From NCBI RefSeq assembly GCF_007858475.1, contig NZ_VIGX01000006.1, forward strand, positions 235,257-299,256: DNA of 64,000 bases. The letters are read 5' to 3'. Under the pieces are notes generated by a model, which was given only the letters and a program-made list of their open reading frames with translations, searched no databases and had not been told where the DNA came from. Both the position numbers and the translations under genes were made by a program. Below, one piece after another: positions 1-64,000 of the stretch. Position 1 is the stretch's first letter; the number at the start of each line of letters is the position of its first letter. The stretch comes from Tsukamurella conjunctivitidis (GTDB taxonomy: Bacteria; Actinomycetota; Actinomycetes; Mycobacteriales; Mycobacteriaceae).

Positions 1-267
1 CTAGCCGGTGCGGCGCAGACGCTCCGCGTCGAGGTACTGCGCAGCCAGGGCGTCGAGGGGTTCGTCCAGGACCGCCGCCAGCGCGACGACGGTGCCGAAC
101 GCGGGCGTCGCCATCCGGCCGGTCTCGATCTTGCGCAGCGTCTCCGGGGAGATCCCGGCCGCGCGGGCCACCTCGTCGGGCCGGCGATCCCCCCGGGCCG
201 TGCGCAGCCGCGCCCCCAGACGCCGCCCTGCGGCGATCTGTTCGGGGGTGAGGGGCTGCCGGACCAT
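1..267 (-). CDS. XRE-family helix-turn-helix transcriptional regulator, 88 aa
   Basis: A small single-domain DNA-binding protein. Residues 11-75 form an HTH_3/XRE fold with the recognisable signature of the family (EVARAAGISPETLRKIETGR). There is no C-terminal sensor domain, so it resembles the minimal repressor class. ATG start and TAG stop are both inside the window, the stop being at its very edge. It is the most downstream gene of the leftward strand here; the thioesterase upstream ends 18 bases before its start, so the two may be co-transcribed. Target genes are unknown. The family call is firm; the role is not known. Confidence 0.85.
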   Translation of the reverse strand: MVRQPLTPEQIAAGRRLGARLRTARGDRRPDEVARAAGISPETLRKIETGRMATPAFGTVVALAAVLDEPLDALAAQYLDAERLRRTG

Positions 268-284
268 GCGTCCAGCTTAGCCGG

Positions 285-1247
285 TCAGATCGCCACCATC
301 CGGGTCGCGGCCGACGCGCTGCGCCGGCCCCGGATCGCGATGAGCTCGCGGGCGTGCGCATCGAGCGCCACGTCGCCGGGCAGGCGCGGCATCCACGGTC
401 GCACCGCCGTGGCGTCGCCGTCGGCGTCGAGCGCCGCCAGCACGTGCAGGGCGTGCGCCGCGGGCTGCGGATCGCGCTCGTGCGGCCAGCACGTGGCGAG
501 GTGCACCGAGACGTGCATCGTCTGCCTGCCGGTGTGCAGGAGCCGGGCGGAGACCTCGATGACCTGGCCGATCTGCACCGGGCGGTAGAACCGCACTCCG
601 CCCACGTAGACGGTGACGGCCTCGCCGCCGCTCCAGCCCGCAGCGCAGAGATAGGCGGCGTCGTCCATCCACCCCATGACGCGGCCGCCGTGCGCCTTAC
701 CGCCCCAGTTGATGTCGGTGGGGGCCGCGAGGAAGCGGGTGGTGCGCCGCTCCGCCTCGGTCGGCCGGGTGTAGTCCGCCCCGCCCATCGCCGCCGCGAT
801 CCGTTGCCGCACGTCGGCGCGGGCCTCGGCCTCCTCGGCGGCGCGCACGTCCTCCGCGAGGACGGGCTGCCACTGCCGTACGGGCGTCGGCTTCCCGGCC
901 TCGTCGACGGCGACGAACACCAGGAGACACGTGCTGGCGACGGTGAAGGTGCCCACCCGCGGATCGGCGGAGGCGACCTCGCACCGGATGTGCATGCTGC
1001 TGCGGCCGGTGAGGACGAGCGTCGCGCGGACCTCGACGACGTCGCCGGACGCGATGTCGCGGCCGAAGCCGATGTTGCCGACGTAGGCGGTCACGGAGTA
1101 GCCGCCCGACCAGGCGGCCGCGCAGGCGTACGCCGCCTTGTCGATCCACTCCAGGATGCGGCCGCCGCGCACGCCGCCGCCGAGCGTCGCGACGTCGGTG
1201 GGGGCGGCGAGGAACCGCAGCGTGATCCGGCGATCGGTGATGGGCAT
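285..1247 (-). CDS. Acyl-CoA thioesterase with two hotdog domains
   Basis: Predicted 320-aa acyl-CoA hydrolase built from two tandem hotdog folds (about residues 5-130 and 165-295). Both halves carry the same block: a FLAAPTD strand, a GG..GG...WID/WMD.AAY.CA helix and a YVG..F..... strand, so this is an internal duplication like that of BACH-type cytosolic thioesterases (YciA/4HBT relatives). The start is the ATG at 1247, preceded by GGAG nine bases upstream; reading further upstream adds 45 low-complexity residues that do not belong to the fold. The helix Asp expected in each catalytic hotdog helix is visible as WID and WMD. The gene is followed by the XRE regulator and is not obviously tied to the ring-cleavage operon. 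Substrate chain length cannot be told. Confidence 0.85.
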   Translation of the reverse strand: MPITDRRITLRFLAAPTDVATLGGGVRGGRILEWIDKAAYACAAAWSGGYSVTAYVGNIGFGRDIASGDVVEVRATLVLTGRSSMHIRCEVASADPRVGTFTVASTCLLVFVAVDEAGKPTPVRQWQPVLAEDVRAAEEAEARADVRQRIAAAMGGADYTRPTEAERRTTRFLAAPTDINWGGKAHGGRVMGWMDDAAYLCAAGWSGGEAVTVYVGGVRFYRPVQIGQVIEVSARLLHTGRQTMHVSVHLATCWPHERDPQPAAHALHVLAALDADGDATAVRPWMPRLPGDVALDAHARELIAIRGRRSASAATRMVAI

Positions 1248-1397
1248 CGGGCTGGGCTCCTTCGCGAGCGGTGAACGGATCGCCCCATCGTGGGCGGGCC
1301 CGCGAACGCACTCGGCGCCGGGGGAGGGCGATGAGGAATCGGTGATCGGGCGGTAACCGGGCCGGGTGTCCGTGCGTAACACCGCCGGCGGTGCGGG

Positions 1398-2297
1398 TCA
1401 GGCGGTCGGAGCGGTCCGCGCCAGGACGACGTCGAACCGGGCGCGCGACCACGGTCGGCCTCCGAGGTCGTGCGCGGCAGGCACCGGTGCGCCCTCGGGC
1501 TGCGGCTCGAAGCGCTTGATCAGGGAGTCCTTGACGCCGAAGACGCTGTCGCCGACCACCAGCTGTTCGTCGCCCTCGACGAAGATGTGGGTCACGAGGG
1601 TGCGGTACCCGGGGGCGGAGACCATGAAGTGCAGGTGCGCGGCGCGCATGGGAGAGCGTCCGGTCGCCGCGAGCATCCGGCCGACCGGACCGTCCGCGGG
1701 GATGGGGTAGGGCGTGGGCGTCAGCCCCCAGAAGCCGTAGGAGCCGTCCTCGCGCGCCGCGAGCCGGGCCCGCGCGGCGGTGCGCTCGTCGTCGTACTGC
1801 ACGTCGTAGAAGCCGTCTTCGTCCGCCTCCCAGACCTCGATGCGGGCGCCGGGGACCGGCGCACCGTCGGTCCCGGTGACGGTTCCCTCGACCCAGCAGG
1901 GCTCGCCCGCCGCGCCGCCGGCGATGTCGCCGCCGAACGGGATCGACGGGGCGTCGTCGACGAAGAAGGGGCCGAAGACCGTGGCCTCGGTGGCGTCGCC
2001 GTCGAGCTCGTTGTTGACGGTGACCGTCTGCATGGACGCGCCGAGCACGTCGGAGAGCAGGATGAACTCGTGCCGGCGGTCGTCGGTGATGTGGCCGCAC
2101 GCGGTGAGGAAGTCGATCGCCGCGGACCATTCCTCCTCGGTGAGGCGGACCTCGCGGATGAACGAGTGCAGGTGCCGCACCAGCGATTCCAGCACCGTCT
2201 TCAGGCGCGGGTCCTCGGTGCGGGCGAAGGATTGCAGGACCCTCTCGACCAGGGCCTCTTCCGCGGCGGCCTGGTCGGTCGTCGTTGTCTCGTGCAC
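1398..2297 (-). CDS. Hydroxyquinol 1,2-dioxygenase (intradiol ring cleavage)
   Basis: Non-haem Fe(III) intradiol dioxygenase, 299 aa, expected to cleave hydroxyquinol (1,2,4-trihydroxybenzene) between C1 and C2 to maleylacetate. The N-terminal helical dimerisation domain spans about residues 15-100 and the catalytic beta-sandwich about 105-285. The four iron ligands fall at Tyr164, Tyr197, His221 and His223, which matches by position the ligands reported for hydroxyquinol 1,2-dioxygenases. The start is a GTG at 2297 preceded by AGGAG seven bases upstream. It is the last gene of a leftward operon after maleylacetate reductase, the enzyme that uses its product, with 8 bases between them. The substrate (hydroxyquinol rather than catechol) is inferred from that neighbour and the absence of muconate-pathway genes. 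Confidence 0.92.
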
Positions 2298-2305
2298 AGG
2301 GGCTC

Positions 2306-3361
2306 CTAGGCGGGCTCGGGCGTGGCACCGGACCACGCGTCGGACAGGATGCGGTCGAGGTCGGCCGCGGTCACCGGGCGGGGGTTGCCGGCCGGGACCA
2401 GCGGCAGGATCGCCTCGACGGCGGGGGCGATGTCGGCCTCGGTCATGCCGAGGTCGCGCAGGGACCGGGGTGCGCGCACCTCGTCGTACAGCGAGTTCAG
2501 GCCCGCGACGGCGGTGGCGGCGTCGAAGGCCGTCGCCAGCCGGGCCTCCGCCTCCGGTGCGGCGGGCGCGTTGAAGGCGAGGACGTGGGGGAGCACCGCG
2601 GTGTGCGTCTGCGCGTGCGGAAGGTCGAAGGCGCCGCCGAGGACGTGGCAGATCTTGTGGTGCAGGCCCGATCCGGCGGAGGAGAAGGCGGTCGCGGCGA
2701 GGTAGGCGGCGTAGAGCACCTGCTCGCGCCCGGCGAGATCCGACGGGTCCGCGGCGACGGCCGGCAGTCCCACGCGCAGCGCCCGGGCGGATTCCGCCGC
2801 GAGCACTCGGTCGATCGGATCGGCCCGCGGGCCCCACATCGCGTCGACACTGTGCGCGAGCGCGTTCAGCGCCGAGGCGATGCCGATGTCCGGGGGCAGG
2901 CCCAGGGTGAGGTCGGCGTCGTAGAGGATCGCGCGGGGCGCGACCCGCGGGTCGACGCCCGTGGTCTTGACGCCGTTCTCGGTCAGCCCCCACATCGACG
3001 TCGCCTCGGATCCGGAGTACGTGGTCGGGACGGCGACGATCGGGATCGAGGTGGTGAGGGCGATCGCCTTCGCGAGACCGATCGCCGAGCCGCCACCGAA
3101 GCACAGCAGCAGATCGGCGCGCGCCTCCGCCGCGGCCGCGCGGCCGCGCTCGGCGACCTCGACGGGCACGTGCATCGCCACGTCGTGGTGGCGGAGCGCG
3201 ACGGGGAGGTCCGCGGTGATCCGCGCGGCCCGGTCCGCCTCGCGCGGCGTGCAGATCAGCATGATCCGCTCGGCGCCGGCGGTGACATCGGCGAGCGCGG
3301 TGCGGGCCGCCCCCGACCCGAATCGGACCGTCTGGGTGAGGCTGTCGTGGGTGAAGTTCAT
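2306..3361 (-). CDS. Maleylacetate reductase (iron-containing alcohol dehydrogenase family)
   Basis: Predicted NAD(P)H-dependent reductase of 351 aa converting maleylacetate to 3-oxoadipate. It has the two-domain layout of group III Fe-type alcohol dehydrogenases: an N-terminal Rossmann-like half with the glycine-rich [19 protein letters not shown] segment (about residues 80-100) and a C-terminal helical half carrying His-rich motifs ([25 protein letters not shown]). Its ATG overlaps the stop of the upstream hydrolase in an ATGA at 3358-3361, so translation is coupled. Its position directly before the dioxygenase makes it the second step of hydroxyquinol breakdown. The 3-oxoadipate formed would be taken up by the pcaIJ and pcaF products encoded at 8.2-10.7 kb. 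Confidence 0.92.
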
Positions 3362-4413
3362 GCGCGGACCCCTCCGAGTCGTTCGGCGAACCAGTCCGCG
3401 GCCACCGCGTTCCGTTCGTCGGCGTGGTTGTAGATGGTGTGTTCTCCGTCGTCCCAGATCCGCAGTGTCGCATCGTCGGCGGCGTCGAGGAAGGGCTGTT
3501 GATCGGCCAGGTCCACCAGCGGGTCGGCGCCGCCATGCAGGACGAGCAGCGGGCACGGGATGGTTTCCGTCGCCGGGTCGAAGCGCAGGCGCGCGAAGTT
3601 CGCGGTGACGGCGGCGTCGTCGGTCGATCCCAGCATGGCCTTGGCCTGTTCGGCGAAGGTCCGGAAGTCGAGCAGGCGCGGCGCGGCGAAGGCGCCGTTG
3701 ACGCAGCACGCGGCGACGCCGGGACGCCGGGCAGCGGTGAGCGCGGCGAACAGGCCCCCGACGCTGTTGCCCCACACGCCGACCGGCCCGTCCGGCGTCG
3801 CGAGATCGACGAAGGCGCCGAACGCGGCGGCGACGTCCACGTCGAGGTGCACGCCGTGGACCAGCCGCGCGTCGCCCTGCCCGGGGCCCTCCGCGAGGAT
3901 CACGGCGAGCCCGCGGGCGAGCAGCGCATCGGCGTAGCGCAGGTAGGTGGCGCCCCAGCCGCTCTGGCCGCCGAAGACTACGACGGTGCCGCGCGGCGAG
4001 GTCGGCCGCAGGTGCCAGCCGGTCAGGGCGCCCGCGCCGAAGGCCGGCTCCACGCGGCGCATCGGGACCGGCGAGTGCGCGGCGGCGCCCGCCACGGCCC
4101 CGTCGAACCGCGCGTAGAGCGCGCGCTTGCGGTCGGTGTCGAAGTTGAAGGCCATCTGCGCGAACAGGAAGCAGGCCGCGGCCGCGCGGTGGCTCTCGTA
4201 CGCGGTGGCCGTCCGGCCCGCGTCGGCGGCGGCCTCGGCCTCGGCCGTCCGGGCCGCGCCGAGCTCCTCGGCGACCTCGTCCCACGCCCGGCCGGCGTCG
4301 GTGCCCGCCCGCAGCGCGAGGACGTCGTCGTAGCGCATCCCGGCGTCGAGCAGGCGCGTCACGCCCATCGCCCGCCAGTGGGCGTCGTTGGCTGCGGTCA
4401 CGTCGGCGCTCAT
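3358..4413 (-). CDS. Alpha/beta hydrolase resembling 2,6-dihydroxypseudooxynicotine hydrolase
   Basis: Soluble alpha/beta-hydrolase of 351 aa with a helical N-terminal domain (about 1-130) ahead of the catalytic fold. The nucleophile is Ser217 in VWGNSVGG, the acid is Asp297 in LHGGADPL and the base is His325 in [10 protein letters not shown]. Length, N-terminal extension and triad spacing look like the C-C-bond hydrolase of nicotine catabolism, which splits an acyl side chain from a dihydroxypyridine ring. It is locked into the operon by ATGA overlaps at both ends (4410-4413 and 3358-3361). I infer that it releases a resorcinol-type phenol from an acyl- or ester-substituted precursor before hydroxylation. 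A simple ester hydrolase role is equally possible. The family is clear, the substrate unknown. Confidence 0.8.
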
Positions 4414-6014
4414 CGGGCGACCGCCACGGCCGGTGCGGCGCTCAGCTTCACCCGGAGGTTGTCCACCAGCCGCGGCAGGTCGGCGAGGCCGCCGGCGCCG
4501 TACAGGTGGAAGTCGGGACGGGCGAGGAAGGCCTCGGTGCCGGTGGCCGCGAAATACGCGGCGTAGGTGCCGTCCTCGTCGACGATCGAGTGCGGATGCC
4601 CCGGCTCCAGGGTGACGACGGTGCCGCCGAGCTCGGCCAGGAACGCCAGGCGATCCGGCCCCAGGATCTCCGTCGCGTCGCCGGTGGAGACCAGGGTGAA
4701 GCCCCACGGGTGCAGGTCGTCGAACCGTCCCGAGCGCTCGCCCCGGCGCACCACGCCCTGCGGCGCCAGCGTGCCGGCGAAGCCCCTTGGGACCCCCGAC
4801 TCGTCGGTGTCGATCACGCCGGCGGCGATCGTCGGAAACGGGGGCAGGGGCGGCACCTCGCCGCGCTGGAAGGCGGCGTCGCGCGCCGCGGCGGCCACCG
4901 GATCCTTGAGGTTCGCCACGCGCCCCAGCTCCACGGCGCAGGCCTGGATGACCTCGACGTGCGGCCGGCGCTCGGCCTCGTAGGTGTCCAGCAGCGCGTC
5001 GCCGGCCCTGCCGGACAGCACCAGGTCGAGCTTCCAGGCGAGCGTGATCCCGTCGCGCATACCCGAACACGCGCCCTGCCCCATGTACGGCGGCATCGTG
5101 TGCGCGGCGTCGCCGGCCAGGAACACCCGGCCCGCGCGCCAGGTGTCGGCGATGCACGCGGAGAACGTGTAGACGATGTGGCGCAGGATCGTCAGGTCCT
5201 CGGGACCCAGGTCGTGCTGCGACCGGAGCCAGCGCCAGGCGAACTCCTCGGTGGCCATCTCGTCGGCGTCGTCCTCGGGGCGGACGGCGACCTCGAACCG
5301 CTGGCGGCTCCGCCCGATAGGCATGAACATGTGGGGCTGGTGCGGATCGCAGAACTGCCGGGCGGTGTCGAATCGATCACCCAGGGGGCGAGTGCATTCC
5401 GTGTCGATGTTGAGCCAGCGGTCGTCGACGTGCAGATCGGTGCGGCCGATCCCGAGGATGTGGCGGACCATGCTGCCCGCGCCGTCGGCGCCGACGACGT
5501 ACTTCGCGGTCAGCGTGCGCTCGGGGGCATCGGCCCATTGCGCGTCCCGGTCGCGCGACCAAGGGCGCACCGTCAGCTCGACGTGGTCGTCCGACTGCTC
5601 CATGCCGACCAGGATGGTGCCCTGATGCACGTCGAGGTCGGGGCGCGTGCGGTTGCGATCGTCGATCGAGCACTCGATGTGCGGCTGGTACATCGAGTAG
5701 TGGGCCGCGAAGCCGCTGGACTCGCCCGACCAGTCGACGGCGATCAGCAGGTCCTCGGCGTGGTTGCGCCATTCGTAGACGGCGGCGGGAGCGGCATCGC
5801 GCAGCGCCTCGTCGACGTCGCCCGCGGCCTGGATGATGCGTGCGGTCTCGCCGTCGATGTGGGTGAGCCGCGGCATGCCGTAGAGGCTCGGCCAGCGTTC
5901 GATCACCACCACGCGGTGCCCGGCGCGCGCCAGCATGGACGAGAGGACGAGGCCCGTCGGGCCGTAGCCGACGACGGCGACGTCGTAGTCAGTGGTTGTC
6001 GATTCGGTGTTCAC
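4410..6014 (-). CDS. FAD-dependent aromatic hydroxylase (MhpA/resorcinol-hydroxylase-like)
   Basis: Class A flavoprotein monooxygenase of 534 aa. It shows the three family fingerprints: GYGPTG nucleotide-binding loop at residues 16-21, the GADGAG segment near 175-180, and the ribose-binding AGDAAHTMPPYMGQG segment near 300-314. The C-terminal 130 residues match the thioredoxin-like extension of the phenol/MhpA group. As first gene of the operon ending in hydroxyquinol dioxygenase, it most likely hydroxylates resorcinol (or a close analogue) to hydroxyquinol using NAD(P)H and O2. It is transcribed divergently from the AraC regulator across 197 bases that contain a direct-repeat operator candidate. 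Whether its true substrate is free resorcinol or a substituted ring cannot be read from sequence. Confidence 0.88.
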   Translation of the reverse strand: MNTESTTTDYDVAVVGYGPTGLVLSSMLARAGHRVVVIERWPSLYGMPRLTHIDGETARIIQAAGDVDEALRDAAPAAVYEWRNHAEDLLIAVDWSGESSGFAAHYSMYQPHIECSIDDRNRTRPDLDVHQGTILVGMEQSDDHVELTVRPWSRDRDAQWADAPERTLTAKYVVGADGAGSMVRHILGIGRTDLHVDDRWLNIDTECTRPLGDRFDTARQFCDPHQPHMFMPIGRSRQRFEVAVRPEDDADEMATEEFAWRWLRSQHDLGPEDLTILRHIVYTFSACIADTWRAGRVFLAGDAAHTMPPYMGQGACSGMRDGITLAWKLDLVLSGRAGDALLDTYEAERRPHVEVIQACAVELGRVANLKDPVAAAARDAAFQRGEVPPLPPFPTIAAGVIDTDESGVPRGFAGTLAPQGVVRRGERSGRFDDLHPWGFTLVSTGDATEILGPDRLAFLAELGGTVVTLEPGHPHSIVDEDGTYAAYFAATGTEAFLARPDFHLYGAGGLADLPRLVDNLRVKLSAAPAVAVAR

Positions 6015-6072
6015 GGCTCTCCTTCATCGCGGGACTGGGGCGATGCATGCACGCTACGAAGCTGTGATCGGT

Positions 6073-6103
6073 GCCACTATCCGCGCGGCGACAGCGCTAT
6101 CCG
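6073..6103. promoter_or_regulatory. Candidate AraC operator: direct repeat of CTATCCG, 20-bp period
   Basis: In the 197-bp region between the divergent monooxygenase and AraC genes, CTATCCG occurs at 6077-6083 and again at 6097-6103, each with C two bases before it. The 20-bp period (two helical turns) is the usual spacing of half-sites bound by an AraC-type activator. A separate perfect 12-bp palindrome CCGCAGCTGCGG lies at 6142-6153. Assignment to the neighbouring AraC protein is inferred from position. Confidence 0.45.
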
Positions 6104-6211
6104 ATTCCCGCCGGGAAGTGGTGACATGGATCGCAGTTCCGCCGCAGCTGCGGTGTAACCTGCAGGTGGGAGCGCTTTCGAGGCGGTCCGGCGAGTGTGG
6201 AGGCGATGCCG

Positions 6212-7237
6212 ATGTGGGGTGGGATAGAGCCCGGTGGCGGGGCGACGCCTGCGCCGCTCGGCCGGTTCGACAGCCTCCGCACCGCCGACGTCGACGCCTT
6301 CCGCAGCGCCGCCGGCGGTCTGCTCAGCACGCACTCGATCGCGGTGCCCCGCGGCGCCACCACCCTGTTCGACGGTGCGGTCCGCTCCGCGACGGTCGCC
6401 GACCTCGGCGTGGTCTACCTGGAGCAAGGCGCGCCGATCGACGTCGACATCCTCGACCGGATCGACTACTACGACCTGATGATCGCCGTGGCCGGGTCCA
6501 ATCGCCTCGAACTCGTCGGAGCGGGCGGAGGCGCGGTGATCGAGGGCGGAGTCGCCGCCGTCCTCTCGCCCGCGATGCGGGCCCGGATGCGGATGGACGG
6601 CGCCTACCGCCAGTTGCATCTGCGGCTCGAACGCGCCGCCGTACACGAGCGCATGGAGGCCCTCGTCGGCCGGCCCGTCGGCGGCCCCGTGGTCTTCGAC
6701 GTGGGGATGGACCTCGCCGCGCCGGGGCTCCGCAGCTGGTCGGGCGCGCTGCGCTCGTTGCTGCGCGATCTCGACGACGAGGCCGGGCTCGCGGCCGATC
6801 CCGCGATGGCGCGGCACTGGCGGGACCTGCTCATCACCGGTCTGCTCGTTTCCCACCGGCACAACCACTCGGCACTGGTGCACGAGCGCGACGAGGACCG
6901 GGTGCATCCGCGGACCTTCCAGCGCGCGCTCGACCACATCGAGGCGCGGCTGCGCGGCCCGCTGTCGGTGCCAGACGTGGCCGCCCACGTCGGCATCAGC
7001 GTGCGTTCCCTACAACGCGCCTTCCAGGACCGGCTCGAGACCTCGCCCAGCGCGTACATCCTGGGGGAGCGGCTCGACCGGGTTCGCGCGGAACTACTGG
7101 CGCCGGATTCCGCGCGCACCGTGACGGATACGGCCTTCGACTGGGGGTTCACCCACCCCTCGCGGTTCTCCTCCCTGTACCGGCGCCGGTTCGGTGAGAC
7201 GCCCTCGCAGAGCCGGGCCCGCGCCGCCGGTCGGTGA
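6212..7237 (+). CDS. AraC-family transcriptional activator
   Basis: Regulator of about 341 aa. The N-terminal two thirds resemble the cupin-like AraC_binding_2 sensor domain (effector and dimerisation), and the C-terminal ~100 residues hold the two helix-turn-helix motifs: LSVPDVAAHVGISVRSLQRAF and TVTDTAFDWGFTHPSRFSSL followed by the FGETPSQSR tail. I choose the ATG at 6212 because GGAGG at 6199-6203 lies eight bases upstream; an ATG at 6206 is too close to it. It is divergent from the monooxygenase operon, so it probably senses a ring-hydroxylation substrate or product and activates that operon and perhaps itself. It converges on the LysR gene with a 15-base gap. Confidence 0.88.
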   Translation: MWGGIEPGGGATPAPLGRFDSLRTADVDAFRSAAGGLLSTHSIAVPRGATTLFDGAVRSATVADLGVVYLEQGAPIDVDILDRIDYYDLMIAVAGSNRLELVGAGGGAVIEGGVAAVLSPAMRARMRMDGAYRQLHLRLERAAVHERMEALVGRPVGGPVVFDVGMDLAAPGLRSWSGALRSLLRDLDDEAGLAADPAMARHWRDLLITGLLVSHRHNHSALVHERDEDRVHPRTFQRALDHIEARLRGPLSVPDVAAHVGISVRSLQRAFQDRLETSPSAYILGERLDRVRAELLAPDSARTVTDTAFDWGFTHPSRFSSLYRRRFGETPSQSRARAAGR

Positions 7238-7252
7238 CCGGCCGGGCCGGGC

Positions 7253-8143
7253 TCAGGTCGCGGCGGTGAGGTCGGCGATGACCTCCGTGACGCGCTCGAG
7301 GTGGCGATCGGTCCGGTCCGTCACGTGCGCGACAGCCAGCTCGACGCCGCCGCCGGCTCCGCCGAGCGGCCGGTAGGTCAGGCCGTCGAGCCGCAGCGCC
7401 GTGATCGGTTCGGGCGCCACCGCGATGCCCAGCCCGGCGGCGACGAGCGTCGCGAGCGTCGATGTCTCGCCGACCTCGTGGCGGATCATCGGCGCCACGC
7501 CGCCCTCGCGGAGCAGCGCCACGACCCGGTCGTACATCGCCGAACGCCGGCCCGCGCTGTGGACGATGAACGGCGCCCCGGCGAGGTCCGCGACCCGCAG
7601 CCGGTCCCGGCGAGCCAGGGGATGATCGGTCGGCAGGGCGACGACCCACGGCTCGCGGCGCAGCACCCGTACCGTCAGCGACGGGTCGGCGACCGGCGGG
7701 CGCAGCAGCGCGATGTCGATGGCGCCCCTGCGCAGCGCCTCGACCTGGTCCGGCACGAGCATCTCGCCACGGAAGGCGAAGTCGATGCCGGGCAACTCGT
7801 CCTCGAGCCGGCGGGCCAGCGGCGGCAACAGGCTGTACGTCGCCGTGCCGACGCAGCCGATGGTCAGGTGCCCCGTCGCGCCCGCCGCGACACGTCGCGC
7901 GTGCTCGGCGGCGTCGTCGACCGCGGCGAGAATGGTGCGCGCCCGCTCCAGGTAGGCCCGCCCGGCGTCGGTCAGCTCGACCCGGCGGGTGGTGCGGTGC
8001 AGCAGTTGGACCCCCAGATCGTCTTCGAGTTGGCGGATCTGTTGGGACAGCGGCGGCTGCGCCATGTGCAGCCGCTGCGCCGCGCGGCCGAAGTGCCGTT
8101 CCTCGGCGACCGCGACGAAGTACCGCAGCTGGCGAAGATTCAT
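7253..8143 (-). CDS. LysR-family regulator of the 3-oxoadipate (pcaFIJ) operon
   Basis: LTTR of 296 aa. The N-terminal winged helix occupies residues 1-60 (MNLRQLRYFVAVAEERHFGR... through the AQPPLSQQIRQLE helix), followed by a linker helix and a two-lobed periplasmic-binding-like effector domain (about 90-290). The N-terminus is typical of the CatR/CatM/BenM/PcaQ group that senses aromatic-degradation intermediates. It is divergent from pcaF, with 71 bases between the start codons, and that gap contains two inverted repeats, one next to each gene. It most likely activates pcaFIJ in response to a pathway metabolite such as maleylacetate, 3-oxoadipate or its CoA ester; the inducer is a guess. 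Confidence 0.9.
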   Translation of the reverse strand: MNLRQLRYFVAVAEERHFGRAAQRLHMAQPPLSQQIRQLEDDLGVQLLHRTTRRVELTDAGRAYLERARTILAAVDDAAEHARRVAAGATGHLTIGCVGTATYSLLPPLARRLEDELPGIDFAFRGEMLVPDQVEALRRGAIDIALLRPPVADPSLTVRVLRREPWVVALPTDHPLARRDRLRVADLAGAPFIVHSAGRRSAMYDRVVALLREGGVAPMIRHEVGETSTLATLVAAGLGIAVAPEPITALRLDGLTYRPLGGAGGGVELAVAHVTDRTDRHLERVTEVIADLTAAT

Positions 8144-8160
8144 ATTGCTAGAATATCAAT
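8144..8160. promoter_or_regulatory. Candidate LysR box ATTG-N9-CAAT
   Basis: Immediately upstream of the LysR start codon, ATTG at 8144-8147 and CAAT at 8157-8160 form an inverted repeat that fits the T-N11-A LTTR rule. Its place over the LysR start region suggests autoregulation. Confidence 0.45.
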
Positions 8161-8171
8161 TGGGCATTATT

Positions 8172-8189
8172 CAGGTACTTCAGTATCTG
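8172..8189. promoter_or_regulatory. Imperfect palindrome over the pcaF promoter
   Basis: CAGGTACT-TC-AGTATCTG is an 18-bp near-perfect inverted repeat (one mismatch per arm pair). It lies 12 bases upstream of the putative pcaF -10 hexamer TACCGT (8202-8207), so it covers the -35 position, as expected for an LTTR activation site. Confidence 0.45.
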
Positions 8190-8201
8190 GATTGTTCGCC
8201 C

Positions 8202-8207
8202 TACCGT
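8202..8207 (+). promoter_or_regulatory. Putative -10 (TACCGT) for leaderless pcaF
   Basis: TACCGT ends seven bases before the pcaF ATG and no Shine-Dalgarno sequence is present, consistent with transcription starting at the start codon. Confidence 0.45.
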
Positions 8208-8214
8208 CGTTCGT

Positions 8215-9399
8215 ATGGATGCATACGTCTACTCCGCCGCACGCACGCCGTTCGGGCGCTTCTCGGGTGCGCTCGCCGGCGTCCGGCCCGACGACCTGGC
8301 CGCCACCGCGATCCGCGCCGTCCTCGACCGCACTCCCGCGCTCGGTGCGGGCACGGCCGTCGACGAGGTCGTGTGGGGGAACGCCAACGGGGCCGGCGAG
8401 GACAACCGCAACGTCGGCCGGATGGCGGGACTTCTCGCGGGGATTCCGGTCAGCGTCCCCGCGACCACGGTCAACCGCCTGTGCGGCTCCGGACTCGACG
8501 CGGCGATGATGGGCAGCCGCGCGATCGAGACCGGCGATGCCGAGGTGGTGCTCAGCGGCGGCGTCGAGTCCATGACCCGAGCGCCGTGGGTCCTGCCGAA
8601 GAACACCAAGCCCTTTCCCGCCGGCGACGTCACTGCGGTCTCGACGACCCTCGGCTGGCGGCTGGTCAACCCCGCCATGCCCGTCGAGTGGACCGTCAGC
8701 CTCGGTGAGGCCAACGAACAACTCGGCGAGAAGTTCTCCGTCTCCCGCGCGCGGCAGGACGAGTTCGCGGCGCTCTCGCACCGTCGGGCCCACACGGCGT
8801 GGGAGGAGGGCTTTTACGACGACCTCGTGGTCCCCGTCGACGGGCTCGAGCGCGACGAGAACGTCCGGCCCGGATCGACCGCCGAGAAGCTGAGCGAGCT
8901 GAGGCCCGCGTTCCGGCCCGACGGGACGATCACCGCCGGCAACGCCAGCCCGCTCAGCGACGGCGCCGCCGCGGTGCTGCTGGGATCGGACCGCGCCGCG
9001 GCGACGATCGGGCGCGACCCCCTCGCGCGGATCGCGGGCCGCGGCGCAGCGGCCCTGGAGCCGCAGCTGTTCGGCTACGCGCCGGTCGATGCGGCGAACC
9101 GGGCTCTCGCCCGCGCCGGGATCAGCTGGGGCGACGTCGGGGTCGTCGAACTCAACGAGGCCTTCGCGGTGCAGTCCCTGGTGTGCATCGACGCCTGGGG
9201 GATCGACTCCGCGATCGTCAACCCGTACGGCGGCGCCATCGCGCTCGGACACCCGCTCGGAGCGTCCGGCGGGCGCCTGCTCGGCACCCTCGCGAAGGCC
9301 CTGCGGCGGCGTCGCGAGCGGTACGGCGTCGCGGCGATCTGCATCGGCGTGGGGCAGGGCCTCGCCGTCGTCCTGGAGAACACGGAGGTCGGGGCATGA
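8215..9399 (+). CDS. pcaF: 3-oxoadipyl-CoA thiolase (acetyl-CoA acyltransferase)
   Basis: Thiolase of 394 aa that cleaves 3-oxoadipyl-CoA with CoA into succinyl-CoA and acetyl-CoA. The catalytic residues are all present: nucleophile Cys90 in TVNRLCGSGLDA, His346 in ALGHPLGASGGR and Cys376 in AAICIGVGQG. The early DEVVWGNANGAGEDNRNVGRM segment and length are typical of PcaF/PaaJ rather than of FadA. It is first in the pcaFIJ operon: its stop overlaps the start of the CoA-transferase alpha subunit in an ATGA at 9396-9399. The substrate assignment rests on that CoA-transferase pair and the maleylacetate reductase nearby. Confidence 0.92.
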   Translation: MDAYVYSAARTPFGRFSGALAGVRPDDLAATAIRAVLDRTPALGAGTAVDEVVWGNANGAGEDNRNVGRMAGLLAGIPVSVPATTVNRLCGSGLDAAMMGSRAIETGDAEVVLSGGVESMTRAPWVLPKNTKPFPAGDVTAVSTTLGWRLVNPAMPVEWTVSLGEANEQLGEKFSVSRARQDEFAALSHRRAHTAWEEGFYDDLVVPVDGLERDENVRPGSTAEKLSELRPAFRPDGTITAGNASPLSDGAAAVLLGSDRAAATIGRDPLARIAGRGAAALEPQLFGYAPVDAANRALARAGISWGDVGVVELNEAFAVQSLVCIDAWGIDSAIVNPYGGAIALGHPLGASGGRLLGTLAKALRRRRERYGVAAICIGVGQGLAVVLENTEVGA

Positions 9400-10091
9400 G
9401 CAGGGCAGTGGTGCACGAGGGCGTCGACGACGCGGTCGCCGGCATCGAGGACGGATCGACGGTCCTGATCGGCGGCTTCGGGTTGGCGGGCATGCCCTTC
9501 GACCTCATCGACGCCCTCATCCGGCAGGGCGCCACCGACCTCACTGTGGTGTCCAACAACGCGGGCAACGGCGACGTCGGTGTCGCCGCCCTGCTCGCGG
9601 CGGGCCGCGTCCGCAAGGTGGTGTGCTCCTTCCCCCGGCAGAGCGACTCGTACGTCTTCGACGGGCTCTACCGTGCGGGGAAGATCGACCTCGAGGTCGT
9701 TCCCCAGGGCAACCTCGCCGAACGCATGCGCGCCGCGGGCGCGGGCATCGGCGGCTTCTACTGCCCGACGGCCGTCGGTACGCTCCTCGCCGAGGGCAAG
9801 GAGTCGCGCGAGATCGACGGCCGGACGTACCTGCTCGAGTACCCGATCCGCGGCGACTACGCGCTGATCGCGGCGCATCGCTCCGATCCCTGGGGCAATC
9901 TCGTCTACCGCAAGACCGCCCGCAACTTCGGGCCGGTCATGGCGACGGCCGCGGCGACCACGATCGTCCAGGTCGACGAGGTCGTGCCGCTCGGCGCGAT
10001 GGACCCGGAGGCGGTCGTGACGCCGTCGATCTTCGTCGACCGGATCGTCGCCGTCGACGCCCGGCACTACACCGTGGAGGGAGCACGATGA
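9396..10091 (+). CDS. pcaI: 3-oxoadipate CoA-transferase, alpha subunit
   Basis: Family I CoA-transferase subunit A, 231 aa. The CoA-binding loop is visible in SVLIGGFGLAGMP-like residues near 22-34, followed by the conserved VSNNAGNGDVG and GGFYCPTAVGT blocks. With PcaJ it moves CoA from succinyl-CoA to 3-oxoadipate. The gene overlaps pcaF upstream and pcaJ downstream (ATGA at 10088-10091), so the two subunits are made in a coupled 1:1 manner. An acetoacetate CoA-transferase (AtoD/ScoA) would look similar; pathway context decides for 3-oxoadipate. Confidence 0.9.
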   Translation: MSRAVVHEGVDDAVAGIEDGSTVLIGGFGLAGMPFDLIDALIRQGATDLTVVSNNAGNGDVGVAALLAAGRVRKVVCSFPRQSDSYVFDGLYRAGKIDLEVVPQGNLAERMRAAGAGIGGFYCPTAVGTLLAEGKESREIDGRTYLLEYPIRGDYALIAAHRSDPWGNLVYRKTARNFGPVMATAAATTIVQVDEVVPLGAMDPEAVVTPSIFVDRIVAVDARHYTVEGAR

Positions 10092-10723
10092 GCGCGCAAC
10101 GCCTGACGATGGAGGAACTTGCGGCCCGCATCGCCCGCGACATCCCGAAGGGCGCCTACGTCAACCTCGGGATCGGGCAGCCGACGAAGGTCGCGGACCA
10201 CCTTCCACCGGAGCGGGAGGTCGTGCTCCACACCGAGAACGGGATGCTGGGTATGGGGCCCACCGCCACCGGGGACCTCGTCGACCCGGACCTCACGAAC
10301 GCCGGCAAGGTCCCCGTCACGGAGCTCCCGGGGGCCGCGTACTTCCACCACGCCGACTCCTTCGCGATGATGCGCGGCGGCCACATCGACGTCTGCGTGC
10401 TCGGCGCCTACCAGGTCTCCGAGCACGGGGACCTCGCCAACTGGCACACCGGGCGCGAGGGCGACATCCCCGCCGTCGGCGGCGCGATGGACCTCGCCAT
10501 CGGTGCGAAGCAGGTGTACGTGATGATGTCGCTGCTGAACAAGTCCGGTGAGCCCAAGCTCGTGCCGGCCTGCACCTATCCGCTCACCGGGCTCGGCTGC
10601 GTGAACCGGGTCTACACCGACGTGGCGGTCTTCGAGACCGGGCCCGACGGGGTCCGGGTGCTCGAGACCTTCGGCATCGGGACCGACGAGCTCCGGGATC
10701 TCCTGCCCGTCGCCCTGCGGTGA
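10088..10723 (+). CDS. pcaJ: 3-oxoadipate CoA-transferase, beta subunit
   Basis: Family I CoA-transferase subunit B, 211 aa. The catalytic glutamate that carries the CoA-thioester intermediate is Glu50 in LHTENGMLGMG. The GAAYFHHADSFAMMRGGH and GVPACTYPLTG-like blocks are as in PcaJ/ScoB. It ends the pcaFIJ operon, 46 bases before the convergent beta-propeller lipoprotein gene, and that gap is filled by a strong hairpin. There is no pcaGH, pcaB, pcaC or pcaD in the window, so this operon appears fed by the hydroxyquinol branch, at least locally. Confidence 0.9.
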   Translation: MSAQRLTMEELAARIARDIPKGAYVNLGIGQPTKVADHLPPEREVVLHTENGMLGMGPTATGDLVDPDLTNAGKVPVTELPGAAYFHHADSFAMMRGGHIDVCVLGAYQVSEHGDLANWHTGREGDIPAVGGAMDLAIGAKQVYVMMSLLNKSGEPKLVPACTYPLTGLGCVNRVYTDVAVFETGPDGVRVLETFGIGTDELRDLLPVALR

Positions 10724-10728
10724 CGCCG

Positions 10729-10769
10729 CGCGCCCGGGCATCGTCCGTCCTCGAACGGTGCCCGGCGCG
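10729..10769. terminator. Bidirectional terminator between pcaJ and the lipoprotein gene
   Basis: The whole 46-base gap between two convergent stop codons is a stem-loop: left arm CGCGCCCGGGCA at 10729-10740, right arm TGCCCGGCGCG at 10759-10769, one bulged C, with further CCGT/ACGG pairing in the loop. There is no T-tract, which is usual in high-GC actinobacteria. Confidence 0.6.
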
Positions 10770-12101
10770 TCAGTTCTTGGCGACGCTGTCGCCGGTGCGG
10801 CGGCCGGACGTGAAGGCGAAGACCGTGCCGTCGTTCCCGACCGTGACCAGCTCGCCGTCGGGCCCGATCGAGACGCCCGAGGCGGACGTGACCGAGTCCG
10901 GCAGGTCGAAGGTGCGCAGCGTGGTGCCGGTGTCCGTGCGGAACTCGATGAGCTGCGACTGCACCGCCGCCCACGACCGGATCACCGCGTAGCCGACACC
11001 GCCGCGGATCTGCGTCACGGGGGAGACCATCGCGACGTCCGTCCGCTTGAAGACCTCCCGCACGCTCGAGCCCTCGTCCTTGAGCGCGATGAACGAGGCG
11101 CGGTGCAGGCCGGGCGCGGCGGGGATGATCGTCCCGTCGGGCGAGACCGACGGGGGCAGCGTGCTCTGGTACCCGAGATCGTGCGTCCACTTGGTGGCGC
11201 CGGTCTTCGCGTCGAGCGCGGCCAGCTTCTCGCCCCGCAGGTTCACGTACAGGGTGGAGCGGTCCGACGACAGCGCGGGAGAGCCGATCGCGCCGTCCGG
11301 GAGGTCCGTGCGCTCCCAGGCGTACCGCAGGTCGTGCCGGCTGCCGCCGTTCTTGTCGTAGTCGACCGCCATCACCTTCGACGGTGCGCCCTTCGACCCG
11401 ACGACCACGAAGGCGCGCTCGGCCTCCGTGTCGACGGCGGGCGGGCCGGAGACGGGGCAGCCGGGGCCGTTCGTCGCGCAGTCCTCGAGGCCGGCGCCGT
11501 TGGCGTTCGCCGAGACCTGCGGGAACAGCCCGATCGCGGCGCCCGCGGCGACCCCGTCGTGCGTGTCCACGAGCACCATCTGGCCGAGGTGCGTCACGCC
11601 GAGCACGGTGTTGTCCCCGGCGAGTTTGATCCACAGCGGCGTGCCCGCGGTGGGGTAGCGCCAGCGCACCTGGTTGTCGGCGTTGAAGCTGTACAGCCAA
11701 CCGGGGATGCCGAGGTACGTGTAGTCGAACTGGTCCACCAGGGGGGCCTGCAGGTCGGCGCCCGCGGCGTCGCGCCGGCAGTAGGTCTTGCGGCCCACGG
11801 TGAGCTCGAGGTTGAAGGTGCTGCAGCCGGTCTCGGTACGAGCGGTCACCGAGACGACACCGCGGTTGGAGATCGCGGGCGCCACGGTGTTCGGTCCGAC
11901 GAGGTCGCGGTTCCAGGCCGGGACGAGGGAGGGGGCGGCGTCCTTCTCCGCGTACGAGTTGTTGCGGGAGTCGCCGTACATGCCGGGCCAGGCGGCGGAG
12001 TCGTCGGCGTACACCCAGGTGTCGTCCGGCGTGCACGAGACCAGCACCGCGGCGGCGGCCACGGTCGCGCCCAGTGTGAGCGCGCGCCTACCCAACCGCA
12101 T
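10770..12101 (-). CDS. Secreted beta-propeller (PQQ-like repeat) lipoprotein, Rv3035-like
   Basis: Exported protein of 443 aa. A signal peptide with positively charged start (MRLGRRALTLG) ends in the lipobox VLVSC, so Cys22 should be lipidated and anchored at the membrane. The remainder shows repeated blades of the PQQ/YncE type (for example PAISNRGVVSVTA, VLGVTHLGQMVLVDTHDG, TLYVNLRGEKLAALDAKTG). No catalytic residues are recognisable; a scaffold or binding role is likely. The start at 12101 has GGGAG six bases upstream. It is divergent from the hexapeptide acyltransferase, the same pairing as Rv3035 and Rv3034c in M. tuberculosis, next to the MGLP genes. Confidence 0.8.
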   Translation of the reverse strand: MRLGRRALTLGATVAAAAVLVSCTPDDTWVYADDSAAWPGMYGDSRNNSYAEKDAAPSLVPAWNRDLVGPNTVAPAISNRGVVSVTARTETGCSTFNLELTVGRKTYCRRDAAGADLQAPLVDQFDYTYLGIPGWLYSFNADNQVRWRYPTAGTPLWIKLAGDNTVLGVTHLGQMVLVDTHDGVAAGAAIGLFPQVSANANGAGLEDCATNGPGCPVSGPPAVDTEAERAFVVVGSKGAPSKVMAVDYDKNGGSRHDLRYAWERTDLPDGAIGSPALSSDRSTLYVNLRGEKLAALDAKTGATKWTHDLGYQSTLPPSVSPDGTIIPAAPGLHRASFIALKDEGSSVREVFKRTDVAMVSPVTQIRGGVGYAVIRSWAAVQSQLIEFRTDTGTTLRTFDLPDSVTSASGVSIGPDGELVTVGNDGTVFAFTSGRRTGDSVAKN

Positions 12102-12187
12102 GTGTCTCCCTCGACTCTTCACTACCGACGATCGCCCCACAGACTAGCGCGGCGACCGTACCGGACCGGCGGGGCGCACCCGCCGGA

Positions 12188-12193
12188 TAGGCT
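12188..12193 (+). promoter_or_regulatory. Putative -10 (TAGGCT) for a leaderless acyltransferase transcript
   Basis: TAGGCT followed by seven bases and the ATG at 12201; there is no ribosome-binding site in between. Confidence 0.45.
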
Positions 12194-12200
12194 CCCCTGC

Positions 12201-12956
12201 ATGACGAGCATGTGGAACGCCCCGTACCGATCGCGGTGGCGGCACGCGCGGCAGGCCGATCAGCAGGCGCGATTCCTGACGCCCGCGTCGCTGCGCTGGA
12301 TCCTCAAGAACAAGGCCTACACGCCCTGGTACCTGGTGCGGTACCTCCGCCTCCTGAAGTTCCGGCTGGCGAATCCGCACATCGTGCTCAAGGGCATGGT
12401 CTTCCTCGGCAAGAACGTCGAGATCCACGCGACGCCCGGCCTCGGCCGCATGGAGATCGGCCGCTGGGTGCACATCGGTGATTCGAACAAGATCCGCTGC
12501 CACGAGGGCTCGCTGCGCATCGGCGACAAGTCGGTCTTCGGCCGCGACAACGTGGTCAACTGCTACCTCGACATCGAGTTCGGGCCGGCGTCCCTCGTCG
12601 CCGACTGGTGCTACATCTGCGACTTCGACCACAAGATGGACGACATCCACATCCCCATCAAGGACCAGGGCATCGTCAAGGGCCCCGTCCGCATCGGCGG
12701 CGACACCTGGGTGGGCACCAAGGTCACGGTCACCCGCAACACCATCATCGGGCACGGCACCGTGCTCGGCGCGCACGCGGTGGTGCGGGGCGAGATCCCG
12801 CCCTACTCGATCGCCGTCGGCTCGCCCGCGAAGGTGGTCAAGAACCGCAAGGACATGTGGGACGCGAACATCGCCGAGCGCGCCGAGCTCGAGCGGGCCC
12901 TCGCCGACATCGAGCGCAAGAAGGCCGACGCCCGCGGCCTACCGGGGAACGGCTGA
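12201..12956 (+). CDS. Left-handed beta-helix O-acyltransferase (hexapeptide repeat), Rv3034c-like
   Basis: Acyltransferase of 251 aa. An N-terminal helical part (1-70) precedes hexapeptide repeats (about 70-210) such as LKGMVFLGKNVEIHA, MEIGRWVHIGDSN and GPVRIGGDTWVGTKVTV, ending with the canonical PYSIAVGSPAKVVKNR cap, then a charged C-terminal helix. The likely catalytic His lies in the DFDHKMDD loop. It probably transfers an acetyl or other short acyl group from acyl-CoA to a sugar hydroxyl. Proximity to the glucosyltransferase, GH57 branching enzyme and methyltransferase suggests it acylates methylglucose lipopolysaccharide; this is inference from context. Start: ATG at 12201 (a second ATG lies at 12210). 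Confidence 0.82.
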   Translation: MTSMWNAPYRSRWRHARQADQQARFLTPASLRWILKNKAYTPWYLVRYLRLLKFRLANPHIVLKGMVFLGKNVEIHATPGLGRMEIGRWVHIGDSNKIRCHEGSLRIGDKSVFGRDNVVNCYLDIEFGPASLVADWCYICDFDHKMDDIHIPIKDQGIVKGPVRIGGDTWVGTKVTVTRNTIIGHGTVLGAHAVVRGEIPPYSIAVGSPAKVVKNRKDMWDANIAERAELERALADIERKKADARGLPGNG

Positions 12957-13157
12957 CGCCGCACGAGGTCGGCGAGGAGCCCCGCACGGAAGTCGCGCAC
13001 TCGAGGGAGTCGTCCACGAAGTGGTGCCGGCAGTCGGCGGGGCGCTGCAGGAAGGTGATCGCCGCGCGCACAGGGCGGGGCGCGGCCCTTCGCCGACTGG
13101 GCGCGCGACCGCCGAGCGGAGTTCGACATCCGCTAGGTGTGCCTGGAGCCCGTGGCG
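12957..13157. other. Intergenic stretch with a possible gene remnant
   Basis: 201 bases between two convergent genes. One short forward segment (about 13089-13136) reads FADWARDRRAEFDIR followed by TAG, and on the reverse strand about 13000-13080 reads a plausible but open-ended peptide. Neither has a start codon with a ribosome-binding site or a length compatible with a gene. It may be decayed coding DNA or simply GC-rich spacer. Confidence 0.3.
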
Positions 13158-13685
13158 CTAGAGCACGTAGAACGGACGGGCGTAGTGGAACTCGCCGCGC
13201 AGATCCGGCGTGTACGCGCCGAGCGTGCGCACCATGAACGAGTCGCCCGACCATTCCGCGACGTCGGGCACGACGCCGACCTCGGAGCCGGGGACGAAGC
13301 CGAAGCGCGGGTAGAAGTCCTTGTGGCCGAGCAGCGCCACGAGCCGCTCGCCGAGGGCGTCGGCGGCGCCGAGGGCGGCGAGGATCAGCGCCGAGCCGGT
13401 GCCCTTGGCCTGCTGCTCGGACCGCACCCCGAGGGGGCCCGCCGCGAGCACCGGGGTGTCGCCGACGGTGGCGCGGGTGAGGCAGACGTGGCCGATCACG
13501 GTGCCGTCGTCGTCCTCCGCGACGAAGGAGAGCTCGTCGATCCACGACCCGCTCAGGCGCAGCGCCTCGACCAGGACGACCTCGAGCGGTTCCGTGCGTC
13601 CGGGCGGCGTCATCGGGGCGAACGCGCTCCGGTGCACATCGGCGACCGCGGCGTGATCCGCCGGCGTCTCGTTCCGGATCAGCAC
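13158..13685 (-). CDS. GNAT-family N-acetyltransferase
   Basis: GNAT enzyme of 175 aa using acetyl-CoA. Motif A, the CoA pyrophosphate loop, reads GVRSEQQAKGTGSALI (about residues 85-100); the beta4-beta5 region carries GHVCLTRATV, and the C-terminal part LLGHKDFYPRFGFVPG is the pattern of YhbS-like members. The GTG at 13685 is preceded by GGAG and begins LIRNETPADHAAVADVHRSAF, the true fold start; upstream residues are not family-like. Acceptor substrate unknown. It is on the same strand as the downstream MGLP genes but 116 bases separate it from the glycosyltransferase stop. Confidence 0.85.
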   Translation of the reverse strand: MLIRNETPADHAAVADVHRSAFAPMTPPGRTEPLEVVLVEALRLSGSWIDELSFVAEDDDGTVIGHVCLTRATVGDTPVLAAGPLGVRSEQQAKGTGSALILAALGAADALGERLVALLGHKDFYPRFGFVPGSEVGVVPDVAEWSGDSFMVRTLGAYTPDLRGEFHYARPFYVL

Positions 13686-13801
13686 GCCCGGCGCTCCGCG
13701 AGGTCGGCGGGAAGGGCGTGCAACGGGCTTGCGGTCATGAATCGACGGTGCCACAGGATTCACGATCATGCACATCGCGCAGGTCGTGGGGCCGGGCGCG
13801 T

Positions 13802-15109
13802 TCAGACCGGGTTGGTGGGGTCCCGCTCGGGGAGCGGCCGCTCATCGATGACGCGGCGCCCGAGCGGGGTGCGTGGGCGACGTTTCGCGGCCAGGTACAC
13901 CTGCGCCGTCTCGTGGGCCACGGCCTCCCAACTGAGCTCCTCCACCTCGGCGCGCGCCGCGGCGGCCCAGCGGTACGACGACGCGGGGTCGTCGAGCAGG
14001 GCCCGGATCGCCGCCGTCAGGCCCGGCACGTCGGCCGGCTCGACCGACAGGCCGGTCTCGCCGGTGCGGATGAAGTCGGCGAGGCCGCCGGCCGTGGTGG
14101 CGATGACGGGAATGCCCGTCGCGGCGCCCTCGAGCGCGACGATGCCGAAGGGCTCGTAGCGCGACGGGATCACGAGGGCATCGGCCGAGTGCAGCTGGGC
14201 GACGAGCTCCTCGTGGTCCAGCGCGCCCGTGAACTCGACGGCCCGCAGGACCCGGTGCTCCCGCGCGACCTCGCGCAGCCACGCGGCCTGCGTGCCGTCG
14301 CCGGCCACCGTCAGCGTGGTTCCCGGGTGCGTGCGGCGCACCCGGGCGAGCGCGGCGATCAGATCCTGCACGCCCTTCTCGTACTCGAGCCGGCCGACGT
14401 ACAGGAGGCGGGGTGCGCCGCGCCGCGCCGCGGTGCGGGAGCGATCCCGGTACGGCCAGGCGGTGGCGTCGATGCCGTTCGCGATGGTGTGCAACTGCGC
14501 GAGGCCGGGACCGAAGAGGCGGTTCACCTCGTCGGACATGGAACGGGAGCAGGTGATCACCGCGTCCGCCTCGTTCGCGAGCCACCACTCGGTGGAGTGC
14601 ACCTGGCGGTTCACCGGCCCCGAGACCCAGCCGCTGTGCCGTCCGGCCTCGGTGGCGTGGATGGTCGCGACCAGGGGCGCGTCGAAGGCCTCCGCGAGCC
14701 CGACGGCGGCGTGCGCCGCCAGCCAGTCGTGGGCGTGCACCACGTCGGGCACCCAGGGGCGGCCGACGGTGCCGGCGCCGTGCAGCGCGTCCTCGCCGGC
14801 GGTCGGGTTGTACCCGGCCAGCCGCAGGCCCGCGCGCAGCATGGAGTGCCCCATGGACAGCACCCACGGCATCATGTCGGTGCCGAAATCGAGTGCGAGG
14901 GGGTCCTCCGCCGCCATGATGACGCGGATCCCGTCGACCGTCGCGTCGGTGGTGGGATGGCTGCGCGGGTCGGTGCCGGTGGGCCGGCGCGAGACCACGA
15001 CCACCTCGTGCCCCTGGTCGCGCAGCTGCAGCGCCAGATGATGGACGTGCCGGCCGAGGCCGCCCACGACCACCGGCGGGTACTCCCAGGAGACGAGCAG
15101 GACGCGCAT
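13802..15109 (-). CDS. GT4-family alpha-glucosyltransferase, Rv3032-like (glycogen/MGLP elongation)
   Basis: Glycosyltransferase of 435 aa with GT-B fold. The N-terminal domain begins RVLLVSWEYPPVVVGGLGRH, the acceptor-side signature of glycogen-synthase-like GT4 enzymes, and the C-terminal nucleotide-sugar domain has LLYVGRLEYEKGVQDLI and the E-x7-E motif in SRYEPFGIVALEGAATG. In M. tuberculosis the homologue elongates alpha-1,4-glucan used for MGLP and glycogen. It follows the GH57 gene with a single base between stop and ATG, and the methyltransferase lies upstream, so all three form one leftward operon. Product: cytosolic alpha-1,4-glucan built from ADP- or UDP-glucose (donor unproven). 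Confidence 0.9.
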   Translation of the reverse strand: MRVLLVSWEYPPVVVGGLGRHVHHLALQLRDQGHEVVVVSRRPTGTDPRSHPTTDATVDGIRVIMAAEDPLALDFGTDMMPWVLSMGHSMLRAGLRLAGYNPTAGEDALHGAGTVGRPWVPDVVHAHDWLAAHAAVGLAEAFDAPLVATIHATEAGRHSGWVSGPVNRQVHSTEWWLANEADAVITCSRSMSDEVNRLFGPGLAQLHTIANGIDATAWPYRDRSRTAARRGAPRLLYVGRLEYEKGVQDLIAALARVRRTHPGTTLTVAGDGTQAAWLREVAREHRVLRAVEFTGALDHEELVAQLHSADALVIPSRYEPFGIVALEGAATGIPVIATTAGGLADFIRTGETGLSVEPADVPGLTAAIRALLDDPASSYRWAAAARAEVEELSWEAVAHETAQVYLAAKRRPRTPLGRRVIDERPLPERDPTNPV

Positions 15110-15110
15110 G

Positions 15111-16646
15111 TCAGAACCCTCCCAGTGGCGCCGGGAGGCGCCGGGCGTCGAGGCCGGGGAACGGATCGTCGGCGTGCCGCCACCCGCGCGCCAGTGCGAC
15201 CGCGCGGTCCTCGTCGCCGCGCTCGGCCGCCTCGGCGATCTCGCGCAGGGCGTGCGCGTGTTTGTAGGCGCGGTCGCGGGCGTACCCGGCGGCGGTGTCC
15301 TTCGAGACCATGAAGGGCCAATCGGACTGCAGGCACATCAGCGCCTCCTGCAGCACCTGGTCGCCGACCACGTCGCGCATGCCGTGCTGCTCCGCGGCGC
15401 GCTTGTCCAGCACGCGCAGTGTCGTGGCGGTGATGTCCTCGTTCAGCTCGACGAACTCGCGGACCAGAGGGCCGTCCCAGACGTGCCAGTCCTTGCCCGA
15501 CCCCCACGAGCTGGCGGGGATCTCCCGCGCCTCGCCCACGTACCCGGCCTCCGCGGCGGAGCGCAGCGTGCCGACGCGCACGCCGGCCTCGGGGAGCGCG
15601 CGCAGTACGCGCTCCAGCCAGATCGGGCCCTCGTACCACCAGTGCCCGAACAGTTCGGTGTCGAAGGCGGCGACGACCAGCGCGTCGCGACCGATGCGCG
15701 CGCTCTCCGCGCGAACGCGAGCGACGACGGTGTCCACGAAGTCGGCGACGTGCTTGTCGATGGCGGCGTCGGCCCGGGCGGGGTCGTAGGGCGCCTTGTC
15801 CGCCTCGGCGACGTTCTTGCCCGTCACCCGGCTCGGCTTGAGACCGGTGGCGTGATCGTGTGCGTAGAAGTCGCGGTAGGAGGCGTGCCCGGGATAGCCG
15901 GACTTGGGCGACCAGACGCGGTAGCTCACCGGCAGGTCGCGGCCGAAAGCGAGGACGGAGGACTCGCCGACGGGGTGCGCGAGCGCCGTGTCGCCCCCGA
16001 GGGTGGGGCCGTCGACCATGAAGTGCGTGACGCCCGCGGCCTCGTAGCCGAGTTCCATGCCGGGCTTGTAGGCGCACTCGGGCGCCCAGATGCCGGTGCG
16101 GGCGGGCGATCCCAGACGGGCGGTGCCGTAGGCGAGGCCCTCGCGCAGCGCGAGCTCGCGCAGGCGGGGGTGCAGCAGGGGCTGGAACGGGTGCGCCAGC
16201 GGGCCGCCCAGCAGTTCGACCGTGCCGGCGTCGGCGAGGCGGCGCAGGACCGGAGTCCCGCCGTGACGCCAGCGCGTCTCGAACAGATCGAGCGCGTGCG
16301 CGGAGTTGCGGTGTTCGCGCGCGCCGAGTTCGGCCGCGGCAGGGCGACCCGACAGGGCCGCCTCGTGCGCGCGCAGCTGCCAGTTGCCGAGGTAGTGGTG
16401 CATCGCCTCGAGGCAGTACGGGTCGTCGAGCTGCGCGGCGAGTACCGGCGTCACGCCGAGCGTGAGCTGATCGGTGCGGCCCTCGGCGGCGAGCCGGTCG
16501 AGCATTTCCGTCACGGGCAGGTACGAGGCGGCCCACGACTGGTACAGCCATTCCTCGCCGACGGGCCACGCGCCGTGGTGCGCGAGCCACGGCAGGTGGG
16601 AGTGCAGGACGAAGGCGATCATCCCGGGCTCGCGCCCGGAGGTCAC
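15111..16646 (-). CDS. GH57-family glucan-branching enzyme, Rv3031-like
   Basis: GH57 protein of 511 aa. Starts with the family signature FVLHSHLPWL; region 4 carries VVAAFDTELFGHWWYEG, where Glu is the expected nucleophile region and the Asp-containing THFMVDGP and GIWAPECAYKPG blocks contain the other conserved acidic residues. DUF1957-type C-terminal helices (about 420-511) complete the branching-enzyme layout. It should introduce alpha-1,6 branches in the glucan made by the neighbouring GT4 enzyme. It begins with GTG at 16646, overlapping the methyltransferase stop in a GTGA, and ends one base before the GT4 start. An alpha-amylase activity is the alternative; the operon favours branching. 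Confidence 0.9.
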   Translation of the reverse strand: MTSGREPGMIAFVLHSHLPWLAHHGAWPVGEEWLYQSWAASYLPVTEMLDRLAAEGRTDQLTLGVTPVLAAQLDDPYCLEAMHHYLGNWQLRAHEAALSGRPAAAELGAREHRNSAHALDLFETRWRHGGTPVLRRLADAGTVELLGGPLAHPFQPLLHPRLRELALREGLAYGTARLGSPARTGIWAPECAYKPGMELGYEAAGVTHFMVDGPTLGGDTALAHPVGESSVLAFGRDLPVSYRVWSPKSGYPGHASYRDFYAHDHATGLKPSRVTGKNVAEADKAPYDPARADAAIDKHVADFVDTVVARVRAESARIGRDALVVAAFDTELFGHWWYEGPIWLERVLRALPEAGVRVGTLRSAAEAGYVGEAREIPASSWGSGKDWHVWDGPLVREFVELNEDITATTLRVLDKRAAEQHGMRDVVGDQVLQEALMCLQSDWPFMVSKDTAAGYARDRAYKHAHALREIAEAAERGDEDRAVALARGWRHADDPFPGLDARRLPAPLGGF

Positions 16647-17383
16647 GGCTTCCTCGCGTAGAAGAACAGGTCGAGGCTGTCCGCGGCGTCGGCCCTCAGG
16701 TCGAAGTCCTCGGCCGCGACGGCGGCCACGTCGTTCGAGAGCTCCTCGGGCCAGGGCTCGCCCGCCAGCGACCGCTCGATCTGGGCGTCGATGAAGCTGC
16801 CGCCGTGGCGACGGTCCAGCTCGGCGAGGCGCGCGCCGTGGTAGACCCCCAGTTTCTCGGTCACCTCGAGGCCAGCCTCCTCCAGCAGTTCCGCGAGTTC
16901 GTCCGAGTTGAGTTCGCGGGTGTGGAAGGGGTTGAGCGGGGTGTCGCGGCCGGGGGAGAACGTGACCCGGTTGGGCGTCGAGATGGCGAGCTCGCCACCC
17001 GGGCGCAGGATGCGTGCCACCTCGCGGAGGAACTGCGGCTGATCCCAGAGGTGCTCGATCACCTGGAAGTTCACGACGGCGTCCACCGAGGCGTCCTCGA
17101 GGGGGAGCTCGGCGAGGTTGCCGTGCAGCATCGTCACCGCCGGGTACGCGGCGCGCACGTGCGCGACGGCCGACTCGTCGTAGTCGAGTGCGGTCACCGT
17201 CGCGCCGCCGTCGGCGAGCATCGCGGCGCCGTAGCCCTCGCCGCTGCCGGCCTCGAAGACCGACTTCCCGGCGTAGCGATCGACGATCGCGAGATAGGCG
17301 ATCTCGTGCCGGCGGAACCAGTAGTTCTCCTCGGGAATTCCGGGAACGGTTCGCTCGCCGGTCAGGGGAAGCGGGTCACACAT
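16643..17383 (-). CDS. Class I SAM-dependent methyltransferase, Rv3030-like (MGLP)
   Basis: Methyltransferase of 246 aa. SAM-binding motif I is VFEAGSGEGYGAAML (about residues 40-55), followed by acidic motif VTALDYDES and post-motif VDAVVNFQVIEHLWDQPQ, then LRPGGELAISTPN. The protein begins CDPLPLTGERTVPG, a conserved N-terminus in this family. In mycobacteria the gene heads the cluster for 6-O-methylglucose lipopolysaccharide, and the same order of methyltransferase, GH57 and GT4 is kept here. The start at 17383 has a weak GAGAAG upstream. It is divergent from etfB over 206 bases. The exact methylated hydroxyl cannot be read from sequence. Confidence 0.88.
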   Translation of the reverse strand: MCDPLPLTGERTVPGIPEENYWFRRHEIAYLAIVDRYAGKSVFEAGSGEGYGAAMLADGGATVTALDYDESAVAHVRAAYPAVTMLHGNLAELPLEDASVDAVVNFQVIEHLWDQPQFLREVARILRPGGELAISTPNRVTFSPGRDTPLNPFHTRELNSDELAELLEEAGLEVTEKLGVYHGARLAELDRRHGGSFIDAQIERSLAGEPWPEELSNDVAAVAAEDFDLRADAADSLDLFFYARKP

Positions 17384-17429
17384 TCTTCTCAGCCTAGTCG
17401 TCGCGGGGCGTGGGCCATCCCACATGGAC

Positions 17430-17447
17430 AGTTACCAATCGGTAACT
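17430..17447. promoter_or_regulatory. Perfect inverted repeat AGTTACC-AATC-GGTAACT
   Basis: A perfect 18-bp palindrome with 7-bp arms lies 46 bases upstream of the methyltransferase start and about 140 bases upstream of etfB. Its size and symmetry fit a TetR- or GntR-type operator. No regulator gene is adjacent, so the protein acts in trans. Confidence 0.55.
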
Positions 17448-17589
17448 TACTCTGGCGTTAAACAGTGTTGTGAGGCGGTGCTACCTTCTACTCGCTGAAG
17501 CTCAGGCGGGGGAGGATTATCCGTACCTCGCCGCAGTGTGAGAATGTGCCTACGAGTATCCGATCATCGATGGAGGTCGACGAAGACCA

Positions 17590-18369
17590 ATGACGAACGT
17601 AGTCGTACTGATCAAGCAGGCTCCCGACCCCGGGTCCGAACGCAAGCTGTCCGATGACTTCACGGTCGACAGGTCGATTGATCCGTGGCTCGAGGAGATC
17701 AACGAGCGCGCGGTCGAGGCCGCCCTCCAGATCAAGGAGGCCCACGGCGGCGAGGTCACCGTGCTGACCGTCGGCCCCGCGAGCGCCACCGACGCGATCC
17801 GCAAGGCCCTGTCGATGGGCGCCGACAAGGCGGTCCACGTCCAGGACGACGCCATGCACGGCTCCGATGCCATTCAGACGGCGTGGGTCATCGCTCGCGC
17901 GCTGGGCACCATCGAGGGTGTCGAGTTGGTCATCGCCGGTAACGAGGCCACCGACGGCCGCGTCGGCGCCGTTCCGGCCATCCTGGCGGAGTACCTGGGT
18001 CTGCCGCAGCTGACCCACATGCGCACGCTCAACGTCGACGGCGACTCGCTCACCGGTGAGCGCGAGACCGACGAGGGCGTCTTCGCCCTCGAGGCCTCGC
18101 TGCCCGCGATCGTCTCCGTGAACGAGAAGATCAACGAGCCGCGCTTCCCGTCCTTCAAGGGCATCATGGCCGCGAAGAAGAAGGAGATCACCGTGCTCTC
18201 CCTCGCGGAGATCGGCGTCGAGCTCGACGAGGTCGGCGGCGCGAACGCCGGCACCACCGTCACGGGCGTGACCCCGAAGCCGCCCAAGCAGGCGGGCGAG
18301 AAGGTCGTGGACGAGGGCGACGGCGGCACCAAGGTGGCGCAGTTCCTCATCGGCCAGAAGATCATCTGA
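17590..18369 (+). CDS. etfB: Electron transfer flavoprotein, beta subunit
   Basis: ETF beta, 259 aa, expected to pair with the next gene product to carry electrons from acyl-CoA dehydrogenases to ETF:quinone oxidoreductase. It opens with NVVVLIKQAPDPGSERKL and contains the AMP-binding block VIAGNEATDGRVGAVPAILAE and the LEASLPAIVSVNEKINEPR recognition-loop region, both family hallmarks. The gene order (etfB then etfA with 35 bases between) matches Rv3029c-Rv3028c. ATG at 17590; GGAGG lies 13 bases upstream, rather far, so initiation may use the closer GAAG. Confidence 0.96.
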   Translation: MTNVVVLIKQAPDPGSERKLSDDFTVDRSIDPWLEEINERAVEAALQIKEAHGGEVTVLTVGPASATDAIRKALSMGADKAVHVQDDAMHGSDAIQTAWVIARALGTIEGVELVIAGNEATDGRVGAVPAILAEYLGLPQLTHMRTLNVDGDSLTGERETDEGVFALEASLPAIVSVNEKINEPRFPSFKGIMAAKKKEITVLSLAEIGVELDEVGGANAGTTVTGVTPKPPKQAGEKVVDEGDGGTKVAQFLIGQKII

Positions 18370-18404
18370 GACCCTCGAATCCACTCATAAGGAGAGAAGC
18401 CGTT

Positions 18405-19361
18405 ATGGCAGACGTACTCGTCCTCGTCGAGCAGGTCGACGGGAAGCTCAAGAAGGTCACGGCCGAGCTGCTGACCGCCGCCAAGGCCCTGGGTGAGCCG
18501 GCCGCCGTCGTCGTGGGTGCCCCCGGCACCACCGACGCGATCGCCGATCAGCTCAAGGCCGCCGGCGCCGCCAAGATCTACCGCGCCGAGTCCGCCGAGG
18601 CCGGAGAGTACCTGGTCACGCCGAAGGTCGGCGTGCTCGCCGAACTCGCCGAGAACCAGGGCGCCGCCGCGGTCCTGACCGCCGCCACGTTCGAGGGCAA
18701 GGAGGTGGCCGGCCGCGTCGCCGCGCGCCTCGGTTCCGGACTGGTCGCCGACGTGATCGCCTTCGGTCCCGGTGGCACCGCCACCCACTCGATCTTCGGT
18801 GGCGCCTTCACCGTCGAGGCCACCGCCGGTGGCGACACCCCGGTCGCCTCGCTGCGCCCGGGTGCCGTCGAGGCCGACGGTGTCGCCGGTGCCGGTGAGA
18901 TCGTCGACGTCGCGGTTCCGGCCGAGGCCGAGAACGCGGTGAAGATCACCTCGAAGCAGCCGATCCAGGGCGGCAACCGCCCGGAGCTCACCGAGGCGAG
19001 CATCGTCGTCTCCGGTGGCCGCGGCGTGGGCTCGGCGGACAAGTTCTCGGTCGTCGAGGAGCTCGCCGACTCGCTCGGTGCCGCCGTCGGCGCCTCGCGC
19101 GCCGCCGTCGACTCGGGCTACTACCCGGGCCAGTTCCAGGTCGGCCAGACCGGCAAGACCGTGTCGCCGCAGCTGTACATCGCCCTGGGCATCTCGGGCG
19201 CCATCCAGCACCGCGCCGGCATGCAGACCTCGAAGACCATCGTGGCCGTCAACAAGGACGAAGAGGCCCCGATCTTCGAGATCGCCGACTACGGCATCGT
19301 GGGCGACCTGTTCGACGTCGCCCCGCAGCTCACCGAGGCCGTCAAGGCGCACAAGGGCTGA
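18405..19361 (+). CDS. etfA: Electron transfer flavoprotein, alpha subunit
   Basis: ETF alpha, 318 aa. The C-terminal FAD-binding domain is complete: VSGGRGVGS, the [20 protein letters not shown] segment and the signature [20 protein letters not shown] followed by [19 protein letters not shown]. The start has AAGGAG ten bases upstream. It follows etfB in the same operon and is followed by a hairpin terminator. It links fatty-acid and amino-acid oxidation (including the catabolic genes in this window) to respiration. Confidence 0.96.
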
Positions 19362-19379
19362 TCCGCAGTACCGCTCGAC

Positions 19380-19411
19380 GAGCCCCGTCCGGAACCCTCC
19401 GGGCGGGGCTC
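19380..19411 (+). terminator. Rho-independent-like hairpin after etfA
   Basis: GAGCCCCGTCCGG and CCGGGCGGGGCTC pair with one mismatch around a short loop, 19 bases after the etfA stop, followed by GTTCGTGT instead of a full T-run. Confidence 0.65.
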
Positions 19412-19513
19412 GTTCGTGTCCGCACCGATCTTCTCCCCGAATCGTCGTGATCTCGAAACCGCGACACCTAGAGTTGCGGAAGATTCGACGATCGCGTCGC
19501 ACAGGAGGTCGGG

Positions 19514-21709
19514 ATGGGTGCACGTCAGCGTGGGAACGACGGAACGCAGGTGCGGAGCGACGAGGCCGTGCTGCGCCGCCCCGGCATCGACCGGCGTGGC
19601 TTCCTGGTGGGCCTCGGACTGGCGGCCGGCGCGGGTGCCCTTGCGGCGTGCGGCGTCTCGGACCCGGCCGGCGGCCCGTCGTCGGCCGCGCGGCGTCCCT
19701 ACAACACGCTCGCGGGCCCCGACATGTCGGGGGCCGCGCCGGGCGTGCGCGCGCAGGACGACCTGTTCCGGCACGTCAACGGCGCCTGGTACGACGGCTA
19801 CACGATGCCCGCCGACAAGGTCTCGACGGGCGCGATGGAGATCATGGGCGACGAGGTGGAGCAGCAGCTCAAGGAGATCGTCGAGTCGATCCGCGATCCC
19901 CGCGCGGGGAGCGATGAGGCCAAGATCCGCGACGTCTACAGGACCTATCTGGACACGGCGGCGATCGAGGCGGCGGGCACGGGTCCGATCCGTCCGATGC
20001 TCGCGGCGATCGACGGTGCCGCGGACCGCGCGGCCCTGTTCGAGGTCATGGCCGCGCAGGAGCGGTCCGACAACGGATGGGGCATCGTCGCGAGCGCGAT
20101 CGGTCCCGACGGGAAGGACTCGACGCGCACCGTCGTGACCCTGGCGCCCACCGGTGGTGCGCTGCAGAAGGACCAGTACACCGATCCGCAGTCCGAGAAC
20201 ATCCGGGCCGCCTATCGGACGTATCTGCGTACGACGGCCCGGCTGGCGGCCCTCCCCGACCCGGAGGCCACGGCGACGCGGATCTTCGACCTCGAGAGCC
20301 GCCTGGCCGCCGAGACCTGGGCTCCGGAGAAGTACCGCGACCCCACCGCGACGTACAACCCGTACAAGTGGGAGCAGCTCGCCGATCTCGCCCCCGGATA
20401 CGACTGGATCCGGTGGCGCGACCTCCAGGGGATTCGCGCGGACGTCTCCCAGGACGTCGTGCTCGTGCAGCCCGGCTTCCTCACCGCCGCCGCCCGGATC
20501 TGGGCGGAGACGGATCTGGAGACGCTCAAGGACCGCGCGCGCATGACCATCGTCCAGAACTACTCCTCGGTTCTCCCCGCGGCCTTCCGCGACGCCGACT
20601 TCCAGCTCGCCAAGGTGCTCCAGGGCGTCGAACGGCAGCCGGAACGCTGGAAGGACGCGATAGGCCTGCTCAACGGCGGGCTGGGCGAGGCGCTCGGCCG
20701 GCTGTACGTGGACAAGCACTTCGCCGGCGACGCCAAGCACCAGGCGGAGCGGCTCGTCACGAACATCAAGAGCGCCTTCCGGACCAGCTTCGAACAGTCG
20801 CCGTGGATGACGCCGCCCACGCGCAGCGCCGCGATCGTCAAGCTGGACAAGATCTCCACCAAGATCGGCTATCCGGACAAGTGGGAGGACTACACGAAAC
20901 TCACGACGGACCCCGCATCCGCCGTGGGGAACCTGCGGGCCCTGGCGATGTTCGCGAACGAACGGAGCCTGGACGAGCTGAGCAAGCCGGTGGACCGGTC
21001 GAAGTGGAGCATGGTGCCGCAGACGGTGAACGCGCAGTACGACCCCACCAGGAACGAGATCTGTTTCCCCGCGGCGATCCTGCAGAAGCCCTTCTACTCG
21101 CCGGACAGCACCGCAGCGGTCAACTACGGCGCGATCGGCGCCGTCATCGGGCACGAGATCGGGCACGCCTTCGACGATTCGGGCTCGCGGTACGACGGTG
21201 ACGGCAACCTGCGGGACTGGTGGGCGCCGCAGGACCGGGCGGAGTTCGACAAGCGCGCGAAGGCGGTGATCGCGCAGTACGACGTCCTGGTACCGACCGG
21301 GCTGGGGCCCGGCGACACCGTCAACGGCGAGCTGACCGTGGGGGAGAACCTGGCCGATCTCGGCGGGCTGTCGGTCGCGATCAAGGCCTTCCGCATCGCC
21401 GTCGCGAACCGCGACGAGGGCACGGAGTTCGCGGACCGGGACGGCGCCGCGGCGGCATCGTCGTCGGCCGCGGCGGCCTCCACCTCGGACGCCGTGCTGG
21501 TACCGCTGTTCCTCAGCTACTCCCGGAGCTGGCAGAGCAAAACCCGGCCCGAGACCGCGAAGGAGATGCTCGCCACCGACCCCCACGCCCCCGAGGAGCT
21601 CCGGGTCACCCAGGTGGTGAAGAACCTCGACGCCTTCGTGGCCGCGTTCGGTGTGCGCCCGGGCGACGGCGAGTGGCTCGCCCCCGAGGAGCGCGTCACG
21701 CTCTGGTAG
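19514..21709 (+). CDS. M13-family zinc metallopeptidase, Tat-exported lipoprotein
   Basis: Neprilysin/Zmp1-like peptidase of 731 aa. Zinc ligands and catalytic Glu are in HEIGH at residues 547-551 and the third ligand in the VGENLADLGG block (Glu611, Asp615); the substrate-binding NAYYNP motif appears as NAQYDP. The N-terminus has a twin-arginine motif DRRGFL (Arg27-Arg28), a hydrophobic stretch and a lipobox LAAC at Cys46, so it is probably folded before export and lipid-anchored. Unlike most M13 enzymes it lacks the final C-x2-W; it ends in Trp alone. An Ala/Ser-rich low-complexity insertion (about 640-655) interrupts the C-terminal part. AGGAGG lies six bases before the ATG. Confidence 0.9.
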   Translation: MGARQRGNDGTQVRSDEAVLRRPGIDRRGFLVGLGLAAGAGALAACGVSDPAGGPSSAARRPYNTLAGPDMSGAAPGVRAQDDLFRHVNGAWYDGYTMPADKVSTGAMEIMGDEVEQQLKEIVESIRDPRAGSDEAKIRDVYRTYLDTAAIEAAGTGPIRPMLAAIDGAADRAALFEVMAAQERSDNGWGIVASAIGPDGKDSTRTVVTLAPTGGALQKDQYTDPQSENIRAAYRTYLRTTARLAALPDPEATATRIFDLESRLAAETWAPEKYRDPTATYNPYKWEQLADLAPGYDWIRWRDLQGIRADVSQDVVLVQPGFLTAAARIWAETDLETLKDRARMTIVQNYSSVLPAAFRDADFQLAKVLQGVERQPERWKDAIGLLNGGLGEALGRLYVDKHFAGDAKHQAERLVTNIKSAFRTSFEQSPWMTPPTRSAAIVKLDKISTKIGYPDKWEDYTKLTTDPASAVGNLRALAMFANERSLDELSKPVDRSKWSMVPQTVNAQYDPTRNEICFPAAILQKPFYSPDSTAAVNYGAIGAVIGHEIGHAFDDSGSRYDGDGNLRDWWAPQDRAEFDKRAKAVIAQYDVLVPTGLGPGDTVNGELTVGENLADLGGLSVAIKAFRIAVANRDEGTEFADRDGAAAASSSAAAASTSDAVLVPLFLSYSRSWQSKTRPETAKEMLATDPHAPEELRVTQVVKNLDAFVAAFGVRPGDGEWLAPEERVTLW

Positions 21710-21715
21710 GCCGTC

Positions 21716-21721
21716 TAGGAT
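21716..21721 (+). promoter_or_regulatory. Putative -10 (TAGGAT) for the leaderless response-regulator gene
   Basis: TAGGAT lies seven bases before the GTG at 21729, just after the peptidase stop codon; no Shine-Dalgarno sequence is visible, which supports this start and an independent promoter. Confidence 0.45.
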
Positions 21722-21728
21722 CGGTGCC

Positions 21729-22370
21729 GTGAGCAGCGTGTTGATCGTCGACGACCAGCGTCTCATCCGCGACGGACTGCGCATGTTGCTCACCGCCGCA
21801 CCCGACTTCACCGTCGCGGGCGAGGCCACGAACGGCGAGGAGGCGGCGCGCGCGTACCGCGAGCTCACGCCCGACGTCGTGCTCATGGACCTGCGGATGC
21901 CCGGGGTCGACGGGGTCCGCGGCATCGAGCAGATCATCGCCGCGGATCCGGCGGCCCGCATCGTCGTGCTCACCACCTTCGACGACGACGAGCACATGTA
22001 CCCCGCCCTCGCAGCCGGCGCCGTCGGCTTCCTGGTCAAGGACATCGCTCCCGAGGCACTGCTGGACAACCTGCGCCGGGCGCTCGACGGGGAGGTACCG
22101 ATGTCGCCGGGGCCGGCGCGCCGGGTCCTGGGCGAGGCCCTGCGCGCCCGGACGACGGCGTCGTCCCCGTCGGTGCAGGAGCCCGCCGTGCCGTTCACCG
22201 AGCGGGAGAACGACGTACTCACCCTCGTCGCCGAGGGGCTGAGCAACGCGGCCATAGCGGGCCGGTTGCACGTCGCGGAGTCCACCGTGAAGGCGCACAT
22301 CGCGAACCTGCGGCAGAAGACCGGCGCCGGTTCGAGGGTCGAGTTGGCGCGCTTCGCCGCTCGCGACTGA
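21729..22370 (+). CDS. NarL/FixJ-type response regulator
   Basis: Two-domain regulator of 213 aa. The receiver domain (1-118) has the acidic pocket DD near residues 8-9, phospho-acceptor Asp in VVLMDLRMPG, Thr in VLTTFDDD and Lys in FLVKDIAP. The LuxR-type HTH (about 150-208) reads FTERENDVLTLVAEGLSNAAIAGRLHVAESTVKAHI. Its partner is almost certainly the histidine kinase on the opposite strand, whose stop codon is one base away; convergent kinase/regulator arrangement is unusual for a NarL pair. Target genes are unknown; the neighbouring peptidase and the oxidase block are candidates by position. Confidence 0.92.
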   Translation: MSSVLIVDDQRLIRDGLRMLLTAAPDFTVAGEATNGEEAARAYRELTPDVVLMDLRMPGVDGVRGIEQIIAADPAARIVVLTTFDDDEHMYPALAAGAVGFLVKDIAPEALLDNLRRALDGEVPMSPGPARRVLGEALRARTTASSPSVQEPAVPFTERENDVLTLVAEGLSNAAIAGRLHVAESTVKAHIANLRQKTGAGSRVELARFAARD

Positions 22371-22371
22371 G

Positions 22372-23487
22372 CTACTCGTCCCGCGTCGGTACCGACAGCG
22401 CGACGACCCACCGGTCGCCCTGCGGGCCCGCCGCGATCCGGCCGCCCGCGAGTTCGGCGCGTTCGGCCATCCCGGTGAGACCGTAGCCGTGCCCGCGTGC
22501 GGCGTGCGCGGGGAGCGGGCTGGACACCGTTGCCTCCCATGCCCCGTCGGCTCGGCGCACGTCCACGGTGACCGCGGAGCCCCGGGGCGCGTGCTTCATG
22601 ACGTTGGTGAGGGCCTCCTGGACCACTCGTACAAGGGTCAGCGCATCGATCGCGGCCGGCGGTGCGCCGCCCAGGTCGATCCGCGCGTCCACCGCGAAGC
22701 CGGCGTCGACGGTGCGCTCCACCGCGCGCCGGATCTCGCTCTCGGCGTCGTCGATCGTCCGGTCCTGCACCGGGTCCCGCTCGCGCATCGCGGCGAGCAG
22801 ACGCCGGATGTCGGCGAGGGAGTCCGTCGCCGTCTCGTGGATGTCCGAGAGGACCTCGTCGAGGCCGGGATCGATGCCCGCGTAGACGGTACGGGCCACA
22901 CCCACGCGCAGCGAGATGGCCGACATGTGGTGCGCCATCAGGTCGTGCAGTTCCCGCGCCAGCGCCGCGCGCTCGTCCCGCCGGGCGTGCAGCGCGTCGC
23001 GTTCCAGCTCGCGCCGCTCCCGTTCCGCCTGGGCGAACCGCTCGCGCATGTACAGCCCACCGACCACCGGCAATCCGACGAAGCTGATGGTCTCGGCCAG
23101 CACGCGGATCAGGGTGTGCTGCTCGTTGTCGAGCACCGATCCCGTGATGTAGCACGCCGCCCACACCACGGTCGCCGAGGCGACCTGCCAGCGCGGGCGC
23201 TGTGACGCCGCGAGTTCGGCGAGGGCGAGCGCTGCGAGGTAGGGGACCAGGCCCGCGGGCCCCCAGGCCTCCACCGACAGCAACCACCCGCAGAGCACCG
23301 ACAGTGCGATCGAGACGGCGAACGGCGCGCGACCGCCGAGGGCGAAGAGCAGCGCGGCGAGCATCGATCCGGCGATGTACCCGGGCGATGCGTGGAAGCG
23401 CCCGGGATACACGCTCACGGCGAGCAGGACGGGCACCACCACGAGGGGAGCGACCCGCACGCCGACGGTCCAGCTGGTGCGTGACAT
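22372..23487 (-). CDS. NarL-type membrane sensor histidine kinase
   Basis: Kinase of 371 aa. About five hydrophobic segments fill residues 8-145, then a coiled linker (RERFAQAERERRELERDALHARRDERA), the HisKA_3 domain with phospho-acceptor His in ALARELHDLMAHHM, and a short HATPase domain with N-box VVQEALTNVMKHA and G-box GYGLTGMAERAELAGG. There is no extracellular sensor loop of any size, so the membrane part itself is the sensor. Start at 23487 (MSRTSW). It ends one base from the stop of the convergent response regulator. Signal unknown. Confidence 0.9.
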   Translation of the reverse strand: MSRTSWTVGVRVAPLVVVPVLLAVSVYPGRFHASPGYIAGSMLAALLFALGGRAPFAVSIALSVLCGWLLSVEAWGPAGLVPYLAALALAELAASQRPRWQVASATVVWAACYITGSVLDNEQHTLIRVLAETISFVGLPVVGGLYMRERFAQAERERRELERDALHARRDERAALARELHDLMAHHMSAISLRVGVARTVYAGIDPGLDEVLSDIHETATDSLADIRRLLAAMRERDPVQDRTIDDAESEIRRAVERTVDAGFAVDARIDLGGAPPAAIDALTLVRVVQEALTNVMKHAPRGSAVTVDVRRADGAWEATVSSPLPAHAARGHGYGLTGMAERAELAGGRIAAGPQGDRWVVALSVPTRDE

Positions 23488-23552
23488 GGCAGCACCGTAC
23501 GGCACCGACGGGCGCCCCGACAGCCGTGACCTGCGCACATAGCGGTTGCATA

Positions 23553-23568
23553 GGGGATTGTCAACCCC
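23553..23568. promoter_or_regulatory. Inverted repeat GGGGATTGTCAACCCC upstream of the multicopper oxidase
   Basis: GGGG and CCCC flank TTG-T-CAA, a G-tract palindrome with one unpaired A, located 80 bases before the multicopper-oxidase ATG and 66 bases upstream of the divergent kinase start. It could be a metal-regulator site; it does not match a motif I can name. Confidence 0.35.
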
Positions 23569-23647
23569 CTCCCGGCTAGTCCGGATCGCCGAAACCCGGT
23601 CCGAAGGGCGGAGTTCTCGGGGCGTGCCGCCGACGAGGGTTGAGGAC

Positions 23648-25273
23648 ATGATCACCGACATCGCCGAGCGGCCGCGCGCCGTCGCCGGTACCACGCGCCG
23701 CACCTTCCTGACCGTCCTCGCCGCCGCCCCGTTCGCCGGGGCCGCCCTCACCGGGTGCCGCCCCGGCGCGCCCGCATCGGCCCCCGCGCTTCCGGGCGGC
23801 CGTCGTGCGCTGCCGATCCCGCCGCTCGCCCGGTCCGTCGTCGGCGCCGACGGGGTCCGCCGGTTCGACCTCGCGGCCACGGCGGGATCGTCCGAGATCG
23901 TCGCGGGTCGCCGCAGCGCGACCTGGGGCTACAACGGCGACGTGCTCGGCCCCACGTTGCGTGCCCGCGACGGGGAGAAGGTCGCGGTGAGGGTGCGCAA
24001 CGGGCTCACCGAGGCGACCAGCGTGCACTGGCACGGCATGCACGTCCCCGCCCGCGCCGACGGAGGCCCGCACCAGATGGTCGAGCCGGGCGGCACCTGG
24101 ACGGCGGAATGGACGGTGCGGCAGCGGGCCGCGACGCTCTGGTACCACCCGCATCCGCACGGGGTGACCGAGAAGCACGTCTACCGCGGGCTCGACGGCT
24201 TCTTCCTCCTCGACGACGACGCGCAGGACGCTTTCGGCCTGCCGTCCGAGTACGGCGTCGACGACGTCCCCGTCGTGGTGCAGGACCGGAAGTTCCTGCC
24301 CGATGGTGCGCTCGACGAGAGCGGGGAGGGCGAGACCGGCCTGATCGGCCCCACCGTGATCACCAACGGCATCGCCGGGGCGAGCCTCCTCGCGCGCCGC
24401 GACCGGATGCGCCTGCGGCTGCTCAACGGCGCCTCCGCGCGCTGCTTCGAGTTCGGCTTCGCCGACGGCCGCCGATTCGAGATGATCGCCTCCGACGGTG
24501 GTCTTCTCGCCGCGCCCCTGTCCGTCGATCGCCTGCTGCTCAGTCCGGGTGAGCGCGCCGAGATCGTCGTGCGCGTCGCAGCCGGCGAGCGCACGATGCT
24601 GCGCTCGTACCCGGTCACGCAGCGCGGCAGGATCTCCGGCGAGACGGCGCGCGAGTACGGGCAGGAGGACACCCTCGACGTCCTCGAACTGGTCGGCGCC
24701 GAGGCGCTGGACGCCGGTGCCGGCGCCGTGCCGCGGGACCTCGGGGCGATCACGCCGCTCGCCGCAGCTGCGACCGCGCCGTCGCGGTCCTTCGACCTGC
24801 AGTGGTACATGATCAACGGCGAGCGGATGGACATGAGCCGCATCGATTTCGCGCCCGTGGTCGACACCACCGAGGTGTGGGCGGTGCGCAACAAGGACAA
24901 CTGGCCCCACAACTTCCACGTCCACGACGTGCAGTTCCAGGTGGTCGCACTGGACGGTCGGACCCCGCCCGCGCACCTGCGCGGGTGGAAGGACACCGTC
25001 TACCTCGCGCCCGGCCAGGCCTGCTCGCTGGCCATGCGATTCACGGACCACACCGACCTGACGATGCCGTACATGTACCACTGCCACCTGCTCTACCACG
25101 AGGACCGCGGCATGATGGGCCAGTTCGTCGTCGCGGGCAGAGGGCAGACCGCGCCCACCCGCCTCGACATGGCCGGTATGCCCGGGATGGCGATGCCCGG
25201 TACACCCTCTGGCGACGATTCCTCCGCCCCCTCGTCGGCCCCCGCGTCCGCGCCGGCCCACCGCGGCCACTGA
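23648..25273 (+). CDS. Multicopper oxidase, Tat-exported lipoprotein (MmcO/CueO-like)
   Basis: Three-cupredoxin laccase-type oxidase, 541 aa. The signal peptide has TTRRTFLTVLAAAPFAGAALTGC: twin arginines plus lipobox LTGC, so it is Tat-exported with copper loaded and lipid-anchored. All four copper-binding motifs are present: HWHGMH, WYHPHPHG, HNFHVHD and YHCHLLYHEDRGMMGQF, giving the T1, T2 and T3 sites. A Met-rich tail (MAGMPGMAMPG) resembles copper-sensing tails of CueO-type cuprous oxidases. It likely oxidises Cu(I) and protects the envelope. The ATG at 23648 gives the shortest complete signal peptide; upstream sequence is not signal-like. Followed by the DUF418 gene after 65 bases. Confidence 0.92.
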   Translation: MITDIAERPRAVAGTTRRTFLTVLAAAPFAGAALTGCRPGAPASAPALPGGRRALPIPPLARSVVGADGVRRFDLAATAGSSEIVAGRRSATWGYNGDVLGPTLRARDGEKVAVRVRNGLTEATSVHWHGMHVPARADGGPHQMVEPGGTWTAEWTVRQRAATLWYHPHPHGVTEKHVYRGLDGFFLLDDDAQDAFGLPSEYGVDDVPVVVQDRKFLPDGALDESGEGETGLIGPTVITNGIAGASLLARRDRMRLRLLNGASARCFEFGFADGRRFEMIASDGGLLAAPLSVDRLLLSPGERAEIVVRVAAGERTMLRSYPVTQRGRISGETAREYGQEDTLDVLELVGAEALDAGAGAVPRDLGAITPLAAAATAPSRSFDLQWYMINGERMDMSRIDFAPVVDTTEVWAVRNKDNWPHNFHVHDVQFQVVALDGRTPPAHLRGWKDTVYLAPGQACSLAMRFTDHTDLTMPYMYHCHLLYHEDRGMMGQFVVAGRGQTAPTRLDMAGMPGMAMPGTPSGDDSSAPSSAPASAPAHRGH

Positions 25274-25338
25274 CGTCCTCCTCTCCCTCGACAGTTCCCC
25301 GAGCGGGCGCCGCACGCACCCGCAGGAAGTGACACACC

Positions 25339-26541
25339 ATGACCACCAGCACGACCGCCTCGACCCGCGGCGCGGCGGAGACCGCCGCTGCCGGGCGAAC
25401 TCCGGCCCGGCGCGGGCCCGCGCCGCGGATGATCGGCCTCGACCTCGCCCGCGCGCTCGCCGTGATCGGCATGTTCTACGCCCACGTCGGACGCAAGCAG
25501 GAGTTCGTCCTCCTCGCACCGTCCACCTGGGACGGCATCGTCGTCGGGCGCTCCTCCGCGCTCTTCGTCCTGCTCTCCGGCCTCGGCCTCGGCTTGATGA
25601 CCCGCGGCCGCGCGGGTGATGCCCTGGCCACCCGACGCCGGGAGATCGTCTACCGCGGCGTCTTCCTGTTCTTCGTCGGCGGCGTGCTCGTCACCCTCGG
25701 CGTGCACATCTCGATCATCCTGGCGACCTACGCCGTGCTGTTCTGGCTCGCGCTCCCGCTGTTCTCCCTGAGCGACCGGGCCCTGCTCCGGACCGCTGCG
25801 GCCGCTGCGCTGCTCGGACCGCTCGTGAACGCCGTTGTGGTGGCACTGATCACCCGGTTCGGGGACCCCGGCACCGAGTTCGCGAAGCTCCTCGCCACCG
25901 GGAACTACCCGGTGCTGATCTGGATCGCCTATCTCGTCGCCGGCATCGCGGTGGGACGGCTCGCGCTCGACCGTCGCGCGACCGCGACCCGCTTGATCGG
26001 CCTCGGTGCCGCGATGCTCCTCGCGTACCCGACGGCATGGGTCCTCTCGTCCGCCACCGGAACGGTCTTCGACGGCTTCGGCGGCGTGATCAGCGCGGGT
26101 GGGATGCCCGCCGCAGGAGATGCCGAGCGCGACGCCTGGCACTGGGTGTGGAGCGATGCCTACCGGTTCGTCGGTGCGCAGCCGCACTCCGGTACGCAGT
26201 TCGAGGTCATCGGCAACATCGGATTCGCGCTCGCGCTGATCGGGGCATGCCTGCTTCTGGGTGCACGTGCTCCGCGCCTGCTCGCCCCGGTGGCACGAGT
26301 CGGCCGGATGTCGCTGTCGCTGTACTGCCTTCACATCGTCGCGGTCTTCGTGCTGCTGCACACGGTGCAGGACTCGCGCCAGCAGGCGTGGCTCGAGACG
26401 GACTGGCGCGGCACCGCGATGTGGCTCGCGTTCACGGTGGGCGCCTTCGGCTTCGCAACGGCGTGGTTCCGCCATCGCCCGACGGGTCCGTTGGAGGAGG
26501 TCATGCGGCGCCTCCCGGGCCGCCTCGAGGCCAGGTCCTGA
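25339..26541 (+). CDS. DUF418/DUF1624-type polytopic membrane protein
   Basis: Integral membrane protein of 400 aa with about 10 hydrophobic segments. The N-terminal part (MIGLDLARALAVIGMFYAHVG) is the heparan-alpha-glucosaminide acetyltransferase-like start seen in DUF1624/DUF418 proteins, and the C-terminal part (GRMSLSLYCLHIVAVFVLLH) matches the DUF418 ending. These proteins are thought to move acyl groups or act in envelope modification, but function is unproven. It is on the same strand 65 bases after the multicopper oxidase and 123 bases before catalase. Confidence 0.8.
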   Translation: MTTSTTASTRGAAETAAAGRTPARRGPAPRMIGLDLARALAVIGMFYAHVGRKQEFVLLAPSTWDGIVVGRSSALFVLLSGLGLGLMTRGRAGDALATRRREIVYRGVFLFFVGGVLVTLGVHISIILATYAVLFWLALPLFSLSDRALLRTAAAAALLGPLVNAVVVALITRFGDPGTEFAKLLATGNYPVLIWIAYLVAGIAVGRLALDRRATATRLIGLGAAMLLAYPTAWVLSSATGTVFDGFGGVISAGGMPAAGDAERDAWHWVWSDAYRFVGAQPHSGTQFEVIGNIGFALALIGACLLLGARAPRLLAPVARVGRMSLSLYCLHIVAVFVLLHTVQDSRQQAWLETDWRGTAMWLAFTVGAFGFATAWFRHRPTGPLEEVMRRLPGRLEARS

Positions 26542-26564
26542 CGGGCCCGGCGCCGCCGGCGGAA

Positions 26565-26591
26565 CGCGGGTACGGTGGGAACCGCACCGCG
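26565..26591 (+). terminator. Possible hairpin terminator before the catalase gene
   Basis: CGCGG and CCGCG enclose an inner CGGT-GGGA-ACCG stem, beginning 24 bases after the DUF418 stop, followed by GTTTCC. Stem with two internal bulges; weak support. Confidence 0.35.
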
Positions 26592-26664
26592 TTTCCGCCC
26601 GTCGTTCAGCCCGACGGGTGTGAACAGCCCTGAACGACAATCAAATACGCGGAGGTGTCGAACC

Positions 26665-28122
26665 TTGTCCGAGAACCCGAACTACACCACGTCCGACTCC
26701 GGTGCACCGGCCGGCAGCGACGAGCACTCGCTGACCGTCGGTGACGCCGGGCCCATCGTCCTGCACGATCACTACCTCATCGAGCAGATGGCGCAGTTCA
26801 ACCGCGAACGGATCCCCGAGCGCCAGCCCCACGCCAAGGGCAGCGGTGCCTTCGGGACCTTCGAGACCACGGCCGACGTCTCGGAGTTCACCTGCGCGGC
26901 CGTCTTCGCCCCGGAGACGAAAACGGAGATGGTGGCGCGCTTCTCGACGGTGGCGGGGGAGCGTGGGAGCCCCGACACGTGGCGCGATCCCCGCGGCTTC
27001 GCGCTGAAGTTCTACACCACCGAGGGGGTGTACGACCTCGTCGGGAACAACACCCCGGTGTTCTTCATCAAGGACCCGCTCAAGTTCCAGCACTTCATCC
27101 GCTCGCAGAAGCGGCGCGCCGACAACAACCTCCGCGATCACGACATGCAGTGGGACTTCTGGACGCTGTCGCCCGAGTCGGCGCATCAGGTGACCTGGCT
27201 CATGGGCGACCGCGGGATCCCGAAGTCGTGGCGGCACATGAACGGCTACGGCTCGCACACCTACCTGTGGGTGAACTCGGACGGCGTCAAGCACTGGGTG
27301 AAGTACCACTTCCTCTCCGACCAGGGCGTCGAGACGCTGACACAGGACGAGGCGGACCGGCTCGCCGGTGCGGACGGTGACTTCCACGTGCGCGACCTCT
27401 TCGATGCGATCGCGCGCGACGAACACCCGAGCTGGACGCTGAAGGTGCAGTTGATGCCCTTCGACGAGGCGGCCGACTACCGGTTCAATCCGTTCGACCT
27501 CACCAAGGTCTGGCCCCACGCCGACTACCCGCTGCGCGAGGTGGGGCGGATGACGCTGCACACCAACCCGACCGACAACCACTCGCAGATCGAGCAGGCC
27601 GCCTTCGAGCCCAGCAACCTGGTACCGGGCATCGGCCTGAGTCCGGATCGGATGCTGCTCGGCCGCGTCTTCGCCTACGCGGACGCGCACCGCGCACGGC
27701 TCGGTGCGAACTACAAGCAGATCCCCGTGAACCGCCCGCGCAACGAGGTGCGCAGCTACTCCAAGGACGGGGCGATGCGGATCGATCCGGTCCGTGACCC
27801 CGTCTACGCGCCCAACTCGAAGGGCGGCCCGGCCGCCGACTACCCGGGGCAGCCGGAGCCGCAGTGGGCGGCGCAGGGCGAGATCGTGCGCGCCGCATAC
27901 GTGGCGCACCGCGAGGACGACGACTGGTCGCAGCCGGGAACGCTCGTGCGCGAGGTCCTCGACGACGCGCAGCGGGATCGCCTGGTGTCGAACGTCTCCG
28001 GCCATCTCCTCGACGGGGTCAGCGAGCCCGTGCTGGAGCGTGCCTTCGACTACTGGAAGCGGATCGACGCGGGGATCGGTGAGCGCATCGAACGTGCCGT
28101 CCGAGACGCACAGGCGTCATGA
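26665..28122 (+). CDS. katA: Monofunctional haem catalase (clade 3, small subunit)
   Basis: Catalase of 485 aa, degrading H2O2. Distal catalytic His is His56 in [15 protein letters not shown], the distal Asn is in [16 protein letters not shown] (about 128-129), and the proximal haem Tyr is in the [17 protein letters not shown] block. Length is that of the small-subunit NADPH-binding clade. The start is an uncommon TTG at 26665: GGAGG lies nine bases upstream and the reading frame before it is not family-like. Its last six bases overlap the 3' end of the convergent TetR gene. Proximity to the multicopper oxidase fits an oxidative or metal-stress block. Confidence 0.94.
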
Positions 28123-28692
28123 CAGAGCGGTGAGCGCGAGGTCGAGCAGACCGTCGAGCTCGGTGGGATCGGGAACCTCACCGACGACGAGCCACCGGTA
28201 GACCGCCGGGCCGATGAGCAGGTCCCGCACCTGTTCCTCGGTCACGCCTGCGCGGATCGCCCCGGCGCCGCGGGCGCGCTCGATCGTCTCGGCGAGCGCG
28301 TCGGCGCGCGGCGCGAGGTAGTGCTCGTGCAGTGCGGCCCGCAGCTCGGGACGGTGCGCCCCCGCCGCGTGGACCGCCAACACGGTCCGGGCGGCGGGGG
28401 AGCGCGCGATCCCGTCGACGAACCGGGTCACCAGAGCGCGCAGGTCGGCGACGGGGTCGCCGGTCGACGGTGCGGTCAGCGGCGGCACCGTCGCGGTCAG
28501 GGCGCCGACCACCAGCGCGTCCCGGTCCGGCCACCGCCGGTAGACGGTGGGCCGGCCGACTCCCGCGCGCCGGGCGACGGATTCGATCGTGAGGCCCTGG
28601 TAGCCGACGGCTTCGAGCTCGGCCAGGACGGCATCGACGATGGCGCGTTCGGCGGCGGCACTGCGCGGCCTTCCGGGGCTGGACGTCGGCAT
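28117..28692 (-). CDS. TetR-family transcriptional regulator
   Basis: Regulator of 191 aa. Residues 12-60 form the TetR HTH with [32 protein letters not shown]; the C-terminal ligand domain resembles TetR_C_11/C_16. It is divergent from the HXXEE membrane protein with only 22 bases between the start codons, and an imperfect palindrome overlaps the other gene's start, so it most likely represses that gene and itself. Its 3' end overlaps catalase by six bases. Ligand unknown. Confidence 0.9.
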
Positions 28693-28700
28693 GCGGACAG

Positions 28701-28706
28701 TATAGT
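28701..28706 (+). promoter_or_regulatory. Putative -10 (TATAGT) for the leaderless HXXEE gene
   Basis: TATAGT is eight bases before the ATG at 28715; no ribosome-binding site is present. Confidence 0.5.
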
Positions 28707-28729
28707 TTCGTTACATGACGGAACGTAAT
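28705..28729. promoter_or_regulatory. Candidate TetR operator (imperfect inverted repeat)
   Basis: GTTTCGTTAC (28705-28714) and GGAACGTAAT (28720-28729) pair at 7 of 10 positions around ATGAC. The site covers the end of the -10 hexamer and the start codon of the HXXEE gene, in the 22-base divergent gap and just beyond it. Confidence 0.45.
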
Positions 28730-29206
28730 GGAGTGCCGGTGGCGGCGACGGCGGGTCTGCTCTTCGCATGGGCGGCGCACGACGCGGAGGAGTGGTGCAC
28801 GATCGGCCCGTGGGCGCGGGCCCGCGGCCTCCCGGTCTCGGACGCGCTGGCGCGCACCGCGATCACCGTCATGGGCGCCGTCGTCGGGGTTGCGGCGCTC
28901 GACGGAGCACGCACCGGAGGCCGGTCCGCGGTCTACCAGACCGCGCTTCTCGCCTACGGGCTCCACGGCTTCTCGCACCTCGCACTCGCGGCTCGGTTCG
29001 GTGGCTACGCCCCCGGTGTCGCCACGACGCCGATCGCGGTGCTCCCCTTCTGGTGGTGGGCGTCGACGCGGCTCGCGCACGCCGGCGTGCGCCGGCCCGC
29101 CGCCGGGCTGCTGCCCGGCGCCGCCGCGCTGTTCGTCGGAGGGGTCGCCGGGTCCTACGGTGTGGCCGCGCTGGTGCGGCGCGGCGTGCAGGGCCGCGCG
29201 ACCTGA
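28715..29206 (+). CDS. HXXEE-domain membrane protein
   Basis: Small polytopic protein of 163 aa with about five hydrophobic segments. The namesake motif is HDAEEW at residues 21-26, with a second His-rich segment LHGFSHLAL (about 83-91), as in the HXXEE family; the buried His/Glu residues suggest a metal site or enzyme in the membrane but no function is established. It is divergent from the TetR regulator that probably controls it and is followed 102 bases later by the leader ORF of the MFS transporter. Confidence 0.78.
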   Translation: MTERNGVPVAATAGLLFAWAAHDAEEWCTIGPWARARGLPVSDALARTAITVMGAVVGVAALDGARTGGRSAVYQTALLAYGLHGFSHLALAARFGGYAPGVATTPIAVLPFWWWASTRLAHAGVRRPAAGLLPGAAALFVGGVAGSYGVAALVRRGVQGRAT

Positions 29207-29254
29207 CCCCCGGGCCCGTCGCCGCTCGGCGCCGCTCGGGACCGCGCCCGGACC

Positions 29255-29283
29255 TACGATGGACGCAACCGTGGGCAGACGGT
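29255..29283 (+). promoter_or_regulatory. Putative promoter and 5'-end hairpin of the MFS leader
   Basis: TACGAT at 29255-29260 is a -10 candidate placing transcription start near 29267. Directly there, ACCGT-GGGCAG-ACGGT (29268-29283) forms an inverted repeat that would be either an operator or a hairpin at the mRNA 5' end. Confidence 0.4.
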
Positions 29284-29308
29284 CGCGGTCGACCCTCGAG
29301 GAGCGCAG

Positions 29309-29356
29309 ATGATCGCCGCCGGGCATCGTGAACCGCCGACGCCGGGTGCGCGGTGA
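29309..29356 (+). CDS. 15-codon leader ORF coupled to the MFS transporter
   Basis: A short reading frame encoding MIAAGHREPPTPGAR. It has the best ribosome-binding site in the neighbourhood (GAGGAG at 29298-29303, five bases before the ATG), and its TGA overlaps the GTG start of the transporter in a GTGA at 29353-29356. The transporter itself has no Shine-Dalgarno sequence, so its translation probably depends on ribosomes finishing this peptide. The run PPTP near the end could slow ribosomes. Leader-peptide control of efflux or antibiotic-resistance genes is known elsewhere; here it is inferred from sequence layout alone. Confidence 0.5.
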   Translation: MIAAGHREPPTPGAR

Positions 29357-30774
29357 CGACCGGCGACGGCAGGGCGGATCCGCGCCTGTCGCTGGCGTCG
29401 GCCTCGGGTCGGTGGCTGATCGCCGCCGCCGCGCTGGGGTCGGGTGTCGCCTTCCTCGACGGATCGGTCGTCACCGTCGCCCTCCCCGCGATCGGCAGGG
29501 ACCTCGGCGGCGGGCTGTCGGTGCTGCAGTGGGTGCTCGACGGATACCTTCTCACCCTGAGTGCCCTGCTCCTGCTCGGTGGCGCGCTCGGAGATCGGTA
29601 CGACCGCCGGCTCGTCTTCCTGGTCGGCCTCGTGGTCTTCACCGTCGCCTCCATCGGATGCGGCCTCGCCCCCACCGGCGAGGTGTTGATCCTGGCGCGG
29701 GTGGTGCAGGGCATCGGTGGTGCGCTGCTCGTGCCGAGCAGCCTGGCGATGATCGAGACGGTCATCGCGGTGGAGGATCGTGGGCGGGCGATCGGGCTGT
29801 GGGCGGGGCTCAGCGGCGTGTCCTCCGCGATCGGGCCGTTCGTCGGGGGCTGGCTGGTCGATGCCGCCTCCTGGCGGTGGGTCTTCTTGATCAACGTCCC
29901 ACTGGCGGCGGTCGCGTTGCTCCTCACCGTCCGCCACGTCCCGCGGATCCGGGACGCGCGCGTGCGCGGGCCGCTCGACGTGGCCGGCGCCGCCGGGGTG
30001 ACGATCGGCCTCGGCGGGGTCACCTTCGCGCTGATCGAAGGTCCGGTGCGGGGCTGGACACCCACCGTCGTGGGGGCGCTCGTCGTCGGGGTGCTCGCCG
30101 TCGTGGCGTTCCCCTTCATCGAGCACCGCGCCGCCGATCCGCTCGTTCCGTTGCGACTGTTCCGGTCGGCCCGGTTCAGCGGGACGAACGTCGTGACCCT
30201 CGCCGTGTACACCGGGCTCGGTGGGGCACTGTTCCTGCTGTCGCTGCACCTGCAGGCGAACCTGGGCTACAGCGCCCTGCAGGCCGGGATGGCCTTCGTG
30301 CCGTTCACGGCCGTCATGCTCGTCCTCTCCGGCCGGATGGGCGCTCTGGCGCAGCGGACCGGGCCCCGGGCGCTGATGACGGCGGGGCCCCTGGTGGCCG
30401 GGGCCGGCCTCGCGCTCCTGGTCCGGGTCGTGCCCGGCGTGACCTACTGGGGCGGGGTCCTCCCGGGGATCCTCGTCTTCGGGCTCGGCATGGCGATGAC
30501 GGTCGCGCCGCTCACCGCGACGGTGCTCGCCGCGGTGCCGGCGGAGTACGTCGGCGCCGCGTCGGGTGCGAACAACGCGATCTCCCGATTCGCGAGCCTG
30601 CTCGCCGTCGCCGTCCTTCCGCTCGCCGTGGGGATCGCGGACCCGAGCGGGCCGTCGCTCGAGGACGGCTTCGGCCGGGCGATGCTCGTCTCCGCCGCGC
30701 TGTGCGCGATCGGTGGTGCGGTCGCCTTCGCCACCGTGCGGAATCCGCCCGGTGCCGGTCAGGCCCTCGCGTAG
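29353..30774 (+). CDS. DHA2-type MFS efflux transporter (EmrB/LfrA-like)
   Basis: Major facilitator of 473 aa with about 14 transmembrane segments. The motif between TM2 and TM3 reads GGALGDRYDRRLVFL, the antiporter motif C region GLWAGLSGVSSAIGPFVGGWL, and TM1 carries the DHA2 signature FLDGSVVTVALPAIGRDL. Expected to extrude drugs or dyes by proton antiport. The GTG start overlaps the 15-codon leader ORF. Its 3' end overlaps the convergent oxygenase gene by 16 bases (30759-30774). Substrate unknown. Confidence 0.9.
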   Translation: MTTGDGRADPRLSLASASGRWLIAAAALGSGVAFLDGSVVTVALPAIGRDLGGGLSVLQWVLDGYLLTLSALLLLGGALGDRYDRRLVFLVGLVVFTVASIGCGLAPTGEVLILARVVQGIGGALLVPSSLAMIETVIAVEDRGRAIGLWAGLSGVSSAIGPFVGGWLVDAASWRWVFLINVPLAAVALLLTVRHVPRIRDARVRGPLDVAGAAGVTIGLGGVTFALIEGPVRGWTPTVVGALVVGVLAVVAFPFIEHRAADPLVPLRLFRSARFSGTNVVTLAVYTGLGGALFLLSLHLQANLGYSALQAGMAFVPFTAVMLVLSGRMGALAQRTGPRALMTAGPLVAGAGLALLVRVVPGVTYWGGVLPGILVFGLGMAMTVAPLTATVLAAVPAEYVGAASGANNAISRFASLLAVAVLPLAVGIADPSGPSLEDGFGRAMLVSAALCAIGGAVAFATVRNPPGAGQALA

Positions 30775-32072
30775 TCGGCACCGTCGGAGACGAACTCGGG
30801 GTGCCCGTAGGAGACGAGGCGCCTGCGGATGAGTCTCGTCAGGTACAGATCGACGCCGTCGCGCACGAACGGGATCCGCACCCCGATCTCGGCGGCGACC
30901 GTGCGGCCACCGATGAACGGCGCGGTGAGGGCGACGAGTGCGACGTCGACGGGGGTGAAGTCCACTCCCATCCGGGCGGCCTTCGACGGCCGGCCGTCGC
31001 AGAAGGCGACCGCGAACGAGGTCTTGCTCCAGGCCTTCTCGACCCGGCTGGCCGCCTCGTCGACGGGGCGGCGGTCCGGCCGCAGGTAGGCCTCCATGGA
31101 CGAGCGGACGAGGGCTCCGCAGGTCTCGTCGTCGAAGTCGTCGCGGAGCAGGGCGGCCCGGCCGTGGAAGACCTGGACGATGCCCTTCGGCGTGGTCGGC
31201 AACAGCTCCTCGGGAAGGCCGAGGAGGAAACAGCGGTAGCGGTTGAATTCGACGATCGCGCGCTCATGGGCGTCGAAGTCGCGCTTCTCCTTCCGCGCGC
31301 GGACCGCCAGGAGGTAGCTGCCGATGGTGCCGGCCGGCATCTGGTCGACCTGGGGGATGGGGATGCCGTAGGTCTCGCGGTCCCAGGCGCCGGGGCGTGT
31401 CAGCGCGTGGAACCGGACCATCGAGTGCATGAGGCGCACCATCGCGGCGGCCTCGAAGCCCTCGCGGAAGCGCCCGAGTGCGCCGGGAAGCGTGGTCACC
31501 GCGAAGAAGTGCGCGGTCTCGTTGATCCGCCGCGCGGCGCGTGTGCCGGAGAGGGCGCCGGTGAGGGCCATGGGCAGGGCGGCGTAGGTGTTGAGGAAGG
31601 TCGCGAGGAACACCCCGCGGGTGATGAACGGTGAGGTCAGTGCCGACCCGACCCGCGCGAGCCGGGCGCCCTCCTCGACGAGCTCCCTGTCGACCCAGGT
31701 GGGGGTCTCCTCCATCGCGGCGAGGAAGGCGCGCAATTCGTCCGGCGCGTCCGGCACGGCGTCGACGCCCTCGCGGCAGGCCGTGCGCAGCATCGCGACC
31801 AGTGTCTTCGTGCCGAAGCGCGGCTCCAGCGCGGCGTAGGGATCGGCCACGACGTCGCCGAGGAGGGTTGTGGTCGCGATCAGTTCCACGATGCGCTCGT
31901 CGTCGAGGGTGGCCGAGCGCCGTCCGACGCGCGGGCGCAGCGTGGACTCGACAGTGGGATCGGCGGTGTGCCGGTACGGCGCGCGGTCGAAGTCGACGCC
32001 GCCGTACAGGTCGGGCTGCAGGTCGGCCTGTGATCGCACGCGCTCGGCGAGGAGTGGGTAGTGCTGCGCCAT
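30759..32072 (-). CDS. MpaB/Lcp-type (DUF2236) haem oxygenase
   Basis: Protein of 437 aa in the oxygenase MpaB/rubber-oxygenase (DUF2236) family, mostly helical. The core is recognisable: GVFLATFLNTYAALPMALTG, then TAHFFAVTTLPGAL, and VRLMHSMVRFHALTRPGAW with the conserved R...H...R/H spacing, followed by GIPIPQVDQM. In latex-clearing protein this region holds the haem ligand His and nearby Arg/Lys/Thr. Substrate may be a polyprenoid, terpenoid or fatty compound; I cannot tell. ATG at 32072 (a GTG at 32078 is possible). It is divergent from a TetR regulator across 65 bases with repeated TGTAAGT elements. No signal peptide. Confidence 0.8.
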   Translation of the reverse strand: MAQHYPLLAERVRSQADLQPDLYGGVDFDRAPYRHTADPTVESTLRPRVGRRSATLDDERIVELIATTTLLGDVVADPYAALEPRFGTKTLVAMLRTACREGVDAVPDAPDELRAFLAAMEETPTWVDRELVEEGARLARVGSALTSPFITRGVFLATFLNTYAALPMALTGALSGTRAARRINETAHFFAVTTLPGALGRFREGFEAAAMVRLMHSMVRFHALTRPGAWDRETYGIPIPQVDQMPAGTIGSYLLAVRARKEKRDFDAHERAIVEFNRYRCFLLGLPEELLPTTPKGIVQVFHGRAALLRDDFDDETCGALVRSSMEAYLRPDRRPVDEAASRVEKAWSKTSFAVAFCDGRPSKAARMGVDFTPVDVALVALTAPFIGGRTVAAEIGVRIPFVRDGVDLYLTRLIRRRLVSYGHPEFVSDGADYARA

Positions 32073-32093
32073 GGACACGCCTGACTTTCATCC

Positions 32094-32128
32094 TGTAAGT
32101 ACGACGATGACAGGGTGTAAGTTACGCT
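32094..32128. promoter_or_regulatory. Tandem TGTAAGT operators and -10 (TACGCT) in the oxygenase/TetR gap
   Basis: TGTAAGT-ACG at 32094-32103 and TGTAAGT-TACG at 32116-32126 repeat with a 22-bp period, each followed by a TGACAGG/TGTCAAGG-like element. TACGCT (32123-32128) lies nine bases before the TetR ATG. The arrangement suggests two TetR dimers binding on one side of the helix and controlling both divergent genes. Confidence 0.5.
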
Positions 32129-32137
32129 GTCAAGGGA

Positions 32138-32746
32138 ATGACGAGAACTCGCATGAGCGCCACCGAACGGCGCGCACAGATCCTCGACGTGGCGCACGGG
32201 ATCGTGGCCGCCGAGGGCTTCCACGGGGCGACGCCCAAGCGCATCGCCGACACCGCCGGCGTCACCCGGACGGTGCTCTATCAGCAGTTCGGCGACCTGG
32301 CAGGGTTGTTCGTGGCCCTCATCGACCGCGAGGCCGATCGCATCGGCGAGCAGTACCTGCGCGCGGTGGCGGAGGTGGCGCCGGATTCCGGCAACGATCC
32401 GTTCGTCTCGGCCTTCGAGGGGGCGGTGCGCGCGATCGATGAGAATCCGGCGGGCTGGCGGCTCTTCCTGATCCCGCCCGAGGGGGCGCCGCCGGCGCTG
32501 CACGAGCGCCTCGCCGAATCGCGGGATGCGGTCGTGGCGTTCATGGAGCTCAGTCTGCGCACCACCTTCCCGGGAGTCGAGGATCCCGAGTACCTCGCGC
32601 GCGTCGTGCACGCCACCGCGCGGGAACTGCTGTGCCTGCGCCTGACGGACCCGGAGAACGCGACGGTCGAGCGGCTCACCGGGCTCATCCGTCGCCTGCG
32701 TACCTTCGCTCCGCCCCCCGAGGGGTCCGCGCCGCGCGATCCCTAG
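32138..32746 (+). CDS. TetR-family regulator of the MpaB-type oxygenase
   Basis: Regulator of 202 aa. HTH at residues 10-55 (ERRAQILDVAHGIVAAEGFHG then KRIADTAGVTRTVLYQQFGD). The C-terminal domain (about 80-190) is the all-helical ligand-binding fold. Starts at the first of two ATGs (32138); the second at 32153 is possible. Divergent from the oxygenase gene with repeats in between, so probable local repressor. Its TAG stop shares a CTAG with the stop of the convergent MarR gene (32743-32746). Confidence 0.9.
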   Translation: MTRTRMSATERRAQILDVAHGIVAAEGFHGATPKRIADTAGVTRTVLYQQFGDLAGLFVALIDREADRIGEQYLRAVAEVAPDSGNDPFVSAFEGAVRAIDENPAGWRLFLIPPEGAPPALHERLAESRDAVVAFMELSLRTTFPGVEDPEYLARVVHATARELLCLRLTDPENATVERLTGLIRRLRTFAPPPEGSAPRDP

Positions 32747-33177
32747 GGCTGATCCGGTAGAAGGCGCGCGAGCAGCCGGCGCAGCGTCGCCGCCTCCTCG
32801 TCCGACAGGCGCGCGGCGAGGAGGGCGTCCTCGGCGGCGCGGATCTCCTGCTTCGCACGCTGTTGGACGTCCGCGCCGTCGGCGGTGGCGGCGACGATGC
32901 GGCGCCGCGCGTCGTCGGCCTGCTCCCGTGCGATGAGGCCGCGGGACTCCAACTCCGCCAGGTGCTTGCCGAGGCGGGTGGTGTCGCGCCCGGTCCGCCG
33001 CGACAGCTCGACCTGCGAGACGGCTCCGCCGCGCAGCAGCGTGGTGAGGATCGCGTACTCCCACATCGACACCCCGGCGTCGCGGAGGATCGGCTCCTCC
33101 AGTGTCAGCAGCCGGCGTCCCAGGACGCCGAGCGCTTCTGCCAGGTCCGGCTCGGCCGGGAAGTCCTCGGTGGGCAT
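32743..33177 (-). CDS. MarR-family transcriptional regulator
   Basis: Winged-helix regulator of 144 aa. The core shows VSMWEYAILTTLLRGGAVSQVELSRRTGRDTTRLGKHLAELESRGLIAREQADDARRR-type organisation: DNA recognition helix around SRRTGRDTTRLGKHL and wing with the DARRR basic loop. ATG at 33177 with GGAGG four bases upstream. Divergent from a small unknown gene over 95 bases with a short palindrome. It may sense a lipophilic compound, as many family members do; the ligand is unknown. Confidence 0.88.
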   Translation of the reverse strand: MPTEDFPAEPDLAEALGVLGRRLLTLEEPILRDAGVSMWEYAILTTLLRGGAVSQVELSRRTGRDTTRLGKHLAELESRGLIAREQADDARRRIVAATADGADVQQRAKQEIRAAEDALLAARLSDEEAATLRRLLARLLPDQP

Positions 33178-33211
33178 GATCCCTCCAGATAATCTACCGC
33201 GGTGCATCAAT

Positions 33212-33223
33212 ATCGTCTACGAT
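33212..33223. promoter_or_regulatory. Candidate MarR operator ATCGT-CT-ACGAT
   Basis: Perfect 5-bp inverted repeat in the 95-bp gap between the MarR gene and the divergent unknown gene, flanked on both sides by GGTGCA (33201 and 33224). Likely site of autoregulation. Confidence 0.4.
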
Positions 33224-33272
33224 GGTGCACGGTGGACGCCATCATCGATTCTTCGAACCTACTGGGGGCTTC

Positions 33273-33638
33273 ATGGACACATCGGACCTGGATCGCGCCG
33301 CGGGGGAGTACGCGGCCGTGCTCTCGGAGGCGGCGGAGGCGGACCTGGCGACACCCGTGGGCGACCGCACCGTCGGCGACCTGACCGACCAGCTGACCGC
33401 CCGCGCGTCGGCCCTGGGTGCGGCCCTCGGCGCGGGGCAGCCGCCTCTCGACGGCGCGGCGCCGCTGGACGCCTACGGCGGCGGCTTCGAGCGTCCGTTC
33501 CGGCGCGCCGTGCGGCGGCTCGCGAGCGCGGCCGCCGGCGCCTCGCCGGACGAGGCGGCGCGGGCCGAGATCGCCGCCCTGGTGCGCGCGGTCGACGACG
33601 GTGCGATCGCCGTGAGCAGGGCGCTGGGGCTCGGCTGA
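33273..33638 (+). CDS. Small hypothetical protein, mycothiol-dependent isomerase-like N-terminal fold
   Basis: Acidic, alanine-rich, wholly helical protein of 121 aa. The opening TSDLDRAAGEYAAVLSEA followed by TPVGDRTVGDLTDQLTARA is reminiscent of the N-terminal DinB-like helical bundle of mycothiol-dependent maleylpyruvate isomerase family proteins (TIGR03086 type: P..CPGW.V.DL..H), but the metal-binding histidines are missing, so catalysis is unlikely. Start ATG 33273 follows a G-rich stretch. Divergent from MarR, which probably controls it. Function unknown. Confidence 0.6.
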   Translation: MDTSDLDRAAGEYAAVLSEAAEADLATPVGDRTVGDLTDQLTARASALGAALGAGQPPLDGAAPLDAYGGGFERPFRRAVRRLASAAAGASPDEAARAEIAALVRAVDDGAIAVSRALGLG

Positions 33639-33644
33639 CCGGCG

Positions 33645-33663
33645 GGGGAGCGTGGGGCTCCCC
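33645..33663 (+). terminator. Hairpin GGGGAGC-GTGGG-GCTCCCC
   Basis: Perfect 7-bp stem with a 5-base loop, six bases after the stop of the small unknown gene and before the NUDIX promoter. Confidence 0.6.
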
Positions 33664-33692
33664 GAACCGGACATCGGCGAGGATCGTTCGGA

Positions 33693-33698
33693 TACGGT
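33693..33698 (+). promoter_or_regulatory. Putative -10 (TACGGT) for the leaderless NUDIX gene
   Basis: TACGGT followed by six bases and the ATG at 33705; no ribosome-binding site. Confidence 0.45.
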
Positions 33699-33704
33699 GA
33701 GCGA

Positions 33705-34523
33705 ATGTCTTCGAACACCGAAACTCCCGTGGCGCCGCCGGTACCCAAGGACGCTGCCACCGTCGTGCTGGTCCGCGACGGCGCGGACGGGATCGAGGTC
33801 TTCCTGCAGCGCCGGGTGCAGCAGATGGCCTTCGCCGGCGGCATGACCGTCTTCCCGGGCGGCGGGGTCGACCCCCGCGACGGCGAGGCGGACCTCGCGT
33901 GGCAGGGACCCGAGGCGACCTGGTGGGCGGAGCGGTTCGGGGCCGGCGAGCGCGACGCGCGCCAACTCGTCTGCGCCGCGGTGCGCGAGACCTTCGAGGA
34001 GTGCGGCGTCCTCCTCGTCTCCGCGGCCGACGGCGGCGCACCCGATGTGGCGTCCCTCGCGCCCGCGCGTGCCCGGCTCGAGGCCAAGGAACTGTCGCTC
34101 GCCCAGTTCCTCCGCGAGGAGCGTCTCGTGCTGCGCGCCGACCTGCTGCGTCCGCTCGCACACTGGATCACCCCGAAGAACGAGAAGCGGCGCTACGACA
34201 CCCGCTTCTTCCTCGCGGCGTTGCCGGAGGGGCAGCAGGCCGACGACCGCACCAGCGAGGTCGAGGAGGCCGGATGGCGGACCGCCGCGCAGGCGCTCGC
34301 GGACTGGTCGGCGGGACGCTGCTTCCTCCTGCCGCCCACCTGGTCCCAGCTGCGCGCCGTGGCCGGCCACGGCACCGTCGCCGAGCTGTTGTCGGCCGAG
34401 CGGGCGATCGAACCCGTTGAGCCCGAGCTGCCGCTCGGCGGCGCGATCGACTCGCTGCGGTTCGCCGAGGCCGCGGAGTACGTCGCCTCGATGCCGCCGA
34501 ACATCCCGCGCCCCACGCTCTGA
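33705..34523 (+). CDS. NUDIX hydrolase (Rv3040c/NUDT19-like)
   Basis: NUDIX protein of 272 aa. The Nudix box is split by an insertion: the glycine part GGMTVFPGGGVDPRD (about 45-60) is followed by ~40 residues before the helix AVRETFEECGVLL, which carries the REUXEE core needed for Mg2+ binding. This spaced layout is shared by the NUDT7/NUDT19-type CoA or acyl-CoA diphosphatases. A C-terminal tail includes FAEAAEYVASMPPNIPRPTL. It could hydrolyse CoA derivatives; the substrate is inferred only from layout. Stands alone between two hairpin/promoter regions and precedes the ornithine-lipid-type genes. Confidence 0.85.
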   Translation: MSSNTETPVAPPVPKDAATVVLVRDGADGIEVFLQRRVQQMAFAGGMTVFPGGGVDPRDGEADLAWQGPEATWWAERFGAGERDARQLVCAAVRETFEECGVLLVSAADGGAPDVASLAPARARLEAKELSLAQFLREERLVLRADLLRPLAHWITPKNEKRRYDTRFFLAALPEGQQADDRTSEVEEAGWRTAAQALADWSAGRCFLLPPTWSQLRAVAGHGTVAELLSAERAIEPVEPELPLGGAIDSLRFAEAAEYVASMPPNIPRPTL

Positions 34524-34551
34524 CGCCGCCCGGCACCCGGGTGTAGCCCGC

Positions 34552-34607
34552 TATTCACCCTCGTTCGGCAAGGGTTCACCGACCCGCGCGGTCGTGGTTC
34601 ACCGACC
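34552..34607 (+). promoter_or_regulatory. PHO-box-like array upstream of the OlsB/OlsA-type genes
   Basis: Five contiguous 11-12-bp units run in phase: TATTCACCCTC (34552), GTTCGGCAAGG (34563), GTTCACCGACC (34574), a non-conserved 12-mer (34585) and GTTCACCGACC again (34597). A 14-bp block GGTTCACCGACCCG is repeated exactly at 34573 and 34596. GTTCACC direct repeats of 11 bp are the binding pattern of actinobacterial phosphate-starvation regulators (PhoP of Streptomyces, RegX3 of mycobacteria). The array ends 28 bases before the ATG. Confidence 0.65.
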
Positions 34608-34635
34608 CGTCGCCTGGCGCGCCCACTGTGAGCGC

Positions 34636-35427
34636 ATGGCAACACTGGTCACCGGCCGGAGCCCGGCCGCAGAGACGCTGATCGACGGAGCCGAGTACGA
34701 GGTCGTGCTCACCACCCGCACGGACGACATCGACACGGTCCAGAGGTTGCGCTACGAGGTCTTCGGCTCGGAGCCGGGCTTCGAGGCGTCGATGGCGGAT
34801 GTCGTCGACGGCCGCGACGCCGACCGCTTCGACGAGTTCTGCGACCACCTCGTGATCCGGCACAAGCCCAGCGACGCGATCGTCGGCTGTTACCGGATCC
34901 TCCCGCCCCCGGGCGCGATCGCCGCCGGCGGCCTGTACCTCGCGACCGAGTTCGAGCTCGGCGCCCTTGACCACATCCGCCCGGAGACGCTGGAGATGGG
35001 CCGCGCGTGCGTGCGCGCCGATCACCGGACCGGCGGCGTCCTCTGCCTCATGTGGGCGGGTCTCCTCGCCTACAGCGATCTCCGCGGCATCCGCTACGCC
35101 ATGGGCGCCGTCAGCGTCCCGATGCAGTACGACGGCTACGGCCGCGGCGCGACGGTCCGCGCCGTCCGCGAACTGGTCGACGCCAAGCACCGCGCGCAGT
35201 GGATCGTGACGCCGCGCAACGCCGTCGAGGAGATCACGGCGGAGCCCGCGTCGCGCCGGACCTTCCCGCCGCTCGTCACCGGCTACCTCCGGATGAACGC
35301 GGAGATCCTGGGCGCGCCGAGCTTCGACCCGGTCTTCGACGTCGCGGACTTCCCGATGATCATCGACCGCACCAGGTTCAACGTGCGCTACCTCGAACGG
35401 CTGCAGCAGGCGGCGGGAAGCCTCTAG
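34636..35427 (+). CDS. OlsB-like GNAT acyltransferase (ornithine-acyl-ACP N-acyltransferase family), Rv3027c-like
   Basis: Acyltransferase of 263 aa belonging to the OlsB/hemolysin-like GNAT family. Recognisable blocks: DTVQRLRYEVFGSEPGFEA at the N-terminus (about 33-52), DEFCDHLVIRHKPSDAIVGCYRIL, the ETLEMGRACVRADHRTGGVL core, and VSVPMQYDGYGRGATVRAVRELV. OlsB adds a 3-hydroxyacyl chain to ornithine to make lyso-ornithine lipid. It is followed after two bases by a PlsC-type acyltransferase, the usual OlsB-OlsA pair, and preceded by the PHO-box-like repeats. Ornithine as acceptor is inferred from the family. Confidence 0.85.
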   Translation: MATLVTGRSPAAETLIDGAEYEVVLTTRTDDIDTVQRLRYEVFGSEPGFEASMADVVDGRDADRFDEFCDHLVIRHKPSDAIVGCYRILPPPGAIAAGGLYLATEFELGALDHIRPETLEMGRACVRADHRTGGVLCLMWAGLLAYSDLRGIRYAMGAVSVPMQYDGYGRGATVRAVRELVDAKHRAQWIVTPRNAVEEITAEPASRRTFPPLVTGYLRMNAEILGAPSFDPVFDVADFPMIIDRTRFNVRYLERLQQAAGSL

Positions 35428-35429
35428 TC

Positions 35430-36302
35430 ATGATCCCCGTCGCGGAACTGGCCCGGCACCCCTGGCAGCAGGTCTCCCCGTGCGACGGGGCCTGTTCCGC
35501 CGACGAGCCGCAGGAGACCGCGGCGTGGCTCCGCGCTGTTCGCTGGGCCGCGCTGGTCACGGTGCTGCTGACGGGGCTGCTGGCACTCGCCGTCGCCTAT
35601 CCGTGCGGCGCGACCGCCCGCCGCATCGTCATCCGCGGCGGCGCGCGGGCGATGCTGTTCTCGGTCGGCATGCGCGTCGAACCGGTGGGCAACGTGCCAC
35701 TGCGCTCCCTCGTGGTGGCGAATCACCAGTCGCTCCTCGACATCGTCGCCATCGCCTCGATCGCGCCCTCCGCCTTCGTCGCCAAGGCCGACATCTTCGA
35801 CGTCCGCCCGATCGCCGTGCTGATGCGCACCTTCGGCGCGATCCCGTTGCGCCGCGAGCGCCTGAGCGAGCTCCCCGTCACCGTCGACCACGTCGCGGAC
35901 CTGCTCCGGCGAGGACGCACCGTCGCGCTCTTCCCCGAGGGCACCACCTACTGCGGCGTCCACCGGGGCGACTTCCGGCCCGCCTTCTTCCAGGCCGCGA
36001 TCGACGCCCGCGCGGACGTCGTGCCCGTCTCGCTGCGCTACTCGGTGCGCCTGCCCGGCCCGGCGCGCGGCGCGCGGCAGAGCACCGTCGCCGCGTACGT
36101 CGGATCCGACACCGAGATCAGCACGCTCGCCCGCGTGATCGCGGCGCGGGGCGTGGCGGTGCGCGTCCACGCCACCGAGGTGCTCGACGCCGGCCAGTGG
36201 GTGACGGCGGGCCGCGGCGCGCTGGCCGCACGGGCCGAGGCGGCGGTCTTCGCCGATGCGGCGTTCCTCGACCCCGCTGCCTCCGTCCCGCTCGCGGCCT
36301 GA
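35430..36302 (+). CDS. PlsC-family 1-acyl acyltransferase (OlsA-like), Rv3026c-like
   Basis: Membrane acyltransferase of 290 aa. One N-terminal transmembrane helix (about 37-60, LVTVLLTGLLALAVAYPCGA), then the lysophospholipid acyltransferase domain: motif I H(X4)D as NHQSLLD, motif II region IPLRRERL, motif III FPEGTTYCG, and the VVPVSLRYSV segment. With the preceding OlsB-like enzyme it would O-acylate lyso-ornithine lipid; a role as 1-acylglycerol-3-phosphate acyltransferase is the alternative. The ATG is two bases after the upstream stop, so it is co-translated. Confidence 0.88.
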   Translation: MIPVAELARHPWQQVSPCDGACSADEPQETAAWLRAVRWAALVTVLLTGLLALAVAYPCGATARRIVIRGGARAMLFSVGMRVEPVGNVPLRSLVVANHQSLLDIVAIASIAPSAFVAKADIFDVRPIAVLMRTFGAIPLRRERLSELPVTVDHVADLLRRGRTVALFPEGTTYCGVHRGDFRPAFFQAAIDARADVVPVSLRYSVRLPGPARGARQSTVAAYVGSDTEISTLARVIAARGVAVRVHATEVLDAGQWVTAGRGALAARAEAAVFADAAFLDPAASVPLAA

Positions 36303-36352
36303 CCGCGCACCCGAGCGGCACCTCCGATATCGGCGATGCGTGCCGTCGCGCG

Positions 36353-36358
36353 TATTCT
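36353..36358 (+). promoter_or_regulatory. Putative -10 (TATTCT) for the cysteine desulfurase gene
   Basis: TATTCT lies nine bases before the ATG at 36368, with no ribosome-binding site. This would give the desulfurase-mnmA-MetE-like genes their own promoter separate from the acyltransferases. Confidence 0.45.
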
Positions 36359-36367
36359 TGGGACGCG

Positions 36368-37573
36368 ATGACTCCCGACCGCGAGAACCCCGTCTACCTC
36401 GACCACGCCGCGGACACCCCGATGGTGCCCGAAGCGCTGGCGGCGATGGCGCAGGCGTCGGCGCGGCCGGGCAACGCCTCCTCGCAGCACGGCTCGGGCC
36501 GGCGGGCCCGCCGCATCCTCGAGGAGTCGCGCGAGTCCATCGCCCGTGAGCTGGGCGCCCGTCCCTCCGAGGTCGTCTTCACCGGCGGCGGCACGGAAGC
36601 CGTGAACCTCGCCGTGAAGGGCCTGTACTGGGCTCGCCGCGCCGAGAACCCCGCCGCCGTCACCGTGATCGCCTCCGCGATCGAGCACCACGCCGTGCTC
36701 GACGCGTGCCAGTGGCTCGGCGAGCACGAGGGGGCGGTCGTGCGGCTGCTGCCCGTCGACCATCGCGGCCTGGTCGACCCCGCCGACCTGCGCACCGCGC
36801 TCGACGAGGCATCCGGCACCGTCGCGCTGGTCAGCGTGATGTGGGCCAACAACGAGGTCGGCACGCTGCAGCCGATCGCCGAACTGGCCGCGGAGTGCGC
36901 ACGGGACGGCGTGCCGATGCACTCCGACGCGACCCAGGCCACGGGGCACGTGCCCATCGACTTCGACGCCAGCGGCCTCGCGGTACTCACCAACGCCGCG
37001 CACAAGTTCGGCGGGCCGCAGGGCGTGGGCGCCATGCTCATCGGCCGGAACGTCGCCCTGGTGCCGCTCGCACACGGTGGCGGGCACGAGCGCGACCTGC
37101 GCTCCGGCACACCCAACGTCGCCGGCGCCGCCGGTATGGCGGCTGCGCTGACGGTCGCGATCGACCGGATGGACGAGGAGTCGCCGCGCCGGGCCGCGCT
37201 GCGGGACCGCCTCATCGCGGGCGTTCGCGGCTTCGAGGGCGCGGTGATCAACGGCGGCGCCGCGCACGGCGTCCCCGCGCTGCCGGGCATCGCCCACGTC
37301 TCCTTCGCCGGGTGCGAGGGGGACTCCCTCCTCATGCTGCTCGACGCCCGCGGCATCGAGTGCGCTACCGGTTCCGCGTGCAGCGCCGGCGTCGCGCGGG
37401 TCAGTCACGTGCTCGAGGCCATGGGCGCCGACCCCGCTGTCGCGCGCGGCTCGCTGCGATTCTCCTTCGGCCCCGAGACCACCGAGGCCGATGTCGACGC
37501 GGTGCTCGACGCACTCGGCCAGGTCGTCGACCGCGCCCGCGCGGCGGGCCTCAGCTTCACGGCGGCGGGCTGA
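36368..37573 (+). CDS. Cysteine desulfurase (IscS/NifS-type), Rv3025c-like
   Basis: PLP enzyme of 401 aa, fold type I. N-terminal [16 protein letters not shown]; cofactor residues include [13 protein letters not shown], the His-stacking [11 protein letters not shown], the Asp/Gln pair [14 protein letters not shown] and the Schiff-base Lys in [15 protein letters not shown]; the catalytic Cys sits in [17 protein letters not shown]. The sulfur acceptor is probably the next gene product, MnmA, whose ATG overlaps this stop (TGATG). So the pair makes persulfide sulfur for 2-thiouridine, and possibly Fe-S clusters. An IscU homologue is absent here. Confidence 0.93.
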
Positions 37574-38667
37574 TGCGCGTCCTGGCCGCGATGAGCGGCG
37601 GCGTGGATTCCGCGGTCGCCGCGGCGCGAGCCGTCGAGGCCGGACACGACGTGGTCGGCGTGCACCTCGCGCTGTCCGAGGCCCCCGGCACCCTGCGCAC
37701 GGGCTCGCGCGGCTGCTGCTCCAAGGAGGATGCCGGCGACGCCCGCCGCGCGGCCGACGTGCTCGGCATCCCGTTCTACGTCTGGGACTTCGCCGACCGC
37801 TTCCGCGAGGACGTGATCGACGACTTCGTCGCCGCGTACGCGGCGGGGGAGACCCCGAACCCGTGCCTGCGCTGCAACGAGAAGATCAAGTTCTCCGCGC
37901 TCGCCGAGCGCGCCTACGCGCTGGGCTTCGACGCGGTCGCCACCGGTCACTACGCGCGCCTGGACGGCGGCGAGCTGCGCCGCGCCGTCGACGCCGACAA
38001 GGACCAGTCCTACGTGCTCGCCGTGCTCACCGCCGAGCAGCTCTCCCGGGCGTTGTTCCCCGTGGGCGACACTCCCAAGCCGCAGATCCGCGAGGAGGCC
38101 GCCCGCCGCGGCCTCGCCCTCGCCGACAAGCCCGACAGCCACGACATCTGCTTCATCCCGTCCGGCGACACCCAGGCCTTCCTCGGCGCCCGGATCGGCG
38201 TGCGTCCCGGCGCCGTCGTCGACGGCGAGACCGGCGAGCGGCTCGGTGAGCACGCAGGCGTCCACGAGTTCACGATCGGCCAACGCAAGGGCCTCGGCCT
38301 GCCGGGGCCGGCCCGCGACGGCGAGCCCCGCTACGTCACCGCGATCGACGCGGCCTCCGGCGAGGTCACGGTCGGTCGCAGCGAGCGCCTCGACGTCACC
38401 CGCATCGTCGCCGACGGTGCCGTCTGGACCTCCGGTGCCGCGCCCGCCGGCCCCGTCGAAGCGATGGTGCAGGTCCGCGCGCACGGCGGCCTGGCGCCCG
38501 TGACGGTGCATTCGGACGGTGACCGCCTGGTGCTGGACCTCGCCTCGCCGCTCCGCGGCGTCGCACCCGGGCAGGCCGCGGTGCTGTACGCGCCGGACGC
38601 CGAGCGCGGCGACCTGGTGCTCGGCTCGGGCACGATCCGCTCGACCGCGCACGCCGCGCATGTCTGA
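37573..38667 (+). CDS. mnmA: tRNA-specific 2-thiouridylase
   Basis: MnmA of 364 aa, making s2U at the wobble position of tRNA Glu/Gln/Lys. PP-loop ATP-binding motif is SGGVDS (residues 8-13); the two catalytic cysteines are in [12 protein letters not shown] (about 95-106) and [12 protein letters not shown] (about 188-200); [12 protein letters not shown] opens the C-terminal beta domain. Coupled to the cysteine desulfurase upstream by a TGATG overlap, and its 3' end overlaps the following gene by eight bases (38660-38667). Confidence 0.97.
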
Positions 38668-39673
38668 TCCCCTCGCGCCGCTGGTCGGGGGAGTGACGGG
38701 GATCGGCTCGGTGCCCGGCACGGACCCGCGGGAGGCGGCCGCGACCGTGGTGGGCGAGCTGGAGGTGCCCTTCCTGCCCGAGCTCCCGAGCCGGGGCGTC
38801 GGCGCCGACATGATCGGACGCGGCGCCGGGCTCCTCGTCGACATCGGGCTCGACGTCTCCACCACCGGCTACCGGATCGGGGTCCCCGACGGTCGCGTCG
38901 CGCGGCTCACCGCCGACTACCTGGAGCGGGACCTCGACGCCTTCGAGGAGGCCTACGAGGTCGCACGGCGGCGTGGAGCGGGCCTGGTCAAGACGCAGGT
39001 CGCGGGCCCGTTGACCCTCGCGGCCGGGCTGGAGCTGCCGACCGGCCACCGTGTGGCCCGCGACCGCGGGGCGATGCGTGACGTCGCCGCCTCGCTCGCG
39101 GAGGGGCTGCGCCGGCACGTCGCCGACCTGCGGCGACGGCTCGGCGCCGACGTCGTGCTGCAGCTCGACGAGCCGTCGCTGTGGTCGGTCGTCCACGGCA
39201 CCGTGCCGGCCCTGACCAAGCTGGACCCGATCCGCGCCGTCCCGGCGCCGGAGGCCGCCGAACTGCTCGCCTCGGTGGTCGAAGCCCTGCACGACGCGGG
39301 CGTCCCGGTACTCCTGCACCTCTGCGGCCCCGTCGACTGGGACGTCGTGCGGCGCGTCCCCGTCGACGGTGCGCTGCTCGACGCGACCCGGCTCACCGCG
39401 GCCGACTACGAGGGCTTCGGTGAGCTCGCCGAGTCGCGCACCGTGGTAGGGCTGGGCCTCGCCCCCGTGGCTCCGGCGCCGCGCCGCCGTTCGGCCGGAG
39501 ACCTCGCGGCCCCCGCGCTGCGGCTGTACGACGAGGTGGGGCTGCCGCGCCGCTCTCTCGCGCGCGCCACCGTCACCCCCGTGTGCGGTTCGCCCGGTTC
39601 GCCCGGAATTCGCCCGATTCTCGACGCCTGCAAGGAGATTCGTGCGGTCTTGACGGAGGTGTCAGCGGTCTAG
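38660..39673 (+). CDS. MetE-like C-terminal-domain (UROD/MetE superfamily) protein, Rv3015c-like
   Basis: TIM-barrel protein of 337 aa corresponding only to the catalytic C-terminal barrel of cobalamin-independent methionine synthase. It has [36 protein letters not shown] and a zinc-site pair: LLHLCG (His-x-Cys) and the late Cys in VTPVCGS. It lacks the N-terminal folate/homocysteine half of MetE, so it may transfer methyl groups from another donor (as MesD-type short MetE proteins) or have lost that activity. Translationally coupled to mnmA by an eight-base overlap. Often annotated simply as methionine synthase, which overstates the evidence. Confidence 0.8.
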
Positions 39674-39678
39674 CCCGC

Positions 39679-39684
39679 TACACT
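39679..39684 (+). promoter_or_regulatory. Putative -10 (TACACT) for the leaderless amt transcript
   Basis: TACACT sits six bases before the ATG at 39691, immediately after the stop of the MetE-like gene. Confidence 0.5.
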
Positions 39685-39690
39685 TCGGCG

Positions 39691-41019
39691 ATGTTCCCGA
39701 CCACCGGGGCAGTCGATGGTGCAGACACCGCCTGGCTGCTCGCCGCGTTCGCGCTCGTGCTGTTGATGACGCCCGGCCTCGCCCTGTTCTACGGCGGCAT
39801 GGTCCGCAGCAAGAGCGTGCTCAACATGATGATGATGTGCCTCACCGCGATCCCCGTGGTGTGGCTGCTGTGGGTGGCCTTCGGCTACTCCATGACCTTC
39901 GGCCCCGACCACGGCGGTGTCGTGGGAGATCCGACCACCTTCGCGGGCCTGCGCGGCCTGCTCGGGTCCTTCGGCGCCGACGGCTCCGATGCGGGCGCGG
40001 TGCCGCTCGTCGGGCAGGTGCCGGCGCTGCTCTTCGTCGCCTTCCAGGCGGGCTTTGCGATGGTCACGGTCGCCCTCATCGCCGGCGCCGTCGCCGACCG
40101 CATGCGGTTCGTCTCGTGGCTGGTCTTCGCCGGCCTGTGGGCGACGCTCGTCTACTTCCCGGTCGCGCACTGGGTGTTCTCGGTGCCCGGCCTCACCGCG
40201 GAGCACGGCGGATGGATCGTCGAACACCTCAGGGCGATCGACTTCGCCGGTGGCACCGCGGTGGAGATCAACTCCGGCGCCTCGGCCCTCGTCATGGCGC
40301 TGCTGCTCGGTCGCCGTGCCGGCTGGCCGCGCGACCCCATGCGCCCCCACAACCTGCCCTTCGTGATGCTCGGCGCCGGGCTGCTCTGGTTCGGATGGTT
40401 CGGCTTCAACGCCGGTTCGACGTTGGCCGCCAACGGCTCCGCCGCGCTGATCGTCGTGAACACGCTGGGCGCCGGCGCGGTGTCGATGGTCTCCTGGCTC
40501 GTGGTCGAGAAGGTGCGGCACGGCAAGCCCACGTCGTTCGGTGCGGCCTCCGGCGTGGTCGCGGGCCTGGTGGCGATCACCCCGTCGTGCTCCGCCGTGA
40601 CACCGATCGGCGCGCTCGCTGTGGGCGCCGCGGCGGGGGCGATCAGTTCCTACGCGATCGAACTCAAGTACCGCTGGCGCTACGACGACTCGCTCGACGT
40701 GGTCGGCGTTCACCTGGTCAGCGGCATCGTGGGCATGCTGATGATCGGCCTGGTCGGCAGCGCCGCCGCTCCTGCCGGGCGCGACGGCCTGCTCTACGGC
40801 GGCGGGCTCGATCAGCTGTGGCGTCAGGCCGTCGCCGTGATCGTGGTGCTCGGCTACGCGATGGTGGTCACGCTGATCATCGGCCTGGCGCTCAAGGCGA
40901 CGATCGGGCTGCGGGCCGACCCGCAGCACGAGGCCGACGGCCTCGACGACGGCCTCCACGCGGAGTCCGCGTACGACTTCCACGTGGTGCGGGGCGGGCG
41001 GCTCGAACCCGGCCGCTGA
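39691..41019 (+). CDS. amt: Ammonium transporter (AmtB/MEP/Rh family)
   Basis: Ammonium channel of 442 aa with 11 predicted membrane helices. Signature blocks are present: GLALFYGGMVRSKSVLNMMMM in TM1, FVAFQAGFAMVTVALIAGA, VEINSGASALVMALLLG, WFGWFGFNAGSTLAANG, and the VHLVSGIVGMLMIGL helix with the second pore His; the first pore His is in FPVAHWVFS. The cytoplasmic C-terminal tail that docks GlnK is present. No glnK or glnD follows, unlike the standard amt-glnK-glnD operon; so this is a solitary copy and PII control, if any, is in trans. Confidence 0.95.
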   Translation: MFPTTGAVDGADTAWLLAAFALVLLMTPGLALFYGGMVRSKSVLNMMMMCLTAIPVVWLLWVAFGYSMTFGPDHGGVVGDPTTFAGLRGLLGSFGADGSDAGAVPLVGQVPALLFVAFQAGFAMVTVALIAGAVADRMRFVSWLVFAGLWATLVYFPVAHWVFSVPGLTAEHGGWIVEHLRAIDFAGGTAVEINSGASALVMALLLGRRAGWPRDPMRPHNLPFVMLGAGLLWFGWFGFNAGSTLAANGSAALIVVNTLGAGAVSMVSWLVVEKVRHGKPTSFGAASGVVAGLVAITPSCSAVTPIGALAVGAAAGAISSYAIELKYRWRYDDSLDVVGVHLVSGIVGMLMIGLVGSAAAPAGRDGLLYGGGLDQLWRQAVAVIVVLGYAMVVTLIIGLALKATIGLRADPQHEADGLDDGLHAESAYDFHVVRGGRLEPGR

Positions 41020-41033
41020 TGCGACGGCAAAGG

Positions 41034-41039
41034 TATTGT
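41034..41039 (+). promoter_or_regulatory. Putative -10 (TATTGT) for the small lipoprotein gene
   Basis: TATTGT ends six bases before the ATG at 41046 and there is no ribosome-binding site. Confidence 0.45.
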
Positions 41040-41045
41040 TCCGCT

Positions 41046-41426
41046 ATGACCGGATCCTCACGCTTCTCCTCGCTCGTCGTCGCACTGGTCGCCGCGGGCG
41101 CGCTCGCGGGCTGCTCGTCGAACTCGGGCTCGGACGCGGCCTCCACCCCTGCCCCCACGTCCGCCTCCACCTCGGCGCCCGCGCAGTCGGCCGCCGCGAT
41201 CCCCACCCACGTGCCCGGCACGTACGCGAACGGCGACTGGGTCGTGCGGCTCGCTGCCGATGGGACCTGGGAGGAGGACCTCCGTGGGCAGGTCAACGCC
41301 TACGGCGGCACGTACACCGTCAACGGCGACCAGGTGCTGCTCCGGGATCGCCGTGGGTCGAGCGAGACCGCGACCCTGCAGGGCGACGAGCTGCGGCTGC
41401 CCTCGATCACCCTCACGCGCCGGTAG
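41046..41426 (+). CDS. Small secreted lipoprotein of unknown function
   Basis: Lipoprotein of 126 aa. Signal peptide of 22 residues ends in LAGC, then a Ser/Thr/Ala/Pro-rich linker (about 24-55) typical of a cell-envelope tether. The C-terminal ~70 residues (HVPGTYANGDWVVRLAADGT and GGTYTVNGDQVLLRD) look like a small beta-barrel fold with a G-x-Y/W repeat, as in lipocalin-like or META-like domains, but no family is certain. Located 27 bases after amt with its own -10 element. Confidence 0.75.
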   Translation: MTGSSRFSSLVVALVAAGALAGCSSNSGSDAASTPAPTSASTSAPAQSAAAIPTHVPGTYANGDWVVRLAADGTWEEDLRGQVNAYGGTYTVNGDQVLLRDRRGSSETATLQGDELRLPSITLTRR

Positions 41427-41472
41427 GCGGTCCGCTCTCAGCGATATTCCTCGTCATCTCCTCGCGTCCGGA

Positions 41473-41496
41473 GTAATCATGTAATCAAGTAATCAC
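41473..41496. repeat. Three tandem octamers GTAATCAN upstream of the RHH-like gene
   Basis: GTAATCAT, GTAATCAA and GTAATCAC follow one another without spacers at 41473, 41481 and 41489, in an otherwise GC-rich sequence. They end 21 bases before the ATG. The unspaced short-direct-repeat pattern is how ribbon-helix-helix repressors such as the omega protein of Gram-positive plasmids bind their operators. Confidence 0.7.
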
Positions 41497-41517
41497 GACC
41501 GACCGAGGAGGTCTCCC

Positions 41518-42039
41518 ATGATGGCAGGACGAGGTCCGCGCGCCGAGGTGCCGGACGCGAAGGACGCGAGCGACTGGTTCGCCGGCCGGCTCCCGGACGG
41601 GTGGTTCGACGGTCCGCCGACCGTGACGGTCGACCGCGAGGAGATCGTGGTGGTCGGGGTGCTGCCGTCCGGCGGCGAGGAATCGGCTGCGCAGGGCGAG
41701 GGGCGCGCTGCCCGGTTCCGGGAGGAGACCCGGGAGCAGCGGATGCGGATCGCGGACGAGGCGCAGGAGCGTTATCGGCGCCGCGTGTCGTGGGGCGTGG
41801 TCGCGGGTGGCGAGCAGATCCTCTACACGCACCAGGCGATCCCGGTGATGACCCGGCTGCGCCAGCCCGAGCGGCTGGTCCTGGACACGCTGGTCGACGC
41901 GGGCGTCGCCCGCTCGCGCGCGGACGCCCTCGCGTGGTGCGTGCGCCTGGTCGGCGAGCACACCGACGACTGGCTCGAGCAGTTGCGGCAGGCACTGAAG
42001 GACGTCGACGACCTGCGGGAGCAGGGCCCGGGGCTCTGA
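41518..42039 (+). CDS. Unknown protein with ribbon-helix-helix-like C-terminus
   Basis: Protein of 173 aa, not recognised as a known family. Residues 1-95 are polar with a charged helix (RFREETREQRMRIADEAQERYRRR). Residues 105-165 have the layout of a ribbon-helix-helix DNA-binding domain: a short strand AIPVMTRLRQ, helix 1 ERLVLDTLVDAG, a loop VARSR and helix 2 ADALAWCVRLVGEH. The upstream tandem GTAATCAN octamers fit autoregulation by such a domain. SD GAGGAGG precedes the ATG pair at 41518/41521. No partner toxin is obvious: the next gene is convergent. Function and RHH call are inference. Confidence 0.6.
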   Translation: MMAGRGPRAEVPDAKDASDWFAGRLPDGWFDGPPTVTVDREEIVVVGVLPSGGEESAAQGEGRAARFREETREQRMRIADEAQERYRRRVSWGVVAGGEQILYTHQAIPVMTRLRQPERLVLDTLVDAGVARSRADALAWCVRLVGEHTDDWLEQLRQALKDVDDLREQGPGL

Positions 42040-42048
42040 GTTGCCGGC

Positions 42049-42459
42049 TCAGTCCCGCGGGCCCGCGTCGAGCGCCGCGATCGCGCGCTTCGGCGCGATC
42101 TGCCGGTAGCTCGCGTCGAGCAGCTCCGTCACCTCGTCCCAGTCGACGGTGCCGATCGTGAGGTCGAGCCCGAGCCAGCCGGCGGAGGCCATGTACGCCG
42201 GCAGGTAGAACCGCTCGTCCTGTTCGAGCGCGGTGCGCTCGGCGGGGTCGACGATGAACAGCACGCTCGTGTTGCGCTGCTCGTGCGGCCTGGTTTCCGT
42301 CTTCTTGGTGCCGCCGCCGTAGGTCGCGAACATCTTGCCGCAGCGGAAGGTCGGCCGGCCGTGAGCGATCTTCTCGGTGGCCTCGGGGAAGGCCAGCGCG
42401 ATCTCCCGCACCCGCGCGAGCACCGGATCGTCGTCGGAGAACATGATCGGATGGGGCAT
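42049..42459 (-). CDS. MmcQ/YjbR-family protein
   Basis: Protein of 136 aa with the YjbR/CyaY-like fold. Recognisable blocks: ALAFPEATEKIAHGRPTFRCGKMFATYGG (residues 22-50), SVLFIVDPAERTALEQDERFYLPAYM, and the tail GTVDWDEVTELLDASYRQIAPKR. Family members are called double-wing DNA-binding proteins but a biochemical role is not established. ATG at 42459. Convergent with the RHH-like gene (9 bases between stops) and divergent from the LLM oxidoreductase across 60 bases. Confidence 0.85.
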   Translation of the reverse strand: MPHPIMFSDDDPVLARVREIALAFPEATEKIAHGRPTFRCGKMFATYGGGTKKTETRPHEQRNTSVLFIVDPAERTALEQDERFYLPAYMASAGWLGLDLTIGTVDWDEVTELLDASYRQIAPKRAIAALDAGPRD

Positions 42460-42497
42460 GCCTGCAGACCTTAGGGCGGATCGCCCACGGCCGTCGA

Positions 42498-42511
42498 TGG
42501 AACATGTTCTA
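42498..42511. promoter_or_regulatory. KstR-type operator TGGAACATGTTCTA
   Basis: The 14-mer fits the consensus TNNAACNNGTTNNA of the cholesterol-catabolism repressor KstR at every fixed position. It lies 8 bases before the LLM oxidoreductase GTG, in the place of its core promoter, where bound protein would block transcription. Confidence 0.55.
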
Positions 42512-42519
42512 CTGCGAGG

Positions 42520-45541
<3,022 letters not shown>

Positions 45542-45551
45542 GCGCGGAGGT

Positions 45552-46328
45552 ATGAGCGCCTCACCCGCGGTGGGTCGCGCCCTGGACATCCTGCTGCTTC
45601 TGGCCGGGAAACCGGGACCGGTGTCTGCGGCGGTGCTGGCGCGGGAGCTCAACCTTCCGCGGTCGTCGGTCTACCACATCCTGACGGTCCTGCAGGACCG
45701 CGGCTTCGTCGTGCACCTGCCCGAGCATCAGGGTTACGGCCTCGGCGTCACGGCCTTCGAGATCGGTTCGGCGTACCTGCGTCACGCCCCGCTGGAACGC
45801 CTCGCACAGCCGATCCTGCATCGGCTGGCTATCCAGCTGGGGCAGGCGGTGCATCTCGGCGTACTGCACGGCAACGAGACGCTGTACCTGCTCAAGGAAC
45901 GACCGTCGTCGGGACCGGCGGCCGAGGTCTCGCTCATCACCGACGTGGGGGTTCGCCTGCCGGCGCACCTCACCGCGAACGGCCGCGCGATCCTCGCCGC
46001 CCTGCCGGAGGCGCAGGTCGCCGCCCTGTACACCCGATCGTCGGCGCTGGTGAGCCGCACCGGCCGCGGCCCTCGTACGCTCGCCGAGCTGCGCAGGCTC
46101 CTCGCCGAGACCCGCGAGCGCGGCTGGGCCGATGAGGTCGAGGACGTCACCGTGGGACTGCGCTCGGTGGGCGCCGCGGTCTTCGACCACGGGGGGCGCC
46201 CCGTCGCGGCGCTGTCGACCACGTGGCGACGGCACCTCGCCCTGCCCGAGCCCGGGACCGTCGGGCAGATCCTGCGCGACGGTGCGGCCCGGCTCACCTC
46301 GCGCATCTCGGGCCGCGCGCCGGAGTAG
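45552..46328 (+). CDS. IclR-family regulator, candidate HutR-type activator
   Basis: IclR protein of 258 aa: N-terminal winged helix (residues 5-68, with LARELNLPRSSVYHILTVLQDRGF) and C-terminal effector domain (80-250, VHLGVLHGNETLYLLKER and PAHLTANGRAILAALP). It starts 10 bases after ligA and converges on hutC with a 3-base gap. In Corynebacterium the hut genes are activated by an IclR-type regulator, HutR, so this is a plausible histidine-utilisation activator working with the GntR repressor; context only. GGAGG is just one base before the ATG, an odd spacing; a GTG at 45570 is an alternative start. Confidence 0.85.
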   Translation: MSASPAVGRALDILLLLAGKPGPVSAAVLARELNLPRSSVYHILTVLQDRGFVVHLPEHQGYGLGVTAFEIGSAYLRHAPLERLAQPILHRLAIQLGQAVHLGVLHGNETLYLLKERPSSGPAAEVSLITDVGVRLPAHLTANGRAILAALPEAQVAALYTRSSALVSRTGRGPRTLAELRRLLAETRERGWADEVEDVTVGLRSVGAAVFDHGGRPVAALSTTWRRHLALPEPGTVGQILRDGAARLTSRISGRAPE

Positions 46329-46331
46329 GCG

Positions 46332-47081
46332 CTACGCGTCGAAGACGCCCTCGAGCCGGTACCGCGTTCCGGGGTGCAGGAGCCGGGCCACCGAGACGAC
46401 ACGGTCGCGGGACCAGGTGCGGCGGCGGATCATCAGGCCGGCCTCGTGGTCGCCGAGCTGCAGCAGGCGGCGTTGCTCGGCGGTCGGCGTGACCGCCTCG
46501 ACGACGTGCTCGCCGCGCATCAGCGGTGCGATCTCCATGAGGTAGTCGTGCGGGGTGCGGCGCGTGAAGTCCTGGCGGAGGTAGTCGGGGACCTCCGCCG
46601 CGACCACCAGCCGGTCCTCGAGCTGGATCGCCCGGTCGTCCTCGTAGTGCACGAGCACCGAGTGGAAGACCGCCGCGCCCTCGGGCACGTCGAGGCCCGC
46701 CGCCGCGCGCGTATCGGCGGATTCCGCGGTGAGGGTGAGGACCTCGGCCCGATGTCGATGGCCGCGCGCGGCCACCTCGTCGGCGATGGAGTGCACCTCG
46801 AACAGTGCGGAACTGGCCTTCGGCTTCGCCACGAAGGAGCCGACACCGGCGGTGCGCACCACCAGTCCCTCGGCCGTGAGCTCGCGGAGTGCGCGGTTGA
46901 CCGTCATCCGGGACAGGCCGAGTGAATTCGCGAGCTGGGTCTCCGCCGGGAGCTGTTGCCCTTCGGTCCAGCGCCCGCTGGCGATCTGCTCGACGACGAG
47001 TTCCTTGAGCCGGCGGTAGGCGGGGCCCGGGAGCCGCCGCGCACGGTAGAGCGACGCGACCTCCGTGTCCGCAATCGTCAC
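46332..47081 (-). CDS. hutC: GntR-family histidine utilisation repressor HutC
   Basis: GntR/HutC regulator of 249 aa. The winged HTH covers residues 18-85 ([20 protein letters not shown] and [20 protein letters not shown]). The UTRA effector domain (about 95-245) contains [20 protein letters not shown] and [20 protein letters not shown], sequences characteristic of HutC, which senses urocanate. GTG start at 47081 with AGGAGG eight bases upstream. Divergent from hutU over 156 bases that hold two inverted repeats. It should repress hutUIG and the hutP-hutH operon. Confidence 0.93.
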
Positions 47082-47133
47082 CGTCGAACCTCCTCGCTGA
47101 GCACACTACCCGGCGTGCGAACTCGCGGATCGC

Positions 47134-47149
47134 GTCTCGGATACGAGAC
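47134..47149. promoter_or_regulatory. Inverted repeat GTCTCG-GATA-CGAGAC (hutC/hutU gap)
   Basis: Perfect 6-bp arms with a 4-base spacer, 52 bases upstream of the hutC start and 88 upstream of hutU; candidate site for HutC or the IclR regulator. Confidence 0.5.
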
Positions 47150-47189
47150 AGCGCGGAGGTGTGCCTGGATGCGGACGGTCGCCGCGGTG

Positions 47190-47206
47190 TGTCATGGGTC
47201 ACGACA
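47190..47206. promoter_or_regulatory. Inverted repeat TGTCATGGGTCACGACA (hutC/hutU gap)
   Basis: Symmetric at 12 of 17 positions (TGTCnTGnnnCAnGACA), 31 bases before the hutU ATG. A second regulator site distinct from the one at 47134. Confidence 0.4.
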
Positions 47207-47237
47207 GATCTTCCGTCCCTCGAGAGGACTCGCCGCC

Positions 47238-48905
47238 ATGACCCACGACTTCTCCGCCGGTGCCCGTCCCGTGCGCGCCCCGCACGGCCTCGAACTCTCC
47301 TGCCGCGGCTGGCAGCAGGAGGGCGCGATGCGCATGCTCATGAACAACCTCGATCCCGAGGTGGCGGAGCGCCCGGACGACCTCGTCGTCTACGGCGGCA
47401 CCGGACGCGCCGCCCGCAGCTGGGCGGCCTTCGACGCCATCGTGCGCACGCTCGAGACCCTGGCGGACGACGAGACCCTGCTGGTCCAGTCCGGCAAGCC
47501 CGTCGGCGTCCTCCGCACCCACGAGTGGGCACCGCGCGTGCTGCTCGCCAACTCGAACCTGGTGGGTGACTGGGCGAACTGGGAGCACTTCCGGCACCTC
47601 GAGGCCGAGGGCCTGATGATGTACGGCCAGATGACGGCGGGTTCGTGGATCTACATCGGCAGCCAGGGCATCCTCCAGGGCACCTACGAGACCTTCGGCG
47701 CCGTCGCGCGGAAACGGTTCGGCGGTACCCTCGCGGGCACCATCACGCTCACCGCCGGCGTGGGCGGCATGGGCGGCGCGCAACCGCTCGCGGTCACTAT
47801 GAACGACGGCGTCGCGATCTGCGTGGACGTCGACGAGTCGCGGATCGATCGCCGCATCGCACACGGCTACCTGGACACCAAGGCCGCCACTCTCGACGAG
47901 GCGCTGGAGCTCGCGATCACCAAGCGCGACGCCCGCGAGCCGCTGTCGATCGGCCTGGTGGGCAACGCCGCCCAGGTCTTTCCGGAGTTGCTGCGGCGCG
48001 AGGCCCCGATCGACATCGTCACCGACCAGACCTCCGCGCACGATCCGCTGTCCTACCTGCCCGTCGGCATCGCCGTCGAGGACTGGCGGCAGATGGCGGA
48101 CAAGGACGCCGCGTACTTCACCGAGGAGGCGCAGAAGTCGATGGCCGCGCACGTGGAGGCCATGGTCGGCTTCCAGGACGCGGGCGCCGAGGTCTTCGAC
48201 TACGGCAACTCGATCCGCGACGAGGCGCGCAAGGGCGGCTACGACCGCGCCTTCGACTTCCCCGGTTTCGTGCCCGCCTACATCCGCCCGCTGTTCGAGG
48301 AGGGGCTCGGCCCGTTCCGGTGGGCCGCGCTCTCCGGCGACCCGGAGGACATCGCCAAGACGGATCGGGCGATCCTCGAGCTCTTCCCCGAGAACGAGCA
48401 CCTCAAGCGGTGGATCACCATGGCGGGGGAGAAGGTCCGGTTCGAGGGCCTGCCCGCCCGCATCTGCTGGCTGGGTTACGGGGAGCGTCACCGCGCGGGC
48501 CTGAAGTTCAACGAGATGGTCGCGAACGGCGAGATCGGCCCGCTGGCCATCGGCCGCGACCATCTCGACTCCGGCTCCGTCGCCTCCCCTTACCGCGAGA
48601 CCGAGGCGATGGCGGACGGCACCGACGCCGTCGCCGACTGGCCGCTGCTCAACGCGCTGGTCAACACCTCGTCGGGCGCGTCGTGGGTGTCGATCCACCA
48701 CGGCGGCGGCGTCGGCATGGGCCGCTCGATCCATGCCGGCCAGGTGTGCATCGCCGACGGCACCGATCTCGCAGCGCAGAAGCTGGAGCGCGTGCTCACG
48801 AACGACCCGGGCATGGGCGTGATCCGCCACGCCGACGCCGGCTACGAGTACGCCAACGAGGTCGCCCGCGAGCGCGGCGTCCGTATCCCGATGCAGGAGG
48901 GCTGA
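47238..48905 (+). CDS. hutU: Urocanate hydratase
   Basis: Urocanase of 555 aa, second enzyme of histidine degradation, turning urocanate into 4-imidazolone-5-propionate with NAD+ as an electrophilic cofactor. Family blocks: [37 protein letters not shown], the NAD+ site [18 protein letters not shown], and the active-site region [21 protein letters not shown] whose Cys is conserved. The ATG at 47238 gives the standard N-terminus. First gene of a rightward hutUIG operon; hutI follows after four bases. Confidence 0.97.
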
Positions 48906-48909
48906 TCCG

Positions 48910-50088
48910 ATGACCACCGGCTGGACCCTGATCGACGGCATCGGTTCCCTCGTCACCAACGATCCGCAGGCGGGAGAGGGCCGGCTGGGAGTGATCCGCG
49001 ACGCCGCCGTCGTCATCGGCGACGGTGCCGTCCAGTGGGTCGGGCCCTCGTCCCGGGTGCCCGACGGGGCCGCGGCCGCCCGTATCGACGTCGAGGGCCG
49101 TGCCGTGCTCCCCGGCTTCGTGGACAGCCACTCGCACACCGTCTTCGGCGGCGACCGGGCGGAGGAGTTCGCGGCCCGGATGACCGGCGCCGCGTACGGG
49201 GCGGGCGGCATCCGCACGACGATCGCCGCGACCCGCGCCGCCTCCGACGAGGCGCTGGCGGCCAACACCGCCCGGCTCGCCGCCGAGGCCCGGGCGCAGG
49301 GCACGACGACGCTGGAGATCAAGACCGGGTACGGCCAGACGGTGCGCGACGAGTCGCGCAGCCTGGACGTGGCCGCGGGCGTCTCCGACGAAGTGACGCT
49401 GCTCGCCGCCCACGTCGCGCCTCCCGAATACGCGGGGCGGCAGGACGACTACGTCGCGATGGTGATCGACGAGATGATCCCGGCGTGTGCGCCCCGAGCG
49501 ACGTGGATCGACGTCTTCTGTGAGGAGGGGGCCTTCACCGAGGAGCAGTCCCGGGCAGTGCTCACCGCCGGGATGGCCGCGGGGCTCGTGCCGCGCGTGC
49601 ACGGCAATCAGCTCTCCTACGGCGCGGGTGTGCGCCTCGCCGTGGAACTGGGCGCGGCCTCGGTGGACCACGTCACCTACACCACCGAGGCCGACGTCGA
49701 CGCCCTCGCGAGCGGGATGACCGTCGCGACCCTGCTCCCGGGTGCGGACTTCAGCACCCGGAACAAGTACCCCGATGCGCGGGCCCTGCTCGACGCGGGC
49801 GTGACCGTCGCCCTGGCGGCGGACTGCAACCCGGGCACGAGCTACACCACGAGCATTCCGTTCTGCATCGCGCTGGCGGTGCGGGAGATGCACATGAGCC
49901 CCGATGAGGCCGTGTGGGCCGCGACCGCCGGTGGCGCGGCGGCGCTGCGGCGCACCGACGTCGGGGCGCTGCGCGTCGGCATGCGGGCGGACCTGACGGT
50001 GCTCGACGCCCCCTCGCACCTGCACCTGGCCTACCGGCCGGGCGTCCCGCTGGTCTCGCGGGTGTTCTCCGCCGGGGTGCAGCGATGA
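48910..50088 (+). CDS. hutI: Imidazolonepropionase
   Basis: Amidohydrolase of 392 aa opening the imidazolone ring to N-formimino-L-glutamate. Metal ligands: HSHT (residues about 75-78, [13 protein letters not shown]), His in [10 protein letters not shown], His in [10 protein letters not shown] and Asp in LAADCNPGT. Length and order of blocks are as in HutI. ATG four bases after the hutU stop; its own stop overlaps the hutG start (ATGA at 50085-50088). Confidence 0.96.
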
Positions 50089-51017
50089 CCGACCGGGCGC
50101 CGTCGGCGTGGACGGGACGCGACGACGGGCCGGGACCGGAGCACCTGCGCTGGCACTCGGCGATGGCTGCCGGCCCCGCGCCGGGGGCGACCACGGTGAT
50201 CGGCTTCGCCTCCGACGCCGGGGTGGTCCGCAATCTCGGCCGCCCGGGCGCCGCGGCCGGTCCGGACGCGCTGCGCGGCGCCCTGGAATCACTGGCGCTG
50301 CCGTCCGACCCCGGACTCGTCGACCTCGGCGACGTGGTCGTCACCGGTGACGGCGACCTCGAGTCGGGACAGGAACGGCTCGGGGCAGCGGTCACGAACG
50401 TGTTGGACGACGGCGGCCTCCCCGTCGTCCTCGGTGGCGGCCACGAGGTCGCCTACGGCAGCTACCTGGGGATCGCGAACTCGCGCGCCGTCGCGGACGG
50501 GGCGCGCCTCGGTGTCCTGAACCTGGACGCGCACTTCGATCTCCGCGTCGCACCCCGGCCCAGCTCCGGCACCCCGTTCCGGCAGATGGCCCAGCGCGAG
50601 GCGGAGCGCGGGCGGCGGCTGGACTACGCCGTCGTGGGGATCGCGCAGCCCGGCAACACCCGCGCGCTCTTCGACGAGGCCGAGCGCTGGGGTGTGCGGT
50701 ACCTGCTCGATGACGAGTGCGGCGTGCTGTCGATGCCCGCGGTCGAGCGGTTCGTGCAGGACTTCCTCGCCGGCGTCGACGCGCTGTACCTCACGATCGA
50801 CCTCGATGTGCTGCCCGCGGCCGTCGCGCCCGGCGTCTCCGCACCCGCGGGCCTGGGCGTGCCGCTCGAGGTGATCTCGCGGGTGTGCGACCTGGTGGCC
50901 GCCAGCGGCACGCTACGCCTCCTCGACGTCGCCGAACTCAACCCGTCGCTCGACGTCGACAACCGCACCGCCCGCACCGCGGCCAGGTTGATCCACCGCA
51001 TCGTCACCCGCCGCTGA
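50085..51017 (+). CDS. hutG: Formimidoylglutamase (arginase/ureohydrolase family)
   Basis: Mn-dependent ureohydrolase of 310 aa releasing formamide and L-glutamate from N-formimino-glutamate. The three metal-binding blocks are [19 protein letters not shown] and [18 protein letters not shown]. Placement last in hutUIG defines it as HutG rather than agmatinase or arginase. It means the pathway goes straight to glutamate and formamide, without the HutF/formylglutamate branch. Followed by a 59-base gap to the convergent hutH. Confidence 0.95.
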
Positions 51018-51076
51018 GAGCGGGTGCATCCCGTCGTCGCACCGCGGCCGTCCCCCCGCGCGGCGCCACCGCGCGG

Positions 51077-52612
51077 TCAGGCGAGTTCGCCCGCGACCCC
51101 CTCCGCGGCGGCCACGAGCGCGCCGGACGCGGCGAGCTCGACCACGGCCTCGATCTCGGGGGCCAGGTAGCGGTCGGTGCCGGGGCCGTCGACGCGGCTG
51201 CGGATGAGGTCGCGGACGGCGCCGGTCGCGGCGGCCGGCTGCAGCGGCGCGCGCAGGTCGATCGCGCGGGCCGCGGTCAGCGCCTCGATCGCCAGGACGC
51301 GGGTCAGGCCGTCGATCGCACGACGGAGCTTGCGGGCCCCCGACCACCCCATCGACACGTGATCCTCCTGCATCGCGGAGGAGGGGATCGAGTCCACCGA
51401 CGACGGCGCCGCGAGGCGCTTGAGTTCGGAGACGATAGCGGCCTGCGTGTACTGCGCGATCATGTGGCCCGAGTCGACGCCCGGGTCGTCCGCGAGGAAC
51501 GGGTTCAGTCCGTGATTGCGCGCCTTGTCCAGGAAGCGGTCCGTGCGCCGCTCGCTCATGGACGCCACGTCGGCGGCGACGATGGCGAGGAAGTCCAGGA
51601 CGTACGCGACGGGAGCGCCGTGGAAGTTGCCGTTCGACTCCACGCGGCCGTCCAGGGTGATGACGGGATTGTCGACGGCGCTGGCCAGCTCGTAGCCGGC
51701 CACGGTCTCCGCGTGGGCGACGGTGTCGCGGGCGGCGCCGGTGACGATCGGCGCGCAGCGCAGGGAGTAGGCGTCCTGGACGACGGTGGTGTCCTCGCGG
51801 TGGCTCGCGACGATGGGGGAGCCGTCGAGCAGTCGGGTCATGTTCGCGGCGGCGACGGCCTGCCCGGGCTGCGGCCGCAGGGCCTGCAGATCGGCGGCGA
51901 AGACGCGGTTCGTGCCCATCAGGCCCTCCACGCTCATCGCCGCCGTGACGTCGGCGAGCGTGAGCAGTCGGCGCAGGTCGTGGCAGGCCATCACGAGCAT
52001 GCCGAGCATGCCGTCGGTGCCGTTGATGAGTGCGAGGCCCTCCTTCTCCTCCAGCACGACGGGCGTGATCCCGGCGGCGGCCAGGGCCTCCGCAGCGGGG
52101 ACGAGCGCACCGTCGGGCGTGCGCACCGTGCCCTCGCCGATCACGGCGAGCGCGCAGTGTGCCAACGGAGCGAGGTCGCCCGAGCAGCCCAGGCTGCCGT
52201 ACTCGTGGACCACCGGCGTGATCCCGGCGGTGAGCAGTGCGGCGTAGGCGCGCGCGACCTCGGGACGTACGCCGGTGCGGCCCGTCGCCAGGGTCGACAG
52301 CCGCAGGAGCATGAGGCCCCGGATCACCTCGCGCTCGACCTCGGGCCCGGAGCCCGCGGCGTGCGAGCGGATCAGGCTGCGCTGCAGCTGCTTGCGCAGC
52401 TCGGTCGGGATGTGGCGGGTGGCGAGCGCGCCGAAGCCGGTGGACACGCCGTACACGGGATCGGGGCTGTCGGCGAGCGCGCGGATGTGCGCGCGGGTCG
52501 CGGCCATCGCGTCGAGCGACTCCTGTGACAGCTCCACGGCAGCGCCCTCGCGGGCGACCCGCAGGACGTCCTCGAGGCTGACGGGGCCGATGCCGACGGT
52601 GACGGTGGTCAT
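51077..52612 (-). CDS. hutH: Histidine ammonia-lyase with Cys-Ser-Gly MIO triad
   Basis: Histidase of 511 aa deaminating L-histidine to urocanate. The MIO electrophile is formed from an internal tripeptide, here Cys143-Ser144-Gly145 within EYGSLGCSGDLAPLAH instead of the common Ala-Ser-Gly; the Cys variant is known in streptomycete histidases. Other active-site blocks: VYGVSTGFGALA (Tyr), NGTDGMLGML, VQDAYSLRCAP and NPVITLDGRVESNGNFHG. It is the second gene of a leftward operon with the permease: the permease stop and this ATG overlap as TGATG. Confidence 0.97.
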   Translation of the reverse strand: MTTVTVGIGPVSLEDVLRVAREGAAVELSQESLDAMAATRAHIRALADSPDPVYGVSTGFGALATRHIPTELRKQLQRSLIRSHAAGSGPEVEREVIRGLMLLRLSTLATGRTGVRPEVARAYAALLTAGITPVVHEYGSLGCSGDLAPLAHCALAVIGEGTVRTPDGALVPAAEALAAAGITPVVLEEKEGLALINGTDGMLGMLVMACHDLRRLLTLADVTAAMSVEGLMGTNRVFAADLQALRPQPGQAVAAANMTRLLDGSPIVASHREDTTVVQDAYSLRCAPIVTGAARDTVAHAETVAGYELASAVDNPVITLDGRVESNGNFHGAPVAYVLDFLAIVAADVASMSERRTDRFLDKARNHGLNPFLADDPGVDSGHMIAQYTQAAIVSELKRLAAPSSVDSIPSSAMQEDHVSMGWSGARKLRRAIDGLTRVLAIEALTAARAIDLRAPLQPAAATGAVRDLIRSRVDGPGTDRYLAPEIEAVVELAASGALVAAAEGVAGELA

Positions 52613-53988
52613 CAGAGTTTCTCCAGTTCGATCTTCGGGGTGCGGGGGAGGAAGCGGAACGCCACGGCCAGGAGGATCAGCCACACGGCGCCCACGTAGA
52701 GAGCGACGCGGGTGTCCGCGTGGAAGGCGAGCAGGACGGTGACGAAGACGAGGAAGGCCATCGTGATCAGTTGGCCGTAAGGCCACAGCGGCACGGGGAA
52801 CGTCAGGGCGGCCTCCTGCTCGGTGGTCATGGCCCGGCGTGCGCGGTACTGCGCGGCCAGGATCATCAGCCAGACGAAGATGGTCGCGAAGGTGGCGATC
52901 GAGGCGATCACGGCGAAGACGCTCTCGGGGATCAGCCAGTTGAGGACGACGCCGATGATCAGCGCACCGGCCATGATGACCACCGTGAGGTAGGGGACGC
53001 CGTTCCGCGAGACCCGGGTGAGCGCGGCCGGCGCCTGTCCGCGCTGCGCCATGCCGTAGAGCATGCGGCCGGCACCGAAGACGTCGCTGTTGATCGCGGA
53101 GAGGGCCGCGGTGATCACCACGACGTTGAGCACGGCCGCCGCCGGACCGACGCCGAGTGCCTCGAAGATCTGGACGAACGGGCTGCGATCCGTGGTGATC
53201 TCGTTCCAGGGGATGATCGCCATGATCACCGCGAGGGTGAGCACGTAGAACAGCAGGATCCGGATCGGCACAGTGTTGACCGCGCGGGGAATCGTCTTCT
53301 CGGGATCCTGCGCCTCGCCGGCGGTGATGCCGATGATCTCACTGCCGCCGAACGCGAAGATGACGATGGCGAAACAGCCGAGGAAGCCGCCGAAGCCGGT
53401 CGCGAAGAAGCCGCCGTTCGACCAGAGGTTGGACACGCCCTGCGAGGTGTCGTGCAGGCCGAAGCCGAAGATGAGGACGGCGATGCCGCCGGCGATCATC
53501 GCGATGATCGCCGCGATCTTCACGAGCGTGAACCAGAACTCGAGCTCGCCGAAGGTCTTGACGCCCACGAGGTTCACGGCGGCGATGAAGAAGATGATCG
53601 ACAGCACCCAGATCCAGCGCGGCACATCGGGGAACCAGAAGCCCATGTACACGCCGAACGCGGTCACGTCGGCGAGCGCGACCACGATCATCTCGAAGAT
53701 GTACGTCCACCCCGTCATGAAACCCGCGAGCGGGCCGAGGTTCGCCGAGGCGAACTCGCCGAACGAGCCCGCGACGGGGTTGCGGACCGACAGCTCGCCG
53801 AGGGCGCGCAGCACGATGTAGATCGCGGCGCCGCCGATGACGTACGCGACGAGGACCGCCGGGCCCGCGGACTGGATGGCCGACGCGGAGCCGTAGAACA
53901 ATCCCGTGCCGATCGCGGAGCCGAGGGCGATGAACCGGATGTGGCGCGCGGACAGGCCGCGGACCAGGGTGGAGCCGAGGTCGCTCAC
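52612..53988 (-). CDS. Amino acid permease (AAP/ProY family), likely histidine uptake
   Basis: APC-superfamily permease of 458 aa with 12 transmembrane segments. TM1 has the substrate loop [20 protein letters not shown] and TM6 the [16 protein letters not shown] block, characteristic of basic/aromatic amino acid:H+ symporters such as ProY, HisP-like permeases. Being upstream of and coupled to hutH, it most likely imports histidine. GTG start at 53988 with AAGGAG seven bases upstream. A HutC-like operator sits about 50 bases before the start. Confidence 0.92.
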
Positions 53989-54038
53989 GGGGACTCCTTA
54001 GCGGGCGGACGGGGCTGTGCGGTGGGTCACACCCGATA

Positions 54039-54058
54039 TGTATAGCGCTGTCTATACA
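54039..54058. promoter_or_regulatory. HutC-type operator upstream of the permease-hutH operon
   Basis: TGTATAG-CGCTGT-CTATACA is a perfect 7-bp inverted repeat in an AT-rich patch, and the right side reads TGTCTATACA, close to GntR/HutC-family operator cores. Located 51 bases before the permease GTG. Confidence 0.6.
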
Positions 54059-54100
54059 AATGTGCAAGACCCGGCCCGGACCCATCCGGCACCGCGGGAC

Positions 54101-54754
54101 TCAGCGGACCAGCACCGTGGCCACGATGCCCGCGAGGTAGCCCAGCCGGGCCACCTCGGACGGACGGAAGTCCGGGCCGCCGGGACGGCCGACGAGCACG
54201 ACCTTGCCGATCGCGCCGAGCGGCGCGGCGGCCAGCTTGGTGTCGAGCTGCTGCCAGGTCTCGGGCACCCAATCGGCCTCGGCGTCGAGGGCGACGGGGC
54301 CGCTGAGCGGGAGGAAGTCCAGGTGCTCGGGCGGCGTCTCCGGCAGGCCCGAGGAACCGAAGACGGGCCACTGCGTCTCCGGGCTGTTGCTCAGTACGGC
54401 ACACCAACCCACTCGCAGAACGCGGGGAATCTGGTTCGCCAGCATCTGGAGCTGGTCGCGCCCGGCGGCGGCCACGTGGTCGATCAGCTCGAGCTCGCGG
54501 TGGGTGTCGAGCACGTCGGCGTACGGGCGGATCGAGTCGACCGTGATGCCGTCGAGCGCTTCCGCGGCGGTGATCAGCGTGTCCGGCAGCGACTGCGGGC
54601 CGAGGTCCACGACGATGTCGTCCACGGCGAAGCCGCTCCCGCGCTCCACGACGTCGAGCGAGAGGATGTCGGCGCCCACCGAACCCAGGGCGACGGCCAG
54701 GGAACCCAGGCTGCCGGGACGGTCGGTGAGGCGGACGCGCAGGAGGTAGGACAC
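54101..54754 (-). CDS. ACT-domain protein, Rv3013-like
   Basis: Protein of 217 aa with an N-terminal ACT domain (residues 2-75, YLLRVRLTDRPGSLGSLAVALG) that usually binds amino acids or similar ligands, then a second conserved domain of unknown function (95-217, with GKVVLVGRPGGPDFRPSEVARLGYLAGI). In M. tuberculosis the homologue lies between ligA and gatC, where this one still sits apart from the hut insertion. GTG at 54754 with a near -10 sequence CACAAT six bases upstream. Effector and role are not known. Confidence 0.85.
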   Translation of the reverse strand: MSYLLRVRLTDRPGSLGSLAVALGSVGADILSLDVVERGSGFAVDDIVVDLGPQSLPDTLITAAEALDGITVDSIRPYADVLDTHRELELIDHVAAAGRDQLQMLANQIPRVLRVGWCAVLSNSPETQWPVFGSSGLPETPPEHLDFLPLSGPVALDAEADWVPETWQQLDTKLAAAPLGAIGKVVLVGRPGGPDFRPSEVARLGYLAGIVATVLVR

Positions 54755-54968
54755 GCCCCGATTGTGGCACCCGCGCCCGCCGGGCGCAGATCCGCGGCGG
54801 GGGACGCGCCCCCGCGGCGAACGTCGTGCACTAGCAGCATCGACCGTCGCGGGGTGGCGGAGCTCGAGGAGAACACCTGCGCTCCCGACCTGCCCCGCTG
54901 AGCCGACGTCGGCAAGATCACACCGCCTCGGTTGGTGTCCCGGGACGTGCGCACCGACACTGGTACGC

Positions 54969-55586
54969 ATGCCCCACACCGAAACCCGGGCGGAGGCAGG
55001 AGCGGCCCACAAGGCCTCGCTGACCTCCGTCGCCCGACGCATCGCCCCCGGCCGCGAACACGAATTCCTGGCCTGGACCGACGCGGGAATCGCACTGGCC
55101 CGTACCTATCGCGGCTTCCTGGGCGGCGGCTGGGTCCGTGCCGCGGACGATCCCGAGCTCTACTTCGTGATCTACCGATTCGCCTCCGACGAGGAACCCG
55201 CCGAATGGCAGGGCTCCCGGGTCCGTAAGCACTGGCTCGAGCGGTGCGAGGGCCTCGCCGTCGAGACGGCCACGCACCGCCTCTCCGGGATCGAGGGCTG
55301 GTTCTCCCCGCAGTCCGACGGTGCCGGCCCCGTCGCCGCCCCGGTGGCGAAGGTCCCGCCGCGGTGGAAGCAGGCCGTCGCCATCTGGCTCGGTTTCTTC
55401 CCGCTCTCCCTGCTGATCAACTTCCTGGTGCTGCCGCACCTGACCGTCCTGCCGGCCCACGGCTGGGGGCTGGTCGCCCGCACGCTGGTCGCGACGCTGA
55501 TCAACACTCCGCTCATGGTCTTCCTGGTGCTCCCGTGGGTCACCGCGCGCATCAAGCCCTGGTTGGAGCGCCGCTCCCTGACCTGA
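54969..55586 (+). CDS. ABM-domain protein with two C-terminal membrane helices
   Basis: Fusion of 205 aa. Residues 12-110 form an antibiotic-biosynthesis-monooxygenase (ABM) ferredoxin-like barrel (SLTSVARRIAPGREHEFLAW ... YFVIYRFASDEEPAEWQGS); residues 133-155 and 162-190 are two hydrophobic helices (AIWLGFFPLSLLINFLVL, LVATLINTPLMVFLVLPWV). The membrane-anchored ABM layout recurs in bacteria with unknown function; cofactor-free oxygenation or haem handling are possibilities. ATG at 54969; divergent from the ACT gene. Confidence 0.75.
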   Translation: MPHTETRAEAGAAHKASLTSVARRIAPGREHEFLAWTDAGIALARTYRGFLGGGWVRAADDPELYFVIYRFASDEEPAEWQGSRVRKHWLERCEGLAVETATHRLSGIEGWFSPQSDGAGPVAAPVAKVPPRWKQAVAIWLGFFPLSLLINFLVLPHLTVLPAHGWGLVARTLVATLINTPLMVFLVLPWVTARIKPWLERRSLT

Positions 55587-55634
55587 GCAAGAACGGTCAA
55601 GCGCGGGCGGCGCCGGGCGGTCGATACTGATCGC

Positions 55635-56570
55635 ATGTCCGCACCCGCCGATCCGCTGCGCCGGCTCCTCGAGGCCGTCCTCGCCGACCCGCACGACAAC
55701 CTCGACGCCATGGCCGCCGGCGCCCACAGCTCGCCCTTCCACTTCGCCCGGCAGGTCCGGGCCGGTGCGGGGGAGTCGCCCGTCGCGCTGCGCCGCCGGG
55801 TGCTGCTGGAGCGATCGGCCTGGCAGTTGCAACGCGGTGCGACGGTGACCGACGTCGCCTTCGCCGCCGGGTACGAGTCCGTGGAGGGCTTCATCCGCGC
55901 CTTCGCCCGGGCCTACGGTCACTCGCCGACGGCGCTCCCGCGGACCGTCGGGCATTGGCTCCCGGCGCCCAACGGCCTGCACTTCCACTCGCCGACGGTG
56001 CTGTACGTCGATGCCGCCGAGGGGCACGAGGATTCGTCGGGCGACGTGTTGGCCCTGCAGGTGCAGCACGACGCCGCGGACATCGGCGCTCTGCTCGACG
56101 CCGTCGCACAGCTACCCGACGAGCAGTACCGCGCGGTCCGGCTCCCCGGCTCGCGGCCGCGCAGCTGGGACGGCCCAGACGAGTCTCTCGCGCAGGTGAT
56201 GTGGCACCTCGTGCACAGCGCGGAACCGTGGCTCGCGACCGTCGCGGGTGAGCCCGAGCCGCAGCTCGACCCCGACGACGCCCCCGCGGCGCTGCGCGGC
56301 CACCACGAGCGGATCTCCCCGCGGTGGCTCGCGGTGATCCGCGACATCGAGCGGCGCGGCGCGTGGGCGGATCGCGTGATCGACTCCCTGTGCGATCCGC
56401 CCGAGTCCTTCCTGCTCTCGCAGATCGTCGCGCACGAGCTGACCTTCTCGACGCACCGCCGGCTGCTGGCGCGCTGGATGCTCGCCGACGCGGGCGCCGC
56501 CGTCGACACCCCCGCACTCGATCCCGACCCGATCATCTGGCACCGACGCATCACCGGAGGAAACGCATGA
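55635..56570 (+). CDS. AraC-type HTH fused to a DinB-like domain
   Basis: Regulator of 311 aa with reversed layout: AraC HTH at the N-terminus (residues 5-100: LDAMAAGAHSSPFHFARQVRA and VTDVAFAAGYESVEGFIRAF, then the YGHSPTALP tail) and a C-terminal DinB/YfiT-type four-helix domain (about 135-300) with His residues in VMWHLVHSAEPWL and VAHELTFSTHRRLLARWML that could bind a metal. Its stop overlaps the next gene in an ATGA, so it and the RibD-like reductase form a unit; it may sense a small molecule handled by that enzyme. Confidence 0.82.
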   Translation: MSAPADPLRRLLEAVLADPHDNLDAMAAGAHSSPFHFARQVRAGAGESPVALRRRVLLERSAWQLQRGATVTDVAFAAGYESVEGFIRAFARAYGHSPTALPRTVGHWLPAPNGLHFHSPTVLYVDAAEGHEDSSGDVLALQVQHDAADIGALLDAVAQLPDEQYRAVRLPGSRPRSWDGPDESLAQVMWHLVHSAEPWLATVAGEPEPQLDPDDAPAALRGHHERISPRWLAVIRDIERRGAWADRVIDSLCDPPESFLLSQIVAHELTFSTHRRLLARWMLADAGAAVDTPALDPDPIIWHRRITGGNA

Positions 56571-57112
56571 CCGCGTACTCGTACTACACCGCCTCGACGC
56601 TCGACGGCTTCCTCGCCGACGAGAACGACAGCCTGGACTGGCTGCTCAGTCAGCCGATCGACGACGGCGGACCGATGAACATCGAGGAGTACATGACGAC
56701 GGTCGGCGCGATCGTCATGGGCTACACCACCTATCAATGGGTGGTCGACCGGGTACAGGCCGGCGACGAGCCCTGGTACTACGCCGACTACCCGGTGTTC
56801 GTCTTCACGCACCGGGAGCTCGAACCCATCCATCCGGGCGTGCGGTTCGTCGCGGGCACCCCGGGCGAACTCCGCGCGACGCTGGAGGCGGCCGCGGCGG
56901 AGAAGGGCGTGTGGGTCGTGGGCGGCGGCGACCTCGCCGCGCAGTTCGCCGAGGCGGGCATGCTCGACGAGGTGATGATCAGCTACGCGCCCGCCACCGT
57001 CGGGTCGGGCAGGCCGCTGTTCCCGCGCGCCTTCGACTTCGAACTCGTCGAGTGGGCGCGGAACAAGGCCTTCCTGTGCGGCCGCTACCGGGTGGTGGGG
57101 CCGCGCGCGTGA
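56567..57112 (+). CDS. Dihydrofolate reductase/RibD-type reductase family protein
   Basis: Protein of 181 aa in the RibD_C/DHFR-like family. N-terminal YSYYTASTLDGFLADENDSLDWL, mid-part VMGYTTYQWVV, and nucleotide-binding GVWVVGGGDLAAQFAEAGMLDEVMISYAP. These enzymes reduce small ketone or pteridine-like substrates with NADPH; a real DHFR role is unlikely since key folate residues are not evident. Coupled by ATGA to the AraC-DinB regulator. Confidence 0.85.
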   Translation: MTAYSYYTASTLDGFLADENDSLDWLLSQPIDDGGPMNIEEYMTTVGAIVMGYTTYQWVVDRVQAGDEPWYYADYPVFVFTHRELEPIHPGVRFVAGTPGELRATLEAAAAEKGVWVVGGGDLAAQFAEAGMLDEVMISYAPATVGSGRPLFPRAFDFELVEWARNKAFLCGRYRVVGPRA

Positions 57113-57120
57113 ACGCCGCA

Positions 57121-57126
57121 TAGGAT
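57121..57126 (+). promoter_or_regulatory. Putative -10 (TAGGAT) for leaderless gatCA
   Basis: TAGGAT followed by seven bases and the gatC ATG at 57134; same spacing and hexamer as for the response-regulator gene at 21729. Confidence 0.5.
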
Positions 57127-57133
57127 CGGGGGC

Positions 57134-57442
57134 ATGTCTGCCATCTCCCGGGACGAGGTCGCCCACCTGGCGCGCTTGTCGCGCCTCGCCGTGACCGACG
57201 ACGAGCTCGACGTCTTCGCCACCCAGCTCGATTCCATCCTCGAGCACGTGAAGGTGGTGACGGAGGTCGGCGCTGATGCGAGCACTGCCGATGTCGCGCC
57301 GCTGACGCTGCCGGTCGGCAACGTGAACGTGAACCGGGGGGACGAGCCCGTCGGGAGCCTCACCCCGGAGGAGGCGCTCTCGGGCGCCCCGAACCGCGAG
57401 GGCGACCGCTTCGCCGTGCCGCGCATCCTGGGGGAGGAGTGA
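57134..57442 (+). CDS. gatC: Asp-tRNA(Asn)/Glu-tRNA(Gln) amidotransferase subunit C
   Basis: GatC of 102 aa. [35 protein letters not shown] is the two-helix start that packs on GatA; the C-terminal part ends with [15 protein letters not shown], the belt strand. Expected to stabilise the GatCAB complex that makes Gln-tRNA(Gln) and/or Asn-tRNA(Asn). gatA follows immediately; gatB lies outside the window. Confidence 0.96.
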
Positions 57443-57444
57443 CC

Positions 57445-58935
57445 GTGACCGACCTCCGTGCATCGAACGAGATCACCGGCGCCACCGCCGCCGACCTGGC
57501 CGCGAGGATCGCCGCCGGTGACCTGAGCTCCGTCGAGGTGACGCAGGCGCACCTGGACCGGATCGCCGAGGTCGACGGCGATCTGGGTGCCTTCCTGCAC
57601 GTCGGCGCCGATGCGGCCCTCGCGGCGGCGCGGACCGTCGACGAGGCCCGGGCCCGCGGCGAGGAGCCCGCATCCGCCCTGGCCGGCGTGCCGATCGCGC
57701 TCAAGGACGTCTTCACCACCACCGACGCGCCCACAACTTGCGGATCGAAGATCCTCGAGGGCTGGACCGCGCCGTACGACGCGACGGTCACCGCGAAGCT
57801 CCGCGCCGCAGGCATCCCGATCCTCGGCAAGACCAACATGGACGAGTTCGCCATGGGCAGCTCGACGGAGAACTCGGCGTACGGCGTGACCCGCAACCCG
57901 TGGGCCGCCGACCGCACGCCCGGGGGCTCGGGCGGCGGCAGCGCCGCGGCGCTCGCCTCCCATGAGGCGCCGCTCGCCATCGGCACCGACACCGGCGGCT
58001 CGATCCGCCAGCCCGCGTCGCTGACGGCCACCGTCGGCGTGCGCCCGACGTACGGCGCGGTGTCGCGCTACGGCCTCGTCGCCTGTGCCTCGTCGCTCGA
58101 TCAGGGCGGGCCGTGCGCGCGGACCGTCCTCGACACCGCCCTGCTGCACGAGGTGATCGCCGGGCACGACCCGCGTGATTCCACTTCGCTCGACGCCGCG
58201 GTGCCCGACGTGGTCGCCGCCGCCCGTGCGGGCGCCGCCGGGGACCTCAAGGGTGTCCGGGTGGGCCTGGTGAAGGAGTTCGGCGCCGACGGCACCGAGG
58301 CCGGCGTGCAGGCGAGCTTCGAGAAGGCCGTGCAGCAGCTGCGCGATCTGGGCGCCGAGACGGTCGAGGTGTCGCTGCCGACGCTGCAGTACTCGCTGGC
58401 CGCGTACTACCTGATCCTGCCGTCCGAGGTCTCCTCGAACCTCGCCCGCTTCGACGCCATGCGTTACGGCCTGCGCACCGGCGACGACGGCACGCACTCG
58501 GCCGAGGAGGTCATGGCGCTCACGCGCGAGGCGGGCTTCGGCCCGGAGGTCAAGCGGCGCATCATGATCGGCACCTACGCGCTGAGCTCCGGCTACTACG
58601 ACGCGTACTACGGCAGCGCGCAGAAGGTCCGTACTCTGCTGGCCGAGGACTTCGCCCGCGCCTACGAGAATGTCGACGTGATCGTCTCGCCCACCACGCC
58701 CACCACGGCGTTCAAGCTGGGAGAGAAGGTCGGCGACCCGCTGGCGATGTACCTGTTCGACCTGTTCACGCTGCCGACGAACCTCGCCGGGCACTGCGGC
58801 ATGTCGGTGCCCTCGGGCCTGTCCACGGACGACGGGCTCCCCGTCGGCCTGCAGATCCTGGCGCCCGCGCAGGCCGACGACCGGCTGTACCGGGTCGGCG
58901 CGGCCTACGAGGCCGCCCGCGGCCCCGTCGCCTGA
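57445..58935 (+). CDS. gatA: Asp-tRNA(Asn)/Glu-tRNA(Gln) amidotransferase subunit A
   Basis: Amidase of 496 aa hydrolysing glutamine for the amidotransfer. Catalytic triad: Lys87 (ALKDVF), cis-Ser162 ([13 protein letters not shown]) and nucleophile Ser186 ([10 protein letters not shown]). I choose the GTG at 57445 because GGGAGG ends seven bases upstream; a GTG at 57439, overlapping the gatC stop, is also possible. The other conserved blocks ([20 protein letters not shown] and [20 protein letters not shown]) are intact. Confidence 0.97.
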
Positions 58936-58941
58936 CGGGCC

Positions 58942-58964
58942 CCGGGTCGGCCCGGCCGACCCGG
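58942..58964. terminator. Bidirectional terminator between gatA and the AhpD-like gene
   Basis: CCGGGTCGG-CCCGG-CCGACCCGG is a perfect 9-bp stem; the surrounding bases (CCTGAC to GTCAGG) extend the symmetry to both convergent stop codons. Confidence 0.65.
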
Positions 58965-58974
58965 CCGGCCCGGG

Positions 58975-59406
58975 TCAGGGCGCCGGGTGCAGGTGGGTGG
59001 TGATCCCCAGCATGTTCCAGGTGTTGATGGTGCCGACCGCGATCAGCAGGTCCGTCCGGCGCTCCTCGCCGAGCAGGCGGCCGGCGTCGTCCCACAGCGC
59101 GTCGTCGACCGGGTCGATGCCGGCGGTGAGGCGGTCGACGAAAGCCAGTGCCACGCGCTGGGTCTCGTCGAAGAACGGGCTCTCCTCCCAGGCGGAGACG
59201 CCGTAGATCGTGCGGGTCGGCGTGCCGAGTCGCTCGAGGTCGCGCGCGTGCATGTCGACGCAGTAGGCGCAGCCGTTGATCTGTGACGCGCGCAGTTTGA
59301 CGAGGTCGTAGAGGACCTTGCCGAGCGATGACGCCAGCCGGCCGTCCAGCGCGATGAGCGCCTTGTAGGTCTCCGGCGACGACGTGGCTCCGGGGGTGCG
59401 GCTCAT
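58975..59406 (-). CDS. AhpD/carboxymuconolactone-decarboxylase-like peroxidase
   Basis: Protein of 143 aa of the CMD/AhpD fold (TIGR00778-type). Redox pair CAYC at Cys46 and Cys49 with His53 (CAYCVDMHA), as in alkylhydroperoxidase AhpD; the downstream part FFDETQRVALAFVDRLT and IAVGTINTWNMLGITTHLHP complete the fold. It probably reduces peroxides or disulfides. AGAGG lies seven bases before the ATG. Upstream sits an operator shared with the Rrf2 gene, its likely regulator. Not a true decarboxylase. Confidence 0.9.
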   Translation of the reverse strand: MSRTPGATSSPETYKALIALDGRLASSLGKVLYDLVKLRASQINGCAYCVDMHARDLERLGTPTRTIYGVSAWEESPFFDETQRVALAFVDRLTAGIDPVDDALWDDAGRLLGEERRTDLLIAVGTINTWNMLGITTHLHPAP

Positions 59407-59427
59407 GATGGGCTTCCTCTCGTAAAA

Positions 59428-59444
59428 TGGATATTTGGTATCCA
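59428..59444. promoter_or_regulatory. Rrf2 operator 1: TGGATA-TTTGG-TATCCA
   Basis: Perfect 6-bp inverted repeat 21 bases upstream of the AhpD-like ATG, matching the GGATR-N5-TATCC element before the Rrf2 gene. Confidence 0.65.
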
Positions 59445-59484
59445 GATATTGGTTATGGGCTATCGGGTGGTTTCTGGAACGGCT

Positions 59485-59964
59485 TCAGGCGCCGCCGAAG
59501 TGGCGGCGAGCGGCATCGGCGACCCGCCGGGGGGTGGCGTCCGACAGGTCGGCGACCGAGGTCGCGGCGAGCTCGCGTCGCCACGCCAGCTCAGCCCCGC
59601 GCATCGCGTGGGCGATGCCGCACGGGCGCGCGAACTCGCTGCGCGGCCGGTCCTCGTTCATGCCGCGCTGCCGGATCTCGGTGCAGGCGAACGCCGCGGT
59701 GCCGCCCTCGATGGCCGCGACGACGTCCATGAGGGTGATCTGCGATGCCGGACGGGCCAACCGGACGCCGCCCCGGCGGCCGGGCAGGGATTCGGTGATC
59801 CCGCTGCGCGCCAGGGCCTGTAGCTGCTTGCCGAGATACGCCGCGGGGAGGTCGTAGGACTCGGCGAGACGCGAGGCCGGGACGGGGGTGAGTCCGCCCT
59901 CGTCGAGCCAGTGCAGCAGCACGCACGCGTGCGCAGCCCACTCGACGCCCTCGCTCATCCGCAT
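59485..59964 (-). CDS. Rrf2-family regulator
   Basis: Rrf2 protein of 159 aa. Winged helix (residues 5-80) with LAESYDLPAAYLGKQLQALARSGITESLPGRRGGVRLARP-type layout: recognition helix DLPAAYLGKQLQALARSG and wing GRRGGVRLA. Only two of the usual three cluster cysteines are present (Cys in FACTEIR and in ARPCGIAH), so an iron-sulfur cluster is doubtful and a thiol-redox mode is more likely. GGGAG is seven bases before the ATG. It should control itself and the AhpD-like gene through the paired operators. Confidence 0.9.
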   Translation of the reverse strand: MRMSEGVEWAAHACVLLHWLDEGGLTPVPASRLAESYDLPAAYLGKQLQALARSGITESLPGRRGGVRLARPASQITLMDVVAAIEGGTAAFACTEIRQRGMNEDRPRSEFARPCGIAHAMRGAELAWRRELAATSVADLSDATPRRVADAARRHFGGA

Positions 59965-59986
59965 GGTCCACTCCCTCTCTTAATCC

Positions 59987-60001
59987 GGATGCAACGTATC
60001 C
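59987..60001. promoter_or_regulatory. Rrf2 operator 2: GGATG-CAACG-TATCC
   Basis: Same GGATR-N5-TATCC pattern as at 59428; longer symmetry CCGGAT...ATCCGG with TTAA outside it on each side. Located 23 bases before the Rrf2 start. Confidence 0.65.
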
Positions 60002-60003
60002 GG

Positions 60004-61200
60004 TTAAGCGGCGGTGGGCAAGCTCTCCTGCGCGACGAGGTCCGCGACCAGCGCGGAGCCCTGCCGCTCGTCGTAGCGGTGTCCCAGACCGGGCGGCGGC
60101 GCGGTCGCGCCGAGGAGGTCGACGGTGGCCTGGACGAACGAGAGCACGGGCAGCCAGGGCGGCCGCGGGGTGGCGCGACCGGAACCGGAAGCGGCGCGTG
60201 CGGGCGGTGTGACCAGCAGCCGGGACGACCAGATCCCCACCGGATCGGAGGCGTTGAGCTGGGCGGGCCCGGTGACCGGTACTCCGGCCGGAGTGCCGAC
60301 CTGCAGGGTCGCCGCGACGGGGGCGTGGAGCTCCGCCGCTCGGCGTTGCGCCGCGAGTACGCCGACCGTCCCCAGGCTCTGTCCGTACACCCGGAGCGGC
60401 GTCGACGGCGCCCGTCGGTGCAGCTCGTCGATCAGCGCCGCGGTACTCGCCGCCGCCGCGTCACGGTGCAGCACGAAGGACTGCCAGCTCGGCATCTCGG
60501 TGTACTGCACGGCCACGATCGCACTGTCGCCGTGCAGCGCCTCCTCCACGCCGCGCACGAAGTGCGGGTCGACCCAGCCGGATCCGGTCGGAACCGCGAC
60601 CACCACGGCCCGCCGGCTGAGGCCACCGGCCGCCACCAGTCGGTCGACCGCCACGGCGGCTCGCGCGGCCGGGGAGTCGCCGTCGCCGAGCGAGGCGTAG
60701 GCCCGGACGCCCGGCGCCGAGGACTCGATGCCGGCGAAGCGCTCGGCGTACGCCGCCGTCTCCGCGGGCGTCGCCGTGGCGGGCCAGGCGATCCCGCCGA
60801 GCACCGCGACCCCCGCCACAGCAGCCGCGGCCGCTCGTGCCCGCACCGGCCGGAGGGCTGCGGCCGCGAACGGTGCCGCCGTTACCGCGCAGACGAGCGC
60901 AGCGAAGGACAAGGGGCCCAACGGATCGACTCCAGCGGCGGACCGGAGGTGGTTCTGCCACAGCAGCCAGCCCACCAGCGCCACCGGCAGTAGGTAGAGG
61001 GCGGCGCGGCCGCCACCGTCGGACGGCGTCCGGCGGCGCACGACCGCCCAGCCGGCCAGCGCCCCGAGGCCGCCGAGAATCAGGCACACCGCGATCTGGG
61101 TGAGTACGGTGCGCGGCAACTGGTTCGGGAACAGCGCGCACGCCACGCCGACGGCGTAGCCGGTGAGCACCCCGCCGCGGACGCGTCTCCGCGCGCTCAC
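60004..61200 (-). CDS. Membrane-anchored alpha/beta hydrolase (Abhydrolase_9 family)
   Basis: Protein of 398 aa with about four N-terminal membrane helices (residues 10-150; TGYAVGVACALFPNQL, IAVCLILGGLGALAGW, ALYLLPVALVGWLLW) and a C-terminal catalytic domain facing outside. The nucleophile elbow is RVYGQSLGTVGVLA (Ser in GQSLG); the VVVAVPTGSGWVDP block is the family's oxyanion region. GTG start at 61200 overlaps the stop of the phospholipase A2 gene (GTGA), so both are translated from one mRNA. Substrate unknown; a lipid ester is plausible because of the partner. Confidence 0.82.
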   Translation of the reverse strand: MSARRRVRGGVLTGYAVGVACALFPNQLPRTVLTQIAVCLILGGLGALAGWAVVRRRTPSDGGGRAALYLLPVALVGWLLWQNHLRSAAGVDPLGPLSFAALVCAVTAAPFAAAALRPVRARAAAAAVAGVAVLGGIAWPATATPAETAAYAERFAGIESSAPGVRAYASLGDGDSPAARAAVAVDRLVAAGGLSRRAVVVAVPTGSGWVDPHFVRGVEEALHGDSAIVAVQYTEMPSWQSFVLHRDAAAASTAALIDELHRRAPSTPLRVYGQSLGTVGVLAAQRRAAELHAPVAATLQVGTPAGVPVTGPAQLNASDPVGIWSSRLLVTPPARAASGSGRATPRPPWLPVLSFVQATVDLLGATAPPPGLGHRYDERQGSALVADLVAQESLPTAA

Positions 61201-61760
61201 AGCCGGCCCCCGCCGGTGAGCCAACCGGTGACGATCTCGCGGACGGACTCGGCGCGGGGCGGACCGTCGTGCTGACGCCAGGTGTTGGCGCGCACCGCCA
61301 TCACCGTGAGCCCGGCCACCTCGGTGCAGTGACGGCGCTGCGAGACGGGCCGCGCCGCGCACGCGGCGGCCAACCGGTCTGCGAAGGCGTCGTCGATCCG
61401 GTGGCGGGCCCAACCGCCCAACGGTCGCCCCGTCGCGTCGGCGTGCCGGAGCAGGTCGTAGCCCAGATCGTGCGCCTTGCAGGGGGCGTCGAAATCGGCG
61501 GGCAGCCGCACCACCGACGAGCAGTCGCCGTGCGGCGCCAGGGCGTAGCCCGGACCGGGGGCCGCTGTATACCCAAGGGTGCGGGGCACCGCGCGGACCT
61601 GCGCGGCGGGATCCAGCGCGGGATCAGTGACGGCGCGAACGGCGGAGGCCGTCGCGGAGTCCTCGCGCTCTGCGGAGTCGCCCACGGCGGCGGGGAGGGG
61701 GAGCCCGAACGACAGGGGGACGGCGAGTACGGCTGCGGCGGCGAGCATGCGGCGGTTCAT
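61197..61760 (-). CDS. Secreted prokaryotic phospholipase A2
   Basis: Exported protein of 187 aa. Signal peptide of about 28 residues (MNRRMLAAAAVLAVPLSFGLPLPAA). The catalytic helix of group XIV phospholipase A2 is CKAHDLGYDLLRHA, with catalytic dyad His97-Asp98; cysteines at 80 and 94 plus a later pair can form the two conserved disulfides (CSS..., HCTEVAG). It would cleave phospholipid sn-2 esters in the envelope or outside. ATG at 61760. Coupled by GTGA overlap to the membrane hydrolase. Divergent from the histidine kinase over 112 bases. Confidence 0.85.
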   Translation of the reverse strand: MNRRMLAAAAVLAVPLSFGLPLPAAVGDSAEREDSATASAVRAVTDPALDPAAQVRAVPRTLGYTAAPGPGYALAPHGDCSSVVRLPADFDAPCKAHDLGYDLLRHADATGRPLGGWARHRIDDAFADRLAAACAARPVSQRRHCTEVAGLTVMAVRANTWRQHDGPPRAESVREIVTGWLTGGGRL

Positions 61761-61858
61761 GACAGCGACGCTAGGAACCGGGGACCGGCACTCGGATCGG
61801 CTGCGCGAGTGGTTCGATATCACCCGGAAGTATGAGGACGCCGAGTGTGCGGTACCCC

Positions 61859-61864
61859 TAGCGT
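61859..61864 (+). promoter_or_regulatory. Putative -10 (TAGCGT) for the histidine-kinase gene
   Basis: TAGCGT is eight bases before the ATG at 61873; no ribosome-binding site. Confidence 0.4.
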
Positions 61865-61872
61865 TGCCTTCC

Positions 61873-63147
61873 ATGAGGACGACCACGAAGAGGATCGAGC
61901 GGTTCGGACGCGCCACGGTGCGCGCCGGCCGCTACCTGGACCGGCAGAGCGCGCTGCACATCGAGGCCCCGGACGGTGCGCTGCACGCCACCCCGCTCGG
62001 GATGTTCCTGTCCCGGAAGATCAACTGGCTGTTCCTACTGGTCGCACTCATCATGTGGGCGGTCGCCTGGCCCACCCTGAACGAGCAGTTCGCGGTGCCC
62101 GCAGCGCTGCTGCCGATCATCAGCGGACTGTCCGTGCTGCCGATCGCGATCGCCTGGGCGCATCCGCGCGTCGCGTGGGGGATCGTCGCCGCGACGGCCG
62201 CGCTCTTCCCGCTGATGTGGTTCGACGCGAAGCAGGACTGGCAGTGGAACTGGCAGGTCTCGCTGATCATGGCGATGCTGATCACCAGCTGGATCGCCTT
62301 CCTCAAGTGTGCGCCGCTCGACGCGATCGCCATCGCCGCAGCGTCGTCGGTGCTGTTCTGGATCAACGCGCAAGAGGGCACAGGTGGCGGCTGGGTCGCC
62401 GGGATCATGGTCTCGTTGGTGATCATCCTGCTGCTGCGCCTGGCGCTGCAGTCCCGCAACCGCCTCGAAGAACAGACCGAGGTCAGCGAGCTCGAGCGCG
62501 GCCGTCGCGCCATCCTCGAGGAGCGCACCCGCATCGCCCGCGACCTGCATGACATCGTCGCGCACCGGATGTCGCTCGTGGTGGTCCAGGCGCAGACCGC
62601 GCAGTACCGCGTGCCCGACGTCTCCGAGCGCGCCCGCGCCGAGTTCGACGGTATCGCCGTCTCCGCACGCGAGGCCCTCAACGAGGTCCGCGCCCTGCTC
62701 GGCGTCCTCCGGCTCGACGACGCCTCGGCCGAGCTCGCCCCGGCACCCGGCCTCGGCGGCGTCGACGAGCTGATCGACGGGGCACGCGCGGCGGGAGTCG
62801 TCGTCGACTACCTGCCCCTGCCCGACCCGTCGGCGATCGGGGAGAGCACCGCGCTGGTCGCCTACCGCATCGTGCAGGAGTCCATCGCCAACGCCACCCG
62901 GCACGCGCAGGGCGCGGCGATCACCGTCGCCCTCACCCTGGACGCCGGCACGCTCAACCTGAGCATCGAGAACGGCCCCCGCACCTCGGACGCCGATCTC
63001 GGCGGCCCCGGCCTGGGCCAGGGCATCCCCGGTATGGCAGAGCGGGCGCGCACCGTCGGCGGTTCGTTGTCGGCGACGCCGACGGCGGGCGGGGGCTTCG
63101 CGGTCCGTGCCGCGCTCCCGGCCCGTTCCGACGGTGCCACCGCCTAG
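61873..63147 (+). CDS. NarL-type membrane sensor histidine kinase
   Basis: Kinase of 424 aa. Six hydrophobic segments (about 45-200; for example [18 protein letters not shown] and [19 protein letters not shown]), a linker helix, HisKA_3 domain with phospho-His in [16 protein letters not shown], and HATPase_c (N-box [14 protein letters not shown]-box [17 protein letters not shown]). The ATP lid is complete. It precedes its response regulator by nine bases; the pair resembles DesKR/LiaSR-like systems that monitor membrane state, in line with its divergent phospholipase neighbour, but the signal is unknown. Confidence 0.93.
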
Positions 63148-63150
63148 GCT
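63145..63150 (+). promoter_or_regulatory. Putative internal -10 (TAGGCT) before the response regulator
   Basis: The hexamer begins with the kinase's own TAG stop codon and lies six bases before the GTG at 63157. It could give the regulator a separate leaderless transcript. Confidence 0.35.
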
Positions 63151-63156
63151 GGGTCC

Positions 63157-63813
63157 GTGCCCATCACCGTCTTCATCGCCGACGATCAGGCCATGGTCCG
63201 GCAGGGATTCGGCGCCCTGCTCGGCGCCCAGCCGGACATCTCCGTGGTCGGGGACGCCCCGGACGGGAAGGCCGCGGTCGCCGAGGTGGCACGCCTGCAG
63301 CCCGACGTGGTGCTGATGGACGTCCGGATGCCCGAGATGAACGGGCTGCAGGCGGCCGCCGAGATCCTGCGCCGCCACGACGGCGTCCGCGTGCTCATGC
63401 TCACCACCTTCGACATCGACGACTACGTCTACGAGGCGCTGCGCGTCGGCGCGTCCGGCTTCATGCTCAAGGACGCCCCCGCCGAGGAGCTCGTCCGCGC
63501 CGTGCGCGTGGTGCACGAGGGCCAGTCGCTGCTCGCCCCGTCGGTCACGCGGCGGATGATCGCCGAGGTCACCGCGGCCCGGGCGCACCGTCGCACCCCG
63601 CCCCCCGCGCTCGCGACCCTCACGCCCCGCGAGCGCGAGGTACTCGAGGCCGTCGCCGCCGGGCGGTCCAACGCCGAGATCGCCGCGGCGCTGTTCGTCT
63701 CCGACCAGACCGTGAAGACGCACGTCAGCAAGGTCCTGCAGAAGCTGGGACTGCGCGACCGGGCGCAGGCCGTGGTCTACGCCTACGAGACGGGAGTCGT
63801 GACCCCCGGGTGA
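63157..63813 (+). CDS. NarL/FixJ-type response regulator
   Basis: Regulator of 218 aa. Receiver domain 1-120: acidic pair in FIADDQAM, phospho-Asp in [13 protein letters not shown], Thr in LTTFDIDDY, Lys in FMLKDAPAE. LuxR HTH about 150-210: [39 protein letters not shown]. Cognate to the kinase encoded immediately upstream. GTG start at 63157. It precedes pfkA by 53 bases. Confidence 0.94.
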
Positions 63814-63866
63814 ACTCCTCGGGCGATGGCATGACAGGTCCGGGGCGAGGCGGCAAGATCGGTGGC

Positions 63867-64000
63867 ATGAGTCTGCGGATCGGAGTGCTCACTGGCGGGG
63901 GTGACTGCCCCGGCCTGAACGCGGTCATCCGCGCGGTGGTCCGCACCAGCGCCTCCCGCTACGGCTCCGCAGTCGTCGGATTCCAGGACGGCTGGCGCGG
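63867..64000 (+). CDS. pfkA: 6-phosphofructokinase, N-terminal part (cut by window end)
   Basis: The first 44 codons of a phosphofructokinase: [20 protein letters not shown] holds the nucleotide-binding GGGDCPGLN loop, and [10 protein letters not shown] is the expected continuation. The Cys-Pro version of the loop is common in actinobacterial PFKs. ATG at 63867 has CAAGAT seven bases upstream, close to the leaderless pattern. In M. tuberculosis pfkA also follows gatA. The reading frame is open to the end of the window; ATP versus pyrophosphate use cannot be judged because the later residues are missing. Confidence 0.93.

Follow-up and report, generated by a model that had tools for sequence, protein, structure and literature searches.

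The window analyzed here, a stretch of 64,000 nucleotides from the soil-type actinobacterium Tsukamurella conjunctivitidis, carries at positions 1398-6014 four leftward genes, encoding an FAD hydroxylase, an alpha/beta hydrolase, a maleylacetate reductase (MAR) and a hydroxyquinol 1,2-dioxygenase (HQDO). This operon probably serves to remove the acyl side chain from a ring of resorcinol type and to burn that ring for energy. As judged from sequence, the hydroxylase-hydrolase pair recurs, at times fused, across many unrelated bacteria. In the reading that we prefer, and to which we give slightly less than an even chance, the surrounding block would form a catabolic cassette, complete in itself, for breaking down a C-acylated resorcinol (a 2,4-dihydroxyphenyl ketone), acting in the order hydroxylase, hydrolase, HQDO and MAR. 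The FAD hydroxylase would add a hydroxyl group to the acylated ring, converting the 2,4-dihydroxyphenyl ketone to the 2,4,5-trihydroxyphenyl ketone. The hydrolase, which resembles dihydroxypseudooxynicotine (DHPON) hydrolase, would then catalyze a retro-Claisen-type hydrolysis of the aryl-acyl C-C bond on the electron-rich ring, yielding hydroxyquinol and a carboxylic acid. Finally, HQDO would open the ring of hydroxyquinol to maleylacetate, which MAR would reduce to 3-oxoadipate. The sequences show which genes are present and to which families they belong, as well as the catalytic residues, their conservation, the fusions and the segment boundaries; the substrate, the C-C chemistry, the order of steps and the regulation are inferred.

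The four genes and their families, as named in a preliminary description of this DNA, were all found, and the families were matched in PDB, Pfam and NCBIfam searches (Table 1). ATGA overlaps, announced there for the first three genes, were read at both the hydroxylase/hydrolase and the hydrolase/MAR junctions; the MAR/HQDO junction, consistently excluded from that statement, has no overlap (TAG, eight bases, GTG). HQDO matched the hydroxyquinol 1,2-dioxygenase of PDB entry 1tmx (E 4e-142) and carries the intradiol domains Dioxygenase_N and Dioxygenase_C of Pfam. Its Tyr2His2 set, which we take to be the Fe ligands, sits at exactly the residues first proposed (Y164, Y197, H221 and H223). MAR matched PDB 3iv7 (E 2e-121) as well as the maleylacetate reductases 3w5s and 3hl0. 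The hydroxylase carries Pfam FAD_binding_3 and passes the NCBIfam model NF004829 (527 bits, cut-off 390), whereas it fails the MhpA equivalog cut-offs (NF004827, 179 bits vs 966; NF004831, 297 vs 546); for comparison, E. coli MhpA scored 1288 bits on NF004827. The parallel initially drawn with GraD had to be given up: GraD is part of a two-component system, and a single-component TsdB-like hydroxylase is closer.

Table 1. Features of the operon and its surroundings, in window coordinates.
Feature	Position	Strand	Remarks
FAD-dependent single-component aromatic hydroxylase, TsdB/MhpA-type	4410..6014	-	534 aa, GTG start; operon gene 1
Alpha/beta hydrolase, DHPON-hydrolase-like	3358..4413	-	351 aa, triad S217/D297/H325; operon gene 2
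Maleylacetate reductase	2306..3361	-	351 aa; operon gene 3
Hydroxyquinol 1,2-dioxygenase	1398..2297	-	299 aa, GTG start; operon gene 4
AraC-family regulator	6197..7237	+	Pfam AraC_binding_2, HTH_18; divergent from operon
LysR-family regulator	7253..8143	-	Pfam LysR_substrate; within present/absent segment
3-Oxoadipyl-CoA thiolase-like (PcaF-type)	8215..9399	+	TIGR02430, TIGR01930
3-Oxoacid (3-oxoadipate) CoA-transferase subunit A	9408..10091	+	TIGR02429, 354 bits vs cut-off 128.5 (frame 9396-10091 searched)
Putative CoA-transferase subunit B	10088..10723	+	211 aa; named by position, ATGA overlap with subunit A
Present/absent segment, Tsukamurella	~1395..10762		Operon, two regulators and 3-oxoadipate genes, one block

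The hydrolase is proposed, from its sequence relationships, to be a C-C (retro-Claisen type) deacylase. DHPON hydrolase from plasmid pAO1 of Paenarthrobacter nicotinovorans (PDB 2jbw) was matched with phmmer (E 1e-16) over residues 20-344, covering most of the N-terminal part, and with hhalign (probability 99.3) over 324 columns from column 18. The two proteins have in common this homology, a GPGQG motif and a Ser-Asp-His triad; they differ by an identity of only 27% and by the pyridine-ring substrate of the pAO1 enzyme, whose neighbors include kdh genes, a cupin and dhpH; the 12.6-kb stretch read around it bears no annotation of HQDO or MAR. The likeness first noted thus holds as group membership by sequence, extra N-terminal domain included, and the triad has exactly the numbering first given and is kept in 47/47 aligned hydrolases. 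DHPON hydrolase cleaves a C-C bond of 2,6-dihydroxypseudooxynicotine (PMC11069340). AntI and Ayg1-like proteins are among the next solved relatives, which, with the 324 columns, speaks for the preferred reading. An ordinary esterase or lactonase, opening a resorcinol ester or lactone without C-C chemistry, would fit the generic Pfam matches (Hydrolase_4, Abhydrolase_1 and Peptidase_S9) and the presence of monoglyceride lipases and a MHETase among the PDB matches; these lipases and the MHETase also count against the preferred reading. However, DHPON hydrolase and AntI are the best and longest of these matches, Ayg1-like proteins standing further down, and a broad esterase would not explain shared inheritance and fusion with one hydroxylase; we consider it very unlikely.

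The operon belongs to a 9.4-kb segment, which also holds the AraC and LysR regulators and the 3-oxoadipate genes, the position of the latter being in favor of the cassette. In three loci (L168, L169 and L170), the flank homology ends at window positions 1385-1394 and 10763-10765, with 13, 12 and 215 bases in between, respectively. None of the nine segment genes was found in six 16-17 kb loci from operon-free genomes, where both flanks are kept. A thioesterase gene (285-1247) was rejected as a member of the unit, being retained in congeneric genomes lacking the block. The thiolase-like protein scored 430.8 bits on TIGR02430, under the cut-off of 597, and 414 bits on TIGR01930, over the cut-off of 240.55. 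The AraC-family regulator likely controls the operon and the LysR-family regulator likely controls the adjacent 3-oxoadipate genes, so that the two would govern the two halves of the cassette. An AraC homologue lies close to the hydrolase in 24 of the 46 named loci having a close hydrolase relative.

In 45 of these 46 loci, the gene immediately upstream of the hydrolase is the hydroxylase, and hence the pairing exceeds chance. The four-gene neighborhood, which the preliminary description had proposed to search for elsewhere, is complete in 23; in the other 23, HQDO, MAR or both are missing within about 4 kb, some contigs ending earlier, and this counts against the preferred reading. Seen from the hydroxylase side, the hydrolase stands alongside in 12/12 places at an identity of at least 43%, and in 7 of the 27 places examined at 41% or below (9 further ones being left out, and the RHA1-like genome counted in). 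An absence of the hydrolase from nearly all related operons, raised at the outset as an objection, is thus contradicted for operons with this hydroxylase. It is borne out for HQDO operons at large: among plasmids, HQDO-like proteins (a count that takes in catechol dioxygenases) were matched over 80% of the query in 437 records, and the hydrolase in 8. The pair spans Actinomycetota and Pseudomonadota and is plasmid-borne in some cases; in the phage collection, no record matched the hydrolase at 1e-5.

Two kinds of fusion protein were found, hydroxylase-hydrolase in Pseudonocardia kujensis and Amycolatopsis tucumanensis, and hydrolase-HQDO in two Nocardioides species. The order hydroxylase, hydrolase, HQDO is favored because it is the only one of the three considered in which both fusions join consecutive steps. 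Besides, distances over 24 loci correlate best between hydroxylase and hydrolase (0.79), followed by hydrolase-MAR (0.53) and hydrolase-HQDO (0.44); all five pairs tested beat 1000 permutations, and the argument is drawn solely from the ranks. Most hydrolase-linked hydroxylases fall in one 100/100 clade (45/46 rows), separate from the clade linked to the decarboxylase TsdA; three smaller hydrolase-linked groups lie outside it (5 changes, 3 forced), a point against the preferred reading. In the HQDO tree, hydrolase-linked members are intermixed with other contexts (7 label changes, at least 5 forced), the latter being 9-11 rows chosen by us; the HQDO rows include L114, from a genome resembling Rhodococcus sp. 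S2-17, and L035. In a 37-row form, the label was somewhat clustered (17/500 shuffles as low). HQDO and MAR fall into two identity classes, whereas hydroxylase and hydrolase are kept. Such mixing is as expected for an HQDO that would act on plain hydroxyquinol.

A different order, with the hydrolase deacylating an acylresorcinol to resorcinol before the FAD hydroxylase forms hydroxyquinol, as in the gamma-resorcylate pathway, appears rather unlikely. It draws on an operon of the RHA1-like genome (G229, L106), presumably the tsd operon in its gene names and its gamma-resorcylate function, which has the identical order of hydroxylase, side-chain-removing enzyme, MAR and HQDO. There, a decarboxylase-like Amidohydro_2 protein removes the side chain; this TsdA-type decarboxylase is absent from the Tsukamurella operon, where the hydrolase takes its place. 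Both hydroxylases match NF004829 (527 bits here, 515 in the RHA1-like operon), and in the nicotine pathway cleavage precedes hydroxylation. However, the two hydroxylases belong to distinct clades, TsdA-like neighbors occurring in the hydroxylase-side survey at 4 loci, all adjoining other hydroxylases; moreover, the hydroxylase, unlike HQDO, is co-inherited with the hydrolase, and the hydrolase-HQDO fusion would jump a step. Fusions and co-inheritance therefore favor hydroxylation first. The synteny, the two kinds of fusion and the replacement of the decarboxylase-like gene within the same order tie the hydrolase to the hydroxyquinol pathway. The initial proposal that it removes an acyl side chain from a resorcinol-like ring is thus supported in its direction by family, synteny and fusions, and only partly in its placing of cleavage before hydroxylation.

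Late cleavage is in our view unlikely: hydroxylase, HQDO and MAR would all work on a ring that still bears its acyl group, and only at the end would the hydrolase split 4-acyl-3-oxoadipate to a carboxylic acid and 3-oxoadipate. Rhodococcus sp. S2-17 reportedly follows this order in degrading benzophenone-3, an aryl ketone, with a flavin hydroxylase, HQDO and MAR followed by an alpha/beta hydrolase, the route ending in a carboxylic acid and 3-oxoadipate (Baek et al., 2022). The S2-17 HQDO, at 67% identity, reportedly cleaves an acylated ring, so that a generic HQDO is no proof of a deacylated substrate, a point against the preferred reading. Late cleavage also gains from 4-acyl-3-oxoadipate being a 1,3-diketone, chemically easy to split. 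Over 3,241 compared bases, a genome sequence (G237) agrees letter for letter, and in its coordinates, with the S2-17 plasmid pRB98; it has HQDO, MAR, a flavin monooxygenase, a P450 and an alpha/beta hydrolase inside 20 kb. In none of the three named plasmids of S2-17 was HQDO matched at 0.001. The monooxygenase of this candidate cluster has an acyl-CoA-dehydrogenase fold and its hydrolase is a 264-aa Abhydrolase_6 protein, instead of the FAD_binding_3 hydroxylase and the 351-aa DHPON-type hydrolase of the Tsukamurella operon, whose HQDO and MAR may serve a dihydroxyaryl ketone. The S2-17 hydrolase was rejected as an orthologue, G237 having no match to the Tsukamurella hydrolase at 1e-10; a 16-row hydrolase profile gave six partial matches there (best 8.7e-13 over 130 positions). 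Late cleavage would also leave non-consecutive steps joined in both fusions, and sits poorly with the two identity classes of HQDO and MAR, with the HQDO mixing against a kept hydroxylase and hydrolase, and with a pair often found without HQDO or MAR nearby. The claim that such a route had not been described is therefore too strong and supported only in part, a route of like logic with other enzyme families being reported for benzophenone-3. A literature search found no paper describing the four-gene set, a weak negative since subscription journals were mostly beyond reach.

The isoflavone (ifc) cluster of Variovorax contains a Group A FAD monooxygenase and a hydrolase that shares 25% identity with DHPON hydrolase, and differs in its ring-cleavage enzyme, of Glyoxalase/FdeC type; the main text of the paper makes no mention of hydroxyquinol, and knock-out of the hydrolase left daidzein degradation unaffected, which weighs against the preferred reading (PMC11069340).

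On a wider reading, which we consider quite unlikely as a whole, the pair would be a widespread, mobile and unrecognized deacylation module that acts on C-acyl-resorcinol natural products, the A-rings of 5-deoxy-flavonoids and chalcones among them, and sets free hydroxyquinol or resorcinol, and its fused forms would be bifunctional enzymes channeling the unstable trihydroxy ketone. In Rhizobium, Ensifer, Bradyrhizobium and Burkholderia, the pair could account for the cleavage of the C-ring by which legume isoflavones yield resorcinol.

To our knowledge, only a few aryl ketones have a bacterial degradation route that is known. A conserved hydroxylase-hydrolase pair would add a general way for acyl-resorcinols, such as plant phenolics, UV filters and polyketides, to enter the hydroxyquinol pathway. 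The pair supplies candidate C-C hydrolases for benzenoid rings, and the named genes make an old question testable, namely the release of resorcinol from isoflavones by rhizobia.

The preliminary description had seen a four-gene operon containing a hydrolase that resembles the dihydroxypseudooxynicotine (DHPON) hydrolase, and this observation was confirmed for families, residues and junctions in the 5.07-Mb genome of T. conjunctivitidis. Reading of the frames showed ATGA overlaps at the hydroxylase/hydrolase and hydrolase/maleylacetate reductase (MAR) junctions, and eight bases separate the MAR stop from the GTG start of the hydroxyquinol 1,2-dioxygenase (HQDO). The HQDO and hydrolase residues named beforehand were found at their positions. 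At this locus, the genome is nearest, among named relatives, to Tsukamurella, with hydrolase identities of 93% (T. sputi), 88% (T. pseudospumae) and 86% (T. sp. M9C). Since the thiolase scored 431 bits with TIGR02430, below the strict cut-off of 597, “PcaF” is a likely name for it, not a certain one.

Genes of the operon and of its surroundings in the window
Gene	Position	Direction	Remark
FAD hydroxylase, 534 aa	begins 6014	leftward	operon gene 1
Alpha/beta hydrolase, 351 aa		leftward	operon gene 2
Maleylacetate reductase, 351 aa		leftward	operon gene 3
Hydroxyquinol 1,2-dioxygenase, 299 aa		leftward	operon gene 4, GTG start
AraC regulator	6197-7237	divergent from operon	
LysR regulator	7253-8143	leftward	
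Thiolase, 3-oxoadipyl-CoA type	8215-9399	rightward	
CoA-transferase genes	9408-10091 and 10088-10723	rightward	

Family assignment was straightforward for HQDO (PDB 1tmx, E 4e-142) and MAR (PDB 3iv7, E 2e-121). The hydroxylase passed the subfamily model NF004829, as did, with a similar score, the hydroxylase of a gamma-resorcylate-type operon, and it passed no MhpA equivalog cut-off among the NCBIfam models shown. No NCBIfam match was obtained for the hydrolase at 0.001. Its best solved relative was the DHPON hydrolase 2jbw (E 1e-16 with the single sequence, 1e-26 with a 47-member profile), AntI being second, and it is 27% identical over 324 columns to the annotated pAO1 DHPON hydrolase; the profile also matched acylaminoacyl peptidase, MHETase, Ayg1-like proteins, AbyA5, FrsA and lipases.

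In named genomes, 46 loci with a hydrolase relative were obtained, in genera that include Tsukamurella, Gordonia, Rhodococcus, Skermania, Antrihabitans, Sinomonas, Actinomadura, Streptomyces, Nocardioides and Brevibacterium, as well as Rhizobium, Ensifer, Devosia, Bradyrhizobium and Burkholderia. The FAD hydroxylase lies directly upstream on the same strand in 45 of them, the sole locus without it beside the hydrolase being that of Prauserella aidingensis, and MAR was found nearby in 25, HQDO in 24 and an AraC homologue in 24. The four-gene neighbourhood, for which a search had been proposed, does recur elsewhere, in 23 of the 46 named loci, a count that includes Rhodococcus koreensis, in which the hydroxylase is split and both MAR and HQDO match in part. 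The R. koreensis locus is apparently a decaying copy, as is that of Gordonia rhizosphera, in which the MAR match covers 58 residues and an HQDO match is absent before a thioesterase gene. Within the family of the window, 19 of 301 genomes had a hydrolase match at 1e-20, the best one showing at least 62% identity in nine, 38-42% in eight and 27-29% in two; one of the nine carries an additional 39% copy. A FAD hydroxylase adjoins every one of the nine 38-42% copies, and six of these (loci L033-L038) stand alongside amidohydrolase, citrate-synthase-like, aconitase-like and, by reading, CaiB-like genes, with a ring-cleavage dioxygenase of either LigB or HQDO type. The pair at these six loci, whose hydrolase is 37-39% identical, is a second one and sits in a different cluster. 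On a Herbiconiux plasmid (L179, 6570-18301; hydrolase 45% identical), an acyl-CoA thioesterase II gene lies between hydrolase and hydroxylase, with thiolase, FabG, MaoC and acyl-CoA dehydrogenase genes farther along, a gene set which may point to an aliphatic side chain there. In Saccharothrix (L053) and Sciscionella (L055), the operon is followed at about 13090-18020 by a cupin gene and, on the opposite strand, a molybdenum hydroxylase set, resembling the kdh genes and cupin near the DHPON hydrolase of nicotine degradation.

The link was also examined from the hydroxylase side, in 301 family and 394 class genomes. At 43% identity or more, a hydrolase adjoined the hydroxylase match in 12 of 12 places, a gene in two pieces (genome G289) being counted once. 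At 41% or less, 27 matches were considered (26 of the 35 from the family search and one from the class search), whose neighbours were a hydrolase in seven, a TsdA-like gene in four and neither in 16, four of the 27 loci having fewer than 600 bases on the relevant side; all seven hydrolase-linked places belong to the 38-42% hydrolase group. A tree of 75 hydroxylases placed 45 hydrolase-linked sequences together with one long branch in a 100/100 clade, and the four TsdA-linked ones in a separate 100/100 clade. Smaller hydrolase-linked groups lie outside the main clade (five changes, three forced), and the link was therefore gained or lost more than once.

The preliminary description had proposed removal of an acyl side chain from a resorcinol-like ring, by a route not described to its knowledge. 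In an RHA1-like genome (G229), the hydroxylase gene is followed by genes for an Amidohydro_2 decarboxylase-like protein, MAR and HQDO, an order that matches the tsd genes for gamma-resorcylate; in the window, the hydrolase occupies the slot of this side-chain-removing enzyme. The analogy supports the proposed side-chain removal, and is neutral on whether cleavage or hydroxylation comes first. Degradation of benzophenone-3 was reportedly attributed by Baek et al. 2022 (Environ Pollut 299:118890) to a P450, a flavin oxidoreductase, HQDO and MAR, with an alpha/beta hydrolase for the last step. That study is cited in passages of PMC10754744 and PMC9557007. In a genome carrying the plasmid of the benzophenone-3 degrader Rhodococcus sp. 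S2-17, only one HQDO match exceeded 35% identity (67%), and close to it are genes for MAR, for a monooxygenase of acyl-CoA-dehydrogenase fold, for a P450 and for an Abhydrolase_6 protein of 264 aa, which we infer to be the published benzophenone-3 genes. The nearest relative of this HQDO in the tree belongs to the R. rhodochrous plasmid pNit (L176, 191-5843), where a P450, accompanied by its ferredoxin and by reductase-type genes, precedes MAR and HQDO, perhaps another aryl-ether or aryl-ketone route. According to PMC11069340, the Variovorax isoflavone cluster (ifc) contains a FAD monooxygenase and a DHPON-hydrolase-like gene whose disruption left daidzein degradation unaffected, certain rhizobia cleave the isoflavone C-ring to yield resorcinol, and isoflavone catabolism genes had not been known in soil microorganisms before that study. 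Hence the logic of the route is already known, but no description of the enzyme set with this hydrolase was found in the literature searched.

Two types of gene fusion bear on the order of steps. Hydroxylase and hydrolase share a single frame in two Pseudonocardiaceae, Pseudonocardia kujensis (L058:8411-11086, 891 aa) and Amycolatopsis tucumanensis (L084:8396-11080, 894 aa), and hydrolase and HQDO in two Nocardioides (L068:9992-11911, 639 aa; L072:10049-11911, 620 aa), Pfam domains having been run on L058 and L068. Because each type was seen in two species and ambiguous bases are absent, a single sequencing slip is unlikely, and the products are candidate bifunctional enzymes. Three orders were weighed: with hydroxylase, then hydrolase, then HQDO, both fusions link consecutive steps, whereas in the other two at least one does not. 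Across 24 loci, distances correlated most strongly for hydroxylase and hydrolase (Spearman 0.79) and most weakly for hydrolase and HQDO (0.44), all five pairs tested exceeding 1000 permutations. The HQDO tree required seven label changes, at least five of them forced, both with 35 rows, nine of them from other contexts (mean of shuffles 8.2, with 101 of 500 reaching so low a count), and with 37 rows, 11 of them from other contexts (mean of shuffles 9.6, with 17 of 500 doing so); the label is therefore somewhat clustered in the larger set and far from a single origin. HQDOs of hydrolase operons intermix with those from other contexts. That of the window shares 73% identity with HQDOs from Pseudarthrobacter chlorophenolicus A6 and from Kocuria plasmids, but 45-51% with many in hydrolase operons. 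We read this as exchange of the generic parts with retention of the pair, as would be expected if the pair processed a special substrate and passed plain hydroxyquinol to HQDO. As a caution for this reading, the S2-17 HQDO, 67% identical to that of the window, reportedly cleaves an acylated ring. Overall, the interpretation proposed beforehand was right in direction and is revised in its details. The operon is well supported as a functional unit, and its substrate is hypothetical.

Relatives also occur on a conjugative Agrobacterium plasmid and on a mobilizable Pseudosulfitobacter plasmid, here beside HQDO, MAR and a 3-keto-5-aminohexanoate cleavage protein. The gene for the latter (L177:9940-10767) immediately follows HQDO, and is possibly an alternative way to use 3-oxoadipate. 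In the window, a double-hotdog thioesterase gene (285-1247) adjoins the operon and is kept in genus genomes without the cassette; 51% relatives lie close to the operons of both Antrihabitans species. Among 16 genomes of the genus, four have the hydrolase and ten the thioesterase gene, which is present without the operon in seven. In the six of these that were read, it lies close to the gene of window 10770-12101, at a distance of 1.7 kb in L173 and 0.2-0.4 kb in the other five, and the 16-17 kb read contained none of the nine intervening genes. DNA homology at three loci ends at window 1385-1394 and 10763-10765, with 13 (L168), 12 (L169) and 215 (L170) bases in between, so that the present/absent unit spans about 1395-10762. 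This unit, which may have been gained or lost, includes the genes of the route as far as central metabolism.
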